Made by a program: the position numbers and the translations under genes
Notes under the pieces: generated by a model
Seen by the model: the letters and a program-made list of their open reading frames with translations, nothing else
Databases searched by the model: none
What the model was told of the DNA's origin: nothing
Shown here: positions 1 through 64,000 of the stretch, piece after piece
Layout: each line of letters opens with the position of its first letter
Position numbering within the stretch: position 1 is the first letter of the stretch
Source: Pseudomonadota bacterium
GTDB lineage: Bacteria > Pseudomonadota > Gammaproteobacteria > Steroidobacterales > JBCBZW01
Direction of reading: 5' to 3'
Assembly (NCBI GenBank): GCA_039193195.1
Contig: JBCCWS010000026.1
Location: 1-64,000 of the forward strand
Length of the DNA stretch: 64,000 nt

Positions 1-28
1 CCATAGCCGAGCTATGGCTGCATTTGAC

Positions 29-196
29 CAACGCCGCGATGGCGCCCGTGCTACTCGCCCTTCGGGTCTGCCCAGGGGCAGCGTCCGCGGCGTTGCATCG
101 CTTGCCAATGGCGATGCCATTGGCTGCGCGACGCGCCTTGCTGACGCTGCCCCTACACAGACGGAGCGTTACCTAATTTGCCAAGCGGCCCACTAG
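29..196. repeat. Structured dispersed repeat, copy 1 (composite)
   Basis: A non-coding palindromic element. Positions 91-196 match 30804-30909 at about 97 of 106 positions by hand count, with no gaps. It contains a perfect hairpin (104-124, 9-bp arms, 3-nt loop) and ends at 196 in GCCAAGCGGCCCACTAG, the right-end sequence of copy 2. The left part differs: 37-58 is the exact reverse complement of 30779-30800, so one module is inverted between the copies. Further internal inverted repeats pair 29-38 with 86-95 and 75-85 with 143-153, so the transcript could fold into a long branched structure. The last bases supply the TAG stop of the reverse-strand gene at 193-798. The true left border is unclear and may lie outside the window. 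Confidence 0.8.
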
Positions 197-798
197 GGTG
201 CCGCGAGCACCTCCTCGCGCGCGGGCATGGAGCGAACCACCACGCCGTGACCATCCGTACTCACACGGGCGTAAGCCTTAGCACGTACTGCGCCAGGGTC
301 GACGACCACGGGCACGGCGAATCCACGCATGCGACGCGCTCCCCAGTCATCGACGGTGCTCACCACGATGTTCAGGTATCGGCGCGAGGCGAGCGTGGGC
401 GTTACCAGGATCTGCTCGCTCCAATGCTCTCGGGCAAGTCGGTGCCCGATGGCAAAGTCTGCTGACTGCACCTCTAGACCCTCTTCACCGATTAGCTTGA
501 CCTCAGCCGAGAGCCCCGTGAGGGCACGGAAATCGAGATGTATGGCCACGGGCTCGCCGAGGGTCGGGGGTGCCGCCAACCGCCAGCTCAAGGAGATCGG
601 CGCCTTGCTGGCGAAGGCCGTGGCCGGTAGGTGGCTGTGCGCGTACTTGCCGAACGCGGGGTGGCTCGTCCCCTCCAGCAAGGCAGACGGATAGTCCGCA
701 TCCTCGGCGCCGAGCATCGGCTCAGCGGCGAGGCCCGGAATTGACACCAGCAGCGCCAACGCCAGCACGAGGCAGGGGCTTGTGACATCTGCGTTCAT
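193..798 (-). CDS. Secreted hypothetical protein
   Basis: A 201-residue protein of no family I recognise. Residues 1-25 look like a Sec signal peptide (hydrophobic LALALLVSIPGLAA followed by E), so it should act in the periplasm or outside the cell. The mature part is rich in beta-forming residues and has no cysteine or obvious catalytic motif. It lies 9 bp downstream of the metalloprotease-like lipoprotein gene on the same strand, so the two are probably co-transcribed and may work together (inference only). Its TAG stop is made by the end of the structured repeat at 29-196. The ATG at 798 follows a GGAG ribosome-binding site. Confidence 0.6.
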   Translation of the reverse strand: MNADVTSPCLVLALALLVSIPGLAAEPMLGAEDADYPSALLEGTSHPAFGKYAHSHLPATAFASKAPISLSWRLAAPPTLGEPVAIHLDFRALTGLSAEVKLIGEEGLEVQSADFAIGHRLAREHWSEQILVTPTLASRRYLNIVVSTVDDWGARRMRGFAVPVVVDPGAVRAKAYARVSTDGHGVVVRSMPAREEVLAAP

Positions 799-807
799 AA
801 CACTCTC

Positions 808-2481
808 CTAGCTGATGGCAACGGACACATCGAGGCAGGCGCGCCCACTTGGCACACCGCTGCCCAAATTGGTGAACACGAAGCTCGCTTCGTAGACCTC
901 TACTAGGTAACGCCCTGGCGCCAACACGGGCGTTGTCATCGTCTCTTGGCCATTCAGCTCGAGCTGAGAGATGGCCAGGAATCCACGTTGCCAAAGGACG
1001 ATGTCAGGGTCGGAACCGGCGGGACCCGTTACCCGCACCTCGTAGCGTGCGGATGTCGTGACGTCGAAGCGTAGGAAGCGTCGGTTGGACAGCTTGTTGA
1101 AGTCACCGAAGTTATCAATTGAGCAAACGGTTTGCGCTGGTCCGCCAACGGTGAGCTCCGTGTACACAGGCAGCACATCCGCGTTGCCCGCGTCGTTAGT
1201 CTCCGTACTCGCGAAGGGCTCGATGGTGGCACTCACTATATTCTGAGCGGCTACCACGGCATCGATCGACGCCGCATCCGCCGGGCGCGCGATCTTGAGC
1301 GCATCGATGTAGCTGAATACGGTGGTGAAGGCGTCGCTGTCGCGCTGAGTGCCGATCAGGACGTCGTAGAGCGGCTGGAATCCAAGGGCGATGTTGTCGA
1401 CACCATCGTCATCTGCATCGAACAGATCGTAGAGGATCGACTGGGCCGAACCCTCGCTGTACCACCCAGGGTTGGCGTTGTTGTTGCGATCGACGTCGAT
1501 CGTGAAGCCGAGCGACTGATCGTTGCCAAAGGAGTCCTGGGTTACCGGATCGCCCAACGCGATTCCCGCCCAGGCGTAGCCGAAGCCTTCGCTGAAAGCC
1601 ACGCGGGGGTCGAGGATGTCTGCCGTCGTGTGCGGGCCGCCGACGCTGTCGGCGCGCGAGAGCGTGTCTTCGAAGAAGTGACCGAACTCATGAACCACGA
1701 CATGACCGTCGTACTCATCCGTGTCGTTGTCCTCCGCGCCCAGCACGAAGATCTCGTTTGCGCTGTAGAAGGTGGTCCCGATCTCACCGTTGGCACGATT
1801 GCCGGACACGGGACGATTGTCAGGGCTCCAATTGACCGTCAGGGCTTCGAAGCTGACGTCAGGGTCCACGGCGAGCACGGCCAGGCGGGCCTCATTGACC
1901 GAGTCGAGGATGGCGAAAGGGCCCGCCGCGCGGGCGCTGGCGTAGGAGAAGCCGTTCCAACCCGTCTGCGCCGTCAAGTTGCGCACGGAGTCGGCGTCGC
2001 CGCTGCTCGCCACGGCCCCGTCCAGCACGTACAGCGCACCGTTGCTGGTGTTGTCCACGACCTTGAAATTCCAGCGTCCGCCTGGATCGACCATCTCAGC
2101 ACGGGCGCGGATGAACAGCTGCGTCTGTCCTGGTACGACGATGGCGTAGTCGCCAGCGTCGTCCGTGCGCGTGGTCTCGAGCACCGTGCCGCCACCGTCG
2201 ACCGCCTGCACCACCGCCTGGCGCACGGGCGCGTCGAAGGTGGCACCGTAGTCGAGCGGGCCTGTTCCCAAGTGGGGGACGCGCTCGAATTGGATCTTGC
2301 CGCTGATCGTCACATCGGGGACGTTCCCGCCTCCGCCTCCGCCTCCCGTGCCGCCACCACCACCAGGGTCGCCACCGCCACTATTCCCGCCGCCGCCACA
2401 AGCCGTGAGGCCCAGCGCGGCCGTCATCAGTAGGCAGAGGAGGATCCCAGGTCGGGCGACCCTTCCGTCGACTGCTCTCAT
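808..2481 (-). CDS. Putative zinc metalloprotease lipoprotein
   Basis: A 557-residue predicted lipoprotein. The signal peptide ends in LTAC with Cys28 as the lipidation site, followed by a glycine-rich linker (about 29-52). A region near 55-130 resembles a carboxypeptidase-regulatory-like beta domain. The key motif is VVHEFGHFFE (His264, Glu265, His268), with a later SEGFGY (Glu298) at the distance expected for the third zinc ligand of a gluzincin protease. The C-terminal part (about 440-557) looks like a PPC-type bacterial pre-peptidase domain. The family was not identified further. It is divergent from galE and immediately upstream of the secreted gene at 193-798. Protease activity is inferred from the motif alone. 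Confidence 0.7.
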   Translation of the reverse strand: MRAVDGRVARPGILLCLLMTAALGLTACGGGGNSGGGDPGGGGGTGGGGGGGNVPDVTISGKIQFERVPHLGTGPLDYGATFDAPVRQAVVQAVDGGGTVLETTRTDDAGDYAIVVPGQTQLFIRARAEMVDPGGRWNFKVVDNTSNGALYVLDGAVASSGDADSVRNLTAQTGWNGFSYASARAAGPFAILDSVNEARLAVLAVDPDVSFEALTVNWSPDNRPVSGNRANGEIGTTFYSANEIFVLGAEDNDTDEYDGHVVVHEFGHFFEDTLSRADSVGGPHTTADILDPRVAFSEGFGYAWAGIALGDPVTQDSFGNDQSLGFTIDVDRNNNANPGWYSEGSAQSILYDLFDADDDGVDNIALGFQPLYDVLIGTQRDSDAFTTVFSYIDALKIARPADAASIDAVVAAQNIVSATIEPFASTETNDAGNADVLPVYTELTVGGPAQTVCSIDNFGDFNKLSNRRFLRFDVTTSARYEVRVTGPAGSDPDIVLWQRGFLAISQLELNGQETMTTPVLAPGRYLVEVYEASFVFTNLGSGVPSGRACLDVSVAIS

Positions 2482-2745
2482 AGGTTGGTCTCCAGCTCAG
2501 CCATTGTTCACAGCATGCCGTGACTTATGCACGGATCCCGCACGAGTGCCGTGGCACAGTTTGCGGTTGGCGAAACCGCCGGGATGGAACCCGACGCTAC
2601 CTTGGGGCTAGTTTGGCGCGCCAAGGCTGAACTGGCCCTGAAGCGCGCCGACTTGTGGCGCTGCTATTATCGCGCCGGCGGGGGATCCCCTAGCAAGCAG
2701 GATCCCTCAGTCACCTCCCAACAGCAGCCTCGAGTCGAGAACCTA

Positions 2746-3738
2746 ATGAGCAACGCGATACTCGTGACCGGCGGAGCCGGCTACATCGGCAGCCACGTGG
2801 TGCGCCAGCTCGGCGAGCGCGGCGAACGTACGGTCACCCTGGACGACCTCGCCACCGGCTTTAGCGATGCCGTTCTATACGGCTCGCTGGTGGAAGGCAA
2901 CACCGGTGACCGCGAACTGGTGATGCACCTCCTCGACGAACACCAGGTGGACGCCGTCATGCACTTCGCCGCTTTCACCATCGTGCCGGAGAGCGTCGCA
3001 GATCCCCTGCGCTACTACCAGAACAATACGGCTGCCACATTGAACATGCTGCGCTGTTGCCGCGAAGTGGGCGTGCGACGTTTCATCTTCTCCTCCACCG
3101 CTGCCGTCTACGGCACACCCGCTTCCGGCGTTTGCGAGGAAACCGATCCGACCGCCCCTATCAACCCCTACGGCAGCTCAAAGTTGATGAGCGAGTGGAT
3201 GCTGCGCGACCTGTCTGCTGCGGGCGACATTGACTACGTGGCCCTGCGCTACTTCAACGTTGCTGGCTGTGATCCTGGGCAACGCATCGGCCAATCGACG
3301 CGCAAGGCAACACTGCTCACCAAGGTGACGTGTGAGGTAGCTGCTGGCGTGCGCGACCACGTCAAGATCTTCGGCACGGACTACGACACGCCGGACGGCA
3401 CCGGCGTGCGTGACTACATTCATGTGGAAGACCTCGCCGATGCCCACGTGCGAGCCCTCGATCACCTGCGCGGTGGCGGTGACTCGCTCACCCTCAACTG
3501 TGGCTACGGTCGCGGATTCAGCGTGCGCGAGGTGATCGATGCCGTGGCTCGCGCCCACGGCAGCCCCCTCAAGGTGATCGAGGAAGGTCGCCGTGCCGGC
3601 GATCCACCCACGCTGATCGCCCGCGCTGATCGCATACGCGACGTGCTCCAGTGGAGCCCGCGCTACGATGATCTCGACGTCATCGTGCGCACCGCGCTCG
3701 CCTGGGAGCACAAGCTGAAGGAGCTACGTAACTCATGA
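2746..3738 (+). CDS. galE: UDP-glucose 4-epimerase
   Basis: Interconverts UDP-glucose and UDP-galactose in the cytoplasm, supplying galactose for surface polysaccharide. The 330-residue product is a standard extended SDR: the N-terminal GGAGYIGSH binds NAD, SSTAAVYG and YGSSKLMSE carry the catalytic Ser and Tyr-x3-Lys, and YFNVAGCDP and DYIHVEDLADAH are GalE hallmarks. The open frame extends upstream to 2527, but the ATG at 2746 gives the family N-terminus MSNAILVTGGAG. The stop overlaps the next start (ATGA at 3735), so it is coupled to the acyl-CoA ligase, which suggests envelope polysaccharide work rather than galactose catabolism. A 12-bp palindrome TTGGCGCGCCAA lies upstream at 2613-2624; its role is unknown. 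Confidence 0.95.
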   Translation: MSNAILVTGGAGYIGSHVVRQLGERGERTVTLDDLATGFSDAVLYGSLVEGNTGDRELVMHLLDEHQVDAVMHFAAFTIVPESVADPLRYYQNNTAATLNMLRCCREVGVRRFIFSSTAAVYGTPASGVCEETDPTAPINPYGSSKLMSEWMLRDLSAAGDIDYVALRYFNVAGCDPGQRIGQSTRKATLLTKVTCEVAAGVRDHVKIFGTDYDTPDGTGVRDYIHVEDLADAHVRALDHLRGGGDSLTLNCGYGRGFSVREVIDAVARAHGSPLKVIEEGRRAGDPPTLIARADRIRDVLQWSPRYDDLDVIVRTALAWEHKLKELRNS

Positions 3739-5336
3739 GCCATACTGGCCTGATTCACGGGCTACTGCTCGACGCTGCGGCCCGTTGGCCGCAGGCAAGC
3801 GCGGTGTTGCACGGCAAGCGAGAGCAACGATACGTCGAGCTGGCGAACGACGCGCGCGCCGTAGCGAACGGGCTGATGGCCCACGGACTGGAGCGCCAGC
3901 AGCGCGTTGCCGTCTACCTGCCCAAGCAGCTGGAGACCGTGGCCAGCCTGTTCGGCGCAGCGACCGCCGGCGGCGTGTTCGTGCCCATCAATCCGGTGCT
4001 CAAGCCACCGCAGATCGCGCATATCCTCAACGACTGTGACGTGCGGGTGCTGATTACCGCCAAGTCCCGCCTGCGCCAGCTCTCGACCACACTAGCCGAC
4101 TGCCCAGCCCTGCGCCTGGTCGTGCTCACGGACGCCAAAGCGGACGAGGCGCTCGAGCCGCTAGGCGACTGCCCGGTGATCGGCTGGCCGGCGCTTATCG
4201 ACGCCCCCCCAGCCACGCCCCATCGGGTGATCGATCGAGACGTGGCCGCGATCCTCTACACTAGCGGCAGTACGGGCAAGCCCAAGGGCGTCGTGCTGTC
4301 TCACGCCAACATGGTGGCGGGCGCCATGAGCGTAGCAGAGTACCTGGAGAACACCGCGGAGGACCGCCTCCTGGCCGCCCTGCCCTTCAGTTTCGACTAC
4401 GGCTTCAGCCAGCTCACCACGGCCTTCAGCCGCGGCGCCAGTGTCGTGTTGCTGGACTACCTGATGCCGCGCGACGTAGTACGCGCCATCGAGCAGCACG
4501 GGGTAACAGGTCTAGCCGCCGTTCCGCCCCTGTGGGTGCAACTGGCAGGGCTCGAGTGGCCCGACGCGGCGCGTCGTACGCTTCGCTATGCGACTAACTC
4601 CGGCGGCGCCATGCCAAAGCGCACCCTCGCCGCCTTACGCGAGTCTCTACCTAACACTAGCTTCTACCTAATGTACGGACTTACTGAGGCTTTCCGGTCC
4701 ACCTACCTGCCGCCGGATCAGGTGGACGCGCGACCCGACTCGATCGGTCGTGCCATCCCGAATGCCGAAGTGATGGTACTGCGTCCCGATGGCACTCCCT
4801 GCGATCGTGACGAACCTGGCGAGCTCGTGCACCGCGGCGCCCTCGTATCCCTCGGCTACTGGAACGACCCCGAGCGCACGGCACGCCGATTCAAGGCCTT
4901 GCCCACCAGCAACGGCTCGCCGCTAGAGGAGATGGCCGTCTGGTCTGGCGATACGGTGCGCATGGACGTGGAGGGCTACCTCTACTTTGTCGGCCGCCAA
5001 GACGACATGATCAAAACCTCCGGCTACCGCGTAAGTCCGGCGGAGGTGGAAGAGGAGGCCTACGGCTCCGGTGCCGTCGCCGAAGCAGCCGCCGTTGGCG
5101 TGAGCCACCCAGAGGCGGGGCAGGCGATCGTCCTTATCTGCGTGGCCAAGCAGAACGCACAGCCCGAGGAAAGCGAAGCGGCACTGCGCAGCCACTTGCA
5201 GGGCCGCCTACCGAACTTTATGCAACCTGCTGCCGTGGCCTGGGTTGACGGTCTACCGCGCAACCCCAACGGCAAGCTCGACCGCACCCAGCTGACAAGC
5301 ACCTACGCCAAGCAGTTCCACGAGGATGGCGAATGA
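3735..5336 (+). CDS. Acyl-CoA ligase (AMP-forming), exosortase A-associated type
   Basis: A 533-residue member of the ANL adenylating superfamily. It has the ATP-binding loop YTSGSTGKPKGVVLSH (near residue 175), the YGLTEAFR motif, a GYWNDPERT hinge region and the C-terminal NPNGKLDR lysine motif. From memory the whole sequence closely resembles the ligase found beside exosortase A (TIGR03098), including LPFSFDYGFSQLTTAF and TNSGGAMP. The substrate is unknown; such enzymes activate an acid as acyl-AMP for transfer to a thiol. It overlaps galE upstream and the PLP decarboxylase downstream by 4 bp each, so the three are translated as a unit. No exosortase or acyl carrier protein gene occurs in the window. 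Confidence 0.88.
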   Translation: MSHTGLIHGLLLDAAARWPQASAVLHGKREQRYVELANDARAVANGLMAHGLERQQRVAVYLPKQLETVASLFGAATAGGVFVPINPVLKPPQIAHILNDCDVRVLITAKSRLRQLSTTLADCPALRLVVLTDAKADEALEPLGDCPVIGWPALIDAPPATPHRVIDRDVAAILYTSGSTGKPKGVVLSHANMVAGAMSVAEYLENTAEDRLLAALPFSFDYGFSQLTTAFSRGASVVLLDYLMPRDVVRAIEQHGVTGLAAVPPLWVQLAGLEWPDAARRTLRYATNSGGAMPKRTLAALRESLPNTSFYLMYGLTEAFRSTYLPPDQVDARPDSIGRAIPNAEVMVLRPDGTPCDRDEPGELVHRGALVSLGYWNDPERTARRFKALPTSNGSPLEEMAVWSGDTVRMDVEGYLYFVGRQDDMIKTSGYRVSPAEVEEEAYGSGAVAEAAAVGVSHPEAGQAIVLICVAKQNAQPEESEAALRSHLQGRLPNFMQPAAVAWVDGLPRNPNGKLDRTQLTSTYAKQFHEDGE

Positions 5337-6586
5337 GCGAAGCGAAAAAGAAGGCTCCACCGGCGCACGCCGAGCATCCGTTCTTCCACAGCGGCGCAGC
5401 CAACGGTTTTTTGGAGGTGGATGGGCGCCCCCTGGACCTGCTGGTAGAAGAGGCCGGCGGCACGCCGCTGTTTATCTACTCGCGAAGCGCGATGGCGGCG
5501 CGCGTGAAGGCTTTGCGCGACACGATGCCAAAAGCACTGCATCTGCACTACGCCATGAAGGCCAATCCGATGCCCGCCGTGGTCGGCTACATGGCGGGTC
5601 TGGTGGACGGCCTCGACGTCGCCTCCGGCGCCGAGCTGCGGGTTGCCCTTGACGCGGGGATGCCCGCGGAACGGATAAGCTTCGCGGGCCCGGGCAAGCA
5701 GGAAGGTGAGCTAACGCAAGCTATCGCCGCCGGCGCCACCATCAATCTCGAGTCCGAAACAGAGATGCGGCGCGCGGCCGCCATCGCCGAGCGCCTCGAC
5801 ATGCCGGCCAAGGTGGCCGTGCGCGTCAATCCGGATTTTCAGCTGAAGACTTCAGGGATGAAGATGGGCGGCGGCTCGCAGCAGTTTGGGGTCGATGCCG
5901 AACGCGTGCCCGAGATGCTGCGGGAGGCGGCCAGCCTACCGGTTCAGTTCACTGGCCTGCACATTTACAGCGGCTCCCAGAACCTGCGTGCCGACGCCAT
6001 CATCGAGTCTCAGACCAAGACCCTCGCCCTCGCCGCGCAGCTCGCTGACGCAGCGCCTGCCCCGATCACCCACGTCAACATCGGCGGCGGCTTGGGTGTT
6101 CCTTACTTTCCGGGGGAATCACCCCTCGATCTCGACGCGGTGGGCGAGGCGTTGGGGCGCACGATGGCAGATCTCCCAGCGCCCCTGCGCGAGTGCCAGA
6201 TCATCATGGAGCTGGGACGATTCCTCGTGGGCGAGGCCGGCCTGTACGTGTGCCGGGTGGTCGACCGAAAGATATCCCGAGGACACCCGTTCCTGATCAC
6301 CGACGGCGGCCTGCACCACCAGCTCGCCGCCTCCGGCAACTTCGGTCAAGTGCTGCGCAAGAACTATCCGGTGCTTGTCGCCTCGCGCATGCACGAACAA
6401 GCGCGCGAGGTGCAGTCCGTGGTGGGCCCCCTCTGCACGCCTCTGGATCTGCTGGGCGACCGCATGGCACTGCCGCCGGCCCAAGAGGGGGATCTGGTGG
6501 TCGTGCTCCAATCCGGTGCCTACGGCCCAACCGCCTCGCCCAGCGCTTTCCTATCGCACCCGGGCGCTCGAGAGATGCTGGTGTAG
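5333..6586 (+). CDS. PLP-dependent decarboxylase, exosortase A-associated type
   Basis: A 417-residue fold-III PLP enzyme related to diaminopimelate and ornithine decarboxylases. HYAMKANPMPAV holds the PLP lysine, GLHIYSGSQN and NIGGGLGVPYFPGE bind the cofactor phosphate, and VGPLCTPLDLL carries the specificity-helix cysteine region. It matches the TIGR03099-type decarboxylase that accompanies the exosortase A ligase. The substrate is not known; the pairing suggests that it makes an amine or modified amino acid that the ligase then joins to a carrier or polysaccharide (inference). It starts inside the ligase stop (ATGA at 5333) and ends 11 bp from the convergent rimI. Confidence 0.88.
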   Translation: MSEAKKKAPPAHAEHPFFHSGAANGFLEVDGRPLDLLVEEAGGTPLFIYSRSAMAARVKALRDTMPKALHLHYAMKANPMPAVVGYMAGLVDGLDVASGAELRVALDAGMPAERISFAGPGKQEGELTQAIAAGATINLESETEMRRAAAIAERLDMPAKVAVRVNPDFQLKTSGMKMGGGSQQFGVDAERVPEMLREAASLPVQFTGLHIYSGSQNLRADAIIESQTKTLALAAQLADAAPAPITHVNIGGGLGVPYFPGESPLDLDAVGEALGRTMADLPAPLRECQIIMELGRFLVGEAGLYVCRVVDRKISRGHPFLITDGGLHHQLAASGNFGQVLRKNYPVLVASRMHEQAREVQSVVGPLCTPLDLLGDRMALPPAQEGDLVVVLQSGAYGPTASPSAFLSHPGAREMLV

Positions 6587-6597
6587 GAGAGTGCCCC

Positions 6598-7113
6598 TTA
6601 GCGGGGGTCGTGCGGATCCTGAGACATAGTGTCGGGATCCGCCGAGGGACCGAGATCCAGGGCTAGCACCAGTGCGTCCTCACGTCCGTGGGGTGCCTTG
6701 TAGTAGGCCGTACGCCGGCCGATCGTGCGAAAGCCGAGCGAGTCATACAGGCCGCGAGCGGCGTGGTTAGTTGGCCGCACCTCCAGAAACAGGCGCGTCG
6801 CGTTGAGCAGCGCCGCCTCGGCTATGACCTTATCAAGGAGCTTGCGACCATAGCCCCGAGCACGCGAGTCCACACCGACGCACAGGTTCAATAGGTGCGC
6901 CTCACCCACCGCCACGCTCATGATGGAGTAACCGTGCGCCACGCCGCCTTGCTCCGCCACGCGGCAGCAGTAGCCCACGCGCAGGCAGTCACGAAAGATG
7001 GACTGGCTCCACGGGTACTGGTAGGCGCCCTTCTCGAGCGCCCACACCGCGGGCAGATCGTCCTCGCTCATGGCGCGAACGATTGCCGAGGCCTCTGCGC
7101 TGGCCGCACTCAT
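6598..7113 (-). CDS. rimI: Ribosomal protein S18-alanine N-acetyltransferase
   Basis: A GNAT-family acetyltransferase of 171 residues from the preferred start. In the characterised family it acetylates the N-terminal alanine of ribosomal protein S18 using acetyl-CoA. The acetyl-CoA loop is DSRARGYGRKLLDKV, with the C-terminal LEVRPTNHAARGLYDSLGF and GRRTAYY typical of RimI. The frame is open to 7149, but the ATG at 7113 overlaps the stop of the upstream glycosylase gene (ATGA), so coupled translation makes this start more likely. The C-terminal tail after the GNAT core (DLGPSADPDTMSQDPHDPR) is longer than usual and looks disordered. Confidence 0.88.
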   Translation of the reverse strand: MSAASAEASAIVRAMSEDDLPAVWALEKGAYQYPWSQSIFRDCLRVGYCCRVAEQGGVAHGYSIMSVAVGEAHLLNLCVGVDSRARGYGRKLLDKVIAEAALLNATRLFLEVRPTNHAARGLYDSLGFRTIGRRTAYYKAPHGREDALVLALDLGPSADPDTMSQDPHDPR

Positions 7114-7883
7114 GCACTGAGCTCCATGATCAGGCGCAGGTCCTCCCACGCCTTGCGTTTCTCGCCGGGACTGCGAAGCAGATAGGCCGGATGGTAGGTC
7201 ACCACCAACGGCACCGGGCCGCTGTCAGTTTGCCACTGATGGGCGCGTCCGCGAAGCCGACCAAGAGGCGTATCGACGCCCAGCAGGCGTTGGGCGGCGA
7301 TACGCCCCAGGGCGATGATGACTTTCGGTCGTATAAGGGCGATCTGTCGCTGCAAGTAGGGGGCGCACTGGGCGGCCTCGTCGGCGCTCGGATCACGGTT
7401 GTTGGGCGGACGGCACTTGAGCACATTGGCGATGAAGACTGCCTGGCGCTCGCGTCCGGTGGCGTGCAGCATGGCATTGAGCAAATGACCGGCGCGGCCG
7501 ACGAAGGGCTCGCCCTGGCGGTCCTCCTGCGCACCGGGGGCCTCTCCAACGAACATCCAGTCGGCCTGAAGACTGCCGACGCCGAACACCGTGTTGGCAC
7601 GCGTGCGGTGCAGGCCACAGCGCTGGCAACCGGCCACCGTGGCGCGCAGGGCATCCACGTCCATGGCCTCGACGTCGATCGTGTCCGCAAGCGGCGGGGG
7701 AGCGGGAGCGGGGGCCGGCACGGCTCCAGCGGGCGCCGACGCGGGAGCAGCCGGGGCTGCCTCCGAGTCTCGCGCGCGCCTCTCGCCGGCCTCGGCGCTC
7801 TCGCCCGCCGCTCGCAAGGTCCAGCGCTCGATCCCCATCAGCGCGAGTGCGCGACGGGCGCGTCGGTCCAACCCCACCGCCAT
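7110..7883 (-). CDS. Uracil-DNA glycosylase, family 4 (Fe-S)
   Basis: Removes uracil from DNA, the first step of base excision repair. The 257-residue protein has a low-complexity Ala/Pro linker (about 35-75) followed by the catalytic domain. Visible are GEAPGAQED (motif 1) with FVGRAGHLL, the NVLKCRPPNNR segment and THPAYLLR-like motif 2 (TYHPAYLLR). Four cysteines (the pair in GCQRCGLH, then LKC and AAQC) match the [4Fe-4S] ligands of family 4 enzymes. The N-terminal extension resembles that found in Pseudomonas-type homologues. It overlaps rimI by 4 bp and is divergent from proS, sharing the 7884-8060 intergenic region. Confidence 0.9.
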   Translation of the reverse strand: MAVGLDRRARRALALMGIERWTLRAAGESAEAGERRARDSEAAPAAPASAPAGAVPAPAPAPPPLADTIDVEAMDVDALRATVAGCQRCGLHRTRANTVFGVGSLQADWMFVGEAPGAQEDRQGEPFVGRAGHLLNAMLHATGRERQAVFIANVLKCRPPNNRDPSADEAAQCAPYLQRQIALIRPKVIIALGRIAAQRLLGVDTPLGRLRGRAHQWQTDSGPVPLVVTYHPAYLLRSPGEKRKAWEDLRLIMELSA

Positions 7884-8060
7884 ATCTCCCCAGCCTTACC
7901 TGCAACGGCGCTCAGGGTACCGCCCACATCGACGGTACCGCCATCCCCGGCACCGCCCCCGGACCCTAAGCGGGTAGAATCCCCTAAATTTTGCGCCGGT
8001 CGCCGCCGGCGCACGCCTTGACGCCACGCCTCGCGTGGCCAACTCGAAGGACCGTAGATC

Positions 8061-9773
8061 GTGCGACTCTCTACCCTGCCCCTGCAGACCGCCCGCGAGG
8101 CGCCGGCCGACGCGGAGATCATCAGCCACCAGCTGATGCTGCGCGCGGGGCTGATCCGCAAGCTGGCCGCGGGCCTGTACTCCTGGATGCCGCTCGGCTT
8201 GGCCGTGCTGCGTCGGGTCACCCAAGTCGTGCGAGAGGAGATGGACGCAGCTGGCGCTCACGAGCTGCTGCTGCCCTCAGTCCACCCCATGGAGCTGTGG
8301 CAGGAAACCGGTCGCTGGGACCAGATGGGGCGCGAGCTACTGCGCCTGCAGGACCGCCACGAACGTTGGTTTTGCTACGGACCGACGCACGAGGAGGTGA
8401 TTACGGATATCGTTCGCCGCGAGATCCTTAGCTATCGCCAATTGCCCGTCACCTACTACCAGGTGCAGACGAAGTTTCGCGATGAGATCCGTCCCCGCTT
8501 CGGCGTAATGCGCTCGCGGGAGTTCATCATGAAGGACGCCTACAGCTTTCACGTGGGTGCGCAGTCGCTAGGGGAGACTTACCAGCGTATGCATCAAGCC
8601 TACACGCAGGTATTCGAACGCCTCGGCCTGCGCTTTCGCGCGGTCACCGCCGACAGCGGCAACATTGGCGGCGCCGTGTCGCACGAATTCCACGTACTGG
8701 CCGATTCCGGCGAGGACGCGATCGCGGTCAGCGACGAAGGCCCCTTCGCGTCGAACGTCGAGCTCGCCCCGGCCCCCACCCCCAGCACGCCCCGCCCCGC
8801 CCCGGGCGCGGACATGAGCAAGGTGCACACGCCCGGCGCACGGACGATCGATGCGCTTACCGAGCAGCTCGGCATCGCCGCTTCAACATGTGTCAAGACC
8901 CTACTTGTCGAGGGCAGCGAAGACGGTGGGCTGGTCGCACTCTTGGTGCGCGGAGATCACGAGCTGAACGCGGTCAAGGCGCAACAGCTAGACGCTGTCG
9001 CATCGCCCCTGCGCATGGCCTCACCCGAGGCTATCCAGCGAGCAGCCGCCTGCCCGCCCGGATACCTCGGCCCGGTCGGTCTGACCTGCCCCATCATCGC
9101 TGACCACGACGTGCTCGCTATGGGCGACTTCGTCTGTGGCGCGAACGAGAAGGAGCAACATCTGACTGGGGTGAACTTCGGCCGCGACCTACCCGACCCG
9201 AAGGGCGCTGATCTGCGCAACGTCGTCACAGGCGATGTGAGCCCGGACGGCGTCGGCACGTTGGAGATCGTGCGCGGCATCGAGGTGGGCCACATCTTCC
9301 AGCTCGGGGACAAGTACAGTACGGCGATGGGCGCCGCCGTCCCGGACGAGAGCGGCGAGCAGCAAACGCTCCAGATGGGCTGCTACGGCATAGGCATTAC
9401 GCGCATCGTCGCCGCGGCCGTCGAGCAAAACCATGACGAGCGCGGCATCATCTGGCCGGCAGCGCTCGCCCCCTACCAGGTGGCCTTGGTGCCGCTCAAC
9501 GCGCACAAATCCTACCGCGTGCGCGAAGCGGCCGATGCCTTGTACGAGCGCTTGGGCGAGGCGGGCTTCGAGGTCCTGCTCGATGATCGCGACGCCCGCC
9601 CCGGCGTAAAGTTCGCCGACATGGACCTCATCGGCATCCCCTGGCGCGTGGTGATCTCCGAGCGCGGCTTAGACGCCGGCACCCTTGAGCTCAAAGACCG
9701 GGCGGCCGCTGAGCCGGAGCACGTTGCAGACAGCGACCTGATCGAACGCCTGCGCGCGGCACTCGGCCGTTAA
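8061..9773 (+). CDS. proS: Prolyl-tRNA synthetase
   Basis: Charges tRNA-Pro with proline. The 570-residue length and order fit the bacterial-type enzyme: class II catalytic core with motif 1 near [17 protein letters not shown], motif 2 in [21 protein letters not shown], a YbaK-like editing insertion (about residues 225-385) that clears Ala-tRNA-Pro, motif 3 in [17 protein letters not shown] and a C-terminal anticodon-binding domain from about 470. The ATG at 8061 is written GTG in the sequence and gives the usual N-terminus ([20 protein letters not shown]). Divergent from the uracil-DNA glycosylase. The lytic transglycosylase gene begins 65 bp downstream. Confidence 0.97.
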
Positions 9774-9838
9774 CCTGAGATTCTCGAAGCTTGCCCCCAT
9801 CATTTGCGCACAGGGTAGGAGGAGTGGGTCAGCCTCGT

Positions 9839-10438
9839 GTGAGCGATGGGCGCGCCACAGCATCTTCCCGATGGGCACTCGCCGCACTTGCGGCGCTCCT
9901 CGCGGGCTCCCTCGCGCCAGCCCAGCCTTCCGACACGCAGTCGCCAGACCCTGCGCTGCGGCGACTGCTCGTCGACGCGGTCAACGATGCCGAGAGCTTC
10001 CGCGATCGTTTCGATGCGGAAGTGTGGCTGGTGGACATGTCGACACGCCTCTCGCGAAAGCTGCCCGACACCAAGGAGCGACTCGAACTGCTCAAGCTAG
10101 TGCATGCGGAAGCCGCCCGGGTCGATCTTGCGCCTGAGTTGGTGCTGGCAGTGATCGATGTGGAAAGCAACTTCGATCGCTACGCCATCTCCAGCGCCGG
10201 TGCGCGCGGACTCATGCAGATCATGCCCTTTTGGTTGGATGAGATCGGTCGCCCCGATGACAACCTCTTCAAGGTACCGACCAACCTGCGCTACGGCTGC
10301 ACGATCCTGCGCTACTACTACGACATGGAGAAAGGAGACCTAATCCGCGCCCTAGCGCGCTACAACGGCAGCCTCGGCCGGCGCACCTACCCGTACAAGG
10401 TGCTAGATCGTCTGCGCTCCCGCTGGTATCGACTCTAA
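9839..10438 (+). CDS. Lytic transglycosylase (SLT domain)
   Basis: A murein-cleaving enzyme of roughly 199 residues. The SLT domain (second half) shows VLAVIDVESNFDRYAISSAGA with the catalytic Glu, then GLMQIMPFW and a C-terminal LARYNGSLGRRTYPYKVL. The N-terminus has a hydrophobic segment (WALAALAALLAGSLA) that should be a signal peptide, placing it in the periplasm. Its start is uncertain: the frame is open from a TTG at 9791, but no ATG is available. I prefer the GTG at 9839, downstream of a strong AGGAGG at 9817-9822, although the spacing is long; the GTG at 9824 is too close. It ends 2 bp before the convergent acylphosphatase gene. Confidence 0.85.
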   Translation: MSDGRATASSRWALAALAALLAGSLAPAQPSDTQSPDPALRRLLVDAVNDAESFRDRFDAEVWLVDMSTRLSRKLPDTKERLELLKLVHAEAARVDLAPELVLAVIDVESNFDRYAISSAGARGLMQIMPFWLDEIGRPDDNLFKVPTNLRYGCTILRYYYDMEKGDLIRALARYNGSLGRRTYPYKVLDRLRSRWYRL

Positions 10439-10440
10439 CG

Positions 10441-10743
10441 CTATCCGGCACTAAAGCCGCCGGGCACGCCGTCCTCGCCTAGGCGGATCTCCTCAACCTG
10501 CACCGCCTCCACGCGGGCGAGCAGGGGCCCGCGGTGCAGCCATTCGAGCAGACGGTCGAGGGCCTCAGGGTGGCCGCAGGCGAGCACTTCGACACGGCCA
10601 TCGGGCAGGTTGTGGGCGTAACCTCGGATACCTAGGGCTTGAGCTTGGCGAGCGGTGCTGGCGCGGAAGGACACGCCCTGTACGCGACCGCTCACCCGCC
10701 AGCGCCGCACCTGATATGTGGACGACGAATGCTCAGGCGACAC
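10441..10743 (-). CDS. acyP: Acylphosphatase
   Basis: A small cytoplasmic enzyme (100 residues) that hydrolyses acyl phosphates such as carbamoyl phosphate or 1,3-bisphosphoglycerate. Both signature stretches are clear: [12 protein letters not shown], with the catalytic Arg, and [13 protein letters not shown], with the catalytic Asn. The length is slightly above the usual 90 because of a short N-terminal extension ([11 protein letters not shown]). It lies 12 bp downstream of the DUF4398 lipoprotein gene on the same strand, so it is probably in one transcript with it. Confidence 0.93.
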
Positions 10744-10755
10744 GCCAGAGGAGTC

Positions 10756-11061
10756 TCAGCGGTTTTCGGGGAGATTAGCCCGCGCGATGACCCGTGCCTC
10801 GACGGCGCGCGAGTGCGCGCTCACAGCATCCGTGCGAGCACCGCGGTAATCCTGCTCCTGCAGCTTCTCCTCGGCGCTCGCCAGCAGCATTTGAGCAGCG
10901 TTGAGGCGAGCTGTAGCGTAGCGATCTGCGCCGGCGTCTTCGGCAGCCATGATCGCCTGACGCGCATCGCTGAGTTCCTGCACCGGCGGGGAGGAAGCGC
11001 AACCGACGGCCAAACCAGCCACGACTCCGGCCATCGCCGCCAAGGTGATACGTCTCATCAT
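10756..11061 (-). CDS. DUF4398-type lipoprotein
   Basis: A 101-residue predicted lipoprotein: hydrophobic signal LAAMAGVVAGLAVGC with Cys21 as the lipidation site, followed by a helical domain rich in Ala, Glu and Gln (ARLNAAQMLLASAEEKLQEQDYRGARTDA). This matches the DUF4398 pattern of paired helices, often seen fused or adjacent to OmpA-like proteins, although none follows here. The function is unknown; attachment to the outer membrane is likely because the residue after Cys is not Asp. Two ATGs are adjacent (11061 and 11058) and either may be used. Same strand as hda upstream and acyP downstream. Confidence 0.75.
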   Translation of the reverse strand: MMRRITLAAMAGVVAGLAVGCASSPPVQELSDARQAIMAAEDAGADRYATARLNAAQMLLASAEEKLQEQDYRGARTDAVSAHSRAVEARVIARANLPENR

Positions 11062-11142
11062 TCTTGTCTTCGCGTGCGTCTACCGACTGTTCGACGTTAG
11101 CAGCGGCTCAAACTACCCGTCAAGCAGGGCCGAAGGGAGACT

Positions 11143-11868
11143 TCAATTGTCGTGCATTCGCAGCATGTCGCGTACGAAGGGCACAGTGAGCCGGCGCTGC
11201 TCCACCAGCGAAGCCTCGTCGAGTCCGTCCAGGAGTGCACACAGGGAGTGCATATCGCGGCGTGCACGGCGCAGCAACCAGCTGACCGTCTCCTCGGGCA
11301 ACTCCAGCCCTCGGGCGGCGGCGCGCAGACGTAAAGCCGCGCCGGCCGCCTCGTCATCCGGCGCCTGCAAACTGGCATGTAGCCCCGACCGCAGGCGCGA
11401 GGCCAGATCGGCCAGCTGCGGCCCGCGCGCCGACAGGGGTTGTCGTGCGGCGAGCAGCAAACGCCCGCCTCGCCGCTGCAAATCGTTGTACAGACGCATC
11501 AATGCCACTTCGGACTGGTGGTCCCCGAATGCGCCATCCACCCGATCCAAAACGACCAAGGCCAACTGTCCCCAACCCTCCAGAGCTGTCGTCAGACGCA
11601 CCGAGGGGAGATCGCCAAGGGAGAGGTACCCGCACGGACGCGTCCCACCGCCTGCCCTGTCCTGTCCTGCACTGAAGCGTGCACAGGCGGCCTGCAACAG
11701 GTGGGTCTTGCCGCTTGCCGATGGGCCTGACAGCACCAGGCTGATGCCATCGATCCCGGCGTCGACAAACGCCACCAGGCGCTCCAGGGTCGCGCCATTC
11801 GCACCGGGGTGGAAGGTGTCGAGCGTCGCGTGATCGGCCAGGCGTACGCCGAGCGGCAGTTGGCGCAT
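11143..11868 (-). CDS. hda: DnaA regulatory inactivator Hda
   Basis: A 241-residue AAA+ protein related to the DnaA ATPase domain. Hda bound to the DNA sliding clamp stimulates hydrolysis of DnaA-ATP and so limits re-initiation of replication. The N-terminal MRQLPLGVRL fits the clamp-binding motif, followed by the FHPGANGATLERL region and Walker A GPSASGKTHLL. Walker B reads LVVLDRVDGAFGD, with Arg in place of the second acidic residue, a change tolerated in Hda proteins. Sensor regions follow in LAARQPLSARGPQLADLASRL. It lies 35 bp downstream of the DUF2066 gene, as in many gammaproteobacteria, but the permease gene often found between them is missing. Confidence 0.9.
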   Translation of the reverse strand: MRQLPLGVRLADHATLDTFHPGANGATLERLVAFVDAGIDGISLVLSGPSASGKTHLLQAACARFSAGQDRAGGGTRPCGYLSLGDLPSVRLTTALEGWGQLALVVLDRVDGAFGDHQSEVALMRLYNDLQRRGGRLLLAARQPLSARGPQLADLASRLRSGLHASLQAPDDEAAGAALRLRAAARGLELPEETVSWLLRRARRDMHSLCALLDGLDEASLVEQRRLTVPFVRDMLRMHDN

Positions 11869-11903
11869 CGTCTCAGCCTCCCGATGCCCTCTCGCCGAGC
11901 AGC

Positions 11904-13172
11904 TCAGCGAGACCCCGCACCATCACCGGTCAGACCCTGGGCCGGAAGTGACAGCCCGGGGGTCATGGTGACCGGTGCGCTCTGATAGTCGAAGCGTAGC
12001 GTATCGGGCAGTACCCCACGACCATCGTTCGTGGGAACGAGGAAATCCGATAGCTGCAGCAAGCGTTCGAGCTTGGCTGGCTCGTAGCGTGTCGTCAGCG
12101 ACAGCATCAGCCGCCCGGCGCGCGCCTGGCGCAGGTCCACCCGTTGCACCAGGTCCAGCCGTCGCAGATAGGCGAGGGTGCGCTCGTAGGCAGTGGCGTT
12201 AGCGACTCCGTTTAGCTCCAAGGCCACCTGGCGCACGCCGATGGCCGCGTAGGCGGCGTAGCGCGAAGCCAACACATCGGCGAGGTACTCGGGACCGGAC
12301 TCCAGTCCGCCAATCCAGGGCTGGGACTGCGCGTCGGCGAACAGCTGCCAACGCACCTGCCAGATACCGTTGGTCGTTCGATCGCCCTCGCCCATGAGAA
12401 TCACGTCGGCGCCCAGGCCACCGGCTAGCACCTGGGCCGGATGAGTGGCGTCGTCCGCAGTCGGTAGCACGGCGGTGGCACCCGGGCGATCGAAGCGTGG
12501 GGCGTCGTCCGCTGGCGCGGCGTCCAACGGCGTATCGGCGAGCGCCGCTTGCGTGGGCAACAGGAGCGGTAGGCCGCGGCGATCGGCCGCGCCAAACAAG
12601 CTAGCGGGCACCTCGCCCTCATCCTCGCTCGTCAGGTAGCGCACACGCCAGGCGATGCCAGCGCCGCGCACGGGTGCCCCAGGGCCCGGCGCCTGCAGAT
12701 CGCTCTCGAGCGCGTCGGGCGGCAATTTGAGCAGCACCAGAACATGCGGCCGATCGTCATCCCAGTACGGCAGACCAGCCGCGAGTACGGCTTCGCGGGT
12801 AGCAGCCTCATCGAACACGTAGCGCAGCGTTCGGCGAGAGCTGAAACCCTGTTGCTGCACCAGTTGCTCAGCCTGCGCCAACACTGGGGCGACCAGTGCC
12901 GAGCCCGTCACCTCGGCGAGGCCAGTCACCTTGACCAGAACCGCGGCAAGGGCGCGCTGGGCCGTCGCTTGCGACGCCGCTCGCTCCCCGGCGATCAGAT
13001 CGATCGACACGCCGTAGAGATCATCGACCGTGGAGGCGGAGCCCAGCAACGGGGCGAACATCATCACCCAAGCGAGCCACGCACGCCCGATACTCGATGC
13101 TCGCTGGGAAAACGGATAAGCACCGTCCCAGTCGGTGCCACGGCGCTCTGTCGCACATGATGTCTCGCGCAT
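11904..13172 (-). CDS. DUF2066 domain-containing secreted protein
   Basis: A protein of about 422 residues with a hydrophobic N-terminal segment (AWLAWVMMFAPLLGSAS) that looks like a signal peptide. It contains the conserved DUF2066 start VDDLYGVSIDLIAGERAASQATAQRALAAVLVKVTG. The function is unknown; the family is usually found between purM and hda, as here. The frame stays open to 13376, but that extension runs over the promoter region of the divergent purM and does not look like protein. The ATG at 13172 is the best candidate, and starts nearer the hydrophobic stretch cannot be excluded. Confidence 0.8.
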   Translation of the reverse strand: MRETSCATERRGTDWDGAYPFSQRASSIGRAWLAWVMMFAPLLGSASTVDDLYGVSIDLIAGERAASQATAQRALAAVLVKVTGLAEVTGSALVAPVLAQAEQLVQQQGFSSRRTLRYVFDEAATREAVLAAGLPYWDDDRPHVLVLLKLPPDALESDLQAPGPGAPVRGAGIAWRVRYLTSEDEGEVPASLFGAADRRGLPLLLPTQAALADTPLDAAPADDAPRFDRPGATAVLPTADDATHPAQVLAGGLGADVILMGEGDRTTNGIWQVRWQLFADAQSQPWIGGLESGPEYLADVLASRYAAYAAIGVRQVALELNGVANATAYERTLAYLRRLDLVQRVDLRQARAGRLMLSLTTRYEPAKLERLLQLSDFLVPTNDGRGVLPDTLRFDYQSAPVTMTPGLSLPAQGLTGDGAGSR

Positions 13173-13356
13173 GATTTGGTGACTTCCGCGAAGGTGAGCT
13201 GGGAACCGCCAGGTGCGGGCGCTTGGGACAGCCTCCGGTGGCGCGCGCGGGCGAGAACATACCACAGCGACGCCCACACCCTGCTGCTCGCCGCGCGCCG
13301 TGCGACAATCGCCGGCGCAACGGTGCCGACAGGCCGCCCAAAGGAGACTCGACCCG

Positions 13357-14400
13357 ATGACCGACCGATCCCTCACCTACCGCGACGCTGGCGTGGACAT
13401 CGACGCGGGAGACCGCCTCGTAGACCGCATCAAGCCCGCCGTTCGGCGCACGCAGCGACCGGAGGTGATCGGAGGCCTCGGCGGCTTCGGCGGGCTCTTC
13501 GCGCTGCCTCCCGGGCGCTACCACGAACCGGTCCTTGTCGCCGGGACCGACGGGGTCGGCACCAAGCTGCGCCTGGCTATCGACCTGCAGCGCCACGACA
13601 CGATCGGCATCGACCTCGTTGCCATGTGCGTCAACGACGTTATCGTCCAGGGCGCCGAGCCTCTGTTCTTCCTCGACTACTACGCCACCGGCAAGCTCGA
13701 CGTGGATGTGGCCGCCGACGTGGTGGCCGGCATCGCCGAGGGTTGTCGCCTCGCCGGCGCGGCCCTGATCGGCGGCGAGACGGCAGAAATGCCCGGGATG
13801 TACGCCGAAAGCGACTACGATCTGGCTGGTTTTTGCGTCGGCGCCGTGGAGCGCGCCCAGCTGATCGACGCCAGCCAGGTGGCCTCAGGAGACACGCTCA
13901 TCGCCCTGCCTTCGAGCGGCCCCCATTCCAACGGCTACTCGCTGATTCGCCGCATCATCGAGCACAGCGGCGCGGACCTGCAGGCGCCGCTCGCCGCGGC
14001 CAGCGACGACTTGTCCCTAGGCGAGCACCTGTTGGCGCCCACCCGCATCTACGTAAAGGCGCTGCTGGCCGTACACGCGGCTGGCGCGTTGCACGGCGCC
14101 GCCCACATCACCGGTGGCGGGATTCCAGGCAACGTCGTACGCATCCTGAGCGACACGCTGGACGCTCACCTGCAAGCACAGAGCTGGTCATTCTCGCCGG
14201 TTTTTCACTGGCTGCAGCAAGCCGGCAGCGTTGCCCGCGACGAGATGCTGCGCACCTTCAACTGCGGCCTGGGGATGATCCTGGCGGTGCCGGGCGAGCG
14301 CAGCGCCGAGGTGTTGAATATCCTCGCCGTGCACGGCTACGAGGATGCCTTCGAGGTCGGTTCGATCCGCTCAGGCTCCGGCGCGGTGATCGTCAGCTAG
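13357..14400 (+). CDS. purM: Phosphoribosylformylglycinamidine cyclo-ligase
   Basis: Makes aminoimidazole ribonucleotide from FGAM and ATP in purine synthesis. The 347-residue product starts [26 protein letters not shown] and has [13 protein letters not shown], the catalytic-loop region [33 protein letters not shown] and the [11 protein letters not shown] motif. The frame is open upstream to 13213, but AAGGAG at 13341-13346 selects the ATG at 13357. The usual partner purN does not follow; instead the convergent dcd gene overlaps, with the two TAG stops sharing a CTAG at 14397-14400. Confidence 0.96.
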
Positions 14401-14963
14401 GCCTTGGGCAAGGTCACACCGCGCTGCCCTTGGTACTTGCCCGCGCGATCAGCGTAACTCACTTCACACGCCTCATCGGACTGCAGGAACAGCACCTGGG
14501 CCACGCCTTCATTGGCGTAGATGCGCGCCGGCAAGGGCGTGGTGTTGGAGAACTCCAGAGTCACATGCCCTTCCCACTCAGGCTCCAGCGGCGTTACGTT
14601 GACGATGATACCGCAGCGTGCGTAGGTCGACTTACCCAAGCAAATCACTAGCACGTCACGTGGAATCCGAAAGTACTCGACGGTGCGCGCCAAGGCGAAG
14701 GAATTCGGCGGGATGATGCACTCGTCTGCGCTTATGTCGACAAAACTGCTTTCATCGAAAGCCTTGGGATCGACGACCGCGGAGTTGATGTTGGTGAAGA
14801 CCTTGAATTCGCGCGCACAGCGCACGTCGTAGCCGTAGGAAGACGTGCCGTAGGAGATCACGCGACGGTCCTCAACCGTGCGCACCTGACCGGCCTCGTA
14901 GGGTTCGATCAGTCCGTGCTCTTGTGCTTGCTGGCGAATCCAGCGATCGGATTTGATGCTCAT
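14397..14963 (-). CDS. dcd: dCTP deaminase
   Basis: Deaminates dCTP to dUTP for dTTP synthesis; a homotrimeric cytoplasmic enzyme. The 188-residue product has [22 protein letters not shown] at its start, [11 protein letters not shown], the substrate-binding RC(G)[23 protein letters not shown] stretch containing the catalytic Glu, and the C-terminal [17 protein letters not shown]. Two ATGs are adjacent (14966, 14963); the second gives the usual N-terminus MSIKSDRW and overlaps the apbC stop. It is co-directional with and directly downstream of apbC and convergent with purM. Confidence 0.95.
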
Positions 14964-16054
14964 CATTCCACCACGATATTCGGGAAGCGGTGCGAGTAAT
15001 CTCGCTTTTGCGCGGCGAGGCGGGAGGTCGCCCGCAGGGCGATCCGGCGGTAGTCGTCGGCGAGCCCACCGTCAGGCTCAGCAATAACGGTCGGCACGCC
15101 ACCATCGGCCTGCTCGCGGATGCGGATGTCGAGCGGTAGGGCGCCGAGGAAGGGCACACCATCCTCCTCGGCCATGCGCCGCCCGCCGTCGTTGCCGAAG
15201 ATGTGTTCTTCATGGCCGCATTTCGAGCATATATGGGTGCTCATGTTCTCCACCACGCCCAGCACGTTCACGTTAATCTTCTCGAACATCTTCAAGCCCT
15301 TTCGCGCGTCGAGGAGGGCAATGTCCTGTGGCGTGGTCACGATCACCACACCGCTAAGGGGCACGCGCTGACCGAGCGTGAGCTGCGTGTCGCCTGTACC
15401 GGGCGGCATGTCAACGATTAGGTAGTCCAGTTCGCCCCAGTTTGTTTGGGCGATTAGCTGGTTTAAGGCCTGGGTCACCATCGGACCGCGCCACACCATT
15501 GGCGTAGCCTCGTCCACCATGAAACCGATCGACATGGCGACGATCCCGTGGGCCTTCAGGGGATCGACATGCTTGCCATCAGGGCTCGTCGGCTGGCGCC
15601 CGCGCAGTCCCAGCATGCGCGGCTGACTTGGGCCGTAGATGTCCGCATCGAGCAGTCCCGTGCGGGCTCCCTCGCTAGCGAGGGCCAAGGCCATGTTGGC
15701 CGCGGTGGTGGACTTGCCGACCCCGCCCTTGGCGGAAGCGACCGCAATTACGTTCGCGATACCGTCGATAGGCTTCAAATTGGCCTGGACGGCGTGAGAC
15801 CGGACGCTGCTCTGCACCTCGATTGTGACCTTGTCTAACGCCTCAAACGCCTCGCGCAGAGCAGCCTCCAGGGCGGCGCTTAAGCGGTAGCGGTGGCGGG
15901 CGACGGGGAAGCCCACGCCCAGGCGGACCTTCAGATGTGACTCCTCGAGCTCGGCACTGATCTCGGCACCCGCCTCATCGAGGCGCAGATCAATGAAATC
16001 GTCGGCGAACTGGTCTAGAAAGGTATCGATCGTGGATTTGCTAAGATCGGACAT
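14963..16054 (-). CDS. apbC: Iron-sulfur cluster carrier protein ApbC (Mrp)
   Basis: A 363-residue P-loop ATPase that carries and inserts Fe-S clusters. Domain order: N-terminal MIP18/DUF59-like region (about 1-90), then the NTPase with a deviant Walker A in [22 protein letters not shown], switch region [17 protein letters not shown], Walker B-like [17 protein letters not shown], and the cluster-binding CSKCGH motif ([19 protein letters not shown]). Overlaps dcd at the stop. The shared 166-bp region with the divergent kinase gene holds both promoters. In many gammaproteobacteria apbC sits beside metG and dcd; here the kinase/pilT block separates it from metG. Confidence 0.95.
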
Positions 16055-16220
16055 GTGAGGCTCTGGTGTAGATCAGGGCGACGCGCGCTCAAGCTGCGAC
16101 CGGCGACAGGGAAAGTCGGCGATTGTAGCAATATCCTGCGCCGCGGCTGCCGCGTGCGCCCCGGCCCGTGTCGCCCCCTGCAGCCCACCCTCGCGTGTCA
16201 TCTGGAGATCTAAGGGAAAG

Positions 16221-18677
16221 ATGAAACTCCTTGCGGGCATGCAGGCGGAGAAGCTGATCGCCGAGCTCACCTCGCTCGACGACGGCTCCCCGGAGCAGGT
16301 CAACTCGCTGGTAGAACGAATCGCCAAGCTGGGCGGAGGCGCCGTGCCGCGCCTACTCGGCACCCTGGCCGATGCGGATCGTCAGCAGATGATGCTGCTC
16401 ATCGAGCCCCTCGGGCGCCTGCTCGACGAAAAGTCCCTTCGCCATTTCCGCGACGCCCTGCGCAATGACAACCCTAAGGTTGTGCAAGGGGCCGCGTGGG
16501 CGATGGCCAGTCGGCGCAGCTACGATCCGAACAGCCTCCTCGACCTCCTGGAAGACCAGGAAGTTGCGCGCTCGCGCCTGCTCGAGGTGCTGGACGCACA
16601 GAAGGACCGCCTGGACGTGCGCCAGCTCCTGCGCTACGCCTACGAGGTGGACGGCAAGGACAAGGAGGCCCTGCTGCGCATCATCGGTGATTTGGCCAAC
16701 GAATCGCTGGTGCCGGACCTCCTCGACCGCCTTACCGGTGCCGACCGCGACGTGCGTCGCTGCATTACCGACATTGTTGGCCGCTTCCCGCGCGACGACG
16801 TGGCCAGTGCCCTGGCCCGCCAGCTCGACGACCAGGACCGCGGGGTCCGCAGCGCCGCGATCCGCGGCATGGCGCGGATGCCCAACCGGATCAACATCAC
16901 GCGCCTGTGCCAAATGCTGTTAGATCCAGACGTCGATGTGCAGAACGCTGCCGTCGAGGTGATCACCGAACTAAATCACCCGGAGACCACCCAGCATCTG
17001 GTGGCCGTACTCAAAGACGAGAACGAGTACGCACGCCGCTCGGCGGTGGAAGTGCTAAACGAAATCGGCACGGCTGAGAACGTGAAGGACCTGCTTTCCG
17101 CCCTGCGTGATGATGACTGGTGGGTGCGCTCACGGGCAACGGACGCGTTGGCGTCGATCGGCGGTCCACGCGTGGTGGATGCTGTGCTTTCGCTGTTCAA
17201 CGACCCGGACGAGGAAATCCGTCGCGCAGTCATCGAGATCCTTAACACTACCGAGGACAAGCGCGCCCTTGACTACCTGATCAAGGCAACCCAAGACGAC
17301 GACTGGTGGGTGCGCGAGCGCGCGGCCGACGCCCTGGCCAAGATCGGCGACCGCAAGGCAGTTCCAGCCCTGGTCAACATGCTGCGCACAGCGCCCAGTT
17401 CCGCCCCGGCGGTGATCCGCGCCCTCGCCGCCTTCGGCGACCGCCGCGTGGTGCCGCATTTGATGCCGCTGATTCAGGCGCCCGACAAGTCGGTCAAGAT
17501 CGAGGCGATCAATACGGTAGTGCGCCTTGCGGACAAGGATCTGGCGCCCACCCTGCGCACGCGGATCGCCGCCGAGTCGAGCAGCGACACGGAGGTCATC
17601 CTGGCGATCAAGGACGCGGTGCGCAGCCTCGACCAGCGCTTCCCCGATACGCTGAGCACGGATAGCGCGAATCAGTTCGGCAACCCCTCGCGCACGCTCC
17701 TCGCCGAAGTACCCGATGCGAGCGGCCTTGCAGCCCTGCTAGGCGAAACACAGCCATCGCCCACGGAAACGCCGCCGCCGCTGCCCGATGCCGCCGCTGC
17801 GGCGTCGCGCTTCGACATCGCCAACCTCAACCCCAGCGACATGATCGACGGGCGCTACGAGTTCATCAAGCAGATCGGCCGCGGCGCCTTTGGCACGGTG
17901 CTGCTGGTGAGCGACACGGTGGTGGATGAAAAGCTAGTGCTCAAATTCCTGAACAAGAGTATCGCCAACGATCAGGAGACCATGCGCCGCTTCGTACAGG
18001 AGGTGCGCCTGGCGCGCAAGATCACCCACCGAAACGTGATCCGGCTCTACGACTTCCTCTCCCTCGAAGGCCTCAATGCGATATCGATGGAGTACTTCCC
18101 GTCGAATCCCCTGACCGCCGAGGTGGCCGATCGACAGCCCGTGCCCATGCTGCGCGCCCTGCGCATCGCCCACGACGTGGCTCTGGGCATGACCGTGGCG
18201 CACCAGGAGCAGATCGTTCACCGCGACCTGAAGCCCGCCAACATCCTCGTGAATGAGGCAGATCTTGTGAAGATCGTGGACTTTGGCGTCTCATCAGTGA
18301 TGAATGCGGAGACGGACCTGACCAAGACCGGCTATGTGATCGGCTCGCCGAAGTACATGGCGCCGGAGCAGATCTTGGGCAAGGAGATTGACCAGCGCGT
18401 GGACATCTACGCCCTCGGCGTCATCCTCTACGAGCTGCTCACCGGTCGCCCGCCCTACGCGGAAGGCGATCAGATGGCCGTCATGTACGCCCACGTTCAG
18501 GGCACGGCTAAGCCGGTGGACGAGGTGAATCCGGATCTCCCGGATTCTGTCGCCGAGTTGGTCAAGCGGCTGATGATGGTGCAGCCGGACCGGCGCTACC
18601 AAACGATGGAGTACGTCGCCCGCGACCTGTCGCGGCTGATGGAAAAGCTGAGCGACCGGCCCGCCGAAGAGGACTGA
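16221..18677 (+). CDS. HEAT-repeat / Ser-Thr protein kinase fusion
   Basis: An 818-residue protein with two parts. Residues 1 to about 480 are tandem HEAT/PBS-lyase-like helical repeats; two adjacent ones share DDDWWVR (LRDDDWWVRSRATDALASIG and TQDDDWWVRERAADALAKIG). A Pro/Ala-rich linker (about 500-530) leads to a Hanks-type kinase domain (546-810): glycine loop GRGAFG (553-558), ATP lysine Lys575, catalytic HRDLKPAN (His667, Asp669), DFG (Asp687), GSPKYMAPEQ and a complete C-lobe. All catalytic residues are present, so it should be active. No membrane segment is seen. It is 5 bp upstream of the first PilT ATPase gene, which suggests regulation of pilus retraction by phosphorylation or scaffolding (inference). 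SD AAGGGAAAG precedes the ATG. Confidence 0.92.
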   Translation: MKLLAGMQAEKLIAELTSLDDGSPEQVNSLVERIAKLGGGAVPRLLGTLADADRQQMMLLIEPLGRLLDEKSLRHFRDALRNDNPKVVQGAAWAMASRRSYDPNSLLDLLEDQEVARSRLLEVLDAQKDRLDVRQLLRYAYEVDGKDKEALLRIIGDLANESLVPDLLDRLTGADRDVRRCITDIVGRFPRDDVASALARQLDDQDRGVRSAAIRGMARMPNRINITRLCQMLLDPDVDVQNAAVEVITELNHPETTQHLVAVLKDENEYARRSAVEVLNEIGTAENVKDLLSALRDDDWWVRSRATDALASIGGPRVVDAVLSLFNDPDEEIRRAVIEILNTTEDKRALDYLIKATQDDDWWVRERAADALAKIGDRKAVPALVNMLRTAPSSAPAVIRALAAFGDRRVVPHLMPLIQAPDKSVKIEAINTVVRLADKDLAPTLRTRIAAESSSDTEVILAIKDAVRSLDQRFPDTLSTDSANQFGNPSRTLLAEVPDASGLAALLGETQPSPTETPPPLPDAAAAASRFDIANLNPSDMIDGRYEFIKQIGRGAFGTVLLVSDTVVDEKLVLKFLNKSIANDQETMRRFVQEVRLARKITHRNVIRLYDFLSLEGLNAISMEYFPSNPLTAEVADRQPVPMLRALRIAHDVALGMTVAHQEQIVHRDLKPANILVNEADLVKIVDFGVSSVMNAETDLTKTGYVIGSPKYMAPEQILGKEIDQRVDIYALGVILYELLTGRPPYAEGDQMAVMYAHVQGTAKPVDEVNPDLPDSVAELVKRLMMVQPDRRYQTMEYVARDLSRLMEKLSDRPAEED

Positions 18678-18682
18678 CCTGA

Positions 18683-19783
18683 ATGGCCCGTATCGACGCC
18701 TTCTTGAAACTTGGCCTGCAGCAAGGCTGCTCTGATGTGCACCTCGCCGTGGGCGTGCCGCCGATGCTCCGCATGCGCGGCGACTTGATCCCGATCAAGT
18801 TCCGTGACCTCGGCGCGACGGAGCTGAACACCTACATCAGCGAGGTGCTCACGACGCAGCAGCAGTCGCGCCTGGCCGCGGGCGAGGACCTCGACTTCTC
18901 CTACGTCACGGCGGAGGGCACACGCTTTCGTGCCAACGTCTTCCACAAAGCGACGGGGGTTGGCGCTGTCCTGCGGCACATCCCCAACGACATCCCCAGC
19001 ATGAAGAAGCTGAATCTGCCGCCGATCATCGAGAAGCTGTGCGACCTGCACCAGGGCATGATCCTAGTCACAGGCGCCACCGGCACGGGGAAGTCGACCA
19101 CTCTCGCCTCGATGATCAATCACCTGAACGAGACGCGTAAGCTCAACATTCTCACGCTCGAAGACCCGATCGAATTCGTTCACCCGAGCAAGCAGTCGCA
19201 GGTGATCCAGCGTGAGGTGGGCTCCCATCTACAGAGCTTTGCCGACGGACTGCGCGCGGCCCTGCGTGAAGATCCGGACGTAATCCTGGTGGGTGAGATG
19301 CGCGACCCCGTCACCATCTCCATGGCGATGACCGCCGCAGAGACCGGGCATCTGGTGTTAGGCACGATGCACACCACGGGGGCTGTCAAAACCGTTGATC
19401 GCGTGCTCGACGCCCTGCCCGCGGAACTGCGCGAGCAGACCAAGGCCTTCCTATCCCAGAGCCTACAGGCCGTGGTCAGCCAAATCCTGCTGAAGACCCC
19501 CGACGGGCGCGGGCGCACGGCCGTGCAAGAGATCATGGTCACCAACCGCGCCATCGCCAAGCTGATCACCACGGACCAGACGCACCAGATTCCCTCGATC
19601 ATCCAAACCGGCGGTGATCAGGGCATGCAGCTCATGGATCAGGCCCTGCTGGAAGCGGTGAAGGCGAAGAGCGTCGACCCCGACGAGGCCTTCCTCTACG
19701 CCGCCAATAAGAAGCCCTTCGAGCGCTACGTCACCGATCTCGACCTGCTACCCCAGATGCAGCAGGGGGAGAAAAGCGCATGA
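18683..19783 (+). CDS. PilT-family type IV pilus retraction ATPase
   Basis: A 366-residue hexameric secretion ATPase of the PilT/PilU group, which powers type IV pilus disassembly at the inner-membrane base. Seen are the N-terminal PAS-like domain (SDVHLAVGVPPMLRMRGDL), Walker A GATGTGKST, Asp box LEDPIEFVH, Walker B ILVGEMRD, the His box region TGHLVLGTMHTTGAVKTVDR and a C-terminal acidic tail. I cannot say from the sequence whether it is the PilT or PilU equivalent; it departs more from textbook PilT than its neighbour does. It is 5 bp after the HEAT-kinase gene and overlaps the second ATPase gene by 4 bp (ATGA). No pilus structural genes lie nearby. Confidence 0.9.
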   Translation: MARIDAFLKLGLQQGCSDVHLAVGVPPMLRMRGDLIPIKFRDLGATELNTYISEVLTTQQQSRLAAGEDLDFSYVTAEGTRFRANVFHKATGVGAVLRHIPNDIPSMKKLNLPPIIEKLCDLHQGMILVTGATGTGKSTTLASMINHLNETRKLNILTLEDPIEFVHPSKQSQVIQREVGSHLQSFADGLRAALREDPDVILVGEMRDPVTISMAMTAAETGHLVLGTMHTTGAVKTVDRVLDALPAELREQTKAFLSQSLQAVVSQILLKTPDGRGRTAVQEIMVTNRAIAKLITTDQTHQIPSIIQTGGDQGMQLMDQALLEAVKAKSVDPDEAFLYAANKKPFERYVTDLDLLPQMQQGEKSA

Positions 19784-20877
19784 GCACCAGCAGCACCGCC
19801 AGCACTGGCGAGAAGCTCAGCATCGATCACTTCCTGCGCACGATGATCGAGCAGGACGGCTCCGACTTGCACCTGCTCGCCGGCGATCCACCGCGCGTGC
19901 GACGCTACGGCGATCTCGAGCCCCTGTCCGACGAGAAGCTCTCGCCCGTGGCCCTGCGCGAAGCCCTGTTCTCGATTATGCCGGCGCGCCAGCAGACGCT
20001 CTTCGACCAGCACGATGGCGCCGACTTCGCCTACGAGATCGAGGGCCTCTCGCGTTTCCGCGTGAACGTGTTTCGACACATCGGCGGAATCGGCTCGGTC
20101 ATGCGCGCCATTCCGTCCCAGGCCTTGACGCTTGAGGAGCTCAACCTGCCCGACGTGATCCAGGGAATGTGTCGGCACAAGCAAGGACTAGTCTTGGTCA
20201 CCGGCAAGACGGGCTCGGGCAAGTCCACCACGCTGGCGGCGATGATCGACTTCATCAACAAGGAACGTAAGGGCCACATCCTCACCATCGAGGACCCGAT
20301 CGAATTCACCCACGAGCGGCGCGGGTGCCTCATGAGTCAGCGCGAGGTGGGCTCGCACACGAAGAGCTTCGCCGCCTCCCTGCACTCGGCCCTGCGCGAA
20401 GACCCAGACGTGATCCTAGTCGGTGAGATGCGCGACCTGGAGACCATCGGCATCGCGGTGACCGCCGCGGAGACGGGCATCCTGGTTATGGGAACCCTGC
20501 ACACGAACGGTGCCGCCTCTACGGTCGACCGCATCGTGAACACCTTTCCCGCAGACAAGCAATCGCAGATACGTTCGATGCTCTCCACTTCGCTAAAGGG
20601 CGTGATCTCCCAGCAGCTATGCAAGAAAGCCGGAGGCAAGGGTCGGGTGGCCGCCCTCGAGATCATGGTGAGCACGCCGGCGGTGGGCAACCTGATCCGT
20701 CAGGGCAAGCTGGATCAGCTGGAAACGGCCATGCAATCCGGGGGCAACCTCGGCATGAAGACCATGGACAGTGCCCTGATGGCATTGCTCAAGGAGCGCC
20801 AGATCGAGCCCCGCGAGGCGTACGAGAAGGCCATGAACAAGAGCAAGTTCGAGTCCTTCGTGAGCGAGCCTTCCTAG
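19780..20877 (+). CDS. Second PilT/PilU-family pilus ATPase
   Basis: A 365-residue paralogue of the preceding gene, with [20 protein letters not shown] at the N-terminus, Walker [23 protein letters not shown], Walker [13 protein letters not shown], the AIRNLIR-like stretch [15 protein letters not shown]-type (here [13 protein letters not shown]) and LGMKTMD near the end. These agree with PilT or PilU; in related bacteria two such genes occur in tandem as pilT-pilU, and the same probably holds here, though the order cannot be assigned. It has a Ser/Thr-rich N-terminal tail ([14 protein letters not shown]), possibly a target for the adjoining kinase (speculative). Translationally coupled to the upstream ATPase. 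Confidence 0.9.
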
Positions 20878-20962
20878 GGTTCGGTTTCCCTGCAGGCGGA
20901 CGGGGCCTGCCCAGGCTTGTGGCATACTGGTCGACTTCGCGCCCCAACGCGTCGGACACCTC

Positions 20963-22615
20963 ATGAGCACGCCCCGAAAGATCCTCATCACGAGCGCCCT
21001 GCCGTACGTTAACGGTCCCATTCATCTGGGCCACCTCCTGGAGGTGGTGCAGACGGACATCTGGGCCCGCTTCCAGCGCATGCAAGGTCACGACTGCTAC
21101 TACGTCTGCGCCAGCGATGCCCACGGCACGCCGGTGATGCTTCGCGCCCGCAACGAGGGCCTGGAGCCGGAGGTGATGGCGCAGCAGTTCGGAGAGGAAC
21201 ATCAGCGCGACTTCGCCGACATGCTCATTAGCTTCGACTTCTACCACTCCACCCACTCGCCCGAGAACGAGCGCCTAGTGGGAGAGGTCTTCACGTCTTT
21301 GGATGCGGGGGAGCACATTGTTCGCCGCAACGTTCGCCAGGCGTACGACGAGCAAGAGCAGATGTTCCTGCCCGACCGCTTCGTGAAGGGCACGTGCCCG
21401 GTGTGTAAGACGCCAGACCAGTACGGCGACTCCTGTGAGAACTGCGGCGCCACCTACAGCCCGGCGGAACTGATCGAACCGGTGTCGGTGATCTCCGGCA
21501 CGCCGACGGTCGAGCGTGACAGCGAGCACTTGTTTTTCCGCCTCGAGCATTTCGCTGAGAAGGTCAAGTCCTGGCTGGACACGGGCGCGGTCAGCCGGGA
21601 GGTGCGCGCCAAGCTCGACGAGTGGCTGAACGGCGAACTGCGCGACTGGGACATCAGCCGCGACGCGCCGTACTTCGGCTTCGAGATCCCCGGTCACCCG
21701 AGCAAGTTTTTCTACGTGTGGCTCGACGCCCCCGTCGGCTACATGGCGAGCTTCACAGCCCTGTGCGAACGCGAGGGCTTGGACTTCGAGGCCTGGTGGG
21801 GCGCGGACAGCGGCGCCGAGCTACACCATTTCATCGGCAAGGATATCTTCTACTTCCACTGCCTGTTCTGGCCGGCGGTGCTGTATGGCTCCGGCCACCG
21901 CCTGCCGACCAACGTGCACGTGCACGGCTTCGTCAACGTGAACGGCCAGAAAATGTCAAAGCGTCGCGGCACGTTCGTACGCGCCCGCACCTATATCGAC
22001 CACTTGAATCCCGAGTGGCTGCGCTACTTCTACGCGGCGCGCCTGGGCCCCGGCATCGACGACATCGACCTCGCCTTCGATGACTTCGTAGCGCGCGTAA
22101 ACTCGGACCTGGTGGGGAAGTTCGTCAACATTGCGAGCCGCTGCGCCGGCTTCATCACCAAGCGCTTCGACGGTCGCCTGGCAAACGCGCTACCCGACGA
22201 AGCCCTCTACAGGTCTTTTGTCGAGGGCAGCGAGTCCGTAGCTCAAGCCTACGAGCAACGCGAATTCTCGCGCGCGATGCGCGAGATAATGACCTTCGCC
22301 GACCGGGCGAACCAATACGTGGATCACCACAAGCCCTGGGTATTGGCCAAGGACCCCGATCGCCTCGATGAGGTGCAGGCGATCTGCACGCAAGGCTTGA
22401 ACCTGTTCCGCACCCTGCTGGTCTGGCTCAAGCCCGTGTTGCCGTCGGTGGCCAAGCAGTCCGAGGCATTCCTGCGTATCGAACCGCTGACCTGGGAGGA
22501 TGCGCACACGCCGCTGCTCGGCACGGAGATAGCCCCCTTCAAGGCGCTGATGACGCGCGTGGATGCGGCGGCAGTGGAGCAAATGCTCGAGGCAGGTCGC
22601 GAGCCGGCTGCCTAG
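20963..22615 (+). CDS. metG: Methionyl-tRNA synthetase
   Basis: A class I synthetase that charges tRNA-Met. The 550 residues contain the HIGH-type motif PIHLGHLLE near residue 18, a zinc knuckle with CPVC and CENC (about 145-165), and the KMSKR motif [10 protein letters not shown] near residue 332, followed by the helical anticodon-binding domain. At 550 residues it lacks the C-terminal tRNA-binding dimerisation domain present in the roughly 675-residue E. coli enzyme, so it is the short form. It is 9 bp upstream of rsxA, an arrangement seen in other gammaproteobacteria. Confidence 0.97.
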
Positions 22616-22624
22616 GGGCCGGCC

Positions 22625-23197
22625 GTGGAATCCCTCGTCTCCGCCTTTATTTCTCTCGCCCTCCTGCGCAATCTGTTGCTAACGCAGGCGATCGGGCTTG
22701 GCGCCGCCCTTGCCACTGGGGGGCGCCTGGATACGGCCTGCGCCCATGCTGCGAGCACGCTGCTCGCCCTGGTGGCGGCGGCACCTGTGGCCTTTGCCGC
22801 AGATCGTTGGCTCCTTCAGCCGGCGGATGCCACAGCCCTGCGCCTGCTGCTTTGGTCGGCCCTGTGTCTTGCGTCGAGCGCCCTCGCGCAACGCCTTGTC
22901 AGCGATCGTCACCCGGTGTTGGGTGAGCGCATCGTCGCCCAGGGTCTGATCGGCGCTGGGTACCTGCTTCAGCTGGTCGTCCTCTCGATGGTTACCGTAA
23001 ACAGCGATTCCGTGGCGCACGCCACCTTCAATGCGCTCGCCCTGGGCGCTGGCTACGGTGCTGCCACCATCACCCTCGCCGGATGGCACGGACGGCTCCT
23101 GAGCGCTGGTCTACCCAACGCGGTCAGCCTGAGCGCTGCGTTGCTCCTCAGCACGGCGATCGCCAGCATGGCCGTTCTCGGCCTAGGCGGCGCCTAA
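22625..23197 (+). CDS. rsxA: Rnf/Rsx complex membrane subunit A (divergent)
   Basis: A 190-residue protein of about six membrane helices, in the position and with the length of RsxA/RnfA. It aligns in register with the E. coli protein (for example LDTACAHAASTLLAL against the LETAMGMGLATT region). It is unusually divergent: Gly26 replaces the conserved cysteine that in known Rnf and Na+-NQR complexes helps bind a membrane [2Fe-2S] cluster, and the second conserved cysteine (TTNC in E. coli) is also absent. GTG start. First gene of the operon, 9 bp after metG and 22 bp before rsxB. The assignment rests on position and register as much as on conserved residues. Confidence 0.8.
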   Translation: MESLVSAFISLALLRNLLLTQAIGLGAALATGGRLDTACAHAASTLLALVAAAPVAFAADRWLLQPADATALRLLLWSALCLASSALAQRLVSDRHPVLGERIVAQGLIGAGYLLQLVVLSMVTVNSDSVAHATFNALALGAGYGAATITLAGWHGRLLSAGLPNAVSLSAALLLSTAIASMAVLGLGGA

Positions 23198-23219
23198 TGC
23201 GCAGGACAGGTGACGACAC

Positions 23220-23747
23220 ATGCTGACACTGCTTTGCCTCGTGCTCACGGGGATCCTCACTGCCTTTGCCCTGACCCTCGATCGCAGATCGGCAGCGCCG
23301 CCCGCCGACGCGACCGCGGCGCTGACCGAGCGCCTGGACCGCCTGCTGCCACAAACACAGTGCCGCCAGTGCCTCTACGACGGCTGTCGACCCTACGCGC
23401 GGGCGATGGCGCGCGGCGAAGCCCAGATCAACCGCTGCCCGCCGGGTGGCGAGGCAACGATCGCGCTGCTAGCGCGGGAGCTCGGTCGCGCACCGATTCC
23501 CTTGAATCCCGCGCACGGCACGCACGGCCCCCTCCAGCTCGCGCGCATCGACGAAAGCCGCTGCATCGGATGCCGCCTGTGCATCAACGCTTGTCCCGTC
23601 GATGCCATCGTCGGCGCGCCTAAGCTGATGCACACCGTGCTGGCCGAGGACTGCACCGGGTGCGAGCTATGCCTGCCGCCGTGCCCCGTCGATTGCATCG
23701 AGCTAGTGCCCGCACCACCGCTGTCCGATGAGGCAAGCCCCTCGTGA
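23220..23747 (+). CDS. rsxB: Rnf/Rsx complex ferredoxin-like subunit B
   Basis: A 175-residue membrane-anchored Fe-S protein of the Rnf electron-transfer complex. An N-terminal membrane helix ([19 protein letters not shown]) is followed by a 4Fe-4S domain with cysteines in QCRQC, DGC and INRC, then two ferredoxin-type clusters ([12 protein letters not shown] and [12 protein letters not shown]). All 12 cluster cysteines are present, unlike the altered membrane subunits. It overlaps rsxC by 4 bp (GTGA at 23744). Confidence 0.93.
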
Positions 23748-25381
23748 GCCTCAGCACATGGTGGCAAGGCCTTCGCCCTGGCTTGGCCCTTGCGCCCGAG
23801 GTGCTTCAGGGCTCTGCGGAGGAACCGGCTGGCCTGCGCCGCGTGCCGTTGCCCGAACGCCTAGCCTTTCCCCTGCACCACCCAGGAGGGTGGCCGCTAA
23901 CGCCCGTGGTGAAAGTTGGCGATCAAGTGCGCTTCGGCGAGACCTTGGCAGAAGGCCCCGTTGGCTCCGCCCTGTCTCTGCACGCCGCCGCGGCGGGCAC
24001 CGTACTCGCGCTTGGTGAACATCCAGTGATCGATCCCGTGGTGGAGAACGCCCGCTGCATCGTGATCGCAACGCAACCCCAAGACCATGCGCCATGGCTG
24101 GCGCCGATCGCGGCGCCCGAACAAGCGCCCCCGCCCGCCCTGCGCGCGCGCGCGGGCGAAGCGGGCCTAATGGGCATGGGAGGTGCGCAGTTCCCCACCG
24201 TAACGAAGCTCGAGCTGGCCGCAGCGGCTGGCGTGCACACGCTCATCGTCAACGGTGCCGAGTGCGACCCAAGCCTCACCTGCGATCAATGGCTGATGCA
24301 GTCCTACTCCGCGCAGATCGTGCGCGGCGCCCGGCTCCTCTTGCACGCTTGCGGTGCCGAGCGCTGCGTGCTGCCCTTAGAGGATGACAAGCCCGCAGCC
24401 GTCGCTGCGATGGCAGAGGCAGTCGCCGAAGCAGGGGACCCGTGCTTGGAGGTCATCCCCGTCGCCCCGCGCTACCCCGCGGGCGGGGAACGGCAGCTCA
24501 TCGAGCGCCTGTTCGGCGTCGAGGTGCCCACCGAGACTTGGCCCGTGGACGCAGGCTACGTAAGCTTCAACGTCGCCACAGCCGCTGCCTTCGACGACGC
24601 CGTGCGTCAAGGCCAACCACTCACCGAGCGCATCATCAGCATCGCAGGCCCGGGCGTCGCCCAGCCGGGCAACGTCATCGCGCCCCTGGGCTCATCGATC
24701 GCCCATCTGATCGAACACGGTGCCGGTGGCTACCGTGAGGGGGCCAGCCGCCTAGTGGTCGGGGGCGCCATGATGGGCATCGCCATGGCGAGCGATGAGG
24801 CACCGATCACTGCGGCCAGCAACGGCCTGTTGGTCCTCACGGATGTGCGCACGCACGCTGCGCGACGGCGACAGGGCACCCTGCCCTGCATCCGCTGCGG
24901 TGACTGCGCGTCGGTCTGCCCCGCCCGTCTCCAACCACAGGAGCTTTTTCGTCAACTCCAGGCGGACGATGTACCGGGCGCCACCGCCCTGCACATCGTC
25001 GACTGCATTGAGTGCGGCAGCTGCGACACCGTATGCCCTAGCCAGATACCGCTTACCGAAGCGTTCCGTCAGTCCAAGCGTAGGCTAGCGCGAGCGCAGC
25101 GGGAGGTGCAGCGCGCTGACCGCTGGCGCAGCTTGTTCGAGCAGCGCAACGCCCGCCTCGCCACGGACGAGCGAGCGCAGGCCGCGCGTGCCTCCCGTCG
25201 GGCAGCGCAGACGGCACGACCGACGCCGGAGATTTCCAAGGAGGCGGCTGCGGTCAATCACGTCCCAGGACGCCCCCGGACCCAAGCGAACGAAGACGAT
25301 CGCCAGGCGGTCATCCGCGCCGCGGTGGAGCGAGCGCGCGCACGACGGCGCACACGCAGCACCCCGGGCACGGACTCGTAG
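23744..25381 (+). CDS. rsxC: Rnf/Rsx complex subunit C
   Basis: A peripheral flavin/Fe-S subunit (545 residues) that in Rnf takes electrons from or gives them to NADH. The N-terminal part has the barrel-like start [22 protein letters not shown], the glycine-rich [16 protein letters not shown] and NGAECDP, typical of the NuoF-like FMN/NADH fold, and then an SLBB-type region. Two 4Fe-4S motifs follow: [12 protein letters not shown] and [12 protein letters not shown]. The basic, Ala/Arg-rich tail after about residue 445 is much shorter than in E. coli RsxC, as is common outside enterics. It overlaps rsxB and is followed 6 bp later by rsxD. Confidence 0.94.
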
Positions 25382-25387
25382 CACAGC

Positions 25388-26416
25388 ATGCGCTTCGCGT
25401 CGGGAGCCGCTCCTCACCTCACCCCTACGCGTCAGGTCATCGGCGTGATGGCACCGGTCTGCATCGCTCTGCTGCCTGCCGCGGCAATCCACCTCCTGTG
25501 CTTCGGCCCGGGACTGGCCTTGAACCTCGCGAGCACCGTGACCGTGGCCCTGGCGAGCGACCTCCTTGGCGCGCGCTGGCTAGGCAACGCGCAGAGCTGG
25601 CACCCTCCGATCGGCGACGGGAGCGCCGTAGTCACGGCCCTACTCGTCGCCTTCTGCCTACCACCGTTGACCCCTATCTGGGTAAGCGCCAGCGCGGCGG
25701 GTATCGCCATCGTGCTCGGCAAACAGCTGTTTGGTGGACTCGGTCATAACGCCTTCAACCCAGCGATGGTCGGCTATGCCGCCGTCCTACTCGCCTTCCC
25801 TGCCCAGCTCGCGGGCTACCCTGACGAGGCTGCCGGCAGCGCTTCCCTAGCGCATAGCCTATCGGTATTCATTGGTGGTCTACCGGAAGATCTCACACAA
25901 ATCGATGCGATGACCGGCGCGACGCCGCTCGATCGCCTGCAGGATGGCCTTTCCCAGATGATGATGGTGTCTGAGATTCGCGATGCAGATGCCTTCAGCG
26001 CGGCCTACGGCCCACGCTGGGACCTTCTAAGCCTATCTTTTGTTATAGGTGGACTTGGATTGCTCTGGCGTGGGACCATCACCTGGCATGCACCGCTCGG
26101 CGTGCTGGCAGGCGTCGCGTTCACAGCCACCTTCCTGAGTGCGAACGCTCCCGACAATAATGCGAGCACACTATTTCACCTTGCCGTGCCATCCACGGCC
26201 CTCGCCGCCTTCTTCATCGCTACGGACCCCGTCTCCGGGGCCACATCCCCACCCGGGCGCTTTGTCTTCGGACTCGGCGTTGGCGCCCTAAGCGTGCTTA
26301 TCCGACGATTCGGGGCCTATCCTGACGGGGTTGCCTACGCCGTGCTGCTGATGAACCTCATTGTGCCGTTGATCGATCGCTGGACCCGTCCACGGGTGGT
26401 GGGCAATGAGCGCTGA
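25388..26416 (+). CDS. rsxD: Rnf/Rsx complex subunit D
   Basis: An integral membrane flavoprotein (342 residues, eight or more predicted helices) that forms part of the ion- or electron-conducting core. The covalent FMN attachment threonine lies in IDAMTGATPLDRLQ (near residue 178), and HNAFNPAMVG and FIATDPVSGATSPPGR are family landmarks. It overlaps rsxG by 11 bp. The FMN motif is intact, so the flavin part of the electron path is retained although the A and E subunits are altered. Confidence 0.94.
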   Translation: MRFASGAAPHLTPTRQVIGVMAPVCIALLPAAAIHLLCFGPGLALNLASTVTVALASDLLGARWLGNAQSWHPPIGDGSAVVTALLVAFCLPPLTPIWVSASAAGIAIVLGKQLFGGLGHNAFNPAMVGYAAVLLAFPAQLAGYPDEAAGSASLAHSLSVFIGGLPEDLTQIDAMTGATPLDRLQDGLSQMMMVSEIRDADAFSAAYGPRWDLLSLSFVIGGLGLLWRGTITWHAPLGVLAGVAFTATFLSANAPDNNASTLFHLAVPSTALAAFFIATDPVSGATSPPGRFVFGLGVGALSVLIRRFGAYPDGVAYAVLLMNLIVPLIDRWTRPRVVGNER

Positions 26417-26993
26417 GCGACCGCGACCACTAACCCTGCTGCTAGGCCTTACTCTGGCCGCCGCCGTGCTCGTGGTCCAGGCGCTGTTGGCGGAACCGAC
26501 TCGGCAACGAGAACGCCGCGCAGCCCTGGGCGACCTCGCGGCCCTCGCCGCCCCAGTCACCTTCGACAACGACCCTTTCGATGCAGTCCAAGAGCTGCGC
26601 ACGCGTCCGCCGACCCCAGGGTTAAACGCGACCCTCGTGCAGGCCATGCCCCTGCGAACAGGCGATCGGCAGGTGGGGCTGGTGGTGGATGCGCGCGCCA
26701 CCGGCTACGTGGACCAGATCGTTTTGAGGGTCGCCTTCGCGGCGGACGGTCGGGTGCTCGGCACGCGAGTGCTAACCCAGCGCGAGACGGCAGGCCTCGG
26801 TCGCCGTCTAGTCGACTCCGATTGGCTGCGCCGTTTCACGAACAGGATCGTTGATGCTGGCGATCAGCGATGGCGCCTTAGGCGCGATGGGGGAGAGGTC
26901 GATCAGATCACCGGCGCCACCGTGACCTCTCGGGCCGCCCTGCACGCCCTGTTGCTCGCGGCCAGCGTCGAGCTACCAGCGTCTGCCCCATGA
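26406..26993 (+). CDS. rsxG: Rnf/Rsx complex subunit G
   Basis: A single-pass membrane protein (195 residues) with a periplasmic FMN-binding domain. The N-terminal helix is LTLLLGLTLAAAVLVVQALLA. The flavin is expected on the second threonine of QITGATVTSRAALHA near residue 175, which matches the S/T-G-A-T-x-T consensus. GYVDQIVLRVAF and VLTQRETAGLG also fit the family. It overlaps rsxD upstream and rsxE downstream (ATGA at 26990). Confidence 0.92.
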   Translation: MSAERPRPLTLLLGLTLAAAVLVVQALLAEPTRQRERRAALGDLAALAAPVTFDNDPFDAVQELRTRPPTPGLNATLVQAMPLRTGDRQVGLVVDARATGYVDQIVLRVAFAADGRVLGTRVLTQRETAGLGRRLVDSDWLRRFTNRIVDAGDQRWRLRRDGGEVDQITGATVTSRAALHALLLAASVELPASAP

Positions 26994-27592
26994 ATGCCCT
27001 GCGCGCTTCAGCTACAGGCACGTTGCGCGTCGTTGCGATGGCGCCCCTGTGCATGCTCGCCAACAGCGCGCTCACGGGGCTCACGGTGACGTGCGTCGCG
27101 GCAAGCACGCTCGTGCTGAGCCAACGCCTGTCTGCGCTCGTCGCCGCTCGCTTGCCAAGTCTGCACGCATGGAGCACTGGCATTATGGTGGCTGCGGCTT
27201 GGGTGAGCGTGCTGGATCTGGTACTACAGTGGCTCGCGCCCGAACTGCGCGTAGCTCTTGGGCCGTACGCCCCGTTTATCGCCGGCACCTACGCTTTGCT
27301 GCCCGGGCGCCGTGAAGAGGGAGAGACTGCCACCGAGCGCGGTGGCGAACCGCTCGGCGCTGTACTGTTGCTGCCCTTGAGCACTGGCACGGTGCGTGAA
27401 GTCCTTGGTGCGGGACGGCTGCTCGGAGACCTCGACATGATTACGCACGACCCCAGCACGGGTTGGGTGCTATTCGCACACGCACCGCTGCCAGTGTTCG
27501 CCTTAGCGCCGGGTACGTTCCTGGTCCTTGCGATCCTGCTGATGGCATGGCCCTTCGAGAGTCGCTCGCAAGACAAAAACAACGCTAACTAA
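26990..27592 (+). CDS. rsxE: Rnf/Rsx complex membrane subunit E (divergent)
   Basis: A polytopic membrane protein of 200 residues, shorter than the roughly 230 of E. coli RsxE, in the last position of the operon. The N-terminal Cys21 (APLCMLAN) can be aligned with the first conserved cluster cysteine, but the second (TNC in E. coli) is replaced by a cysteine-free stretch reading PFIAGTYALLPG. The order rsxA-B-C-D-G-E is complete, so the assignment is sound despite weak residue conservation. The endonuclease III gene that usually follows is missing; a DUF1841 gene comes next. Confidence 0.8.
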   Translation: MNALRASATGTLRVVAMAPLCMLANSALTGLTVTCVAASTLVLSQRLSALVAARLPSLHAWSTGIMVAAAWVSVLDLVLQWLAPELRVALGPYAPFIAGTYALLPGRREEGETATERGGEPLGAVLLLPLSTGTVREVLGAGRLLGDLDMITHDPSTGWVLFAHAPLPVFALAPGTFLVLAILLMAWPFESRSQDKNNAN

Positions 27593-27636
27593 CAAAACCA
27601 TAAACACGGTTCAGACCTTCTCCCGAGGGCTACGGA

Positions 27637-28071
27637 ATGATCTTCTCCAACGACCGAACGGCCCTGCGCGGCATGTACCAAGACGCCTGGCAACGGGCCC
27701 GCAGGGGCTCTCCCCTCGAGCCCCTGCAAGCGCAAATCGTCGACGTTGTGGGCGAGCACCCGGAGTATCACGCGCTGGTCGAAGCACCCGAGACCTTGGA
27801 GCGAGACTGGACGCCTGAGGAGGGCCAGGCCAATCCCTTCCTGCACATGTCCCTACACCTTGCGATTCGTGAGCAGTGCGCCACCAACCGCCCGAACGGC
27901 ATCAACCAGGTGCGCGAGCGACTCAGCGCCCAGTTCGGCGGCCTCCACGGAGCCGAACACGCGATGCTAGAGGTACTAGGACGCACCCTATGGGACGCCC
28001 AAAGAGCTGGCCAAGTGCCTGACGAACAACGCTATCTGCAGACGCTGCGAGGGCTGATCCAGAGCCCCTGA
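27637..28071 (+). CDS. DUF1841 family protein
   Basis: A 144-residue soluble protein with no signal peptide or membrane segment. The motif [15 protein letters not shown] and the pattern of small helices with HPEYHALVE match DUF1841, of unknown function. In other gammaproteobacteria this gene often follows rsx and nth; here it keeps the place but nth is gone. It starts 44 bp after rsxE and may have its own promoter in that gap. The stop at 28069-28071 is followed directly by a 20-codon open frame that I do not count as a gene. Confidence 0.85.
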
Positions 28072-28255
28072 ATGGGGCTCCTCGCCCACCGGGCCGACCC
28101 CTGCGCCGGGGCCAAGTGCCGCTCGGCGCTGTAACCCATCGGCATTCGAAGCAACCCGGAATACAATTGCTCAAAGCGGGTCGAACCTATGGCTGACCCC
28201 GTCGGGCGGCAGCGTGGCGCTGCCGCCCGAACCCTTGAGCCTCGAGGAGTTCCGT

Positions 28256-29146
28256 GTGGCCGCAACTACCGACAGCAGCGCCCTGCAGGGCATCCACCCC
28301 GAGACACGACGCTACCCCGTCGCAGGCGCCGGCCTGGGCTTGCGCAGGGACTTTCTCACCAAGGCGATGGCCACCCCACCGACCGTAGACTTCATGGAGG
28401 TCGCGCCGGAGAACTGGGTGGGGGTGGGCGGCGCCCTCGCGCGCAAGCTGCGCTTTTTCACCGAGCGCTACCCCTTCGTCTCTCACGGCTTGTCCCTCTC
28501 GATCGGTGGACCGGCGCCGTTGGACGAGACCTTCCTCGGCCAGCTGAAGGCATTCCTCGACGAGCACGGCATCCGCTTCTACAGCGACCACCTGAGCTAC
28601 TGCGGCGACGACGGCCAGCTCTACGACCTGCTGCCCATCCCCTTTACGGAGGAAGCGGTGCACTACGTGGCGGGGCGCATCCGCCGCGTACAGGAGGTGC
28701 TCGAGCGGCGCATCGCGGTGGAGAACGTCTCCTACTACGCTGCGCCGGGACAGGAGATGAGCGAAACCGACTTTATCAACGCCGTACTCGAAGAAGCCGA
28801 CTGCGATCTCCTGCTCGACATCAACAACGTCTACGTCAATAGCATCAACCACCGCTATGATGCCGAGGCCTACCTCGCGGCGATGCCCGCCGATCGCGTG
28901 GTCTACTTCCACATCGCCGGGCACTACGTAGAGGCGGAGGATCTGCGCGTGGACACTCACGGCAGCGACGTGTGCGATCCGGTATGGGACCTCCTAAGAA
29001 AATCATATGCCCGCTTTGGCGTTGTGCCAACCCTGCTCGAGCGCGATTTCAACATCCCGCCACTGCAGCAGCTGCTGAGCGAGGTGGAGCAGATCCGCGG
29101 AATTCAGCGCGACAGCGAGGGCGCGGAGGCCGCTCGCCGTGGCTGA
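28256..29146 (+). CDS. DUF692 multinuclear non-heme iron oxygenase (MNIO)
   Basis: A member of the UPF0276/DUF692 family, TIM-barrel enzymes (MbnB, TglH, HvfB/BufB) that use two or three iron atoms to modify cysteines in precursor peptides. The metal and active-site stretches are visible: [52 protein letters not shown] and LLERDFN. The open frame starts at a GTG at 28214, but the GTG at 28256 has GAGGAG 6 bp upstream and gives a 296-residue protein of normal length. It overlaps the DUF2063 gene by 8 bp. No BufA/HvfA-like (DUF2282) precursor is found upstream or anywhere in the window. Confidence 0.92.
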
Positions 29147-29957
29147 GGGCTACACCTCCCAGGAGCCGCTCAGTGAGCGCCCTCGTTTCCAACAGCTGCA
29201 GTACGGCCTCACCGCCCACATTCGCCGCCCAGACAAGCACCCAGCGCCAAGCGACATCGAAGACCGGCGCATCAAGGTCTACCGCGATCTGCTGTTCAAC
29301 AACATCACGGGCTTGATCGGGTCCACCTTCCCGGTCATCCGCACCCTGTACCGGGCAAAGCCCGACGGCGAAGCCGCCTGGCGGCACCTCACGCGCGCCT
29401 ACTTCTCGCGCCATATCGCCCGCACGGCGCTGTTCCCTAGGGTGCCCGAGGAGTTTCTGCGCTACCTGCAGGAGAGCCACGAACCGACGGCGGACGATCC
29501 ACCATTTCTGCTCGAACTCGCCCACTACGAGTGGGTAGAGCTCGCCCTGTCGATTGACCCGGCGGAGATAGATGAGACGGCCGCCGATCCCAACGGTGAC
29601 CTTCTCGACGGCCATCCCGTGCTCTCTCCCGTGGCCTGGCCCCTGGCCTACCAGTACCCCGTGCACCGCATCTCACCGAAGTTCCAACCCGACGCTCCCA
29701 GCGCCCAACCGACCTTCCTCGTCGTCTACCGCGACCGCGCGGACAAGGTGGGTTTCATGGAGATCAACCCGGTCACCGCTCAGCTGCTGGAACAGCTGCG
29801 AGCGGCACCGGGGGAGCGCACGGGGCGCGCACTTCTCATCGCCATTGCACAGCAGCTGGGTCACCCCGAGCCGCAGGTGGTAGTGCAGGGGGGTGCAGAC
29901 ATCCTAAAGACACTGCGCGCGCGGGACATCATCCTCGGCGCCTGTCCCGATAACTGA
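29139..29957 (+). CDS. DUF2063 (HvfC/BufC-like) MNIO partner protein
   Basis: A 272-residue partner of the DUF692 enzyme. In studied systems the MNIO and this protein together bind and modify the precursor peptide, this one acting in recognition. The N-terminal [23 protein letters not shown] and the helical Y-F-x3-I-A pattern ([23 protein letters not shown]) are typical of DUF2063; the C-terminal half (about 165-272) resembles the second HvfC domain. GTG start at 29139, overlapping the MNIO stop. A DoxX gene follows after 30 bp, giving the order oxygenase, partner, membrane protein. Confidence 0.88.
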
Positions 29958-29987
29958 TCCCATCGATAAGCGTTCCACGGAGGACCC

Positions 29988-30668
29988 ATGCTGGCATTCA
30001 TCGAGGCTTTCAACCGCATCTACGTGATGGCTTTCGGTGCCCTAAGGCACCTGGACGGCCTCGCCCCGCTAGCAATACGTCTCTACCTAACGCCCGTGAT
30101 GCTCTCCTCCGGCTACACCAAGCTCACCGGGGACAACTTCTTCATGCATATCCAGGAGGACTTCCCGTTCCCCTTCAGCGTGCTGCCCTCGGCCCTGAGC
30201 TGGTTCCTCGCCACGTGGACGGAGTTCCTGGGCGGCATCCTGCTTTTCTTCGGCGTGGCTGTGCGGGTGATCGCAATTCCCCTGCTCGTGACCATGTGGG
30301 TAGCGGCCGTGTCCGTACACTGGGACAACGGTTGGGCGGCGATCGCCCCGTCCAACCCCTCGCCCGTGTGCATCGAAGGCACGAACGAGCGTGCGCAGGC
30401 GAGCGCGTTCGTGAAGTTCGTGAAGTGCTACAACGTGAACGAGCGCACGATCGCCGCCTCCGAGCGCCTGGCCAAGGGCAAAGAGATCATGCAAGCGAAC
30501 GGCCGCTGGAGCTGGCTAAACGCCCACGGCAGCTTCGTCAAGCTCAACAGCGGCATCGAGTTCGCGACCACCTACTTCGTGATGCTGCTGGTGCTGCTGT
30601 TCATGGGCGGCGGACGCTACGTGAGCGTCGACTGGTGGTTAGGCCACTGGGTGGATCGGCGACTCTAA
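29988..30668 (+). CDS. DoxX family membrane protein (HvfX-like)
   Basis: A 226-residue inner-membrane protein with four likely helices. The first holds the DoxX-type start LAIRLYLTPVMLSSGYTKL, the second ALSWFLATWTEFLGGILLFFGVAVR and the last TTYFVMLLVLLFMGGGRYVSVDWWLG. A soluble insertion of about 70 residues (about 120-190) separates helices three and four. DoxX proteins accompany MNIO clusters such as hvfABCX and some copper-responsive buf operons, although their role is unsettled. An upstream GGAGG (CACGGAGGACCC) gives a clear ATG start. A hairpin at 30690-30720 may end the transcript. Confidence 0.88.
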   Translation: MLAFIEAFNRIYVMAFGALRHLDGLAPLAIRLYLTPVMLSSGYTKLTGDNFFMHIQEDFPFPFSVLPSALSWFLATWTEFLGGILLFFGVAVRVIAIPLLVTMWVAAVSVHWDNGWAAIAPSNPSPVCIEGTNERAQASAFVKFVKCYNVNERTIAASERLAKGKEIMQANGRWSWLNAHGSFVKLNSGIEFATTYFVMLLVLLFMGGGRYVSVDWWLGHWVDRRL

Positions 30669-30689
30669 AGCCCATTCGCACTAACGCCC

Positions 30690-30720
30690 CGGTCGGGCGG
30701 CTCCATCCACCGCTCGACCG
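30690..30720 (+). terminator. Hairpin downstream of the DoxX gene
   Basis: Arms of 11 bp (30690-30700 and 30710-30720, with one G-U pair) enclose a 9-nt loop, 22 bp after the DoxX stop, followed by a pyrimidine-rich CCCCTCTCCTT rather than a clean U-run. Probably an imperfect terminator of the MNIO operon. Confidence 0.45.
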
Positions 30721-30744
30721 CCCCTCTCCTTACGAGCCCGGCTC

Positions 30745-30909
30745 CTAGTGGGCCGCTTGGTAAACAAGGTGACACTCAGCGAGTAGCACGGGCGCCATCG
30801 TGGCGTTGCATCGCTTGCCAATGGCGATGCCATTGGCTGCGCGATGCGCCTTGCCGACGCTGCCCCTACGCAGACTGAGCGTTGCCTTAACTACCAAGCG
30901 GCCCACTAG
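30745..30909. repeat. Structured dispersed repeat, copy 2, with terminal inverted repeats
   Basis: A complete 165-bp non-coding element bounded by a perfect 18-bp inverted repeat: CTAGTGGGCCGCTTGGTA (30745-30762) and TACCAAGCGGCCCACTAG (30892-30909). Inside is a perfect hairpin (30817-30837, 9-bp arms) identical to the one in copy 1, and 30804-30909 aligns with 91-196. Segment 30779-30800 is the exact reverse complement of 37-58. It encodes no protein, so it resembles a MITE or a palindromic REP/BIME-type unit that would need an enzyme supplied elsewhere. The right CTAG overlaps the hinT stop codon, with hinT itself intact. No clear target-site duplication beyond CTAG. Confidence 0.88.
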
Positions 30910-31247
30910 CCCGGCGGCCAGCTGAGCGAGCGACCACCGAGCACGTGCAGGTGCAGGTGGAAAACGGTCTGCCCCGCGCCTTCGCCGTTGTTCACTACCA
31001 GCCGGAAGGCGTCGCCGTAGCCCTCCTGTTGCGCCACCTTGGCTGCCGTCAGCATCAGGTGGCCCAGCACGGCCTGATGCTCGGACTGCGCCGAGGACAG
31101 CATGTCGATGGGCTCCTTGGGGATCACCAGCACGTGCAGCGGCGCCTGGGGCGCGATGTCGCGGAAGGCCAGAGCGTGGTCGTCTTCGTAGACGATGTCG
31201 GCGGGTATCTCCCGCTTGATGATCTTCGTAAAAATAGTCTGCGACAT
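30906..31247 (-). CDS. hinT: HIT family purine nucleoside phosphoramidase
   Basis: A small dimeric hydrolase (113 residues from the preferred start) acting on adenosine phosphoramidates and aminoacyl adenylates. The N-terminal TIFTKIIKREIPADIVYEDD, the catalytic triad HLHLHVLGG and the C-terminal WPPG all match HINT proteins, so the gene is full length. Two ATGs are possible (31253 and 31247); the GGGAGG upstream is better spaced for the second. The TAG stop is formed by the end of the repeat element at 30745-30909, so that insertion left the protein unchanged. It is divergent from the MATE exporter gene. Confidence 0.93.
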   Translation of the reverse strand: MSQTIFTKIIKREIPADIVYEDDHALAFRDIAPQAPLHVLVIPKEPIDMLSSAQSEHQAVLGHLMLTAAKVAQQEGYGDAFRLVVNNGEGAGQTVFHLHLHVLGGRSLSWPPG

Positions 31248-31425
31248 CCGCATGAGCCTCCCACGGCGAAAAAAGCACAGGTAAGTTCGTAGGTACCCGC
31301 GACTTGGCGGTCCACCTGGCCGATCTTATACTGCCGGCGCTCCAACTGACGCGCTCCCCCACTCGCCCCCGCGGCACGCCGATCAGAGGTTCGCCTGCCG
31401 CCGCTACGCATGGACGTTCCTCGTC

Positions 31426-32853
31426 ATGGCATCGCCTACAGACATCCCCGCCGCACCGTCCTCCTGGGGGCAGCGGACGTGGCACACGATCCGCCGCAGC
31501 CTGCGCAACGAGACCGCCGACGCCACCCAGGGGCCCGTCGCCGACACGCTCACCTTGCTCGCCATCCCCATGGCGGCGGAGATGCTGCTCGAGGGCGTGT
31601 TCGCCCTGGTCGACATCGTGCTGGTCGCACGCCTCGGCAAGGAGGCGGTCTCCGCCGTTGGCCTCACGGAGGCGATGCTCACGCTAATCTACGCAGTGGC
31701 CATCGGCCTCGCCTCGGCGGCGACGGCGATGGTTGCGCGACGGGTTGGCGAAGGCGCCCCGAAAGCGGCGGCCGACGTGGGCGGCCAGGTGTTACTTCTG
31801 TGCGGCGTCCTCGGCCTCGTCATCGCCCTCGTCGGTTTCAACTTTGCCGACGAACTCCTGGCGCTGATCGGCGCCGACGAGACGGTGATCGAGACCGGTC
31901 GCCACTACACGACGATCCAGCTCGGCGGCGCCGTGTCCGTACTCGCCCTGTTCGTCATCAATGGCGTGTTCCGCGGCGCCGGCAACGCCGCTATCGCGAT
32001 GCGCGCCCTGTGGCTCTCCAACGCGATCAACATCGTGCTCGACCCGCTGCTGATCTTCGGCCTAGGTCCCTTCCCCGCGATGGGCGTGACCGGCGCCGCA
32101 GTGGCCACCGTAATCGGTCGCTCCACCGGAGTGCTCTACCAGTGCTGGCATCTGTTCGGTGGCACCCAGGCGGTCCATCTGAGCCTCGGGTCCCTCCTGC
32201 CACGACCGCGCCTGATGGGGCGGCTCATCTACGTCGCCTCCGGCGCCATCGCCCAATTTCTGTTCGCCACCTCTGCCTGGATCTTCCTCATGCGCATCGT
32301 CGCCACCTTCGGCAGCGGCGCCGTGGCGGGCTATACGATCGCCATCCGCATCGTCGACTTCGTGATCATGCCCATGTGGGGGCTTGGCAATGCGACCGCC
32401 ACCATGGTCGGCCAGAACCTCGGCGCCAAGCAGCCGCAGCGGGCGGAGGATGCCGTGTGGCTTGCATCGCGCTTCACCTTCGTGGTCATGGCAGCTGCTG
32501 GCCTTCTGATCGCGCTTATCGCGCCTTGGTTGATCGCTCTGTTGATCGACGACGGGGAGGCCCTGCGCTACGGCATCGCCGCACTGAGGTTTTTGGGTAT
32601 CGGCCTCGGCGCCTTTTCCCTGGGGCTGATGCTCATCCAGGCCTTCAACGGGGCTGGGGACACCTACACTCCCATGCGGATTAACTTCGTCGTGTTCTGG
32701 GTCATGCAGTTGCCCATGGCGTGGCTGCTCGCAATCTCGGCGGGGCTTGGACCGAATGGGGTCTTCGCGGCGGTGATCGGGTGCGAAACAGTGCTGTCGA
32801 TTGCGGCGTTCGTGCTGTTTCGCCGCGGGAAGTGGAAGCTGCGCGAGGTGTAG
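31426..32853 (+). CDS. MATE family efflux transporter
   Basis: A 475-residue inner-membrane exporter with about 12 helices in two related halves: LTLLAIPMAAEMLLEGVFALVDIVLVARLG for the first and GAIAQFLFATSAWIFLMRIVATFG near the start of the second. GVFRGAGNAAIAMRAL is a MATE signature, and LIQAFNGAGDTYTPMRINF is its C-half counterpart. MATE pumps use H+ or Na+ gradients to expel drugs or organic cations; the substrate here is unknown. It has an N-terminal cytoplasmic extension of about 40 residues (ASPTDIPAAPSSWGQRTWHT). Divergent from hinT. Confidence 0.92.
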   Translation: MASPTDIPAAPSSWGQRTWHTIRRSLRNETADATQGPVADTLTLLAIPMAAEMLLEGVFALVDIVLVARLGKEAVSAVGLTEAMLTLIYAVAIGLASAATAMVARRVGEGAPKAAADVGGQVLLLCGVLGLVIALVGFNFADELLALIGADETVIETGRHYTTIQLGGAVSVLALFVINGVFRGAGNAAIAMRALWLSNAINIVLDPLLIFGLGPFPAMGVTGAAVATVIGRSTGVLYQCWHLFGGTQAVHLSLGSLLPRPRLMGRLIYVASGAIAQFLFATSAWIFLMRIVATFGSGAVAGYTIAIRIVDFVIMPMWGLGNATATMVGQNLGAKQPQRAEDAVWLASRFTFVVMAAAGLLIALIAPWLIALLIDDGEALRYGIAALRFLGIGLGAFSLGLMLIQAFNGAGDTYTPMRINFVVFWVMQLPMAWLLAISAGLGPNGVFAAVIGCETVLSIAAFVLFRRGKWKLREV

Positions 32854-32991
32854 AACGTGGTGGTGCTGCGTTGCCATCACACCGCGCGTCAGCCCGGCGA
32901 GCTTGCGCAAACTTGACCTCCTGGCGTGGGTGCTGGAGGCTGTACGCAGCCTGAGCAAGGGCTCGAATAGGCTTTGAGCGCGGAGAGGAAT

Positions 32992-33474
32992 GTGGCGAGC
33001 ACGCTTTCGAAACAACCCGGTAGCCGGCGGTGCTTGCTCGCAGTGCTGCTGCCCTTTCTCGTTTATTCGGGCTCGGTGCAGGCCGACGAGACACTTACGC
33101 TTCCGCTCTGGATCATTGGGTGCTGGGAATCCGAGGACGGCAGTTCAATCGAGGCTTGGTCACGTGACGATGACACCACGTTAATCGGCTTCTCGAGCAT
33201 CGTTAGCGAAGGCAAGTTGTCCTTTTACGAGCTCATGAGCATCCGCGTGCACGATAGCGGCGAGTTAGTCTTCACCGCTTACCCATCCAATCAGCCTGGC
33301 GGGTCATTTCCAGCCATCGGTCAAGACGCGCAAGCCGTCGTGTTCCAGAATGCCGAACACGACTATCCGCAGCGGATTCGATACCGGCGATCCGGTGACC
33401 AGCTGATCGCGGATATCGCCCTTACTAGCGGCGAGAAGCAGTACGACTTCATCAAGGCGCGCTGCACGAAGTAG
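32992..33474 (+). CDS. DUF6265 family secreted protein
   Basis: A 160-residue protein with a signal peptide (CLLAVLLPFLVYSGSVQA) and a mature part that fits DUF6265: LWIIGCWES, TTLIGFSSIVSEGKLSFYEL, FTAYPSNQPGGSFPA and VVFQNAEHDYPQRIRYRR. The family is predicted to be a small beta-barrel of unknown function. The frame is open from a TTG at 32974, but the GTG at 32992 has GGAG 6 bp upstream and is preferred. It ends 4 bp before the convergent gene at 33479. Confidence 0.75.
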   Translation: MASTLSKQPGSRRCLLAVLLPFLVYSGSVQADETLTLPLWIIGCWESEDGSSIEAWSRDDDTTLIGFSSIVSEGKLSFYELMSIRVHDSGELVFTAYPSNQPGGSFPAIGQDAQAVVFQNAEHDYPQRIRYRRSGDQLIADIALTSGEKQYDFIKARCTK

Positions 33475-33478
33475 CCTC

Positions 33479-35356
33479 CTAAGGCGCGTCGCCTTGCTCG
33501 CGAATGCCTACGTACAGGTTGTCGATCACTGCGCTGAGGTCCTCACCGTCTCCGCCCGCCTCGAATGCCTCGCCATAGAAGCGCACGCGCAAGGGGCCTG
33601 GCCCCGCAAGCACTGCGGACGGGATCGATAGGGACTGGAAGGCCTGGATATCGGCAGCTTCCCGTGCTCGCACGCGGCCCAAAAACGTAAAGGCGCTGCC
33701 ACCGTCGCCGGACACTTCCACCTCCAGTTTGGCCAGGCCGCGTACCGCCTGGCGCACGAACAGCTGGAACTCGAGCGCGACCGCTTCGCCCCCGAGGGCG
33801 GACAGCGGGACTTCGAAATCGACGTAGCCGCGAACCTTCACTTCGGCGCGAGAGCGGGAGGTGATGCGAAGCGCCTGCAAACCCGCGTAGATGCCCTGCC
33901 CCTCATCGATTACCCGCACGTCGAAGTCGTCCGCCACCTCAGAGTACCCGCCCGCGTAGATGGGGTCTTCGAAGGGTCGCCACTCACCGTCGTCCTCGGG
34001 ATCGACCTGCACGCCGATCTCGACGATCGTTGGCGGAAGATCATTGGCGTTCTGACCTCGCGGAGGCGACGCGGTGTAGTGGTCGAAGGCATCGAAGTAG
34101 AGGTAGCTCTCGAACCATCGCTTGCACGACTCGATCGTTGTGGGGTGCGAGATGCAGATCCTGTGCGCGGGATTGTTGGCATCGCTTGGAAACACGTTCG
34201 CCTCAAAGGTACAACGCTTGCCCTGCGAGTTGAGCGCGTCACACACATCGCGCATGGCCTGCTCGGTGGGGCCGTCGTGCGGTAGGCCCGAGACACCCAC
34301 CTCTTCCATGTCGTCGGGGTTGTGGTCGTTGAAGCACACATCGAGGGGATCAGAGGCGCAGGAGACGATCTTGAACATGTCATGACCGAAGTCCGCACCG
34401 CTCCAGGGCGCGTGCCCAACGCTCACCAACGAGTCACGCTTCATCAACTCACATCCGGCTGGCGCGGGCCCTGACAGGGTGGCGCACTGCTCGTCACCGA
34501 CGCCCTCCGGCAGCAGTTCGTTGCAGGCGAAGCTCCCTCCTTGTGGCACATTGACGCGGAAGCGCTTGCAGATGTTGTTGACGCGCGTGCCGTTGCCCTC
34601 GCCGTTGCAGTAGTGCGGCGCTTCGACCAGCACGTAGTCGCGCTCGCGAGCAATCGCATCGAGCGGCGCGTCGTAGGCGCAGATTCCGGATTTTACCGTG
34701 CCTCGAAACAGCGCCCGTGCGTCGCGCTCCATGTCGGAGCGGGCGAGACCAAGGATCAGTGCCGCTGGGCCGTGGCTCACCCCGCTCAGCAATAGATGCT
34801 TGCCGTTCCATCCCTGACCGATGCGCGGTTCCACCTGGATGCGCTCGAGCAGCGCCTTCACGCGATTGGCTTCGAGATGAAAAGGCAAATGGTTCGAGGG
34901 GCGTACCTGGCGCTCGCGATCCCCGGGCTCGACCACGCAGGCCTGCACGACGAGGTAGTTGCCCGCGGTGATGTAGCGGTCGAGATGCTGGGCGTAGCCA
35001 TCCACCTGCCCACCGCCTGGCGGCATTGCATTGGGGTCGATATCGTCCGCCTCGCACCTCATGCCGCCGCCGGAGAAACTCACCACAAGGTTGTCGCAGG
35101 GCGTGATTGCGTTGCACTCGCTCGTGTCTACGCGGTAGACGAAGGAGCAGTCGATGATGTTCGTGCCCGTGCCGTTCTCATCGTTGGGCTCACCGCCGAG
35201 CCATTCGACATCGTCCGCGGGTCTGCCCTCCCGCAGATCGACGCAATCGTCCATGTGTACCTGGATGATCACGGGGTCGGCGTGCGCCGTCATCGTCAGC
35301 ATCAAGAGAGAAAAGACCGCAGCCGGAAGTAGGCGTTCTGGAATCGCGCGGATCAT
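33479..35356 (-). CDS. Cys-rich secreted hydrolase-like protein
   Basis: A 625-residue protein with a clear signal peptide (PAAVFSLLMLTMTAHA, cleavage before Asp27). The first part looks like an alpha/beta-hydrolase: a beta strand with SFSGGG near 94-98, then the nucleophile-elbow pattern GVSHG (Ser194) in LLLSGVSHGPAALILGLARSD. About 18 cysteines suggest disulfides in an exported protein. The C-terminal region (about 430-610) resembles a beta-sandwich with EFQLFVRQAVRGLAKLEVEVSG. I do not recognise a named family, and enzyme activity is only inferred from the elbow motif. Its promoter should lie in the AT-richer stretch at 35360-35395. Confidence 0.7.
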   Translation of the reverse strand: MIRAIPERLLPAAVFSLLMLTMTAHADPVIIQVHMDDCVDLREGRPADDVEWLGGEPNDENGTGTNIIDCSFVYRVDTSECNAITPCDNLVVSFSGGGMRCEADDIDPNAMPPGGGQVDGYAQHLDRYITAGNYLVVQACVVEPGDRERQVRPSNHLPFHLEANRVKALLERIQVEPRIGQGWNGKHLLLSGVSHGPAALILGLARSDMERDARALFRGTVKSGICAYDAPLDAIARERDYVLVEAPHYCNGEGNGTRVNNICKRFRVNVPQGGSFACNELLPEGVGDEQCATLSGPAPAGCELMKRDSLVSVGHAPWSGADFGHDMFKIVSCASDPLDVCFNDHNPDDMEEVGVSGLPHDGPTEQAMRDVCDALNSQGKRCTFEANVFPSDANNPAHRICISHPTTIESCKRWFESYLYFDAFDHYTASPPRGQNANDLPPTIVEIGVQVDPEDDGEWRPFEDPIYAGGYSEVADDFDVRVIDEGQGIYAGLQALRITSRSRAEVKVRGYVDFEVPLSALGGEAVALEFQLFVRQAVRGLAKLEVEVSGDGGSAFTFLGRVRAREAADIQAFQSLSIPSAVLAGPGPLRVRFYGEAFEAGGDGEDLSAVIDNLYVGIREQGDAP

Positions 35357-36089
35357 CGTGCCCCTGGTGTACTTTTCTTAGACATAAGGGCGTGAGGGTA
35401 GCTCGACGCTACGGCCAGCTTCCGAGACGTGCGTAGCGGATCAGCGCTTCACAAACGGGTCGCTGCGGGGCACCTTTGGGCAGGTGGGGGTTAGCGTCAG
35501 GTTGGCGCCTTGGGATCTAGCGTCTGTCCGGGCCTGGCGCCAAGCTCGCGGGTTCGGCAAAGCTCACCCGCTCCAGCCGCAAATCGAGAGTGCCAGAGCA
35601 TGCCACCGCCGTGCGCGTCGTAGCGCTAGCGAGGGTGGCTGTCGAAACCGTGTACTTCGGGCAGACCGCACACCTCACCCAACGCGAGCTGCGCACTACA
35701 GTACCAGTCGAGAACCCTTCCCGGAACGTCTGGAACATCACGTGCGTGGGGCCGCGGTCGCGATCGATGGCCGAAGCAGAAGCCGGCGCTCCCCAACGCC
35801 TTGACCCTTCGCTCACGCTCGAACCGTGACGATGCTGTCGAACTCACGGGCTCCGGCGTCTTGCGAGTATTCGACGAGGCGATACCGACGTGTTCCGAGC
35901 CGCCAAGGCCGATGCGGCGTTGGATGCGACCTTCACTCCGGGGTTCGACAAGCAGCCTTCACTACACACGGCTGCCCGTGGGCTAGCAACGATCGCCGGA
36001 TTCAGATGACCTAGCACTTGCGCTCGCCTGCCTCGGGCCCGAGAAGTTGAGCTTGCGCCCGCCTAGGCTCAACACGCGCAGGAACTGGA
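35357..36089. other. Low-coding patch with no supported gene
   Basis: About 730 bp without an open frame that I trust. Several short frames exist on both strands but none has a good start or family match. On the plus strand, frame 1 from 35590 reads through one TGA at 35827 to 36009 and contains DAALDATFTPGFDKQPSL, which recalls delta-60 beta-propeller repeats; this may be the remnant of a decayed gene. The first 40 bp probably hold the promoter of the reverse-strand gene at 33479-35356. Confidence 0.5.
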
Positions 36090-36664
36090 CTACTCGCAGC
36101 GGGGCACTGGTTGCGGGCGAGCCCTGCCGTTGTAGCGCGTGACCCAGCAGCGCTCGTAGATGGAGCAGTAGCACAGATCGAGCTGCATCGCCCACACGCG
36201 AGGCATGAATTCGTTTAAGGCTTGCTCGACAGCTTCTGAGCGCTGCCAGTCCATTTGGAGCGCGGGCTGGGACTCACCGGCGCCGAGCAGGTAGCCACCA
36301 AGCGCACCGCTGTAGCTCTCGGTCCAAGGGTCGTCCCGCAGCGTGTCGGGTCGGGCTGTAGCTCAAGGAAGTTCTGCGCACCGGCTAGGGGTCGGTCGTC
36401 CATACGTCATTGCGCCGTATCCACGTAAGCTGGCCCAATCGCTACGTTAGTCACCTCGAGCTTGAACCGTCGCACGGGCCTGCCCTGGCGGTTCTCGGCC
36501 GTGACGTAAGTGGTACCGATGCGCAGCACAGGGACGACGTCGGCATGCGGTTGGTTGCGCCCTATGCGTGCCTGATCCCACGCGACGTATAGCGCCACCA
36601 CCGCCACGAACAGGGCGACCGCATTCATCAGATCACCGGTTCGGGAGCGCTTCTCGCCCGCCAT
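36090..36664 (-). pseudogene. Broken small membrane protein gene
   Basis: Reading the reverse strand from 36664, the first 85 codons give a basic start, a membrane helix (AVALFVAVVALYVAWDQARIG) and FKLEVTNVAIGPAYVDTAQ, then a TGA at 36407-36409. The same frame continues with MDDRPLAGAQNFLELQPD, and near 36350 the coding sense moves to another frame: DTLRDDPWTESYSGALGGYLLGAG, then CYCSIYERCWV, ending at a TAG at 36090. This matches a known type of small bacterial membrane protein ending in a CYCS...CW motif. So one in-frame stop and one frameshift have inactivated it, unless both are sequencing errors. It lies 18 bp from lpdA on the same strand. Confidence 0.7.
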
Positions 36665-36682
36665 CTCCCCCGTCCGTGACGC

Positions 36683-38113
36683 TCAGCGCGCCTTGCGCTT
36701 AGGCAGGTACAGATCGGTGATCGTACCTTCGAACACCTCCGCCGCCATCGCCACAGTCTCCGACAAGGTGGGGTGAGGATGGACCGTCAAGCCAATGTCC
36801 GCTGCGTCACAGCCAAGTTCGATGGCCAAACCTGCCTCGGCGATGAGATCGCCTGCGTTCGGGCCCACGATTCCGGCCCCCAACAGCCGGCCACTCGCGT
36901 TGTCGAACAGCAGCTTGGTGAACCCTTCGCTGCGATTGATGGCCAGGGAGCGCCCGCTCGCGGCCCAAGGGAAGTTGCCCTTCCCGTACTCCACACCCTC
37001 AGCCTTCAGCTGCAGCTCGGTCTTGCCGACCCAAGCAACCTCAGGATCCGTGTAGGCGACGGACGGAATCACACGCGCGTCGAAGAACGATTTCTCACCC
37101 GCTGCCACTTCGGCCGCCACCTTCGCCTCGTGGGTGGCTTTGTGCGCCAGCATCGGCTGCCCAACGATGTCGCCGATGGCGAAGATATGCGGCACGTTGG
37201 TGCGCATCTGGCGATCGACGTTGATGAAGCCGCGCTCATCGACGGCGACGCCGGCCGCTTCGGCGTCGATCAAGGCACCGTTCGGCTTACGGCCCACGGC
37301 CACCAGCACCCGCCCGTACACCTGTGGCTCTGGCGCACCTTCTGCGTCGAAGGTGACCTTCAGGCCAGCGTCCGTACCCTCCGCGGCGACGACCTTGGTG
37401 CCAAGCATGATCGCTTCGTAGCGGCTACCCATCAGCTTGGCCAGGGGCCGCACGAGATCGGGGTCGGCGCCGGGCATGAGTCCATCGGTGAGCTCGACGA
37501 TACTCACCTTCACGCCGAGGGCGTCGTAGACGCTTGCGAGCTCCATACCGATGATGCCGCCACCGACCACCAGCATGCGCTCGGGTAGCTCCTCGAGCTC
37601 AAGGGCATCGGTGGAGTCCATGACGCGCGGGTCGTCATGATCGATGAAGGGCAATCGCACCGGCTCACTGCCGGCAGCGATGATGCACTGCTGGAACTCG
37701 ACGCGGGTGGTGCCTTCATCGCCCACTACCTGGAGGGCGTTCGGCGAGGCGAAACGACCATAGCCGTGCACCACCCGCACCCCACGCTTGTTGGCCATCT
37801 GATCGAGCCCCCCCGTGAGGCGGCGCACGATGCCGTTCTTCCAGCGACGCAGGCGATCCGTATCGATCTCCGGATCGGCGAAGCGTACACCGAACTCGGC
37901 CATCGAATGGGCCTCTTCGATTACCTTGGCCGCGTGTAGCAGAGCCTTCGAGGGAATGCAGCCCACGTTGAGGCAGACGCCGCCCAGGTTCGGATCGCGC
38001 TCGATGAGCACGACGTCCTGACCGAGGTCAGCGGCACGGAACGCAGCCGTGTAACCGCCGGGACCTGAGCCCAGGACGACCAGATCCGCTTGCACCGTCG
38101 TCGCATCGCTCAT
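36683..38113 (-). CDS. lpdA: Dihydrolipoyl dehydrogenase (E3)
   Basis: Reoxidises dihydrolipoyl groups of the pyruvate dehydrogenase complex, passing electrons to NAD. The 476-residue flavoprotein has the FAD-binding GSGPGGYTAAFRAADLG, the redox-active disulfide GGVCLNVGCIPSKALL, the NAD-binding VVGGGIIGMELASVYDALG and the C-terminal HPHPTLSE, with the catalytic His and Glu. It is last in aceE-aceF-lpdA and overlaps the aceF stop by 4 bp, so it is probably the dedicated E3 of this complex. Confidence 0.96.
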   Translation of the reverse strand: MSDATTVQADLVVLGSGPGGYTAAFRAADLGQDVVLIERDPNLGGVCLNVGCIPSKALLHAAKVIEEAHSMAEFGVRFADPEIDTDRLRRWKNGIVRRLTGGLDQMANKRGVRVVHGYGRFASPNALQVVGDEGTTRVEFQQCIIAAGSEPVRLPFIDHDDPRVMDSTDALELEELPERMLVVGGGIIGMELASVYDALGVKVSIVELTDGLMPGADPDLVRPLAKLMGSRYEAIMLGTKVVAAEGTDAGLKVTFDAEGAPEPQVYGRVLVAVGRKPNGALIDAEAAGVAVDERGFINVDRQMRTNVPHIFAIGDIVGQPMLAHKATHEAKVAAEVAAGEKSFFDARVIPSVAYTDPEVAWVGKTELQLKAEGVEYGKGNFPWAASGRSLAINRSEGFTKLLFDNASGRLLGAGIVGPNAGDLIAEAGLAIELGCDAADIGLTVHPHPTLSETVAMAAEVFEGTITDLYLPKRKAR

Positions 38114-39987
38114 CCGCGTAGGTCCTCCGGCAGCAGGCCTTGCACCTCTTTCAAGATCTCGCCCAAGCGCACCGTGAAGCGTACGGCCGCTGCACCGTCG
38201 ATCACTCGATGGTCGTAGGACAGGGAAAACGGCAGCATTAAACGGGGCTGGAATGCCTCGCCGTCCCAGACAGGCGCCATCGCCGAGCGCGACACGCCGA
38301 GTATCGCCACTTCCGGAGCATTGATGATGGGCGTAAAGGCCGTGCCGCCGATGCCACCGAGGCTGGAGATCGTAAAGACTCCACCCTGCATCTGATCGGC
38401 CTTCAGCTTGCCCTCGCGGGCGAGGCCCGCGAGCGTGCCGAGCTCCCGTGCGATATCGAACAGATCGCGCTTGTCGGCATCCTTGATCACGGGCACGACG
38501 AGGCCATTAGGCGTGTCCGCCGCAAAGCCGATGTGCGTGTAGCGCTTCATAACCAGGGCATCGCCGTCGAGGGACGCTTTGAACACCGGGAACTCATCCA
38601 GAGTCAGAGCACACGCGCGCACCAGGAAGGCGAGCGGCGTAAGCTTCGCCTCGCGCTGCGCGGCCACCGGCTTGAGGCGTTTGCGCGTCGCCTCCATGTC
38701 CGTGATATCCGCTTCGTCGAACTGCGTGACGTGCGGCAGATTCACCCAGCTGGCGTGCAAGCGCGGGCCCGAGATCTTCTGGATACGGGTGAGCGGCTCG
38801 CGCTCGACCTCGCCGTACCTGGCGAAATCGACCTTGGGCACCTCCGGAAGCGACGCCTCCGTGGCCACCGGGGTAGCGCCGGTGACGATGGACTTAACGA
38901 ACCCCTTCACATCATCGGCGGTGATACGCCCTTTTAGGCCGCTGCCTTTAACCAGCCCGAGGTCCACGCCGAGTTCGCGGGCAAAGCGCCGAACGGATGG
39001 GCCTGCGTGGGCGCGGGCGAAAGCGCCCTCATCAACCGGCGGCAACGACGCCGCGCGCTTGGGGGCAGGTGCTGGCGTCGACGCGGGCGACGGTGCCGCT
39101 GGCGATGGCCCGGGCGCGGCGGGTGCGGTGCTTGCTGGCCCCACGGCATCGAGATGGATGATCAAATCGCCCGGCGAAACACGATCGCCCACCCCCACGT
39201 GCAGGGCAGCGACACGGCCTGCAGACGGTGCCGGCACGTCCATCGCGGCCTTGTCTGTCTCTAAGGTGATCAGGGAAGCCTCTGCTTCCACCTCATCACC
39301 GGGCTTGACCAAGACGTCGATGATCTCCACATCGGTGAAATCACCCATGTCGGGTACACGAACTTCCACTCCGGGCACGACCACCGGCTCGTTGGTGGCA
39401 GGTGCCGTCCTAGCGGTGGCCGCCAGCAGGCTGCCCTCGTGCGGCGCTGACGCTGTGCCCGCCCCGTCGGCGTAGGTGATCACGAGGTCGCCCTGGGACA
39501 CCTTATCGCCGGTCTTGACGTGCACCTCGCCCACTACGCCTTCTCGCGGCGCGGGTACGTCCATCGCGGCCTTGTCCGTCTCCAGCGTCATCAGCGCTTG
39601 CTCGGCGTCGATCTTGTCGCCGGCACTTACCAACACGTCAATCACATCCACCTGGGCGAAGTCGCCGATGTCAGGCACGTACACCTCTTCGCCGCTGCCT
39701 GAGGCCTGCGCAGGGGACGCAGGCGTGGGCGCGGCGGTAGCTGCCCCCTCTGCGAAGGTGACGACTAGGCTCCCCTCGGACACCTTGTCGCCGGTTTTCA
39801 CGTGCACCTCAGCCACCACTCCAGCGTGCGGTGCGGGCACGTCCATCGCCGCCTTGTCTGTCTCGAGCGTGAGCAGTGGCTGCTCGGCCTCCACGTTGTC
39901 GCCGGGGTTTACCAGCACGTCGATTACGTCGACGTCGGTGAAATCACCGATGTCCGGCACGCGGACTTCACGATCCTCAGTTGTCAC
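38110..39987 (-). CDS. aceF: Pyruvate dehydrogenase E2 with three lipoyl domains
   Basis: The acetyltransferase core of the pyruvate dehydrogenase complex, 625 residues. It has three lipoyl domains in tandem, each with ETDKAAMDVPAP; the lipoylated lysines are Lys45, Lys139 and Lys246. Ala/Pro-rich hinges separate them. A peripheral subunit-binding domain follows (about 326-363, AGPSVRRFARELGVDL), then the catalytic domain with SYDHRVIDGAAAVRF (His near 593). The near identity of the lipoyl domains makes short DNA repeats at 39230-39260, 39555-39585 and 39835-39865. It lies 16 bp after aceE and overlaps lpdA. Confidence 0.95.
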   Translation of the reverse strand: MTTEDREVRVPDIGDFTDVDVIDVLVNPGDNVEAEQPLLTLETDKAAMDVPAPHAGVVAEVHVKTGDKVSEGSLVVTFAEGAATAAPTPASPAQASGSGEEVYVPDIGDFAQVDVIDVLVSAGDKIDAEQALMTLETDKAAMDVPAPREGVVGEVHVKTGDKVSQGDLVITYADGAGTASAPHEGSLLAATARTAPATNEPVVVPGVEVRVPDMGDFTDVEIIDVLVKPGDEVEAEASLITLETDKAAMDVPAPSAGRVAALHVGVGDRVSPGDLIIHLDAVGPASTAPAAPGPSPAAPSPASTPAPAPKRAASLPPVDEGAFARAHAGPSVRRFARELGVDLGLVKGSGLKGRITADDVKGFVKSIVTGATPVATEASLPEVPKVDFARYGEVEREPLTRIQKISGPRLHASWVNLPHVTQFDEADITDMEATRKRLKPVAAQREAKLTPLAFLVRACALTLDEFPVFKASLDGDALVMKRYTHIGFAADTPNGLVVPVIKDADKRDLFDIARELGTLAGLAREGKLKADQMQGGVFTISSLGGIGGTAFTPIINAPEVAILGVSRSAMAPVWDGEAFQPRLMLPFSLSYDHRVIDGAAAVRFTVRLGEILKEVQGLLPEDLRG

Positions 39988-40003
39988 GTCAGCCCCCTTG
40001 CGT

Positions 40004-42664
40004 TCAGGACAGCCACGGCGCTGGCCGGTTGGGATCGATCTCGAAGCGCTCGATAGCCCGCGAGACGAGCCAGCGCTGCATGCGCCCTTCGTCAGCCAGG
40101 GCCTTCAAGGCGGCGAGAGCGATGTAGCGACGATCGACCTCGAAGAAGTCGCGCAGCTTGGCGCGCCCGTCGCTGCGACCGAAGCCGTCCGTGCCCAGGC
40201 ACACGTAGCGCCCTGGCACCCATTCACGGATCTGATCGGCGAAGGACGCCATGTAGTCGGTGGCGGCGATGAAGGGGCCGCTGCGCTGGTCAAAGCACGC
40301 CTCCACGTGACAGCGCTGCGGCGTCGTCTCCGGACGCATACGGTTGTTGCGCGCAACGGCTAGGCCCTCGCGCCGCAGCTCCGTAAAGCTCGGCACGGAC
40401 CACACATCCGCAGCCACACCAAACTCACCCAGTAGCTCGGCGGCGGCGATCACCTCGCGCAGGATGGTGCCGCATCCAAGCAGCTGCACGCGCAGCTCGC
40501 CCTGTTGACCTTCCTGCAGCAGGTACATTCCCTTGACAATGTCCGCCTCGGCGCCGGCGGGTATGGCCGGATGAACGTAGTTTTCGTTCATGCAGGTGAG
40601 GTAGTAGAAGACGTTCTCGTCCTCCTTGATCATCCTCCGCAGACCGTCCTTTACGATCACGGCTAGCTCGTAGCTGAAGGTAGGATCGTAGGAGACGCAG
40701 TTCGGCACGGTGGCCGAGAGCAAGTGGCTATGCCCATCTTGGTGCTGTAGACCTTCGCCTGCGAGCGTGGTGCGCCCCGCTGTGCAGCCGGCGAGGAAGC
40801 CGCGGGACTGCATGTCACCCGCCGCCCAAATGAAATCGCCCACGCGCTGGAAGCCGAACATGGAGTAGAAAAGGTAGAAGGGGATCATCTGGATGCCGTG
40901 GTTGGCGTACGCCGTCGCGGCGGCGATCCACGAGCAGAGCGAGCCCGCCTCGTTGATGCCCTCCTCTAGGATCTGGCCCTTCTTGTCCTCGCGGTAGTAC
41001 ATGAGCTGATCCGCATCTTGCGGGCGGTACAGCTGACCGACGCTCGAGTAAATGCCGAACTGGCGGAACATGCCCTCCATGCCGAAGGTGCGTGCCTCGT
41101 CGGGCACGATCGGCAGGATCCGTTGGCCCACCTCCTTGTCCCGCATCAGCTGCGTGAGGATCCGCACCAGGGTCATGGTGGTGGAGACCTCGCGATCGCC
41201 CGAGCCCTTGAGCTGTGCGTCGAAGGGGTCGGGCGCCGGCACTTGCAGCGTCGGCAGGGAGATCGTGCGCTGAGGCAGGGAACCGCCCAACACCTTGCGC
41301 CGCTGCATCAGGTAGCGATGCTCGCGACTGTCCTCGGGCGGACGGCAGAAGGGCAGCTTGTTGATCTCGTCATCGGCCACCGGGATATCGAAGCGATCGC
41401 GGAAGTGACGCAGTGCGTCTTCGTCGAGCTTCTTCTGCTGGTGAGTGGTGTTCTGCCCCTCACCGGCCGCCCCCATGCCGAAGCCCTTTACGGTCTTGGC
41501 CAAAATCACCGTGGGCGCACCCTGCATGCGCGAAGCCGCCGCGTACGCCGCGTGCACCTTGAGCTGGTCATGGCCGCCGCGGTTCAAGCGCCAAATGTCC
41601 TCATCGGACATATTGGCCACCATCGCCTCGAGCTCGGGGTACTTGCCGAAGAAGTGTTTACGCACGAAGTCGCCGCCGTTGGCCTTGAAGGCCTGGTACT
41701 CGCCGTCGACGGCCTCTTCCATGCGCTGGCGCAGGAGGCCATCGGTATCGCGGGCCAGGAGCGGATCCCAGCGCGAGCCCCACAGCACCTTTATGACGTT
41801 CCACCCGGCACCGCCAAAGCTGGCCTCGAGCTCCTGGATGATCTTGCCGTTGCCGCGCACGGGACCGTCCAGACGCTGCAGGTTGCAGTTGATGACGAAC
41901 ACAAGGTTATCCAGGCGTTCGCGCACCGGCAGGGTGATGGCGCCGAGGGATTCGGGCTCGTCCATCTCGCCATCGCCTAGGAAGCACCAGATCTTGCGAT
42001 CGGACGGCGGCACCAAGCCGCGGTCCTGCAGGTAGCGGGTGAACCGAGCCTGGTAGATCGCCTTCATGGGGCCGAGGCCCATCGACACGGTCGGGAACTG
42101 CCAGAAGTCTGGCATCAGGTAGGGGTGCGGGTAGGAGCTCAAGCCCCCGCCACCCACTTCTTGGCGGAACGAGCGTAGCTGCTCCGCACTCAGGCGCCCT
42201 TCGAGGAAGGCGCGGGCGTAGATGCCCGGTGCCGAGTGCCCCTGAATGAAGATCATGTCACCCGGATGGTTCTCGCTCGGCGCACGCCAGAAATGATTGA
42301 AACCCACCTCGTAAAGCACGGCGCTTGAGGCGTAGGTAGCGATGTGGCCGCCCAGCTCGCTGTTGGCGCGGTTGGCCTGCACTACCGTAGCCATCGCGTT
42401 CCAGCGGATGTAGGCGAGGATGCGCTTCTCGACCGCCAGATCCCCGGGATAGGGATCTTGCTGACCAACTGAAATCGTATTCAGGTAAGCCGTGTTGGGG
42501 CTGTAGGGGAGGTATCCGCCTGAGCGCCGCGTGTGATCGATGAGCCGATCAAGCAGGTAATGTGCCCGCTCTGGCCCATGCACCTTGAGGACGGAGTCGA
42601 TGGACTCCAGCCACTCCCGTGTTTCCGCTGGATCAAGGTCCTGCGACGTATGGTGTTCCGACAT
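40004..42664 (-). CDS. aceE: Pyruvate dehydrogenase E1, homodimeric type
   Basis: The thiamine-diphosphate decarboxylase component (886 residues) of the pyruvate dehydrogenase complex, converting pyruvate to acetyl-CoA together with AceF and LpdA. It is the single-chain E1 of gammaproteobacteria: an N-terminal WLESIDSVL region, the ThDP motif GDGEMDEPESLGAI...NLVFVINCNLQRLDGPV, GQNTTHQQKKL and, in the second half, YREDKKGQILEEGINEAGS and EGLQHQDGHSHLLSATVPNC. A GGGGAG ribosome-binding site precedes the ATG at 42664. The 42665-42849 region holds the divergent promoters of aceE and pepA; I saw no convincing PdhR site. Confidence 0.96.
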   Translation of the reverse strand: MSEHHTSQDLDPAETREWLESIDSVLKVHGPERAHYLLDRLIDHTRRSGGYLPYSPNTAYLNTISVGQQDPYPGDLAVEKRILAYIRWNAMATVVQANRANSELGGHIATYASSAVLYEVGFNHFWRAPSENHPGDMIFIQGHSAPGIYARAFLEGRLSAEQLRSFRQEVGGGGLSSYPHPYLMPDFWQFPTVSMGLGPMKAIYQARFTRYLQDRGLVPPSDRKIWCFLGDGEMDEPESLGAITLPVRERLDNLVFVINCNLQRLDGPVRGNGKIIQELEASFGGAGWNVIKVLWGSRWDPLLARDTDGLLRQRMEEAVDGEYQAFKANGGDFVRKHFFGKYPELEAMVANMSDEDIWRLNRGGHDQLKVHAAYAAASRMQGAPTVILAKTVKGFGMGAAGEGQNTTHQQKKLDEDALRHFRDRFDIPVADDEINKLPFCRPPEDSREHRYLMQRRKVLGGSLPQRTISLPTLQVPAPDPFDAQLKGSGDREVSTTMTLVRILTQLMRDKEVGQRILPIVPDEARTFGMEGMFRQFGIYSSVGQLYRPQDADQLMYYREDKKGQILEEGINEAGSLCSWIAAATAYANHGIQMIPFYLFYSMFGFQRVGDFIWAAGDMQSRGFLAGCTAGRTTLAGEGLQHQDGHSHLLSATVPNCVSYDPTFSYELAVIVKDGLRRMIKEDENVFYYLTCMNENYVHPAIPAGAEADIVKGMYLLQEGQQGELRVQLLGCGTILREVIAAAELLGEFGVAADVWSVPSFTELRREGLAVARNNRMRPETTPQRCHVEACFDQRSGPFIAATDYMASFADQIREWVPGRYVCLGTDGFGRSDGRAKLRDFFEVDRRYIALAALKALADEGRMQRWLVSRAIERFEIDPNRPAPWLS

Positions 42665-42849
42665 ACGCTCCCCGCAATATTCGGATACTGAAAGCTAGAG
42701 GAACCGACCAACGCTTCCGTTTAGCTTCGGGCCCTTGCGCGGCGTCGCAGGCCGGTGAGCGAGCGCGGTGCAAGGTCGCCGCGTCGGTGGTTTGAGCATG
42801 CCGGTGAAGCGATCGTGGTCGGTCGAATTGCCGCCATCCACCTGCTAGC

Positions 42850-44487
42850 ATGCGCATAACGCGCGGCGCTGTTCGAAAGCGGCGCCATCATTACTTTTTG
42901 CCTCCTAGCGGTCAAGAAATCCTTATCGTGCCCCTGCAGCTCCCCGCATCTCCGCGCATCGAGGCCACACACCATCGTTCCCCGCTCTCGGAAGCCGACA
43001 TCGCGCAATGTGATCACCTCGTCATCGCCCTGCCGAGCAGCACGGCCCAGGGCGACGGCTGGCCCGAATTCCCACACCAGTCCTTGGTGCGCAGCCTTCT
43101 GGAGCGCCTGACGGAGGTGGGCGAGGCGAGGCGCGTGCACGCGGTGTTGCCAAACGCGAACGCCACTGGCCTTAGCGCAGGTTTCGTGCCAGCGGGCGAG
43201 GATGCCTTCGCCAGCCTGACGGCGGCGCGCAAGCTCGTCGCCGACGTCGCCCGTCAACAGGTGGCCAGGGTGGCGGTCGTCGCACCGGGGTTCTCCGCCC
43301 AGGAGCAGGCCCAAGTGCTGAGCGCTATCGTCCGCTCGCTGGCCGCCGCAGCCTTCGAAATGCCGTCGGCGAAGCAGGCCCCGCGCAGCGACAGCAACCG
43401 CGTCCTGCTGGAGCACATTGACACCTTCAGCCCTACCCAAACACTCGATTACCGGCGGGAGCTGGCAGAGGCCCAGGGCAACGGCCTCGCCCGCTGGCTA
43501 TCGGCCCTACCCTCTAATGCGCTTACGGTCCAGGGCTACCTCGAGCGGGTGGAGACCCTCGCCGGCGAGCTCGGTTGGGAACTTGAGGTGTTGCGCACGC
43601 AGGAGCTGGAGGCACTCGGGGCGAACGCATACCTGGCAGTCGCCCAAGGCAGTCGGGGCCACAGCCCTTCGGAGCCCGCCCTGATTCACCTGCGCTACCG
43701 ACCGCCGGGCGGCAGTGTTCCCAACGCGCCCGCGGAACTGGCGCTGGTCGGCAAGGGCATCTGCTTCGATACGGGCGGTGTCAACGTCAAGCCGGCCCAG
43801 TACATGCAGACCATGAACGAGGACATGGGCGGCAGCGCCGCAGCCCTCGGCACCCTGTACACAATCACCGAACTGGGCTTACCGATCGCCGTCGACGCCT
43901 GGCTAGCGCTTGCCGAGAACGCCATCGGCCCCGCGGCGTACAAGCCGCAGGACCTGATCACCGCGGCCAATGGCACCACGATCGAAGTGGTGCATACGGA
44001 TGCCGAGGGGCGCATGGTGTTGGCCGATACGCTGCACCTAGCGGCCCGCGAGCAGCCTGCCCTGCTAGTCGATCTCGCCACCCTGACGGGCGCTTGCGTC
44101 AACGCCCTCACCACCGCTTACAGCGGCGTTTTCGTCAACCGCCCCGAGCTGCAGGACATGCTGGTGGAGGCGGGGCGCTCCAGCGGTGAGCGAGTCTGGC
44201 CATTCCCGCTCAGCGCTGACTTCGATCACGCCCTGGAAAGCGACTTTGCCGACGTCAAGCAATGCACTATCGATGGCCGCGGCGACCATATCCTCGCGGC
44301 TCGCTTCCTCGGTCGCTTCGTCCCCGACAGCATTCCCTGGGTACACATCGATCTTGCCGCCTCGCGCCATAAGGGTGGCCTTGGTCACGTCCCTACGGAT
44401 GTGACAGGCTTCGGCGTCCACCTACTAACGAGCTTGCTAGTCGACCAGATGCTGACAAGTGCCGACGAGGATGGGCAGGCCTTCTGA
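42850..44487 (+). CDS. pepA: Leucyl aminopeptidase (M17)
   Basis: A two-metal aminopeptidase that removes N-terminal residues from peptides; in some bacteria PepA also binds DNA. The catalytic domain has VGKGICFDTGGVNVKP, with the metal-binding region, YMQTMNEDMGGSAAALG, NAIGPAAYKPQDLITAANGTTIEVVHTDAEGRMVLADTL and LVDLATLTGACV. The N-terminal macro-like domain is poorly conserved. It reads GGVNVKP rather than the common GGISLKP, so it may belong to a PepA subfamily. The start is uncertain: ATG 42850 lacks a ribosome-binding site, and a GTG at 42928 is possible. Overlaps pyrC by 1 bp (TGATG). Confidence 0.9.
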   Translation: MRITRGAVRKRRHHYFLPPSGQEILIVPLQLPASPRIEATHHRSPLSEADIAQCDHLVIALPSSTAQGDGWPEFPHQSLVRSLLERLTEVGEARRVHAVLPNANATGLSAGFVPAGEDAFASLTAARKLVADVARQQVARVAVVAPGFSAQEQAQVLSAIVRSLAAAAFEMPSAKQAPRSDSNRVLLEHIDTFSPTQTLDYRRELAEAQGNGLARWLSALPSNALTVQGYLERVETLAGELGWELEVLRTQELEALGANAYLAVAQGSRGHSPSEPALIHLRYRPPGGSVPNAPAELALVGKGICFDTGGVNVKPAQYMQTMNEDMGGSAAALGTLYTITELGLPIAVDAWLALAENAIGPAAYKPQDLITAANGTTIEVVHTDAEGRMVLADTLHLAAREQPALLVDLATLTGACVNALTTAYSGVFVNRPELQDMLVEAGRSSGERVWPFPLSADFDHALESDFADVKQCTIDGRGDHILAARFLGRFVPDSIPWVHIDLAASRHKGGLGHVPTDVTGFGVHLLTSLLVDQMLTSADEDGQAF

Positions 44488-45542
44488 TGGAGCTCACGAT
44501 CACGCGGCCCGACGACATGCACCTACACGTGCGCGACGGAGCCGCCCTGGCAGCCGTGGTGCCGCACAGCGCCGCGTGCTTCAATCGCGTTGTGGTCATG
44601 CCGAACCTCGTGCCACCGGTCACAGACGTGGACGCGGCGGCCGACTATCGCATGCGCGTGCGAGCCGCCGTTCCGGCCGCGCGCAAGGCCGACTTCGAAC
44701 CGCTGATGACCTTGTACCTCACCGATCGCACGAGCGTACAAACCGTGCGGGAGGCGAGCACCCACGCGTGGATTGCGGGCTTCAAGCTGTACCCTGCCGG
44801 CGCCACCACTAACTCCGATTCGGGCGTGTCGCGCATCGAGGCGATAGAACCGGTGCTCGAGGCGATGGAGGAGCACGGCGTGGCACTGCTGGTCCACGGC
44901 GAAGTCACGCACGCCGAGGTGGATGTCTTCGACCGCGAAGCAGCTTTCATCGATCAGGTGCTGAGTGGCGTGCGCGAGCGCTACCCCCGCCTTCGCATCG
45001 TGTTTGAACACATCACGACGGCAGCTGCCGTGGCCTTCGTGCGCAGCTGCGATCGGGCGACCGCGGCCACTATTACGCCTCAACACCTGCTGCTCAACCG
45101 CAATGCCCTGTTCAGCGGCGGCCTGCGCCCGCACATGTACTGTTTGCCCGTGCTCAAGCGCGAACGCGATCGCCAAGCGTTGGTGGAGGCAGCGACCAGT
45201 GGCGATCCGCGCTTCTTCCTTGGCACCGACAGCGCGCCCCACGCGCGCAGTGCCAAAGAGTCAGCGTGTGGCTGCGCCGGTATCTACTCGGCCCACGCCG
45301 CCATCGAATTCTATGCGGAGGCCTTCGAGGAGGCGGGTGCACTCGAGCGGCTGGAGGGCTTTGCCGCCCACTTCGGGGCTGACTTCTACGGCCTGCCGCG
45401 CAACCGCGAAAGGATCACCTTGCGCCGCGAACCCTGGCAGGTGCCCGCCGCCTACCCCTTCGTGGAAGACGAGTCTTTGGTGCCCCTCGGCGCGGGCGAG
45501 ACCCTCTCGTGGCGCTACGTCAGCGACGGCATAAGCGGCTAG
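44487..45542 (+). CDS. pyrC: Dihydroorotase
   Basis: Closes carbamoyl aspartate to dihydroorotate in pyrimidine synthesis. The 351-residue E. coli-type (class II) enzyme has the metal motif DDMHLHVRDG, the carboxylated lysine in GFKLYPAGATTNSDSGV, the VHGEVT and FEHITT histidines and the C-terminal LGTDSAPHA, carrying the catalytic Asp. It begins within the pepA stop (TGATG), and rnt follows 10 bp later, so the three probably form one transcript. Confidence 0.96.
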   Translation: MELTITRPDDMHLHVRDGAALAAVVPHSAACFNRVVVMPNLVPPVTDVDAAADYRMRVRAAVPAARKADFEPLMTLYLTDRTSVQTVREASTHAWIAGFKLYPAGATTNSDSGVSRIEAIEPVLEAMEEHGVALLVHGEVTHAEVDVFDREAAFIDQVLSGVRERYPRLRIVFEHITTAAAVAFVRSCDRATAATITPQHLLLNRNALFSGGLRPHMYCLPVLKRERDRQALVEAATSGDPRFFLGTDSAPHARSAKESACGCAGIYSAHAAIEFYAEAFEEAGALERLEGFAAHFGADFYGLPRNRERITLRREPWQVPAAYPFVEDESLVPLGAGETLSWRYVSDGISG

Positions 45543-45552
45543 TTCTGAGCGC

Positions 45553-46248
45553 ATGGCTATCCCGTCCGACACACCCCCGACGGAGCCTGAGGCGACGGAC
45601 GCCCCGGCGACATCCCAGGCGGGGGTGATGGCGAGTCGCTTTCGCGGTTTCCTGCCGGTGGTGGTGGACGTGGAGACCGGGGGCTTCAACGCTGCCACCG
45701 ATGCGCTCCTGGAGATCTCGGCGGTCACCCTGCGGCTGGATGAGGATGGGCTGTGCGAGATCGACGATACGCTCAGCTTTCACGTGCAGCCCTTCCCAGG
45801 CGCCAACCTAGAGCCTGCCTCCCTGCAGGTGACCGGCATCGATCCGGACCATCCCCTGCGCCCCGCCCTGCCCGAGCGCGACGCCCTGACTCGCGTGTTT
45901 CGCGAGGTGCGTCGGCTGCTGAAGGAAACGGGATGCCACCGCGCCATCCTGACCGGGCACAACGCGGGATTCGACCTCGCCTTTCTGAACGCTGCCGTCG
46001 CCCGGTGCAACCTCAAGCGCAACCCGTTCCATCCCTTTAGCTGCTTCGATACGGTGACGCTGGCCGGCGTGGGGGTTGGACAAACCGTCCTCGCCAAGGC
46101 GATGGTAGCGGCCGGTCATGGGTGGGACAACGCGCAGGCCCACTCGGCGACCTACGACGCACGCCAAACGGCGGCGTTGTTCTGCACGATCGTGAACCGC
46201 TTCCAGCCGGTCTACCAATCGTTCATGGACGCCGACCACGAGGCGTGA
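45553..46248 (+). CDS. rnt: Ribonuclease T
   Basis: A DEDDh 3'-5' exonuclease that trims the 3' ends of tRNA and other stable RNAs. The 231-residue product has Exo I VVVDVETGGFNAATDALLEISAV, Exo II LTGHNAGFDLAFLNAAV and Exo III AHSATYDARQTAALFC. The PGANLEPASLQVTGIDPDHP stretch is typical of RNase T. The N-terminal 25 residues (SDTPPTEPEATDAPATSQAGV) are an extra acidic extension, and an internal start at the Met of MASRFRGF would also be reasonable. Confidence 0.94.
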   Translation: MAIPSDTPPTEPEATDAPATSQAGVMASRFRGFLPVVVDVETGGFNAATDALLEISAVTLRLDEDGLCEIDDTLSFHVQPFPGANLEPASLQVTGIDPDHPLRPALPERDALTRVFREVRRLLKETGCHRAILTGHNAGFDLAFLNAAVARCNLKRNPFHPFSCFDTVTLAGVGVGQTVLAKAMVAAGHGWDNAQAHSATYDARQTAALFCTIVNRFQPVYQSFMDADHEA

Positions 46249-46274
46249 TCGGCGCCCGACGCCGGCCCACGCGC

Positions 46275-46592
46275 TTAGGCGCTGGCAGCTTCGCCCAGCA
46301 CCTGCTTCAGCTCACCGCTCTGGTACATCTCCAACACGATGTCGCAGCCGCCGATCAGCTCGCCGTTCACATACAGCTGCGGGAACGTCGGCCAGTTCGA
46401 GTAGACCTTCAGTCCCTCGCGAAGCTCCATATCCTCGAGGATGTTGACGTGCTCGAAGGACGTGCCCAGGGCGCGCAGGGCCGCGACAGTCTGCGCGGAG
46501 AAGCCACACTGGGGAAAGTCTGGCGAACCCTTCATGAAGAGCAGCACGGCATTGCCGTCGAGTTGCTGCTTGATTCGTTCGTTGATGTCCAT
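46275..46592 (-). CDS. grxD: Monothiol glutaredoxin
   Basis: A 105-residue monothiol glutaredoxin that carries [2Fe-2S] clusters with glutathione. The active site PQCGFSAQT contains the CGFS motif, with FMKGSPDFP before it, WPTFPQLYVNGELIGGCDI and the ELKQVL end. The frame is open to 46730, but GAGGAG just upstream and the family N-terminus MDINERIKQQL fix the ATG at 46592. It is convergent with rnt. The BON lipoprotein gene lies upstream on the same strand, with a hairpin between them. Confidence 0.95.
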   Translation of the reverse strand: MDINERIKQQLDGNAVLLFMKGSPDFPQCGFSAQTVAALRALGTSFEHVNILEDMELREGLKVYSNWPTFPQLYVNGELIGGCDIVLEMYQSGELKQVLGEAASA

Positions 46593-46621
46593 GATGTCTC
46601 CTCGGAAAAAACGCTGGTTGT

Positions 46622-46638
46622 GGGCCCTCCGAGGGCCC
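46622..46638 (-). terminator. Hairpin between the BON lipoprotein gene and grxD
   Basis: Perfect 7-bp arms GGGCCCT/AGGGCCC with a 3-nt loop, 12 bp after the BON gene stop. A T6 run occurs about 10 nt further downstream on the reverse strand, so it is at best a weak intrinsic terminator or an mRNA-stabilising stem ahead of grxD. Confidence 0.4.
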
Positions 46639-46650
46639 GTGCAAAAAGGT

Positions 46651-47007
46651 CTAGGCGCCGTCCAGGGCCAGGCGGTCGACCACACGGGTGACGCCGCTGG
46701 TGGCAGCAGCGATCGCCACGGCTCGCTCACGCGCCGCTGGCGTCGCCACGCTGCCGTTTAAGGTCACCACCGTGCCGCTGGCCGTCGCCCGCACGTTTTG
46801 GGCGTCTTGGCCACCGTCTGCGCTCAGCGCATCGTTGACGGCAGCTGCGATCTCCACGGCCTGCTGCGCCTTGGCATTGGGGTCCACGGCCCCGGTGACG
46901 AGTAGGGTGGCACATCCGCTCGTGCCCGCAAGGAGCAAAGCGCCGATGAGCGCCGCACGCAACGCTCGGCACCTAGGCACCGGCGCGAGATTCCTAAGAG
47001 AGCTCAC
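46651..47007 (-). CDS. BON domain lipoprotein
   Basis: A 118-residue predicted lipoprotein: hydrophobic signal ALIGALLLAGTSGC with Cys32 as the lipid site, then one BON domain (about 50-118) with AQNVRATASGTVVTLNGSVATPAARERAVAIAAATSGVTRVVDRL. BON domains are thought to bind membranes or other envelope components; OsmY and DolP carry two, this one only one. It is divergent from nadC, with the shared promoter region at 47008-47153. Confidence 0.8.
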   Translation of the reverse strand: MSSLRNLAPVPRCRALRAALIGALLLAGTSGCATLLVTGAVDPNAKAQQAVEIAAAVNDALSADGGQDAQNVRATASGTVVTLNGSVATPAARERAVAIAAATSGVTRVVDRLALDGA

Positions 47008-47153
47008 GACTCACCTAGCGTAGTGCAATTCGGGAAGCTGGTGACTCATGCAGGCACTCCTCACGGGTTGAGTCTTCAAGATCGGGACGCGAGTATACCA
47101 GCGCCTTGCAACACCACCGGCGCAGGCCCCGCCCAAGCACGAGGATTCGCTGC

Positions 47154-48029
47154 ATGATCAAGACAATTTCGCCCCAGTTGCCGTCACTTCCGCCAGGAAT
47201 CCCCCCCCAAGTGGCCAGTGCGATCGCCGAGGATCTAGGCCCGGGCGATGTCACCGCGGCCCTGGTGCCCGTCGACGCCACGGCACGTGCTCGGGTGATC
47301 TCCCGGGAGCCGGGGGTGGTGTGCGGCACGCCATGGGTGGATGAGACCTTCGCGGCGGTCTCCGACGGCAACATCCGCGTGCGCTGGCACCTGGGCGATG
47401 GCGAGCGTTGCGACACCGACTCGCCCTTGTGCGAGATCGAGGGCCCGGCGCGCGCCCTGCTCACGGCGGAGCGCACGGCGCTCAACTTCCTGCAGACCCT
47501 GTCAGGCACCGCCACCGCCGCACGGCGCTATGTGGATGCCTTGGGCGAGAGTGCCTGCCGCCTGTTGGACACGCGCAAGACCCTGCCCGGCCTTCGCCTA
47601 GCGCAGAAATACGCGGTGCGGTGCGGTGGCGGCTCCAACCATCGAATTGGCCTGTTCGATGGCGTCTTGATCAAGGAGAACCATATCGCTGCTGGCGGCG
47701 GGATCGGTCCGACCATCGCCGCAGCACGTGTTGAGCGCTCTTCCCTCGCCGTCGAGGTTGAGGTGGAGTCCCTGGAAGAGCTGGCCGAGGCGTTGGCCGC
47801 GGGCGCCGACATCGCCATGCTGGATAACTTCTCGCTGAACGACATGCGCACCGCGGTCGCCCGCGTGCGCGAGGCTGCGCATCCTCTTCGCCTAGAGGCG
47901 TCTGGGGATATCACCCTGGAGAACGTGGCGCAGGTCGCGGCCACCGGCGTGGACTTCATCTCGATCGGCGCTCTCACCAAACACGTGCGAGCCCTCGACC
48001 TCTCGCTGCGCATTTTGCAGGTGAGCTGA
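47154..48029 (+). CDS. nadC: Nicotinate-nucleotide pyrophosphorylase
   Basis: Makes nicotinate mononucleotide from quinolinate and PRPP in NAD synthesis. The 291-residue product has DLGPGDVTAALVP, AERTALNFLQTLSGTATA, the substrate-binding LDTRKTLPGLRLAQKYAVRCGGGSNHRIGLFDGVLIKENHI and the phosphate-binding end SGDITLENVAQVAATGVDFISIGALTKH. The frame opens at 47106, but MIKTISPQLPSLPP from the ATG at 47154 fits the family. nadA and nadB are not in the window. Confidence 0.95.
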   Translation: MIKTISPQLPSLPPGIPPQVASAIAEDLGPGDVTAALVPVDATARARVISREPGVVCGTPWVDETFAAVSDGNIRVRWHLGDGERCDTDSPLCEIEGPARALLTAERTALNFLQTLSGTATAARRYVDALGESACRLLDTRKTLPGLRLAQKYAVRCGGGSNHRIGLFDGVLIKENHIAAGGGIGPTIAAARVERSSLAVEVEVESLEELAEALAAGADIAMLDNFSLNDMRTAVARVREAAHPLRLEASGDITLENVAQVAATGVDFISIGALTKHVRALDLSLRILQVS

Positions 48030-48042
48030 GCTTCGCTTGGCG

Positions 48043-50787
48043 TCAGCCGATGGGCGTGGGTTCGTCCATCGCGTAACCCTGGGCGTAGTCGACGCCGATC
48101 TCGCGCAGCATCTGGCAGATCGCATCGCTCTCTGCGAACTCTGCGATTGTGCGCTTACCCATGAGGTGGCAAATATCGTTGATGGAAACAACCATACTGC
48201 GATCAACGGTGTCGTTCTCGATGTTGCGAACGAAGCTGCCGTCGATCTTCACGTAGTCCACGGGGAGGTGGCGCAGGTGGGCGAAGGACGCCATGCCGGA
48301 GCCAAAGTCATCGAGGGCAAAGCGACACCCGCGCTGGCGTAGGCCGGTGATGAAGCGCTGCGCCTGGGCGTAGCTAGCTACCGCTGCCGTCTCGGTTATC
48401 TCGAAGCAGAACTTCTCGCCGGGCAGGTTGTGGCTATCGAACTGCTCCATCAGGAAGGGCAGGAACTTGTCGTCGGCTAGGCTTTGCGCTGATAGGTTGA
48501 TCGAGCAAACGGCGAGGGCGTCGAGCTCGTGGGGATTGGCGAGGAGCCAGCGAAAGGCACGGTTGATCACCCAACGGTCGATGCTCGGCGTGATGTTGAA
48601 GCGCTCGGCAGCTCGAATGAAGCGCGCCGGGGAGACGGGCATACCGCCGTCCTCATCGCGCAGGCGCAGCAGTAGCTCGTAGTGCTCGCCCTGTTCGGCG
48701 CGCTCGGTGAGCGGTCGAATAGACTGGCGGTAGAGGTCGAAGCGGTTCTCCTCCAAGGCCGTGGTGAGTCGCGCCACCCACTGCATCTCCCGCCGCCTCG
48801 ACATTAGGGCGACGTCGTTCACCTGGTAGGCGTGCACTCGGTCTCGGCCCGCATCCTTCGCTGCCTGGCAGGCGACATCCGCCGCCGCCAAGAGGCTGGC
48901 CACGGTTTCGCTCTCGCCGGTGATCGGCACGATCCCCACGCTGACCCTAAGGGAGTAGACGTGTTCATCCCAGCTGAAGCGAAAGCCGCGCACTTCCTCG
49001 CAAAACGCTTCCGCGGCGCGCATCGCCTCATCCAGGGTGGCTCCCTCCATGAGCACGCCAAACTGGTCGCCACCGAGGCGCGAGGGCGTGTCGCGCCAGC
49101 GAACCTTCGTCTTCAGCAAGGAGCCCAGCTGGGCGAGCAGCGCGTCGCCGGCCGTGTGCCCGGCGTTGTCGTTGATGACACGGAACTGGTCGATGTCGAT
49201 GACGCACAGGGCGAACCGCCCCTCCCCCGCGCGTACCGTATCCAAGGCCGATTCCAAGCGCTGCTCGAACTCGTGGCGATTGACGAGCCCCGTGAGCACG
49301 TCGTGGCTGGCGTGGAAGGTGAGGCGACGCTGTAGCTCGCGAGACTCGCTGACATCGTGGAAGACCAGCACGCCGCCGGACATGGCGCCGCCGCGATCGC
49401 GAATGGGCGAAGCGGTACTCTCGATAAACAGCTCCCGGTAGTCGCTAGTACGGATGAGCAGCGTGGGTCGGATCGACTTGATCGAGCGACACTGGCGAAT
49501 CGCAAGGGCGAGGGGATTCTCAAGTGGCTCGCAGGTCTCCTCGTGGTAGGTGCGGAACAGCTGGTCGATAGGTCGTCCGAGGGCGTCGTCGAGGGACCAT
49601 CCGGTCAGATCTTCGGCCACGGGGTTCAAGTACTCGACGCAGCATTCCGAGTCCGTGCGTATCACCCCATCGCCGATCGACTGAAGGGTGATGAGAACGC
49701 TCTCCTTCTCTCGCCGTAAGGCTTCCTCGTAGTGTTTGCGCTCGGTGATGTCGAGCTCCACGCCCACCAGGCGCTTGTGCCGATGCTGCCCAGTGCCGCT
49801 AGCTTTGGCGCGGCTTTGCACCCATATCCAATGGCCGTCGCGATGGCGCAGGCGATGCACGCTCTCGAACACATCCGTGCGTCCATCGAGGTGCTCCTTC
49901 AGCTTCGCCTGCACGTGGGCGTAGTCCTCGGGGTGCACCAAGTTGCGCCAGTCCGGGACGTTATCGTCCAGCTCGTCTTCGCGATAGCCGAGCATCTTCT
50001 TCCACCGCGGGGAGAAGTGCGTTTGCTTGTGCCGCTCATCGAAATCCCACACGCCATCGTTGGCCGTCAGCGCCTCCAATTCCTCGCGCTCGCGCACGGA
50101 AGCGAGCCGACGCGACACCCGCAGTCGCTCCAATCCGGCCGCCAGCGACGCGCCTAGCAGGCGCATCACCAGGCAGAAACTCGCTTGCCACCTCACCGCG
50201 TCTTCGCACGCGAGGGCAGCGAAACCGATAGGTCCCTCGCTGCCGTGCAGGCTGATCAACACGCAGGCCCGTACGTTGGCTTGGGACAACCAATCAGCTT
50301 CCCGCTCGGTGCCCTCGGTCGGCACCAGACAGTCGTCCATTTGCAGGTAGCCACCGGCGATCGCCAGCTGACGGTGAAGCTCGGGCATGGCCTCGAGCTT
50401 GCGCCCGAGGAGGTGGGCAGGCTTGATACGGGATCGAGGCTCGACGGACTCGAGTGCGGTCGCGAAGGTCTCCCCACGCGCGTCCAGCAATCCCACGAAC
50501 ATCGCGTCCGTATCGACAGCTTTGCGCACGTCTTCGAAGACGCGGGTGATCGCCGGGGTCAGCTCTTCGGAGTCGATCTGGGACAAGGCGATCGACGCTT
50601 GTGCAAACACGGGTGCGATCCCCTGTTCGCCCCCGGCGGGCACTTCGGGTGCGCGCGGGTTATTGCGCACGGGGAACAGGCGCTTGGCCTCCGTGCCTCC
50701 GCGACCCGCACGGCCGGCGGATCCTTCGCCTTCTCGTTCCGTGCTTTCCACCCTCAGCTCCCTCCGCTGTCGGTGCTTAGGTGCCAC
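48043..50787 (-). CDS. GAF-PAS-PAS-GGDEF-EAL c-di-GMP signalling protein
   Basis: A 914-residue soluble protein combining a cyclic-di-GMP synthase and phosphodiesterase. Order: GAF-like sensor (about 55-220), PAS (about 240-355) and a second PAS (about 365-480), both in the style of redox/FAD or small-molecule sensors, GGDEF (about 495-650) and EAL (about 665-905). The GGDEF signature reads GGDQF (572-576), a change that often but not always lowers cyclase activity. The EAL domain is complete: Glu704 in ELLLR, DDFGSGMASF, DYVKIDGSF and AQGYAMDEP. No membrane helix is seen. So phosphodiesterase output is more likely than synthesis. Convergent with nadC. Confidence 0.93.
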   Translation of the reverse strand: MAPKHRQRRELRVESTEREGEGSAGRAGRGGTEAKRLFPVRNNPRAPEVPAGGEQGIAPVFAQASIALSQIDSEELTPAITRVFEDVRKAVDTDAMFVGLLDARGETFATALESVEPRSRIKPAHLLGRKLEAMPELHRQLAIAGGYLQMDDCLVPTEGTEREADWLSQANVRACVLISLHGSEGPIGFAALACEDAVRWQASFCLVMRLLGASLAAGLERLRVSRRLASVREREELEALTANDGVWDFDERHKQTHFSPRWKKMLGYREDELDDNVPDWRNLVHPEDYAHVQAKLKEHLDGRTDVFESVHRLRHRDGHWIWVQSRAKASGTGQHRHKRLVGVELDITERKHYEEALRREKESVLITLQSIGDGVIRTDSECCVEYLNPVAEDLTGWSLDDALGRPIDQLFRTYHEETCEPLENPLALAIRQCRSIKSIRPTLLIRTSDYRELFIESTASPIRDRGGAMSGGVLVFHDVSESRELQRRLTFHASHDVLTGLVNRHEFEQRLESALDTVRAGEGRFALCVIDIDQFRVINDNAGHTAGDALLAQLGSLLKTKVRWRDTPSRLGGDQFGVLMEGATLDEAMRAAEAFCEEVRGFRFSWDEHVYSLRVSVGIVPITGESETVASLLAAADVACQAAKDAGRDRVHAYQVNDVALMSRRREMQWVARLTTALEENRFDLYRQSIRPLTERAEQGEHYELLLRLRDEDGGMPVSPARFIRAAERFNITPSIDRWVINRAFRWLLANPHELDALAVCSINLSAQSLADDKFLPFLMEQFDSHNLPGEKFCFEITETAAVASYAQAQRFITGLRQRGCRFALDDFGSGMASFAHLRHLPVDYVKIDGSFVRNIENDTVDRSMVVSINDICHLMGKRTIAEFAESDAICQMLREIGVDYAQGYAMDEPTPIG

Positions 50788-50982
50788 CGGTAGGCGAAGT
50801 CACACGACGCGCCTCATGCTGCAAGCGCACAATGCACCTCACCTCAAGCGGCTAAACAATAACAGGCTTTCTTGACTGAGGCCTGAAGTAACGTGACGTA
50901 CGTCACAGCCGCGCCGTGGTCGAAAGACCACACTTGACGCCTCAGGGCCGGGACCGGCCTTCCGCCGCGAGAGAGCACACCG

Positions 50983-51159
50983 ATGAGTGATCGCCGATTC
51001 GACATCGAGACCGTAGTACTCACGCGCGAGTACCTGGAAACGGTCCACGGGCGCATGACCTTTTCGGACGCCGAGGACGGCGAGGAGGCCGTGCTGCTAG
51101 GCGAGTCGACCTCCCTAGAGACCGCGAGCGACCAACCGATCGAACCCCTCGCCAGCTGA
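50983..51159 (+). CDS. Possible small acidic protein (58 aa)
   Basis: An open frame from ATG 50983 to TGA 51157-51159 encodes MSDRRFDIETVVLTREYLET followed by an acidic tail (SDAEDGEEAVLLGESTSLET). GAGAGA lies a few bases upstream, a weak ribosome-binding site. There is no membrane segment or family match. It is the only open frame of note in the 434-bp gap between the c-di-GMP gene and the isomerase gene, and a hairpin follows at 51189-51206. It may be real but composition alone could produce it. Confidence 0.35.
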   Translation: MSDRRFDIETVVLTREYLETVHGRMTFSDAEDGEEAVLLGESTSLETASDQPIEPLAS

Positions 51160-51188
51160 TAAACAGCTGATCGCGCGAGGGAAGCCGC

Positions 51189-51206
51189 CGATCGAATCCT
51201 CGATCG
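51189..51206. terminator. Hairpin between convergent genes
   Basis: A perfect 7-bp stem CGATCGA/TCGATCG around a 4-nt loop, 15 bp from the stop of the FKBP gene on the reverse strand. It has no U-run on either strand, so termination function is doubtful. Confidence 0.3.
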
Positions 51207-51221
51207 ACGGCCGCGCGCGAG

Positions 51222-51908
51222 CTACTCGGCGCTCGTGACGATCTCGAGCAACTCCACCTCAAAGGTCAGCACAGCGCCGCCGGGAATGCGTGGCGGTGCT
51301 CCGCGATCGCCGTAGGCGATGTTCGACGGGCAGGTGAGCTTGGCCTTAGTGCCCACTTTCATCAACTGCAGACCCTCGGTCCAACACGGGATGACCCCGT
51401 TCAGCGGGAAGGACGCGGGCTCCCCCCGGTCGTAGGAACTGTCGAAGACCGTGCCATCACGCAGGGTGCCGCGGTAGTGCACGCGCACCGTATCCGTGGC
51501 GGCGGGCATCGCGCCAGCACCGGCCTGCACCTCGCGGTAGATCAGACCTGAGTCCGTGCTGGTGGCGCCGTCCGCAGCCTTGGCTTCCTCAAGCGTGGCA
51601 GCAGCAGCAGCCTTCTCCTCTTCGATCACCAAGGCCACGCGCTTATTGCGCAGCTCCTGCACCTTGGCCTGGTACTCCTGGGGCGAGACCACGGGCTCGT
51701 TTCCTTCCACCCGGTCGCGAAGGCCCGCCATGACCATCTTCAGTTCCGTCGCGCTCAGCCCAAACGGGGTTAGGGCCTCGCCAAGCAGGAAGCCAATAGC
51801 GTAAGTGGTCTTCTCGTCCTCGCTCTGCGGCTCCTGGGCCACGGCCATCGGCGCAGCGGCGATCGCTCCGGCCAGCAGTGCGGCCGAAAGGGTGCTCAGA
51901 CTCTTCAT
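51222..51908 (-). CDS. FKBP-type peptidyl-prolyl isomerase, periplasmic
   Basis: A 228-residue isomerase of the FkpA/Mip group that helps fold exported proteins. It has a signal peptide (LSAALLAGAIAAAPMAVAQ), an N-terminal helical dimerisation domain (EDEKTTYAIGFLLGEALTPFGLSATELKMVMAGLRD) and a C-terminal FKBP domain with VRVHYRGTLRDGTVFDSSYDRGEPASFPLNGVIPCWTEGLQLM, then IAYGDRGAPP and IPGGAVLTFEVELLEI. The frame stays open to 52310, but GGAG before the ATG at 51908 and the signal peptide fix the start. A Glu/Ala-rich coiled linker (about 100-120) joins the domains. Confidence 0.93.
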   Translation of the reverse strand: MKSLSTLSAALLAGAIAAAPMAVAQEPQSEDEKTTYAIGFLLGEALTPFGLSATELKMVMAGLRDRVEGNEPVVSPQEYQAKVQELRNKRVALVIEEEKAAAAATLEEAKAADGATSTDSGLIYREVQAGAGAMPAATDTVRVHYRGTLRDGTVFDSSYDRGEPASFPLNGVIPCWTEGLQLMKVGTKAKLTCPSNIAYGDRGAPPRIPGGAVLTFEVELLEIVTSAE

Positions 51909-52151
51909 GAATTCTCCAATGGGTTGGGTTGAGGCGGGTTGAGGTCCGCCTTTGGGAAAATCGAGCTTCCTAGGGCGCAGCGCGCTGGCACACCCAGGAT
52001 TCACTTGAGATCGCGGGCGCGCAAGCGGCCGCCCGGAGCCGCCCATAAGCCGAGGCCGCGCACAGTACCCGCTTGTGACAAGGGACGCCACAGTACGCTT
52101 CTCACCAGCGTTCCCGGGCGGCCCCTCACATATTAATTTTCGGACACGCGC

Positions 52152-52185
52152 CTGAAATAGTACTGAAATATTACTTTGTTCTAAT
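52152..52185 (+). promoter_or_regulatory. Pho-box-like direct repeat and -10 element
   Basis: In the 416-bp gap before the TonB receptor gene, an AT-rich island carries CTGAAATAGTACTGAAAT (52152-52169): two identical 7-mers with a 4-bp spacer, giving the 11-bp phasing of a PhoB site. A third, weaker copy CTTTGTT follows in phase at 52174-52180. Each 7-mer matches the PhoB half-site CTGTCAT at 5 of 7 positions. TCTAAT (52180-52185) fits a -10 box, and there is no recognisable -35, as in activator-dependent promoters. This leaves a leader of about 130 nt. PhoB control is an inference from spacing. Confidence 0.45.
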
Positions 52186-52324
52186 CCGCCGCGTCGCAGC
52201 GGATCGCGGCCGGCAGTACGTCTCTTCCGGTACCTAAATCTGGCCTCCCCGCTGGTCCATGTGTCGGTGCGTCGCTCAAGGAAAACGACGCCTCGACCGA
52301 TGAACCGCAACGTTAGAGGCCCCC

Positions 52325-55300
52325 ATGATCAAGTCGTTCCTCAGCCGTCCGGCGATGTGTGTCCAGGTGCTGGCACTCGCCGCGATCTCGCCCGCCTTCG
52401 CGGACGACGAACTCGCGGTGTACACCTTCAATAACCGCCAGCCGGGCGTCGGGCTGACCCTCGTCCTCGACGGTCAGGAGACCACCACCGTCGGCAAGGA
52501 TGGTGCGGCCTTCTTCGATCTTTCCGAGGGCGTGCACAGCCTGCAGGTACGCGACGGCGAACAGAGCCTCTACAGCTTCCGCTTCACCACCGCCCGAGGC
52601 CAGCAGGTGGACGCCCTGATCACTTTGGGCGACGACACGACTCACCGGGTAGAGACCTACTCCCCGTCCGAAAGTGCCGAAGACAAGCGTGACGCCCCGA
52701 CCGGTACCCTCAGCGGCACGGTCAGCGCCGCCGCCGGTGGCCTCGCCGGCGCCAGCATCGTGGTGGAAGACACGGGCGAGCTGCTGCTGGCGGACGCCGA
52801 CGGCCGCTTCAACGTGACCCTGCCCCGCGGCGAGTACCGCTTGACCGCCTACCACCCGACCGACGATCGCACCGCCTCGCGCACGGTTCGCGTGGTGTCG
52901 GGGGTGACGCGCGGCGTGGGCCTCACCATCCGCAACCAGTCGGCGCTGGATGTGCAGGCGCCCACCCTGAGCGGCATCGAGGAAGTGGTGGTCGTGGCCA
53001 CCTTCGACCCGAACGCCTTTGAAGCTTCAGAGCGCGACACGAACCAGATCATCGACACCCTCGACATTGAGACCCTCTCGCGCTTCGCGGACACCAACGT
53101 GGCCGCCTCTGTGGTGCGCGTGCCGTCCGTGACCGTGCAGGACAACCGCTTCGTATTTATTCGAGGCCTAGGCGATCGCTACATCAGCACCACCCTGAAC
53201 GGCGCCACCATGCCGAGTACGGATCCGGCCAAGCGCACCGTGCCGCTGGATCTGTTCCCGAGCAACTTCGTTAACCAGCTTGACATCCGCAAGACCTTCA
53301 TCCCGGGCATGCCCGGCGAGAGTACGGGCGGCAACCTGGTGATCAACACCCGCACCTTCCCCACGGAACGCTCGGGGCAGTTGCAGGTGCGCATGAGCGC
53401 CACGCCCGGCGTCACCGGCAACGATGTCTTCGCGGATCCCACGGACGGCGACTTCGACTACTTCGGCTGGGACGCGGGTGCCCGTGAGGCCCCGGTGGCT
53501 GTGGAAGCGATCACCCAAGCGCTCAACATCGGCACGGTGACGGACTCCAACACCGGCGGCGTCTTCCAGATCAACGACACGGTGGAGCGCGAGCTGCGTC
53601 GGGTCGGCGGCCTACTGATCAGCGACAACCTCGACCTCGAGCTCACCAACGCCGCGCCGGACACGCGCATCGGCGCCAACTACGGTGACGTCTTCGACAT
53701 CGGCCGTGTCGAGCTCGGCATCTTCGCCGCCGGCAACTTCTCCAACCAGTGGAGCCAGCGCAACGACGGCGTGAGCAACACCTTCACGCCCTCCGGCGAC
53801 GACCTGAACCGGTTCCGCTTCCAGGAATACACCAACAGCATCGACGCCAACGCTCTGCTTTCAGTGGGTCTGAACGTCGGCCAGCACACGATCGAACTCA
53901 ATAGCATCGCCTCGCGTGCAACGGAGAACCGCGTCGTGCGTACGGTCGGCCAGGAAGGTGACGAGTTCCAGGCTCGCTACCGCAACACCATCGATTGGGT
54001 GGAGCGCCAGTTCCTGTCCCAGCAGATCGCCGGTAACCACTCGCTGGTCGAGAGCGGCGCCGTCTACCTGGATTGGCAGTTCACCGCCAGCCAGGCGCGC
54101 CGCGACGCTCCTGATCGCCGCGAGATCACCTTCAGCGCGGATCAGTTCCAGACCGACCCGCAGTCGTTGCTCGATGGCTTCGATCTCGACCGCCTGAACG
54201 ACGATCAGGACGTGGAGCTGAATGGCTTCTTCCTCGAGTCGAACGCGCTGGTTCGCCGCTACGACGAACTGACTGATAACAACTTCGACTTCTCCACGTC
54301 CCTGGGCTGGGATCTGATCGACAACGGCAACAGCTTTGCCAGCCTGCAGATCGGCGGCCAGATCATCTACCGCGAGCGTGACTCCGACTCGGACACCTAC
54401 GGCTTCAACCTAAACCAGCAGAACGTCGAGAACCTGATCACCGAAGAGATCCTGGTCAGCGACATCATCACGGAAGAGACGATCACCGGTGACCCCGCGA
54501 CGGGCTTCACCTTCCTCGATCGCACCCTCGCCAGCGACAGCTACGAGGCGGAGCTCAACTACAACAGCATCTTCGCGACCTACGATCACACCTTTAACGA
54601 CCGCTTCCAGGTGGTGATCGGCGCGCGCTACGAAATGTACGACCAGACCACCGACACCTTCTCCCTGCAGGGCGCCGGCGAGGCCGTACAGTCGCGCATC
54701 GACGAGGGGTCGTTCCTGCCGAGCTTCAGCTTCAACTGGTTCGCCACCGAGGCCCACCAGTTCCGCTTCGCGATCTCGCAGACCGTCGCACGACCAGACT
54801 TCAAGGAATCGGCCAACGCCACCTTCTACGATACGGAGTTCGACTTCCGCGTGCGCGGCAATCCGAACCTCGAGATCTCGGACATCCTCAACGTCGACGC
54901 CCGCTGGGAGTGGTACCCGAACGATCGCGATAGCTTGTCCGTCGCGGCCTTCTACAAGGACTTCGACAACCCCATTGAGCGCGTCGTGCAGCAGGCCTCA
55001 GGCACCGCGGGCAACTCGCGCACCTTCTCAAACGCTGACTCCGCGTTCCTCTATGGCGCGGAGATCGAAGCGCGTAAGGAGTTCCTGATCAGCGACGACT
55101 ACGCGCGCTCCTTCTTCCTCGCGCTGAACGCCAGCTACATCGAATCGGAAGTTCAACTGCCGACGCGCACGCGCGCCCTGCAGGGTCAACCCCAGTACAC
55201 CAGCAACCTGGTGCTCGGCTTCGACCACGCGGGCTACGGCCAGCAGGTCACGATCCTCATCAACCAAAACGGCGAGGCGATCCGCGACGTCGGCATCCTC

Positions 55301-55498
55301 GGCAACCCCGACGTGATCGAAGAGCCGCGCCTTGACATCAACCTCGTGTACCGCTGGGACATCAGCGATAGCTTCACCTTCCGCGCCAAGGCGAGCAACT
55401 TGCTCGACGATGAGGTGGAGTTCACGCAGGGCGGCAGAACATTCTTCGCTTACAAGCGGGGAGTCGAATTCCAGCTCGGGGCAGACTGGAACTTCTAA
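52325..55498 (+). CDS. TonB-dependent outer membrane receptor
   Basis: A 1057-residue outer-membrane transporter energised by TonB. It starts with a signal peptide (VLALAAISPAFA), then two small beta domains: one near 30-105 and a carboxypeptidase-regulatory-like domain at about 127-200 (LSGTVSAAAGGLAGASIVVEDTGE). IEEVVVVATF near 220 serves as the TonB-box region, followed by the plug domain with VRVPSVTVQDNRFVFIRGLGDRYISTTLNGATMPSTDPAKR and STGGNLVINTRTFP. The barrel ends in Phe (LGADWNF), the BAM signal. The substrate is not known. The lipoprotein gene follows 65 bp later, and both probably share the 52152-52185 promoter. Confidence 0.92.
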   Translation: MIKSFLSRPAMCVQVLALAAISPAFADDELAVYTFNNRQPGVGLTLVLDGQETTTVGKDGAAFFDLSEGVHSLQVRDGEQSLYSFRFTTARGQQVDALITLGDDTTHRVETYSPSESAEDKRDAPTGTLSGTVSAAAGGLAGASIVVEDTGELLLADADGRFNVTLPRGEYRLTAYHPTDDRTASRTVRVVSGVTRGVGLTIRNQSALDVQAPTLSGIEEVVVVATFDPNAFEASERDTNQIIDTLDIETLSRFADTNVAASVVRVPSVTVQDNRFVFIRGLGDRYISTTLNGATMPSTDPAKRTVPLDLFPSNFVNQLDIRKTFIPGMPGESTGGNLVINTRTFPTERSGQLQVRMSATPGVTGNDVFADPTDGDFDYFGWDAGAREAPVAVEAITQALNIGTVTDSNTGGVFQINDTVERELRRVGGLLISDNLDLELTNAAPDTRIGANYGDVFDIGRVELGIFAAGNFSNQWSQRNDGVSNTFTPSGDDLNRFRFQEYTNSIDANALLSVGLNVGQHTIELNSIASRATENRVVRTVGQEGDEFQARYRNTIDWVERQFLSQQIAGNHSLVESGAVYLDWQFTASQARRDAPDRREITFSADQFQTDPQSLLDGFDLDRLNDDQDVELNGFFLESNALVRRYDELTDNNFDFSTSLGWDLIDNGNSFASLQIGGQIIYRERDSDSDTYGFNLNQQNVENLITEEILVSDIITEETITGDPATGFTFLDRTLASDSYEAELNYNSIFATYDHTFNDRFQVVIGARYEMYDQTTDTFSLQGAGEAVQSRIDEGSFLPSFSFNWFATEAHQFRFAISQTVARPDFKESANATFYDTEFDFRVRGNPNLEISDILNVDARWEWYPNDRDSLSVAAFYKDFDNPIERVVQQASGTAGNSRTFSNADSAFLYGAEIEARKEFLISDDYARSFFLALNASYIESEVQLPTRTRALQGQPQYTSNLVLGFDHAGYGQQVTILINQNGEAIRDVGILGNPDVIEEPRLDINLVYRWDISDSFTFRAKASNLLDDEVEFTQGGRTFFAYKRGVEFQLGADWNF

Positions 55499-55563
55499 TT
55501 ACCGAACGGCCCTATTGACCTTACGACTTCTCTTGCCACTACCACACTATTGGGAAAGGACTC

Positions 55564-57051
55564 ATGGCACGTAAACTAATGCTCATGGCGGCGCTGCTGC
55601 CTTCTCTTGCGGCTCTGTATGGCTGCGCCGAGGGCGACCTCGCCACTATCACCATTGACGCGCCCACTGAGAACGTCACCAACAACACCGACGGCGGTGG
55701 CGATTCGGGCGACGCGGGCGATACGGGCGGTCAGCCCGGCGACGTGTCCACCAACTGCCCGGCCTTCTCCGGCGCCAAGCCGATCAACGCTGACGGCAAC
55801 GACGTCTGCGCCCTGCCCGCGGTGATCTCCGAGAGCCAGACCCTCACGCCCGACGTGATCTGGCTGATGGAAGGCACGGTCACCGTCGGTAACGGCAACA
55901 ACGAGATCGACGAGAACGGTGAGCTCACCAACGGCAACCCGCTGCTGAACGTCGTGCTGACGATCGAACCTGGCACCCAAATTCAGGGCGCCACCGGCAC
56001 CTTCGCCAACATGATCATCACCCGCGGCAGCCGCATCGAAGCGGTCGGCACGGAAGCGGATCCGATCATCTTCAGCTCCGACGATGCCGGCCTCGACGGC
56101 TCCGGTGAGTGGGGCGGTCTGATCATGCACGGCTTCGGTGAGCACAACCAGTGCGACACCGTGCAGATGATCTGCAACATCGACTCCGAGGGTGAGTCCG
56201 GCTTTGCCGGCGGCTTCGTCGCCGACGACAACAGCGGCACCCTGTCCTACGTGATCGTGGCCGAGGGCGGCTTCGAGTTCTCCCCGGGTAACGAGATCAA
56301 CGGCATCTCCCTGGTCGGCGTCGGCTCCGGCACCACCATGGATCACATCCAGGTGCAGGGTAACTCGGACGATGGCATCGAGTTCTACGGGGGTGCCGTA
56401 AACCTCAAGTACGGCGTGTTCACCGACAACCTCGATGACTCAGTCGACTGGGACGAAGGCTTCGTCGGCAACCTGCAGTTCATCATCGTGCGTCAGTCCG
56501 AGAACAGCTTCGGTAACGCCTTCGAGATGGACACCCAGGGCAACCCGCTGCCCCTGTCCAAGCCGACCCTCGCCAACGTGACCGTGATCGGCCACGGCGT
56601 GGAAGGCGATGAGACCGAGATGCTCGTGTTCAAGGCCGGCTCTGGCGGCTTCTTCCACAACACCGTGCTGACCGTCGACGATGCCAACGGCACCATCGAC
56701 AACTGCCTGCTGATCGAGGGTGCAGACTCCGAAGCACTCATCAATACGGCGCTCGTGGTCAACAACTGGGTGGCAGACTGCCAGGGCGGCGCTGGTGTAG
56801 GCGTGATCGGCAACGACACGCTGGACGCCACCACCATCTCGGCGGTAGAAGCGCAGCTCGACATGAACCTGGCCTCGCAGGCACCGGAAGCGCTGCTCGC
56901 CGAGCCCCTCGACTGGGTGGCGATCAACGGCATCTTCTCCGAGAGCCTGGCCGACGTGGACTTCCTGGAAGCGACCGACTTCATCGGCGCGGTGAACCCG
57001 GACGGCAGCGACGTCTGGTGGGCCACCTGGACCCTCGACGGCACGCTCTAA
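55564..57051 (+). CDS. Surface lipoprotein, receptor partner
   Basis: A 495-residue predicted lipoprotein with the lipobox LYGC (Cys21) and a Gly/Asp-rich linker (about 40-60). The body looks like a right-handed parallel beta-helix: VVLTIEPGTQIQGATGTFANMIITRGSRIEAVGTEADPIIFSSD, GSGEWGGLIMHGFG, MDHIQVQGNSDDGIEFYGGAVNLKYGVFTDNLDDSVDWDEGF. It is very acidic, with many Asp-Asn and Asp-Gly pairs that could bind calcium. It follows the TonB receptor and ends at a strong terminator, so the pair is like a SusCD-type arrangement: a receptor with an outer lipoprotein that captures substrate (inference). Confidence 0.8.
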   Translation: MARKLMLMAALLPSLAALYGCAEGDLATITIDAPTENVTNNTDGGGDSGDAGDTGGQPGDVSTNCPAFSGAKPINADGNDVCALPAVISESQTLTPDVIWLMEGTVTVGNGNNEIDENGELTNGNPLLNVVLTIEPGTQIQGATGTFANMIITRGSRIEAVGTEADPIIFSSDDAGLDGSGEWGGLIMHGFGEHNQCDTVQMICNIDSEGESGFAGGFVADDNSGTLSYVIVAEGGFEFSPGNEINGISLVGVGSGTTMDHIQVQGNSDDGIEFYGGAVNLKYGVFTDNLDDSVDWDEGFVGNLQFIIVRQSENSFGNAFEMDTQGNPLPLSKPTLANVTVIGHGVEGDETEMLVFKAGSGGFFHNTVLTVDDANGTIDNCLLIEGADSEALINTALVVNNWVADCQGGAGVGVIGNDTLDATTISAVEAQLDMNLASQAPEALLAEPLDWVAINGIFSESLADVDFLEATDFIGAVNPDGSDVWWATWTLDGTL

Positions 57052-57084
57052 GCTGATCGGTCCTCGGACACAACCGACCTCGCA

Positions 57085-57109
57085 GGGCCGCCCACTCGGG
57101 CGGCCCTTT
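57085..57109 (+). terminator. Intrinsic terminator after the lipoprotein gene
   Basis: A perfect 9-bp stem GGGCCGCCC/GGGCGGCCC (57085-57093 and 57098-57106) with an ACTC loop, followed by TTTG. It is 33 bp after the lipoprotein stop and ends the receptor-lipoprotein transcript. Confidence 0.8.
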
Positions 57110-57194
57110 GCGTTGTGGGACTCAAATGACAGGTGCCCGCGCCCCCCGCCCGTCGAACCCGGACCTTTTGGTCGAGCTTGTGCCTGGCGTCTCG

Positions 57195-57223
57195 TTGTTT
57201 TAATGTATTAACACGTTAATACA
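57195..57223 (+). promoter_or_regulatory. Operator palindrome and promoter of the his operon regulator
   Basis: TGTATTAACACGTTAATACA (57204-57223) is a perfect inverted repeat with 9-bp arms and a 2-nt centre, in an otherwise GC-rich region. It covers the space between a -35-like TTGTTT (57195-57200) and overlaps a -10-like TAATAC (57217-57222, spacer 16). The size and spacing resemble the trp operator bound by TrpR. It ends 13 bp before the regulator ATG, so the leader would be only about 7-8 nt. This fits autorepression by the TrpR-like product and control of the downstream his genes (inference). Confidence 0.65.
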
Positions 57224-57236
57224 CGCGACCTCCCCT

Positions 57237-57551
57237 ATGAAAGCCAACCGACGCCTCAGCCCCACCCAGGAAGACGCCGAGGAACAGGCGCTCTACGCCG
57301 CCATCCTGACTTTGCGCAACGCGCAGGAATGCCAGCGCTTCTTCCGGGATCTGTGCACCCCAGCGGAGCTGCAGGCACTGAAAGACCGCTGGCACGTGGT
57401 GGGCCTGCTTGAAGACGGCCAGGCCTACCGCACCATCCAGGCGCAGACAGGTGTGAGCGTCACCACCATCGGCCGCATCCGCCGCTTCCTAGACGAGGGC
57501 TTCGGCGGCTACCGGATCGCGCGAGATCGCATGCAAGGAAATACCGAGTGA
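57237..57551 (+). CDS. TrpR-related (YerC/YecD family) regulator
   Basis: A 104-residue helix-turn-helix repressor of the TrpR clan. It is all-helical, with QALYAAILTLRNAQECQRFFRDLCTPAELQALKDRW, then the DNA-binding region VVGLLEDGQAYRTIQAQTGVSVTTIGRIRRFLDEG. Family members lie ahead of his operons in several gammaproteobacteria and are thought to sense histidine; that is recalled knowledge, not tested here. A perfect palindrome lies 13 bp upstream, and no ribosome-binding site precedes the ATG (GACCTCCCCTATG), so it may be translated from a nearly leaderless mRNA. It overlaps hisG by 4 bp. Confidence 0.9.
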   Translation: MKANRRLSPTQEDAEEQALYAAILTLRNAQECQRFFRDLCTPAELQALKDRWHVVGLLEDGQAYRTIQAQTGVSVTTIGRIRRFLDEGFGGYRIARDRMQGNTE

Positions 57552-58465
57552 GCACTACCCCTACGCCCCCGAGCAGCGAACGCCTGCGCATCGCGCTGCA
57601 GAAGTCGGGCCGACTGGCCGACAACTCGCGCGAGCTGTTAGTGCGCTGCGGTCTGCGGATCAGCGCGAACCGCGACGGCTTGGTCTGGACAGGCGAGAAC
57701 CTCCCCATCGACCTCATGTTGGTGCGGGACGATGACATCCCCACGCTGGTGGCCGACGGTCACTGCGACGTCGGCATCGTGGGGCAGAACATTGCCCGCG
57801 AGATCGCCTGCGAGCGTCAGCAAGAGGGCGAGGCCGGGGGCTACGAAGAGCTCCTGCCGCTGGACTTCGGCTATTGCCGCCTGAGCCTTGCCAAGCCGGT
57901 CGAAGCTCCCTTCAAAACGTTGAGTGACCTCGCCGGCAAGCGTATCGCCACCAGCTACCCCGCCTCCCTACAGGCCCACCTGAACGAGCACGGAGTGGAT
58001 GCGCAGGTCGTACTACTCTCAGGCTCCGTCGAGCTAGCGCCTCGCTTAGGTAAGGCAGATGTGATCTGCGACCTAGTCTCCACGGGGGCGACGCTCGCTG
58101 CCAACGACCTAGTGGAAATGAAAACTTTACTCGAGAGTAAGGCAACGCTGATTCGAGCGACACGCCCCTTGAGCGAAAGCTCGGAGACCCTCCTAGCGCG
58201 CTTACTCAAGCGCATGCAGGGTGTTCTGCGCGGCCGCGAGAGCCGCTACATCATGCTCCACGCACCGCGCGATCGCCTGGCCGAAGTGCACGAGCTTCTG
58301 CCGGGTGCCGAGGCCCCGACCGTGCTCACCCTGGATGGCCGACCGGACCGGGTCGCGGTCCATGCGGTGTGCAATGAACAGGTGTTCTGGGAGACCTTGG
58401 AAGCTCTCAAGGACGTTGGTGCCAGCGCCATTCTGGTGCTACCGGTGGAGAAGATGCTGGCGTGA
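57548..58465 (+). CDS. hisG: ATP phosphoribosyltransferase, long form
   Basis: First, feedback-inhibited enzyme of histidine synthesis, joining ATP and PRPP. The 305-residue product is the long form: catalytic region RLRIALQKSGRLADNSRELLVRCGL, DDIPTLVADGHCDVGIVGQNI, the PRPP loop DLVSTGATLAANDLVEM, and a C-terminal regulatory domain (about 230-305, VLTLDGRPDRVAVHAV...ILVLPVEKML) that binds histidine. GTG start overlapping the regulator gene. hisD follows after about 33 bp, the largest gap in this operon. Confidence 0.96.
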   Translation: MSTTPTPPSSERLRIALQKSGRLADNSRELLVRCGLRISANRDGLVWTGENLPIDLMLVRDDDIPTLVADGHCDVGIVGQNIAREIACERQQEGEAGGYEELLPLDFGYCRLSLAKPVEAPFKTLSDLAGKRIATSYPASLQAHLNEHGVDAQVVLLSGSVELAPRLGKADVICDLVSTGATLAANDLVEMKTLLESKATLIRATRPLSESSETLLARLLKRMQGVLRGRESRYIMLHAPRDRLAEVHELLPGAEAPTVLTLDGRPDRVAVHAVCNEQVFWETLEALKDVGASAILVLPVEKMLA

Positions 58466-58498
58466 GCCCGCGGGCTCCACCGCTTGGCGAGAATAGCT

Positions 58499-59809
58499 GT
58501 GAAGAAGATTGTTTGGTCGAAACTGTCGCCCGACGCACAGAAGGAGGCCCTGCGCCGCCCGGCGCAACGCCTCGGCGCCGCCTTCCAAGCGCAGGTCGAG
58601 AACATCGTCAATCGCGTGCGCGCGGATGGCGACTCTGCCCTACTCGCGCTGACCAAGGAACTCGACGACGTCAACCTCGAGAGCCTGCAGGTCAGTAGCG
58701 CAGAGCGCGAGGAAGCCGTAGCCGCTCTAAGTCCTGCCGAGCATGAGGCGCTGACCATCGCCCGCGCCAACCTGCAGCGCTTCCACCAAGCTCAGGTGCC
58801 GGGCGAGCCGCTGGCGATCGACACCCAACCCGGCGTGCGCTGTGAGCGTATTCGCCGGCCCATCGAGGCCGTCGGTCTTTACGTTCCTGCGGGCAGCGCG
58901 CCCTTGCCCTCTACGGTGTTGATGCTCGGTGTGCCCTCGGCGATCGCCGGCTGCCCCGTGCGGGTGCTCTGCGCACCGCCGCAAGCGGATGGACGTATGG
59001 CGCCGTCCATCATCGCGGCGGCAGCCCTGTGCGGCATCGATCTCCTGTTCAAGGTCGGCGGCGCGCAAGCTATCGCCGCGATGGCCTTCGGCACCGAGAC
59101 CATTCCTTCCACGGATAAGCTCTACGGCCCAGGAAACGCCTGGGTCACCGCCGCCAAGCGCATGGTGAGTACCGACGATGCCGGCGCCGCCATCGACATG
59201 CCCGCCGGCCCGTCGGAGGTGCTGGTCATCGCCGACGCGCAAGCCGATCCAGCCTTCGTGGCGTCGGATCTGCTGTCTCAGGCCGAACACGGCCCCGATT
59301 CCCAAGCCCTCTTGGTAACGCCAAGCACAACGCTCGCCGACGCCGTTGCCGACGCCGTTGGCCAGCAGCTGCAAGTGCTCACGCGGGCGGCGATCACCGG
59401 CCAGGCGATCGAGCACGCGCGCCTGATCGTGGTCGACGACCTGGCCGAGGCCGTGCAGGTCAGCAACCAGTACGCGCCCGAGCACCTGATCATCCAGACC
59501 GCTCAGCCACGAGCCCTCCTGCCGCAGATCACTGCCGCGGGCTCGGTATTCCTCGGCGCGTGGTCGCCGGAAGCGGTCGGGGACTACTGCAGCGGCACAA
59601 ACCACGTCTTGCCCACCTACGGCCACGCGCGCGCCTGGAGCGGCCTATCCGTCGACGCCTTCAGCAAGAGCGTCACCGTGCAGGAGCTCACGGCGCAGGG
59701 CCTGCGAGCGCTCGCTCCCACGGTCCTGACGATGACCAAGATGGAAGGTCTCGACGCCCATGGCTGGGCCGTACGCCATCGGCTAAACCGCCTAGGGCCT
59801 GCCCAATGA
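58499..59809 (+). CDS. hisD: Histidinol dehydrogenase
   Basis: Zinc-dependent NAD enzyme making histidine from histidinol in two oxidations. The product (436 residues from the GTG at 58499, 441 from the TTG at 58484) has VGLYVPAGSAPLPSTVLMLGVPS, the AGGAQAIAA-type GGAQAIAAMAFGTETIP, DMPAGPSEVLVIAD and SQAEHGPDSQALLV, with the catalytic Glu/His, and YCSGTNHVLPTYGHARAWSGLS near the end. Neither start has a strong ribosome-binding site; I prefer the GTG. The stop overlaps the hisC start (ATGA). Confidence 0.95.
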   Translation: MKKIVWSKLSPDAQKEALRRPAQRLGAAFQAQVENIVNRVRADGDSALLALTKELDDVNLESLQVSSAEREEAVAALSPAEHEALTIARANLQRFHQAQVPGEPLAIDTQPGVRCERIRRPIEAVGLYVPAGSAPLPSTVLMLGVPSAIAGCPVRVLCAPPQADGRMAPSIIAAAALCGIDLLFKVGGAQAIAAMAFGTETIPSTDKLYGPGNAWVTAAKRMVSTDDAGAAIDMPAGPSEVLVIADAQADPAFVASDLLSQAEHGPDSQALLVTPSTTLADAVADAVGQQLQVLTRAAITGQAIEHARLIVVDDLAEAVQVSNQYAPEHLIIQTAQPRALLPQITAAGSVFLGAWSPEAVGDYCSGTNHVLPTYGHARAWSGLSVDAFSKSVTVQELTAQGLRALAPTVLTMTKMEGLDAHGWAVRHRLNRLGPAQ

Positions 59810-60879
59810 GCAAGGCTGATGTGCTCGAACTCGTACGCGATGACCTAAGGCAGCTAAAGGGCTATCAAGCAGCTGCCCCGGACTTCGAACGCCTGCGCTT
59901 GCACGCCAACGAGAGCCCATGGGACGACACGCTCGAGGTCGATCAGCGCCAGATCAACCGCTACCCGCCAGTACGCGCTCTGGACCTAGAAGCGCGCCTG
60001 GCTGAGGTGTACGGTGTGAGCTCGGAGCAACTCCTCGTCACACGCGGCAGCGATGACGGTATCGACCTGCTGGTGCGCACCTTTTGCGCCGCGGGCCAGG
60101 ACGCGGTGCTCGTAACGCCCCCCACCTTCGGCATGTACGCCGTTGCCGCTCGCCTGCAAAACGCGCAGTGCGTGGAGGTCCCCCTTAGGGCAGACCAGGG
60201 GTGGCGCGTCGATGAATCGGCGATCTTGAACGCGGTGGACGCACACCCCGTGCGCCTGCTCTTCCTGTGTTCCCCGAACAACCCCACCGGCAGCACCCTG
60301 GAGCGAGATGCGGTGCTGCGCCTATGTCAGGCCCTGGGCCGCAAGGCGGCTGTCGTCGTCGACCAAGCGTACGGCGAGTTCACTGGTGAGGCTGGATTCG
60401 CAGCGGATCTCGATACGCAGCCCAACCTGATCGTCCTACGCACGCTCTCAAAGGCCCATGGGCTCGCCGGGGTCCGCTGTGGGGCCTTGCTGGCCGATCC
60501 CGCACTGATCTCCCTACTCGCCACCCTCGCGCCCCCTTACGCCACGCCCTCACCCGTGATCGGCGCCGTGCTCCAGCGCCTCAGCGATGAAGCACTCGCG
60601 CAGACGGACCGGCGACTGCAGGTGATCGCCGAGCAGCGCGCACGTCTGCGCAAGGTGCTGGACATGCTGCCCTACGTACACAAGGTCTGGCCTAGCGAGG
60701 CGAACTTCCTCCTCGCACAGGTCGACGACGCTGCGCGACTGGTAGCCGATTGCTACGAACAGGGCGTGCTCCTGCGCAGCTTTCGTGACAAGCCTGGTCT
60801 CGGCGAGGCCGTGCGGATAAGCGTAGGCACGCCGGCACAAACGGACCGACTCATCGCGATCCTGGAGAGCATCGCGTGA
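59806..60879 (+). CDS. hisC: Histidinol-phosphate aminotransferase
   Basis: PLP enzyme transferring an amino group from glutamate to imidazole acetol phosphate. The 357-residue protein has RLHANESPW, NRYPPVRALDLEARLAEVYG, LVTRGSDDGIDLLVRTFC, CSPNNPTGS and the PLP lysine in LRTLSKAHGLAGVRCG. The frame extends far upstream inside hisD, but the ATG at 59806 overlapping the hisD stop gives the family start. Overlaps hisB by 4 bp. Confidence 0.96.
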   Translation: MSKADVLELVRDDLRQLKGYQAAAPDFERLRLHANESPWDDTLEVDQRQINRYPPVRALDLEARLAEVYGVSSEQLLVTRGSDDGIDLLVRTFCAAGQDAVLVTPPTFGMYAVAARLQNAQCVEVPLRADQGWRVDESAILNAVDAHPVRLLFLCSPNNPTGSTLERDAVLRLCQALGRKAAVVVDQAYGEFTGEAGFAADLDTQPNLIVLRTLSKAHGLAGVRCGALLADPALISLLATLAPPYATPSPVIGAVLQRLSDEALAQTDRRLQVIAEQRARLRKVLDMLPYVHKVWPSEANFLLAQVDDAARLVADCYEQGVLLRSFRDKPGLGEAVRISVGTPAQTDRLIAILESIA

Positions 60880-61952
60880 GTGGCCTAAGGGTATTGTTCA
60901 TCGATCGCGACGGCACCCTTATCGAAGAGCCCGAGGACAAGCAGATCGACCGCCTGGACAAGCTGCGCCTGGTGCCGGGCGTCGTGCCAGCACTGCTGCG
61001 CCTTCGGGCAGCGGGCTACCGCTTTGTGATGGTGAGCAACCAAGACGGCCTCGGCACGGCGTGCTTCCCTCAGGCCGATTTCGACGCTCCGCACGCCTTC
61101 CTCCTCGACCTGCTCGCCAGCCAGGGCATCCACTTCGATGAGGTCTTCATCTGCCCACACCTCCCTGACGCCGCCTGCGATTGCCGCAAGCCGGCCACGG
61201 GCTTGCTCACCAAGTACCTGGCGGGCAACACCCTAGACCTCGAGCATTGCGCCGTGATCGGCGATCGGCAAACGGACATCACCTTGGCGGAGCGCCTCGG
61301 CGTGAAGGGCCTGCGCGTACGTGTGGGCACAGACCCGGGCCTTAGCTGGGAAGAGATCACCGCCGAGCTCACAAGCCAGCGCCGCGCCGCGCAACACAGG
61401 CGCAGCACCAACGAGACAGACATTCACTGCGAGGTAGACCTCGATGAACCTAACCTAACGGTTATCGCCACGGGTCTAGGATTCCTCGATCACATGCTCG
61501 AACAACTGGCCCGTCACGGCGGCTTCAGCCTGAAGCTACGCTGCGATGGCGATCTGCACATAGACGAGCACCACACGCTCGAGGATGTGGCCCTCACCTT
61601 AGGCGAGTGCATACGCGAAGCCCTGGGCACGAAGATTGGCATCGCGCGCTATGGATTCGTGCTGCCGATGGACGAGGCCCAAGCGCAGATCGCCATTGAT
61701 CTGAGCGGGCGCGCGCACTGCGAGTGCGAAATGGACCTGCGGCGCGAACACGTAGGTCAGCTGCCGACCGAGCTCGTTCCTCACTTCTTCTCATCCCTGT
61801 CACAGGCCCTCGGAGCCGCCATTCACGTGCGCGTGAACGGCGACAACGATCACCACGTGATCGAGGCCGCGTTCAAGGGACTCGGGCGCGCGCTACGCCA
61901 GGCCGTGCGGCTGGAGGATCAGGCGCTGCCAAGCACGAAGGGCGTCCTGTGA
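60876..61952 (+). CDS. hisB: Bifunctional histidinol-phosphatase / IGP dehydratase
   Basis: Two enzymes in 358 residues. The N-terminal HAD phosphatase (about 1-165) has FIDRDGTLIEEPEDKQIDRLDKL, SNQDGLGT and a zinc loop with CPHLPDAACDCRKP. The C-terminal imidazoleglycerol-phosphate dehydratase (about 170-358) has GLGFLDHMLEQLARHGGF, DEHHTLEDVALTLG and HHVIEAAFKGLGRALR, with the manganese-binding histidines. The fusion is characteristic of the gammaproteobacterial HisB. GTG start overlapping hisC; the stop overlaps the hisH start. Confidence 0.96.
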   Translation: MSGLRVLFIDRDGTLIEEPEDKQIDRLDKLRLVPGVVPALLRLRAAGYRFVMVSNQDGLGTACFPQADFDAPHAFLLDLLASQGIHFDEVFICPHLPDAACDCRKPATGLLTKYLAGNTLDLEHCAVIGDRQTDITLAERLGVKGLRVRVGTDPGLSWEEITAELTSQRRAAQHRRSTNETDIHCEVDLDEPNLTVIATGLGFLDHMLEQLARHGGFSLKLRCDGDLHIDEHHTLEDVALTLGECIREALGTKIGIARYGFVLPMDEAQAQIAIDLSGRAHCECEMDLRREHVGQLPTELVPHFFSSLSQALGAAIHVRVNGDNDHHVIEAAFKGLGRALRQAVRLEDQALPSTKGVL

Positions 61953-62587
61953 GCGAGCCCAAGGGCCAACGAGAGGTCGTGGTGATCGACAGCGGCGGCG
62001 CCAACCTGGCGTCTGTTCGCTTCGCCCTCGAGCGTTTGCAGTGGAACCCTGTGGTGAGCACGGACCCCGCCCAGATCCGCGCAGCAGAGCGCGTTATTCT
62101 GCCGGGCGTGGGGGCTGCGAGCGATGTGATGGCGCGCCTTCGCAGTGGCGGCTTAGATCAGGTAGTGGCATCGCTCACCCAACCGGTATTGGGGATATGC
62201 GTCGGCTTGCAGGTGCTCTACCAACACTGCGCCGAAGGCCAGGTCGACGGCCTTGGGTTGCTGGATGGGGTGGTCGAACACCTGCCGAGCGCTCCGCAGC
62301 TCAGCGTGCCGCAGATGGGCTGGAATCGAATTGCAGCACTCGCTGACCACGCCCTATTCGACGGCTTGGATCTAACTGAGGCGCACTTCTACTTCGTGCA
62401 CAGCTACGCGGCAGCGCCCGGCGCACAGACGCTGGCCACGGCGTCCTACGGCAACACGTTCACCGCCGTCGCCGGTTGCCGCAACCTGCTCGCAACCCAA
62501 TTTCACCCAGAGCGCTCGGCGCGCTGGGGCCATCGCTTACTCAAGAACTTTCTGACCACACCGCCGGAGAACTTGCTGTGCGAATGA
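61949..62587 (+). CDS. hisH: Imidazole glycerol phosphate synthase, glutaminase subunit
   Basis: The class I glutaminase that feeds ammonia to HisF. The 212-residue protein has VVVIDSGGANLASVRFALERL, ERVILPGVGAASDVM, the nucleophile region LGICVGLQVLYQ (Cys), PQMGWNRI and the catalytic FHPERSARWGHRLLKNF (His, Glu). The frame is open upstream inside hisB; the GTG at 61949 overlapping the hisB stop gives the family start. Its TGA overlaps the hisA ATG. Confidence 0.95.
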   Translation: MSEPKGQREVVVIDSGGANLASVRFALERLQWNPVVSTDPAQIRAAERVILPGVGAASDVMARLRSGGLDQVVASLTQPVLGICVGLQVLYQHCAEGQVDGLGLLDGVVEHLPSAPQLSVPQMGWNRIAALADHALFDGLDLTEAHFYFVHSYAAAPGAQTLATASYGNTFTAVAGCRNLLATQFHPERSARWGHRLLKNFLTTPPENLLCE

Positions 62588-63330
62588 TCCCCGCCATCGA
62601 CCTGATCGACGGGCGCTGCGTACGCCTGCGCGAGGGGAACTTCGAGGCTCAAACTGCCTACGATGCCGACCCCATCGAACTTGCGCTCGAGTACGCCGAG
62701 GCCGGCGCGCATTGGCTTCATGTGGTGGATCTCGATGGCGCGCGCGATGGGAAACGGCGCAACGCCTCGCTCATCACCCGCCTGGTGGAGGCTGTTCAGG
62801 AGCGGGCGGACATGCAGGTGCAACTGGGCGGCGGCATACGCAACGCCGACGCGATCGCCAGCGCCCTAGGGATGGGCGTTGGTCGCGTCGTGGTGGGGAG
62901 CGCCGTGTGCGCTAACCCCGGGCTACTGGTCGATTGGCTGGACACCTTCAATCCGGCGAGCGTCGTGCTCGCCGTGGACGTGCGGATCAGCGATGACGAC
63001 GGCCGCCCCTGGCCGTGGGTGCACGGCTGGACGCAACGGGCCGACATCGACTTATGGGCCTTGCTAGGTGCAGCCTCGAGCGCCGGCCTGCGCCAGGTCC
63101 TGTGCACGGACATCAGTCGTGATGGCACCCTCGCTGGTCCCAACATAGCGCTCTACGAAGCCCTTCGGGACCGCTACCCAGGGCTGTGCATTCAAAGCTC
63201 AGGCGGCGTCGGCAGCGTGGACGACCTGCGTGCCCTGGAGCTTGTCCGGGTCGACGCCGCCATCACGGGTAAGGCGCTTCTGGACGGGCGGATCAGCCTG
63301 GATCAAGCACGTCCTTGGCTACGCGGATGA
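62584..63330 (+). CDS. hisA: ProFAR isomerase
   Basis: A TIM-barrel isomerase that opens the ribose ring of ProFAR to give PRFAR. The 248-residue product has [21 protein letters not shown] with the first catalytic Asp, [41 protein letters not shown] and [14 protein letters not shown] with the second catalytic Asp. A GTG at 62578 would add two residues, but the ATG at 62584, within the hisH stop, matches the family N-terminus. Overlaps hisF by 4 bp. Confidence 0.96.
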
Positions 63331-64000
63331 GCGCCGTGCAAGTGAGCGCCCCCATCACCCGACGCATCGTGCCCTGCCTCGACGTGCGCGATGGGCGGGT
63401 GGTCAAGGGCGTTCGCTTCGCGAATCACCAGATCGTGGGTGATATCCCCACGCTAGCGTCACGCTACGCGCAGGAGGGCGCCGACGAACTGGTGTTCTAC
63501 GACATCACCGCGAGCCCGGAGGGGCGCTCGGTGGACCGCCTGTGGGTAAGCGCGGTCGCCCGCTTACTCGACATTCCCTTCTGCGTGGCCGGGGGTATCC
63601 GAAGCGTCGACGACGCGCAAGGCGTCCTCCACGCAGGCGCGGACAAGGTCTCCATCAATACGCCGGCGCTGCGTGATCCTAGCCTCATCGATCGCTTGGC
63701 AAAGCGCTTCGGCAGCCAATGCGTGGTGATCGGCGTCGATGCCAAACCCGACGACGACGGCGTCTGGCGTGTCTATCGCGATACGGGAAGCGACAGTACC
63801 CGCCGCGGCGCCGGCCGCGAGCTACTCGCGTGGCTCGCTGAGGCGCAGGACCGTGGGGCTGGCGAGATAGTTCTCAACTGCATGAACCAGGACGGGGTGC
63901 GACGCGGCTATGATCTCGACGGCCTACAAGCTGCTCGCGAGGTCTCCCGCGTACCCCTGATAGCCTCCGGCGGCGCCGGCGCCATGGAGCACTTCGCCAG
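63327..64000 (+). CDS. hisF: Imidazole glycerol phosphate synthase, cyclase subunit (partial)
   Basis: Partial at the window end: 224 full codons are present of an expected 255 or so. The start reads [22 protein letters not shown] with the catalytic Asp, then [37 protein letters not shown] and [15 protein letters not shown], with [12 protein letters not shown] at the edge. It accepts ammonia from HisH and forms IGP and AICAR. The ATG lies in the hisA stop. hisI, the last gene in the usual order, would lie beyond 64000. Confidence 0.95.

Follow-up and report, generated by a model that had tools for sequence, protein, structure and literature searches.

The two loci studied here, copy 1 and copy 2, probably belong to one family of non-autonomous, MITE-like elements within a Proteobacteria-wide superfamily that combines a structured core with exchangeable ends. 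Both lie in the window, the 64,000-nucleotide stretch that was analyzed (G000:C26:1-64000), and their features are collected in Table 1. As originally predicted, they represent a dispersed, non-coding structured element: a search of the genome (G000) gave about 75 sites with unrelated flanks and placed both loci in one family. The possibility that these two loci stand alone was thereby removed, as many relatives were also found elsewhere.

The 16-bp end gave 63 forward and 63 reverse matches in the genome, compared to 7 and 10 for a reversed-pattern control, and the similarity search returned E-values of 2e-81 to 1e-39 for the best 40 of 98 matches, which is far beyond chance. Complete copies measured 270 to 271 bp (the long form), 163 to 166, 171 to 174, or 181 to 188 bp, with rarer sizes of 150, 130, 102, and 93 bp. 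The long form is bounded by terminal inverted repeats of 35 bp (CTAGTGGGCCGCTTGG...) and contains a CCCTTCGGG mini-hairpin as well as two hairpin arms. Its predicted Y fold is nearly complete, running from the terminal stem through one hairpin arm and the mini-hairpin to the second arm; nearly all of the roughly 270 bp would thus be self-complementary, with the terminal-repeat stem closing the two arms around the mini-hairpin. For 27 diverged elements, fold z-scores ranged from -8 to -21 compared to dinucleotide shuffles. No gene was found between complete end pairs in the G000 stretches examined, nor in G182.

Recomputing the alignments confirmed the similarities from which the original prediction had started: positions 91 to 196 match 30804 to 30909 at 97 of 106 bases, positions 37 to 58 are the exact reverse complement of 30779 to 30800 (22 bp; 29 of 30 for 29 to 58 against 30779 to 30808), and positions 193 to 196 read CTAG, with the TAG stop of a minus-strand gene at 193 to 195. 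The window starts at base 1 of its contig and copy 1 is therefore cut by the contig start; its 196 bases align without gaps to the last 196 bases (75 to 270) of a 270-bp copy at C22, with 190 of 196 identical. For copy 2, the earlier reading had missed both the edges, which are perfect 16-bp terminal inverted repeats (30745 to 30760 and 30894 to 30909; 83% identity over 35 bp) with CTAGTGGGCCGCTTGG on the left and CCAAGCGGCCCACTAG on the right, and the fact that the right end also falls on a TAG stop, that of a HIT-type gene. A covariance model of the hairpin (R1) recovered both copies. It also gave a weak match at window positions 25079 to 25174 (minus strand; E = 0.04), inside a coding region and probably due to chance.

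Table 1. Coordinates of the two element copies in the window and of the genes at which they are inserted
Feature	Position	Strand	Basis or remark
Copy 1: right 196 bases of the ~270-bp long form, left ~74 bases beyond the contig start	1..196	+	Canonical orientation; 190/196 match; R1 hit 68-163, 77.9 bits
Copy 1 divergent hairpin: remaining loop and 3' arm; 29-58 is the block reverse-complemented relative to copy 2	1..58	+	
Copy 1 mini-hairpin CCCTTCGGG between the two arms	58..66	+	Sequence, folds
Copy 1 canonical hairpin arm: outer stem 66-88/140-162, tip GGCGTTGC..CGCCTTGC, apical stem 104-112/116-124	66..162	+	Covariation across 26 relatives
Copy 1 right terminal inverted repeat, terminus CCAAGCGGCCCACTAG	162..196	+	
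Copy 1 CTAG target; 193-195 is the TAG stop of gene 193-798 (-)	193..196	.	Element-free G001 orthologue ends GCGCCC TAG, same codon
Host gene of the copy 1 insertion (stop codon), 201 aa, function not named	193..798	-	
Copy 2: complete 165-bp single-arm form	30745..30909	+	Perfect 16-bp terminal inverted repeats; pieces of the long form
Copy 2 left terminal inverted repeat	30745..30779	+	35 nt, 83%
Copy 2 arm segment, inverted relative to copy 1 29-58	30779..30808	+	29/30
Copy 2 retained canonical-hairpin tip	30804..30874	+	R1 hit 30784-30874, 64.7 bits
Copy 2 right terminal inverted repeat	30875..30909	+	
Copy 2 CTAG target; 30906-30908 is the TAG stop of the HIT-type gene (-)	30906..30909	.	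G001 orthologue CCG CCG GGG TAG without element; here CCG CCG GGC TAG
Host gene of the copy 2 insertion (stop codon), 115 aa, HIT-type by inspection	30906..31253	-	

Copy 1 breaks at its hairpin apex, where the contig starts. Many assembly contigs start or end inside elements or within about 300 bases of them (window position 1, C25, C36, C42, C81, C97, C8, C28, and C63), and the family thus marks a frequent cause of contig breaks.

The block that differs in orientation between the two copies had been taken for an inverting module. One block is indeed inverted between them, but this block forms one side of a hairpin stem and does not invert freely: all the long forms examined had their arms in one arrangement, and it is the junction in copy 2 that copies the opposite arm. 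Copy 2 consists of long-form positions 1 to 53, a stretch matching the reverse complement of 103 to 132 (29 of 30), and positions 163 to 270; its positions 35 to 53 match both arms of one stem. By this arrangement, copy 2 appears to be an internally deleted long form in which the tip of one hairpin is fused to the stem of the other, and this fusion would be the "inverted module". The junctions suggest that the 165-bp form arose by template switching between complementary arms, which would explain the inverted block: a polymerase would have switched to the complementary hairpin arm and then jumped to the repeat GGCGTTG in the other arm. A dedicated inversion system would be unnecessary.

We compared the insertion sites with the corresponding loci of a sister species of the same genus (G001). 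Empty sites there read CTAG at L121 and L124 and CTTAG at L088, and the flanks outside CTAG have no longer repeat in common. The orthologues of both window genes end at the same TAG in G001 with the element absent. At both window loci, as well as at L124 and L088, the stop codon is older than the insertion. The stop codon, which had been thought to be built into the element and supplied by it, is therefore part of the CTAG target and not the element's gift. The empty sites are consistent with insertion into CTAG accompanied by duplication of either TA or the whole CTAG, which are indistinguishable because the target is almost always CTAG.

Half of the 40 complete insertions lay on stop codons (20; one of these, L126, is doubtful, as it sits at a broken IS630 relic), 16 lay between genes, and 4 lay inside predicted genes. 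Among 546 background CTAGs in 304 kb, classified like the insertions from the gene calls of a simple codon-usage finder, 375 (69%) were inside genes, 22.5% between genes, and 48 (8.8%) on stop codons. Stop codons were thus enriched among the insertions (20/40 versus 48/546, p = 3e-10), also when only tolerated CTAGs were counted (20/36 versus 48/171, p = 0.003), and gene-internal sites were depleted (4/40 versus 375/546). Copies with a single recognizable end had a lower stop-codon share (7/32). The element's orientation relative to the stop-codon gene showed a weak bias, with 15 opposite and 5 the same. Since CTAG within genes would mostly not be tolerated and CTAG at gene ends occurs as xxC-TAG, surviving insertions would often fall exactly on stop codons, with the TAG kept. 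Targeting of CTAG in this way explains a class of puzzling observations of repeats at stop codons.

Additional CTAGs were seen next to the element ends (CTAGCTAG) at about 10 of some 85 sites (L060, L123, L137, L072, L077, L120, L132, L163, L165, and L175), compared to about 0.3 expected; some of these loci are two abutting elements. The extra CTAGs are possibly excision footprints or the result of insertion beside older ends. In G001, the empty site of copy 1 (L346 near 2040) reads CCCTAGTGCTAGTGCG, with two CTAGs two bases apart, possibly left behind by a copy since lost. No clear sign of excision footprints emerged from a search of element-free DNA for spaced CTAG pairs.

Other families of the order gave weak matches that were limited to the hairpin region. 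A scan for the exact hairpin-tip pattern returned at least 120 stretches; among the matches listed were Sulfuritalea, Rhodocyclales, Nitrosomonadales, Methylobacillus, Rhodoferax, and Hydrogenophilales, as well as Thioalkalivibrio, Pseudomonas akapageensis, Mariprofundaceae, and unnamed Gammaproteobacteria. A few, e.g., Kiritimatiellia, had no terminal repeats and look like chance matches. Terminal repeats around the element were found automatically in about 70 of these at least 120 stretches, mostly with a size of 259 to 294 bp. The order of parts was constant: end, divergent hairpin (CAAGGCG..CAACGCC), CCC..GGG mini-hairpin, canonical hairpin (GGCGTTGC..CGCCTTGC), and end. Members in Beta-, Gamma-, and Zetaproteobacteria have the hairpin tips, the layout, and the length in common; their stems differ yet are self-complementary, and their ends differ as well. 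The superfamily would accordingly keep its two inverted tips, its layout, and its length, with the stems changing by compensation.

An alignment of 26 non-redundant canonical hairpins showed changes on both sides in 18 of 30 consensus pairs, and 87.6% of paired cells were complementary, compared to 35 to 49% in slid controls. The covariation score was 0.436 (0.126 ± 0.013 for shuffled alignments), a value reached by none of 500 shuffles. Most rows of this alignment were picked by the tip pattern and the conservation of the tip stretch is thus partly due to this choice of rows, but three plasmid rows found by blastn (L347, L348, and L350) still largely keep it. The hairpin covariance model matched 53 of 184 sampled genomes of the class Gammaproteobacteria (about 29%) and 28 of 150 sampled genomes of the phylum, 16 of the 28 outside the class. 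One element sequence was common to G049, of the same order, and Gammaproteobacteria bacterium SB0673_bin_2.

The ends varied by lineage (CTAGTGGGCCGC, CTAGTGYCGTGTCA, CTAGTGTCCTGTCCC, CTAGGGYCTGTTGACG, AGAGCCTATTTCAGTAGG, TTAACCCGGCAAC, TATACCCAAGC, and TAGGGCGTGTCATCA) and can differ even inside one genome (L371/L372 and L239/L289). The form found in Azotobacter, Halomonas, and P. aeruginosa starts with TAGGGTCTGTTGACGTTT, which is the end of TA-flanked IS5-family transposons of 0.84 to 0.86 kb, and its 37-base end matches the ends of such transposons in Aeromonas and Paracoccus; the Aeromonas copy is intact (0.86 kb, TAGGGGCTGTTGACGTTT...AAACGTCAACAGCCCCTA) and has a reading frame with an IS4/5-family domain. 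A partial partner was seen in G059, where the IS630 ends CTAGTGTCCTGTCCCGC are close to the element end CTAGTGTCCTGTCCCAT at L281. Judged by sequence likeness, elements with the same core carry ends resembling those of at least two transposase families. In each lineage, the element probably bears the ends of whichever TA- or CTAG-targeting DDE transposase is available, which would be IS5/IS427-like in Pseudomonas, Azotobacter, and Halomonas and IS630-like in others.

No transposon bearing the ends of the window family turned up in G000, G001, or the plasmids searched, and a plasmid search with the window-type end gave no match. The sole DDE_3 gene of G000 is a relic with other ends, and no DDE_3 gene was found in G001. 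Four betaproteobacterial genomes (ends GAGCCTRTTTCAGYAGRAA) and G182 (ends TATACCCAAGC..) were searched for an autonomous partner and gave element-sized end pairs only. Large end-flanked regions in L249 and L266 turned out to be neighboring copies. The IS630 relic at C16 was likewise rejected as the window family's parent: it has the ends of a second MITE family (CTAGTGTGCTGAGTTAGAAG), and a window-type element merely sits at its broken end. Transposition in trans appears to be the best-supported mechanism for the superfamily, and we infer the same for the window copies.

The second MITE family in G000 is 165 bp long with ends CTAGTGTCCTGAGTTAGAAGTTCG (43 + 38 end matches; e.g., L161:1501-1665 and L126:3487). 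Its end is the left end of the broken IS630 (DDE_3) gene at C16:30986, and it also inserts at CTAG. At L126:4024-4560, the DDE_3 gene stops abruptly at a window-type element and is not continued beyond it, which suggests a deletion adjoining the element.

REP and REPIN sequences are 20- to 40-bp hairpins with a GTAG or CGTC foot, present as singles or as inverted pairs of about 100 bp, and these hairpins (REPINs/BIMEs) are moved by RAYT (Y1) transposases. The element resembles REPINs/BIMEs in having two inverted hairpins with conserved motifs and many copies, mostly outside genes; it differs in being much longer (270- and 165-bp units), with a 35-bp terminal repeat and CTAG ends and without the GTAG or CGTC foot. 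The original view that REP or insertion sequence annotation does not cover it held. The lack of a transposase gene sets it apart from the IS5-family (IS427-like) and IS630 insertion sequences, whose ends match those of some lineages (TAGGGTCTGTTGACGTT for the IS5 family and CTAGTGTCCTGTCCC for IS630).

In a typical MITE, the ends are the best-conserved part, and MITEs are usually viewed as local leftovers of one insertion sequence. MITEs of the IS630/Tc1 kind and MITEPsy1 share with the element that they are short, non-coding, and multi-copy, with terminal inverted repeats and a CTAG target; here, the forms span 93 to 271 bp, the repeats 35 bp (16 bp perfect), and the sites number about 75. 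An end-sharing partner was not found for the window ends and was found, with the IS5 family, in the Azotobacter/Halomonas/Pseudomonas lineage. MITEPsy1 of Pseudomonas syringae has a CTAG/YTAA target with a 4-nt duplication and is 100 nt long; its 18-nt repeats are almost the same as those of ISPsy2 (PMC3189936). Unlike MITEPsy1, the element is about 270 bp long and has a two-arm core that extends across classes, lineage-specific ends, and no partner for the window ends. What speaks against a plain MITE is that conservation across classes covers the internal tips but not the ends. Functionally, the element behaves like a MITE, but a local origin by deletion from one insertion sequence does not fit, since across lineages the interior is better conserved than the ends.

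A tentative extension of this reading is that the Y-shaped two-tip core is itself the functional entity, either a class-crossing parasite that swaps ends for different transposases or one moved by a tip-reading enzyme. If so, the stems would be free to change, since replication or repair restores complementarity, and a conserved factor, host-encoded or mobile, would bind the tips. With ends of at least two transposase families on one core, both the proposed exchange of ends and a putative function of the tips become directly testable.

It is unlikely that a trans-acting factor recognizes the structure and not the ends, with the tips bound as folded single strands and the terminal repeats serving as the closing stem, as might be modeled on RAYT/REPIN hairpins or integrase/attC sites. 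Such a factor would fit the tips being conserved across classes while the ends are not, the pairing of nearly every base with compensatory change, the REPIN-like layout of two inverted hairpins, and the presence of the ends on no transposase-bearing element in G000, G182, and the four betaproteobacterial genomes. However, one lineage's ends match those of TA-flanked IS5-family transposons, target preference follows end type, and a candidate recombinase gene of a type other than RAYT was not found. Selection for a folded transcript, i.e., a structured RNA gene or a 3'-end RNA element such as a terminator or processing signal spread by recombination, is quite improbable. The strong covariation, and the finding that half of the complete copies begin directly at a stop codon, agree with it, but DNA hairpins would covary likewise, the CTAG target accounts for the position on stop codons, orientation with respect to the gene shows no more than a weak bias, and the dispersed copies have no fixed neighbor gene. 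Nor did Rfam 15 covariance models give a convincing match over any element (19 loci at E ≤ 1); the sole weak match was a microRNA model in L379, at 25.8 bits, far under its cut-off of 97. The inverted block and the TAG are both real, but a built-in stop codon combined with an independently inverting module is hardly tenable, given the stop codons of the element-free sister species, the identity of the block as a complementary stem arm, and the single arrangement of the long forms examined.

With the preferred reading of a MITE-like family, a structured non-coding core of constant size is common to beta-, gamma-, and zetaproteobacteria and carries ends of at least two transposase families. Our literature search found no published description of the superfamily, which may have an ISfinder entry or appear in a subscription paper. 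Single members may have been reported before, e.g., the Pseudomonas fluorescens intergenic repeat R6, described as 177 bp with 34-bp inverted repeats (PMC2718517), which by that description alone is like the single-arm forms (174 to 188 bp) in size and repeat length; its host genus carries the superfamily (L239 and L289). Searches of viral contigs gave no element, and phage records gave no match to the Azotobacter form. Among plasmids, the element was present in Azotobacter chroococcum, Halomonas, and one P. aeruginosa plasmid. The latter, which carries member L350 (NZ_CP017294.1 8549-8818), is a conjugative IncP plasmid and could plausibly move the element between genera.

Follow-up and report, generated by a model that had tools for sequence, protein, structure and literature searches.

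Positions 52,126–57,051 of the 64,000-nt stretch analyzed here (the window; all features below lie on its forward strand) are best explained, with moderate confidence, as an ElpS/Cc0171-type operon of two genes under PhoB control that serves phosphorus capture and import. To our knowledge, the outer-membrane steps of phosphorus scavenging are poorly known beyond porins and SusCD-type systems, and a Pho-type promoter together with phoBR/pst neighbors in several lineages makes this receptor–lipoprotein pair a clear candidate importer of phosphorus compounds, driven by TonB. The window offers a simple two-gene version of the pair with one recognizable switch, and the poorly understood ElpS family gains wider context from it. 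Under low phosphate, phosphorylated PhoB would bind 11-bp-phased heptamers at 52,141–52,169 and, acting in place of a −35 element, would recruit RNA polymerase to TCTAAT. The products would be a TonB-dependent receptor with two β-sandwich domains and a lipid-anchored, right-handed β-helix protein on the outer surface. At the surface, the lipoprotein may capture phosphorus-containing material or help to cleave it; the product would then enter through the receptor, powered by TonB. We infer that PhoB binds at this site, that the two proteins act together, and that they import a phosphorus-containing cargo; the pair probably serves to scavenge phosphorus when it is scarce.

The element upstream of the receptor gene resembles a Pho promoter in sequence and geometry. 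As the sequence-only reading had described, two identical CTGAAAT heptamers (52,152–52,158 and 52,163–52,169) stand at an 11-bp phase before a −10 element, TCTAAT (52,180–52,185), which begins 17 nt after the start of heptamer 2. Both the phase and the 17-nt distance from the start of the last heptamer to the −10 recur in the E. coli pstS and phoA promoters, measured to what we take to be their −10 elements, whereas the heptamer differs, CTGAAAT sharing 5/7 positions with the E. coli heptamer CTGTCAT. When scored with a matrix derived from Pho boxes of E. coli (16 heptamers and −10 weights, hand-picked), the two copies together score 13.9 bits and rank first among 127,964 positions on both strands of the window. 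A degenerate heptamer, CGGACAC (52,141–52,147), lies 11 bp 5′ of heptamer 1, matches CTGAAAT at 4/7 positions, and pairs with heptamer 1 at 10.4 bits (rank 2 of 127,964). The third partial copy proposed earlier fares less well: a unit exists at 52,174–52,180 (CTTTGTT), but it matches CTGAAAT at just 3/7 positions, its pair with the 52,163 heptamer reaches 6.7 bits (rank 16), and the upstream CGGACAC pairs better, so it is probably not a genuine Pho unit. The element sits in an AT-rich island, also as claimed: of all 60-mers in the window, 52,126–52,185 has the lowest G+C (0.317 versus 0.651 overall). No sigma-70 −35/−10 pair was found before the receptor gene, where the Pho heptamers occupy the −35 position; CTGAAA itself was rejected as a −35 element because its spacers to TCTAAT (22 and 11) fall outside 16–18. 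From the putative transcript start, the 5′ untranslated region would span 52,192–52,324. This region is near-identical in a same-genus genome and folds no better than shuffles (z −0.74); an Rfam search of it returned no match, and a known riboswitch or RNA family was rejected there.

Recurrence of a heptamer at this spacing is unremarkable by itself, since the window contains six identical 7-mer pairs at +11. In dinucleotide shuffles of the 330-bp upstream region, 6/5000 reach the site's Pho-box score. The pattern CTGAAAT-N10-TNTAAT, devised after seeing the site, occurs once in the window with at most one mismatch (0.01 expected), and CTGWMAT-N4-CTGWMAT has a single occurrence in the 6.7-Mb genome, at 52,152 (reversed control, 0). 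When two mismatches are allowed, the heptamer pattern shows no clear excess genome-wide (63 versus 57 control matches). With one mismatch, the promoter-level pattern has three matches in this genome and four in the same-genus genome (controls, 0); the three lie before the receptor–lipoprotein pair, pstS, and a PhoB-type regulator.

The genome encodes PhoB: among 16 full-length matches to TIGR02154, one exceeds the cut-off (347.7 versus 296.2 bits). Its gene lies on a different contig from the pair, adjoined by phoR, phoU, and pst genes (Pfam), and no Pho box upstream of it appeared among the five best matrix sites of its strand. At the start of pstS, a Pho-like box scores best on its strand across 16.6 kb; the gene was recognized as pstS from its place between phoU and pstC and from PF12849 (141 bits), a search of the genome with TIGR00975 (PstS) having returned no match. 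PhoX is present as well (397 bits), with a CTGACTT/CTGAAAT array upstream. That array was first spotted among the two-mismatch heptamer matches across the genome. It is weaker, ranking third and fourth among the sites on its strand across 16 kb, and is degraded in the same-genus genome (5.2 bits). The DUF3450 gene of the genome has no convincing Pho box (5.6 bits).

The same-genus genome retains the promoter. In the stretch that starts 40 bp ahead of the box and ends at the ATG, it differs in 6/214 columns, while the 200 bp above this block are just 66–69% identical. The block is about as conserved as coding sequence (mostly 92–100% per 100 bp), so conservation alone proves little beyond the block's upper boundary. 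In relative G015 (receptor 47%), CTGAAAT is kept 17 nt before TGTAAT; shuffle p values exceed 0.1 for the upstreams of G015, L094, and L099.

Pho-like boxes also precede homologous pairs, the test that the sequence-only reading had named. We compiled 95 loci, 80 named and 15 from relatives, with two paralogues lacking a receptor (L047 and L048) excluded from neighborhood counts; five loci (L096, L139, L144, L149, and L161) had no scorable upstream, leaving 90. Their median score is 11.7 bits versus 4.2 for 451 controls drawn from the same loci, in statistics that ignore kinship among loci. Scores exceed the control 95% point in 32/90 upstreams, or in 26/75 when the 15 scored loci without a same-strand receptor within 4 kb are set aside, and the control 99% point is passed by 1/90. 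In a shuffle test, p was 0.05 or more in 32/90 loci; here the 400-bp shuffled stretch was taken around the best box, chosen beforehand, which favors small p values. Among the 47 boxes scoring at least 11.5 (40 with a receptor in reach), an offset of 17 from second heptamer to −10 is preferred (17/47). Scores are low in Poribacteria (7.0 bits or less in 8/8 loci), at Myxococcota locus L155, and at several others. Lipoprotein paralogues on contig 3 of this genome and contig 128 of the same-genus genome have upstreams of 6.2 and 4.8 bits and no receptor match. Searching open-access literature by titles and abstract openings, we found no paper on a Pho-box-controlled pair in Gammaproteobacteria, and we did not see an earlier open-access description of a family-wide Pho promoter of such pairs.

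Gene neighborhoods link the lipoprotein to a receptor in most loci and to Pho genes in some. A same-strand receptor lies within 4 kb of the lipoprotein in 64/80 named and 14/15 relatives' loci (78/95), and the remaining 17/95 include some perhaps cut by contig ends. PhoB or pst/phoU genes are nearby in 17/80 named and 4/15 relatives' loci, where PhoB was called at 54% or greater identity to the PhoB of this genome except at loci checked by a curated model. Applied to the PhoB neighbors of 12 loci (cut-off 296.2 bits), that model places eight over the cut-off (L034, L038, L092, L100, L121, L145, L166, and L167) and four below it (L144, 293.8; L151, 214.9; L155, 235.6 bits; L159, absent from the matches listed at the 1e-85 limit). 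At L092, a Halieaceae MAG locus outside the 17/80, the PhoB gene follows the lipoprotein gene. The order lipoprotein–receptor–gspD-E-F occurs in 6/95 loci (L036, L114, L142, L156, L164, and L169).

The receptor gene (52,325–55,498) encodes 1057 aa with plug (36 bits) and β-barrel (90 bits) both over their Pfam cut-offs, preceded by N-terminal β-sandwich domains at about 29–112 and 126–202. Its AlphaFold model has a pLDDT of 85.5, and the best Foldseek matches are TonB-dependent receptors by title; against NCBIfam TIGR01782 it scores 228 bits, below the cut-off of 310. Pfam found no signaling domain in it. Read by eye, EEVVVVA (residues 219–225; 52,979–52,999) is a putative TonB box and lies in a low-confidence linker before the plug (low pLDDT at 205–231).

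The lipoprotein gene (55,564–57,051) encodes 495 aa of a widespread homologue family, with what we take to be a lipobox, L-Y-G-C (55,615–55,626), whose modified Cys21 is invariant in an 11-row alignment. Neither Pfam nor NCBIfam matches the protein at E 0.1, and PDB sequences yielded nothing usable (one antibody chain, E 0.12). By Foldseek, no PDB structure reached E 0.001 (the best stood at 3e-3, with TM-scores of about 0.2), so the prediction of a right-handed β-helix comes from the AlphaFold model (pLDDT 83.5) and a second structural aligner, which returned right-handed β-helix matches with a best Z of 22.4. This predicted fold agrees with the earlier claim that the lipoprotein differs from SusD. 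Invariant or near-invariant acidic residues recur about 22–30 apart (E244; D269/D270/E273; D291/D292/D295; E321/D323). The family probably includes ElpS, a kinship judged through family loci with the elpS-type lipoprotein–receptor–T2SS order and not through the ElpS sequence itself.

Known systems resemble the pair in different respects. SusCD/PusCD likewise place the lipoprotein gene after the receptor gene, and a similar lid-and-barrel complex is conceivable here, but our lipoprotein is a predicted β-helix rather than a SusD fold. Membership in SusCD was rejected, the receptor scoring 18.6 bits against the SusC/RagA model TIGR04056 (cut-off 368.25) and the lipoprotein lacking any Pfam match at the threshold above. 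We take IPR011050 to be the pectin-lyase-type fold. It is assigned to Fjoh_0546 (lipoprotein FII) in PUSIV of Flavobacterium johnsoniae, where Fjoh_0545/Fjoh_0546 lie in the phoBR operon and are induced by Pi depletion, and lipoproteins FI–FIII are reported to be 31–36% identical to a low-Pi-inducible Caulobacter lipoprotein (PMC8115612). Fjoh_0545/Fjoh_0546 are likewise a receptor–lipoprotein pair, a likeness drawn from their description rather than from direct sequence comparison, but they belong to Bacteroidota and adjoin phoBR, which here is on another contig. In Caulobacter crescentus, ElpS (Cc0170) and receptor Cc0171 share with our pair neighboring lipoprotein and receptor genes, a lipoprotein of about 50 kDa, and a phosphate theme. 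ElpS is reported to be produced specifically under phosphate starvation, to be located at the cell surface, and to be associated with alkaline phosphatase activity (PMC2996285). The lipoprotein–receptor–T2SS order given there for the elpS locus also occurs in relatives' loci such as L169 (Phenylobacterium), while here the receptor comes first, the lipoprotein second, and one promoter precedes both. No T2SS genes were recognized beside the pair on reading the ORFs of the window, and their presence in just 6/95 loci marks the T2SS cluster as a feature of the Caulobacter locus, not of the pair.

The proposal of a phosphate-starvation uptake pair therefore stands in part. In its favor are the PhoB-type promoter (sequence, geometry, same-genus conservation, family boxes, and PhoB/pst neighbors) and the starvation induction of related lipoproteins (PMC8115612 and PMC2996285). 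Two published findings from Caulobacter crescentus lean against a simple co-induced uptake pair: Cc0171 was reported to be constitutive by RT-PCR, and ElpS was still produced after its deletion (PMC2996285). These observations, with the link to alkaline phosphatase and the accessory role proposed there for ElpS, suit a different arrangement, which we rate as improbable though a serious contender: the locus would be phosphate-regulated without encoding an uptake pair. The lipoprotein, released or kept at the surface, would then assist phosphatases or secreted enzymes, and the receptor would work separately, as a sensor or in some other capacity. The loci with gspD-E-F and those without a nearby receptor, some perhaps contig-cut, fit such an accessory, whereas the receptor's presence beside the lipoprotein in 78/95 loci, the single recognizable promoter ahead of both genes here, and the receptor's lack of a Pfam signaling domain argue for the uptake pair.

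Nor must the regulator be PhoB. Another OmpR/PhoB-family protein with an 11-bp-phased site could bind the box in response to a signal other than phosphate, given the 16 full-length PhoB-model matches, one over cut-off, and the 5/7 resemblance of the heptamers to the E. coli unit. We consider this unlikely, as the site is the window's best PhoB-matrix match, relatives' boxes include TTGTCAC/CTGTCAT (L110), some homologous loci have PhoB/pst neighbors, and phosphate induction is reported in relatives. Iron or glycans are the cargo of many TonB-dependent receptors, and a chance repeat ahead of an ordinary promoter, driving a receptor pair for carbohydrate or iron, would accord with the six +11 pairs in the window and the flat two-mismatch count genome-wide. 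That account is very improbable in view of the missing sigma-70 pair, the family boxes with their −10 offset of 17, and the Pho gene neighbors.

Extending the preferred reading of a PhoB-regulated uptake operon, we tentatively suggest that the pair might represent a widespread third kind of lipoprotein-lidded TonB-dependent importer, with a β-helix lid and phosphorus cargo held via a metal-binding ladder. In this speculative extension, the acidic residues might line up from one rung of the helix to the next and bind the cargo via a metal, for instance calcium. PhoB control might, equally tentatively, reach across Gammaproteobacteria and beyond, and in some lineages the pair could conceivably be followed by a dedicated DUF3450-ExbB-ExbD-TonB power unit, itself Pho-controlled. 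A GGGCCGCCC/GGGCGGCCC hairpin followed by TTT at 57,085–57,109, read from the sequence, possibly marks the end of the operon; the scan of the window did not score it as a terminator.

Phosphate control of the pair, a TonB-dependent receptor (52325-55498, + strand) followed by a lipoprotein (55564-57051, +), through a PhoB-type regulator is well supported. The sequence-only reading had made this conditional on PhoB binding, and the idea is largely right for what is a predicted site, given the rank of its Pho box, the PhoB encoded in the genome and the boxes across the family. As that reading described, two CTGAAAT heptamers lie 11 bp apart (52152-52158 and 52163-52169, +), and a TCTAAT -10 (52180-52185, +) begins 17 nt past the start of the second; they lie in an island, 52126-52185, that has the highest A+T content of any 60-mer in the window. 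Its third copy, CTTTGTT, proved weak, and CGGACAC at 52141 (+) is a better third unit, lying upstream. By itself the repeat is no more than chance, because six identical 7-mer pairs at +11 occur in the window, whereas its match to a Pho box is more than chance. Pairs at 11-bp phase were scored with a matrix built from the Pho boxes of seven E. coli K-12 genes (16 heptamers, located with the consensus of such boxes). The 52152/52163 pair (13.9 bits) ranks first of 127,964 window positions, followed by the pair that overlaps it from one unit further upstream (10.4 bits), with the next unrelated position at 10.0; with a rough -10 added to the score, these become 18.4 and 13.8 versus 9.6 for the next unrelated site. 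Only 6/5000 shuffles of the 330-bp upstream region reach the site's score. No sigma-70 -35/-10 pair was found at this promoter, and the same 17-nt distance can be read in E. coli phoA and pstS, with their -10s as usually assigned.

The window's own genome (G000) encodes one PhoB above the curated model cut-off, adjoined by phoR, phoU, pstS, pstC, pstA and pstB (Pfam domains; named from domain and position), and a single PhoX was found (397 bits). Upstream of phoX stands CTGTCTT-GATC-CTGACTT-TTTT-CTGAAAT, whose sites score 11.1 and 11.5 bits yet rank only fourth and third on their strand of a 16-kb stretch; the same-genus genome G001 retains this array only partially. Upstream of pstS, CTGAAACaccaTCGTCAC followed by TATAAT scores 9.3 bits, the top site of its strand in a 16.6-kb stretch, and phoB's own upstream region in G000 has no box among the five best sites of its strand. 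A promoter-level pattern (heptamers plus spaced T....T, at most one mismatch), devised after the pair, phoX and pstS sites were known, has three matches in G000 (before the pair, before pstS and before a PhoB-type response regulator), four in G001 and zero control matches, while a looser pattern gave no clear excess over control in the genome. The Pho-box-like promoter ahead of the response regulator lies on contig 20, 23874-23907 (contig 90, 4841-4874, in G001), and the protein behind it matches Pfam Trans_reg_C with only 38% identity to PhoB. Lipoprotein paralogues occur on contig 3 of G000 (266110-266622; 8045-9388 of fetched stretch L048) and contig 128 of G001 (L047), with neither a receptor match nor a good Pho box in the fetched stretch.

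Boxes upstream of 90 homologous loci (75 with a receptor in reach) have a median score of 11.7 bits versus 4.2 for the upstreams of 451 other genes in those loci (rank test P = 5e-23, kinship ignored); 32/90 lie above the control 95% point and only 1/90 above the 99% point. Several of the 11 top controls proved on inspection to be Pho-type or linked genes themselves; top controls include a PstS-type protein (L146) and GspC (L169) by Pfam, three DUF3450 genes (DUF3450 checked in L133) and, from sequence reading, one PhoB. The box exceeds shuffles at P = 0.05 in 58/90 loci, under a design that favors small P. Of 24 offsets tried in 47 boxes picked on heptamers alone, 17 most often gives the best -10 (17/47), followed by 28, one 11-bp unit further (7/47). 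All 8 Poribacteria loci score at most 7.0 bits, and several other loci are also low. In G001, 6/214 alignment columns differ from 40 bp above the box to the ATG, and identity drops to 66–69% in the 200 bp above; since the coding sequence is conserved about equally (mostly 92–100% per 100 bp), the informative point is the end of conservation just above the box. G015, whose receptor is just 47% identical, likewise has CTGAAAT 17 nt before a TGTAAT, and its best box pair does not exceed shuffles (P = 0.105).

Among 59 genomes including the window's own, 16 contain lipoprotein matches, and a profile search of species genomes found at least 584 places encoding one. The best 80 of these are closest in Halieaceae MAGs (up to 64% in the best segment), also include Alteromonas, Rheinheimera, Idiomarina, Colwellia and Pseudoalteromonas, and reach Alphaproteobacteria, Myxococcota, Bacteroidota and Poribacteria. 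A receptor match lies anywhere in the fetched stretch at 72/80 of these named loci and 14/15 loci of relatives, and on the lipoprotein's strand within 4 kb at 64/80 and 14/15; across the 95 loci the lipoprotein comes first in 48 and the receptor in 30. PhoB (at least 54% identity) or pst/phoU genes occur in the fetched flanks of 17/80 named and 4/15 relatives' loci, against a chance expectation of ~0.4/80 (a rough 0.5% each, at most about 20 kb per locus, related species being non-independent). PhoB is over the model cut-off in 8/12 loci checked; one of these 8 is Halieaceae locus L092, with a PhoB of 49% identity that is outside the 17 and a lipoprotein sharing 61% identity with the window's. 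PhoB-like regulators with 40–42% identity to PhoB adjoin pairs of other lineages (L044 9077-9769, L045 6825-7562, L046 7890-8573, L115 10595-11263), with no PhoR match found in these four stretches. In several Gammaproteobacteria a DUF3450-ExbB-ExbB-ExbD-TonB cluster lies downstream of the pair (L133 14389-18174, Pfam checked; by sequence reading, similar clusters in L108 13169-18284, L123 14848-18586 and L097 11154-15597, the last with neither a DUF3450 nor a TonB gene read), and L133, L108 and L123 have a Pho-like box ahead of DUF3450. The DUF3450 gene of G000 is on contig 11, away from the pair, without a clear box.

The receptor (1057 aa) matches Pfam barrel and plug over cut-off, and CarboxypepD_reg at its N-terminus slightly below. 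Its model (pLDDT 85.5) has two beta-sandwich domains at the N-terminus, then plug and barrel beyond a low-confidence linker that probably contains the TonB box, and its top fold matches are TonB-dependent transporters. At E 0.1 the lipoprotein (495 aa) matches nothing in Pfam or NCBIfam. The proposed beta-helix fold largely held up on structural alignment of its predicted model (pLDDT 83.5, pTM 0.84, 52 sequences) to right-handed beta-helix proteins (phage tailspike, Z 22.4; AlgE4 epimerase, 21.5; a NosDFYL chain, 20.9; pectate lyase Pel9A, 18.4), with every match from Foldseek alone above E 0.001; this common fold says nothing on function. Invariant residues among 52 relatives include E244, D269, D270, E273, D291, D292, D295 and E321, and D323 is nearly invariant; the spacing of these acidic residues, about one helix turn, suggests that they may stack on one another. 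In many relatives the lipoprotein is of double length; reading frames of at least 880 aa occur in many named loci, and L034 (8072-11011), L035 (5806-8766), L036 (7931-10894) and L037 (7113-10013) each contain two tandem matches to the window's lipoprotein.

Most likely, PhoB would drive co-expression of the receptor and a surface beta-helix lipoprotein, which would capture or help process phosphorus compounds for import. Joint action of the two proteins is supported by their pairing; import, and its cargo, we infer. The main rival keeps phosphate control, and in it the lipoprotein would act as an accessory to surface phosphatases. Published work describes comparable proteins. C. crescentus makes ElpS (Cc0170), a lipoprotein anchored at the cell surface, specifically when starved of phosphate, and the ElpS gene adjoins those for the receptor Cc0171 and a T2SS; Cc0171 is reported as constitutive, ElpS production persists after its deletion, and the authors suggest a functional link (PMC2996285). 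The lipoprotein-receptor-gspD-E-F order is seen in 6/95 homologous loci (5 named, 1 relative). In Caulobacter the PhoB regulon numbers 47 genes, those of the T2SS and of various TonB-dependent receptors among them (PMC11208175). In F. johnsoniae, Pi depletion induces the phoBR-operon genes Fjoh_0545 (receptor) and Fjoh_0546 (lipoprotein, IPR011050), and lipoproteins FI-FIII reportedly have 31–36% identity to a low-Pi-inducible Caulobacter lipoprotein (PMC8115612). With ElpS/Cc0171 and Fjoh_0545/0546 published, this kind of system is therefore already known, and the pair appears to belong to it, judged by the published descriptions of those proteins.

Elsewhere in the window, 57237-63330 contains a Trp-repressor-family gene (PF01371, 86 bits) and a run of his-like genes (hisG, hisD, hisC, hisB, hisH and hisA by sequence reading), the first of which it overlaps by 4 bases, and a large PAS-GGDEF-EAL protein (48043-50787) is encoded upstream of the pair, past a divergent FKBP-type isomerase.
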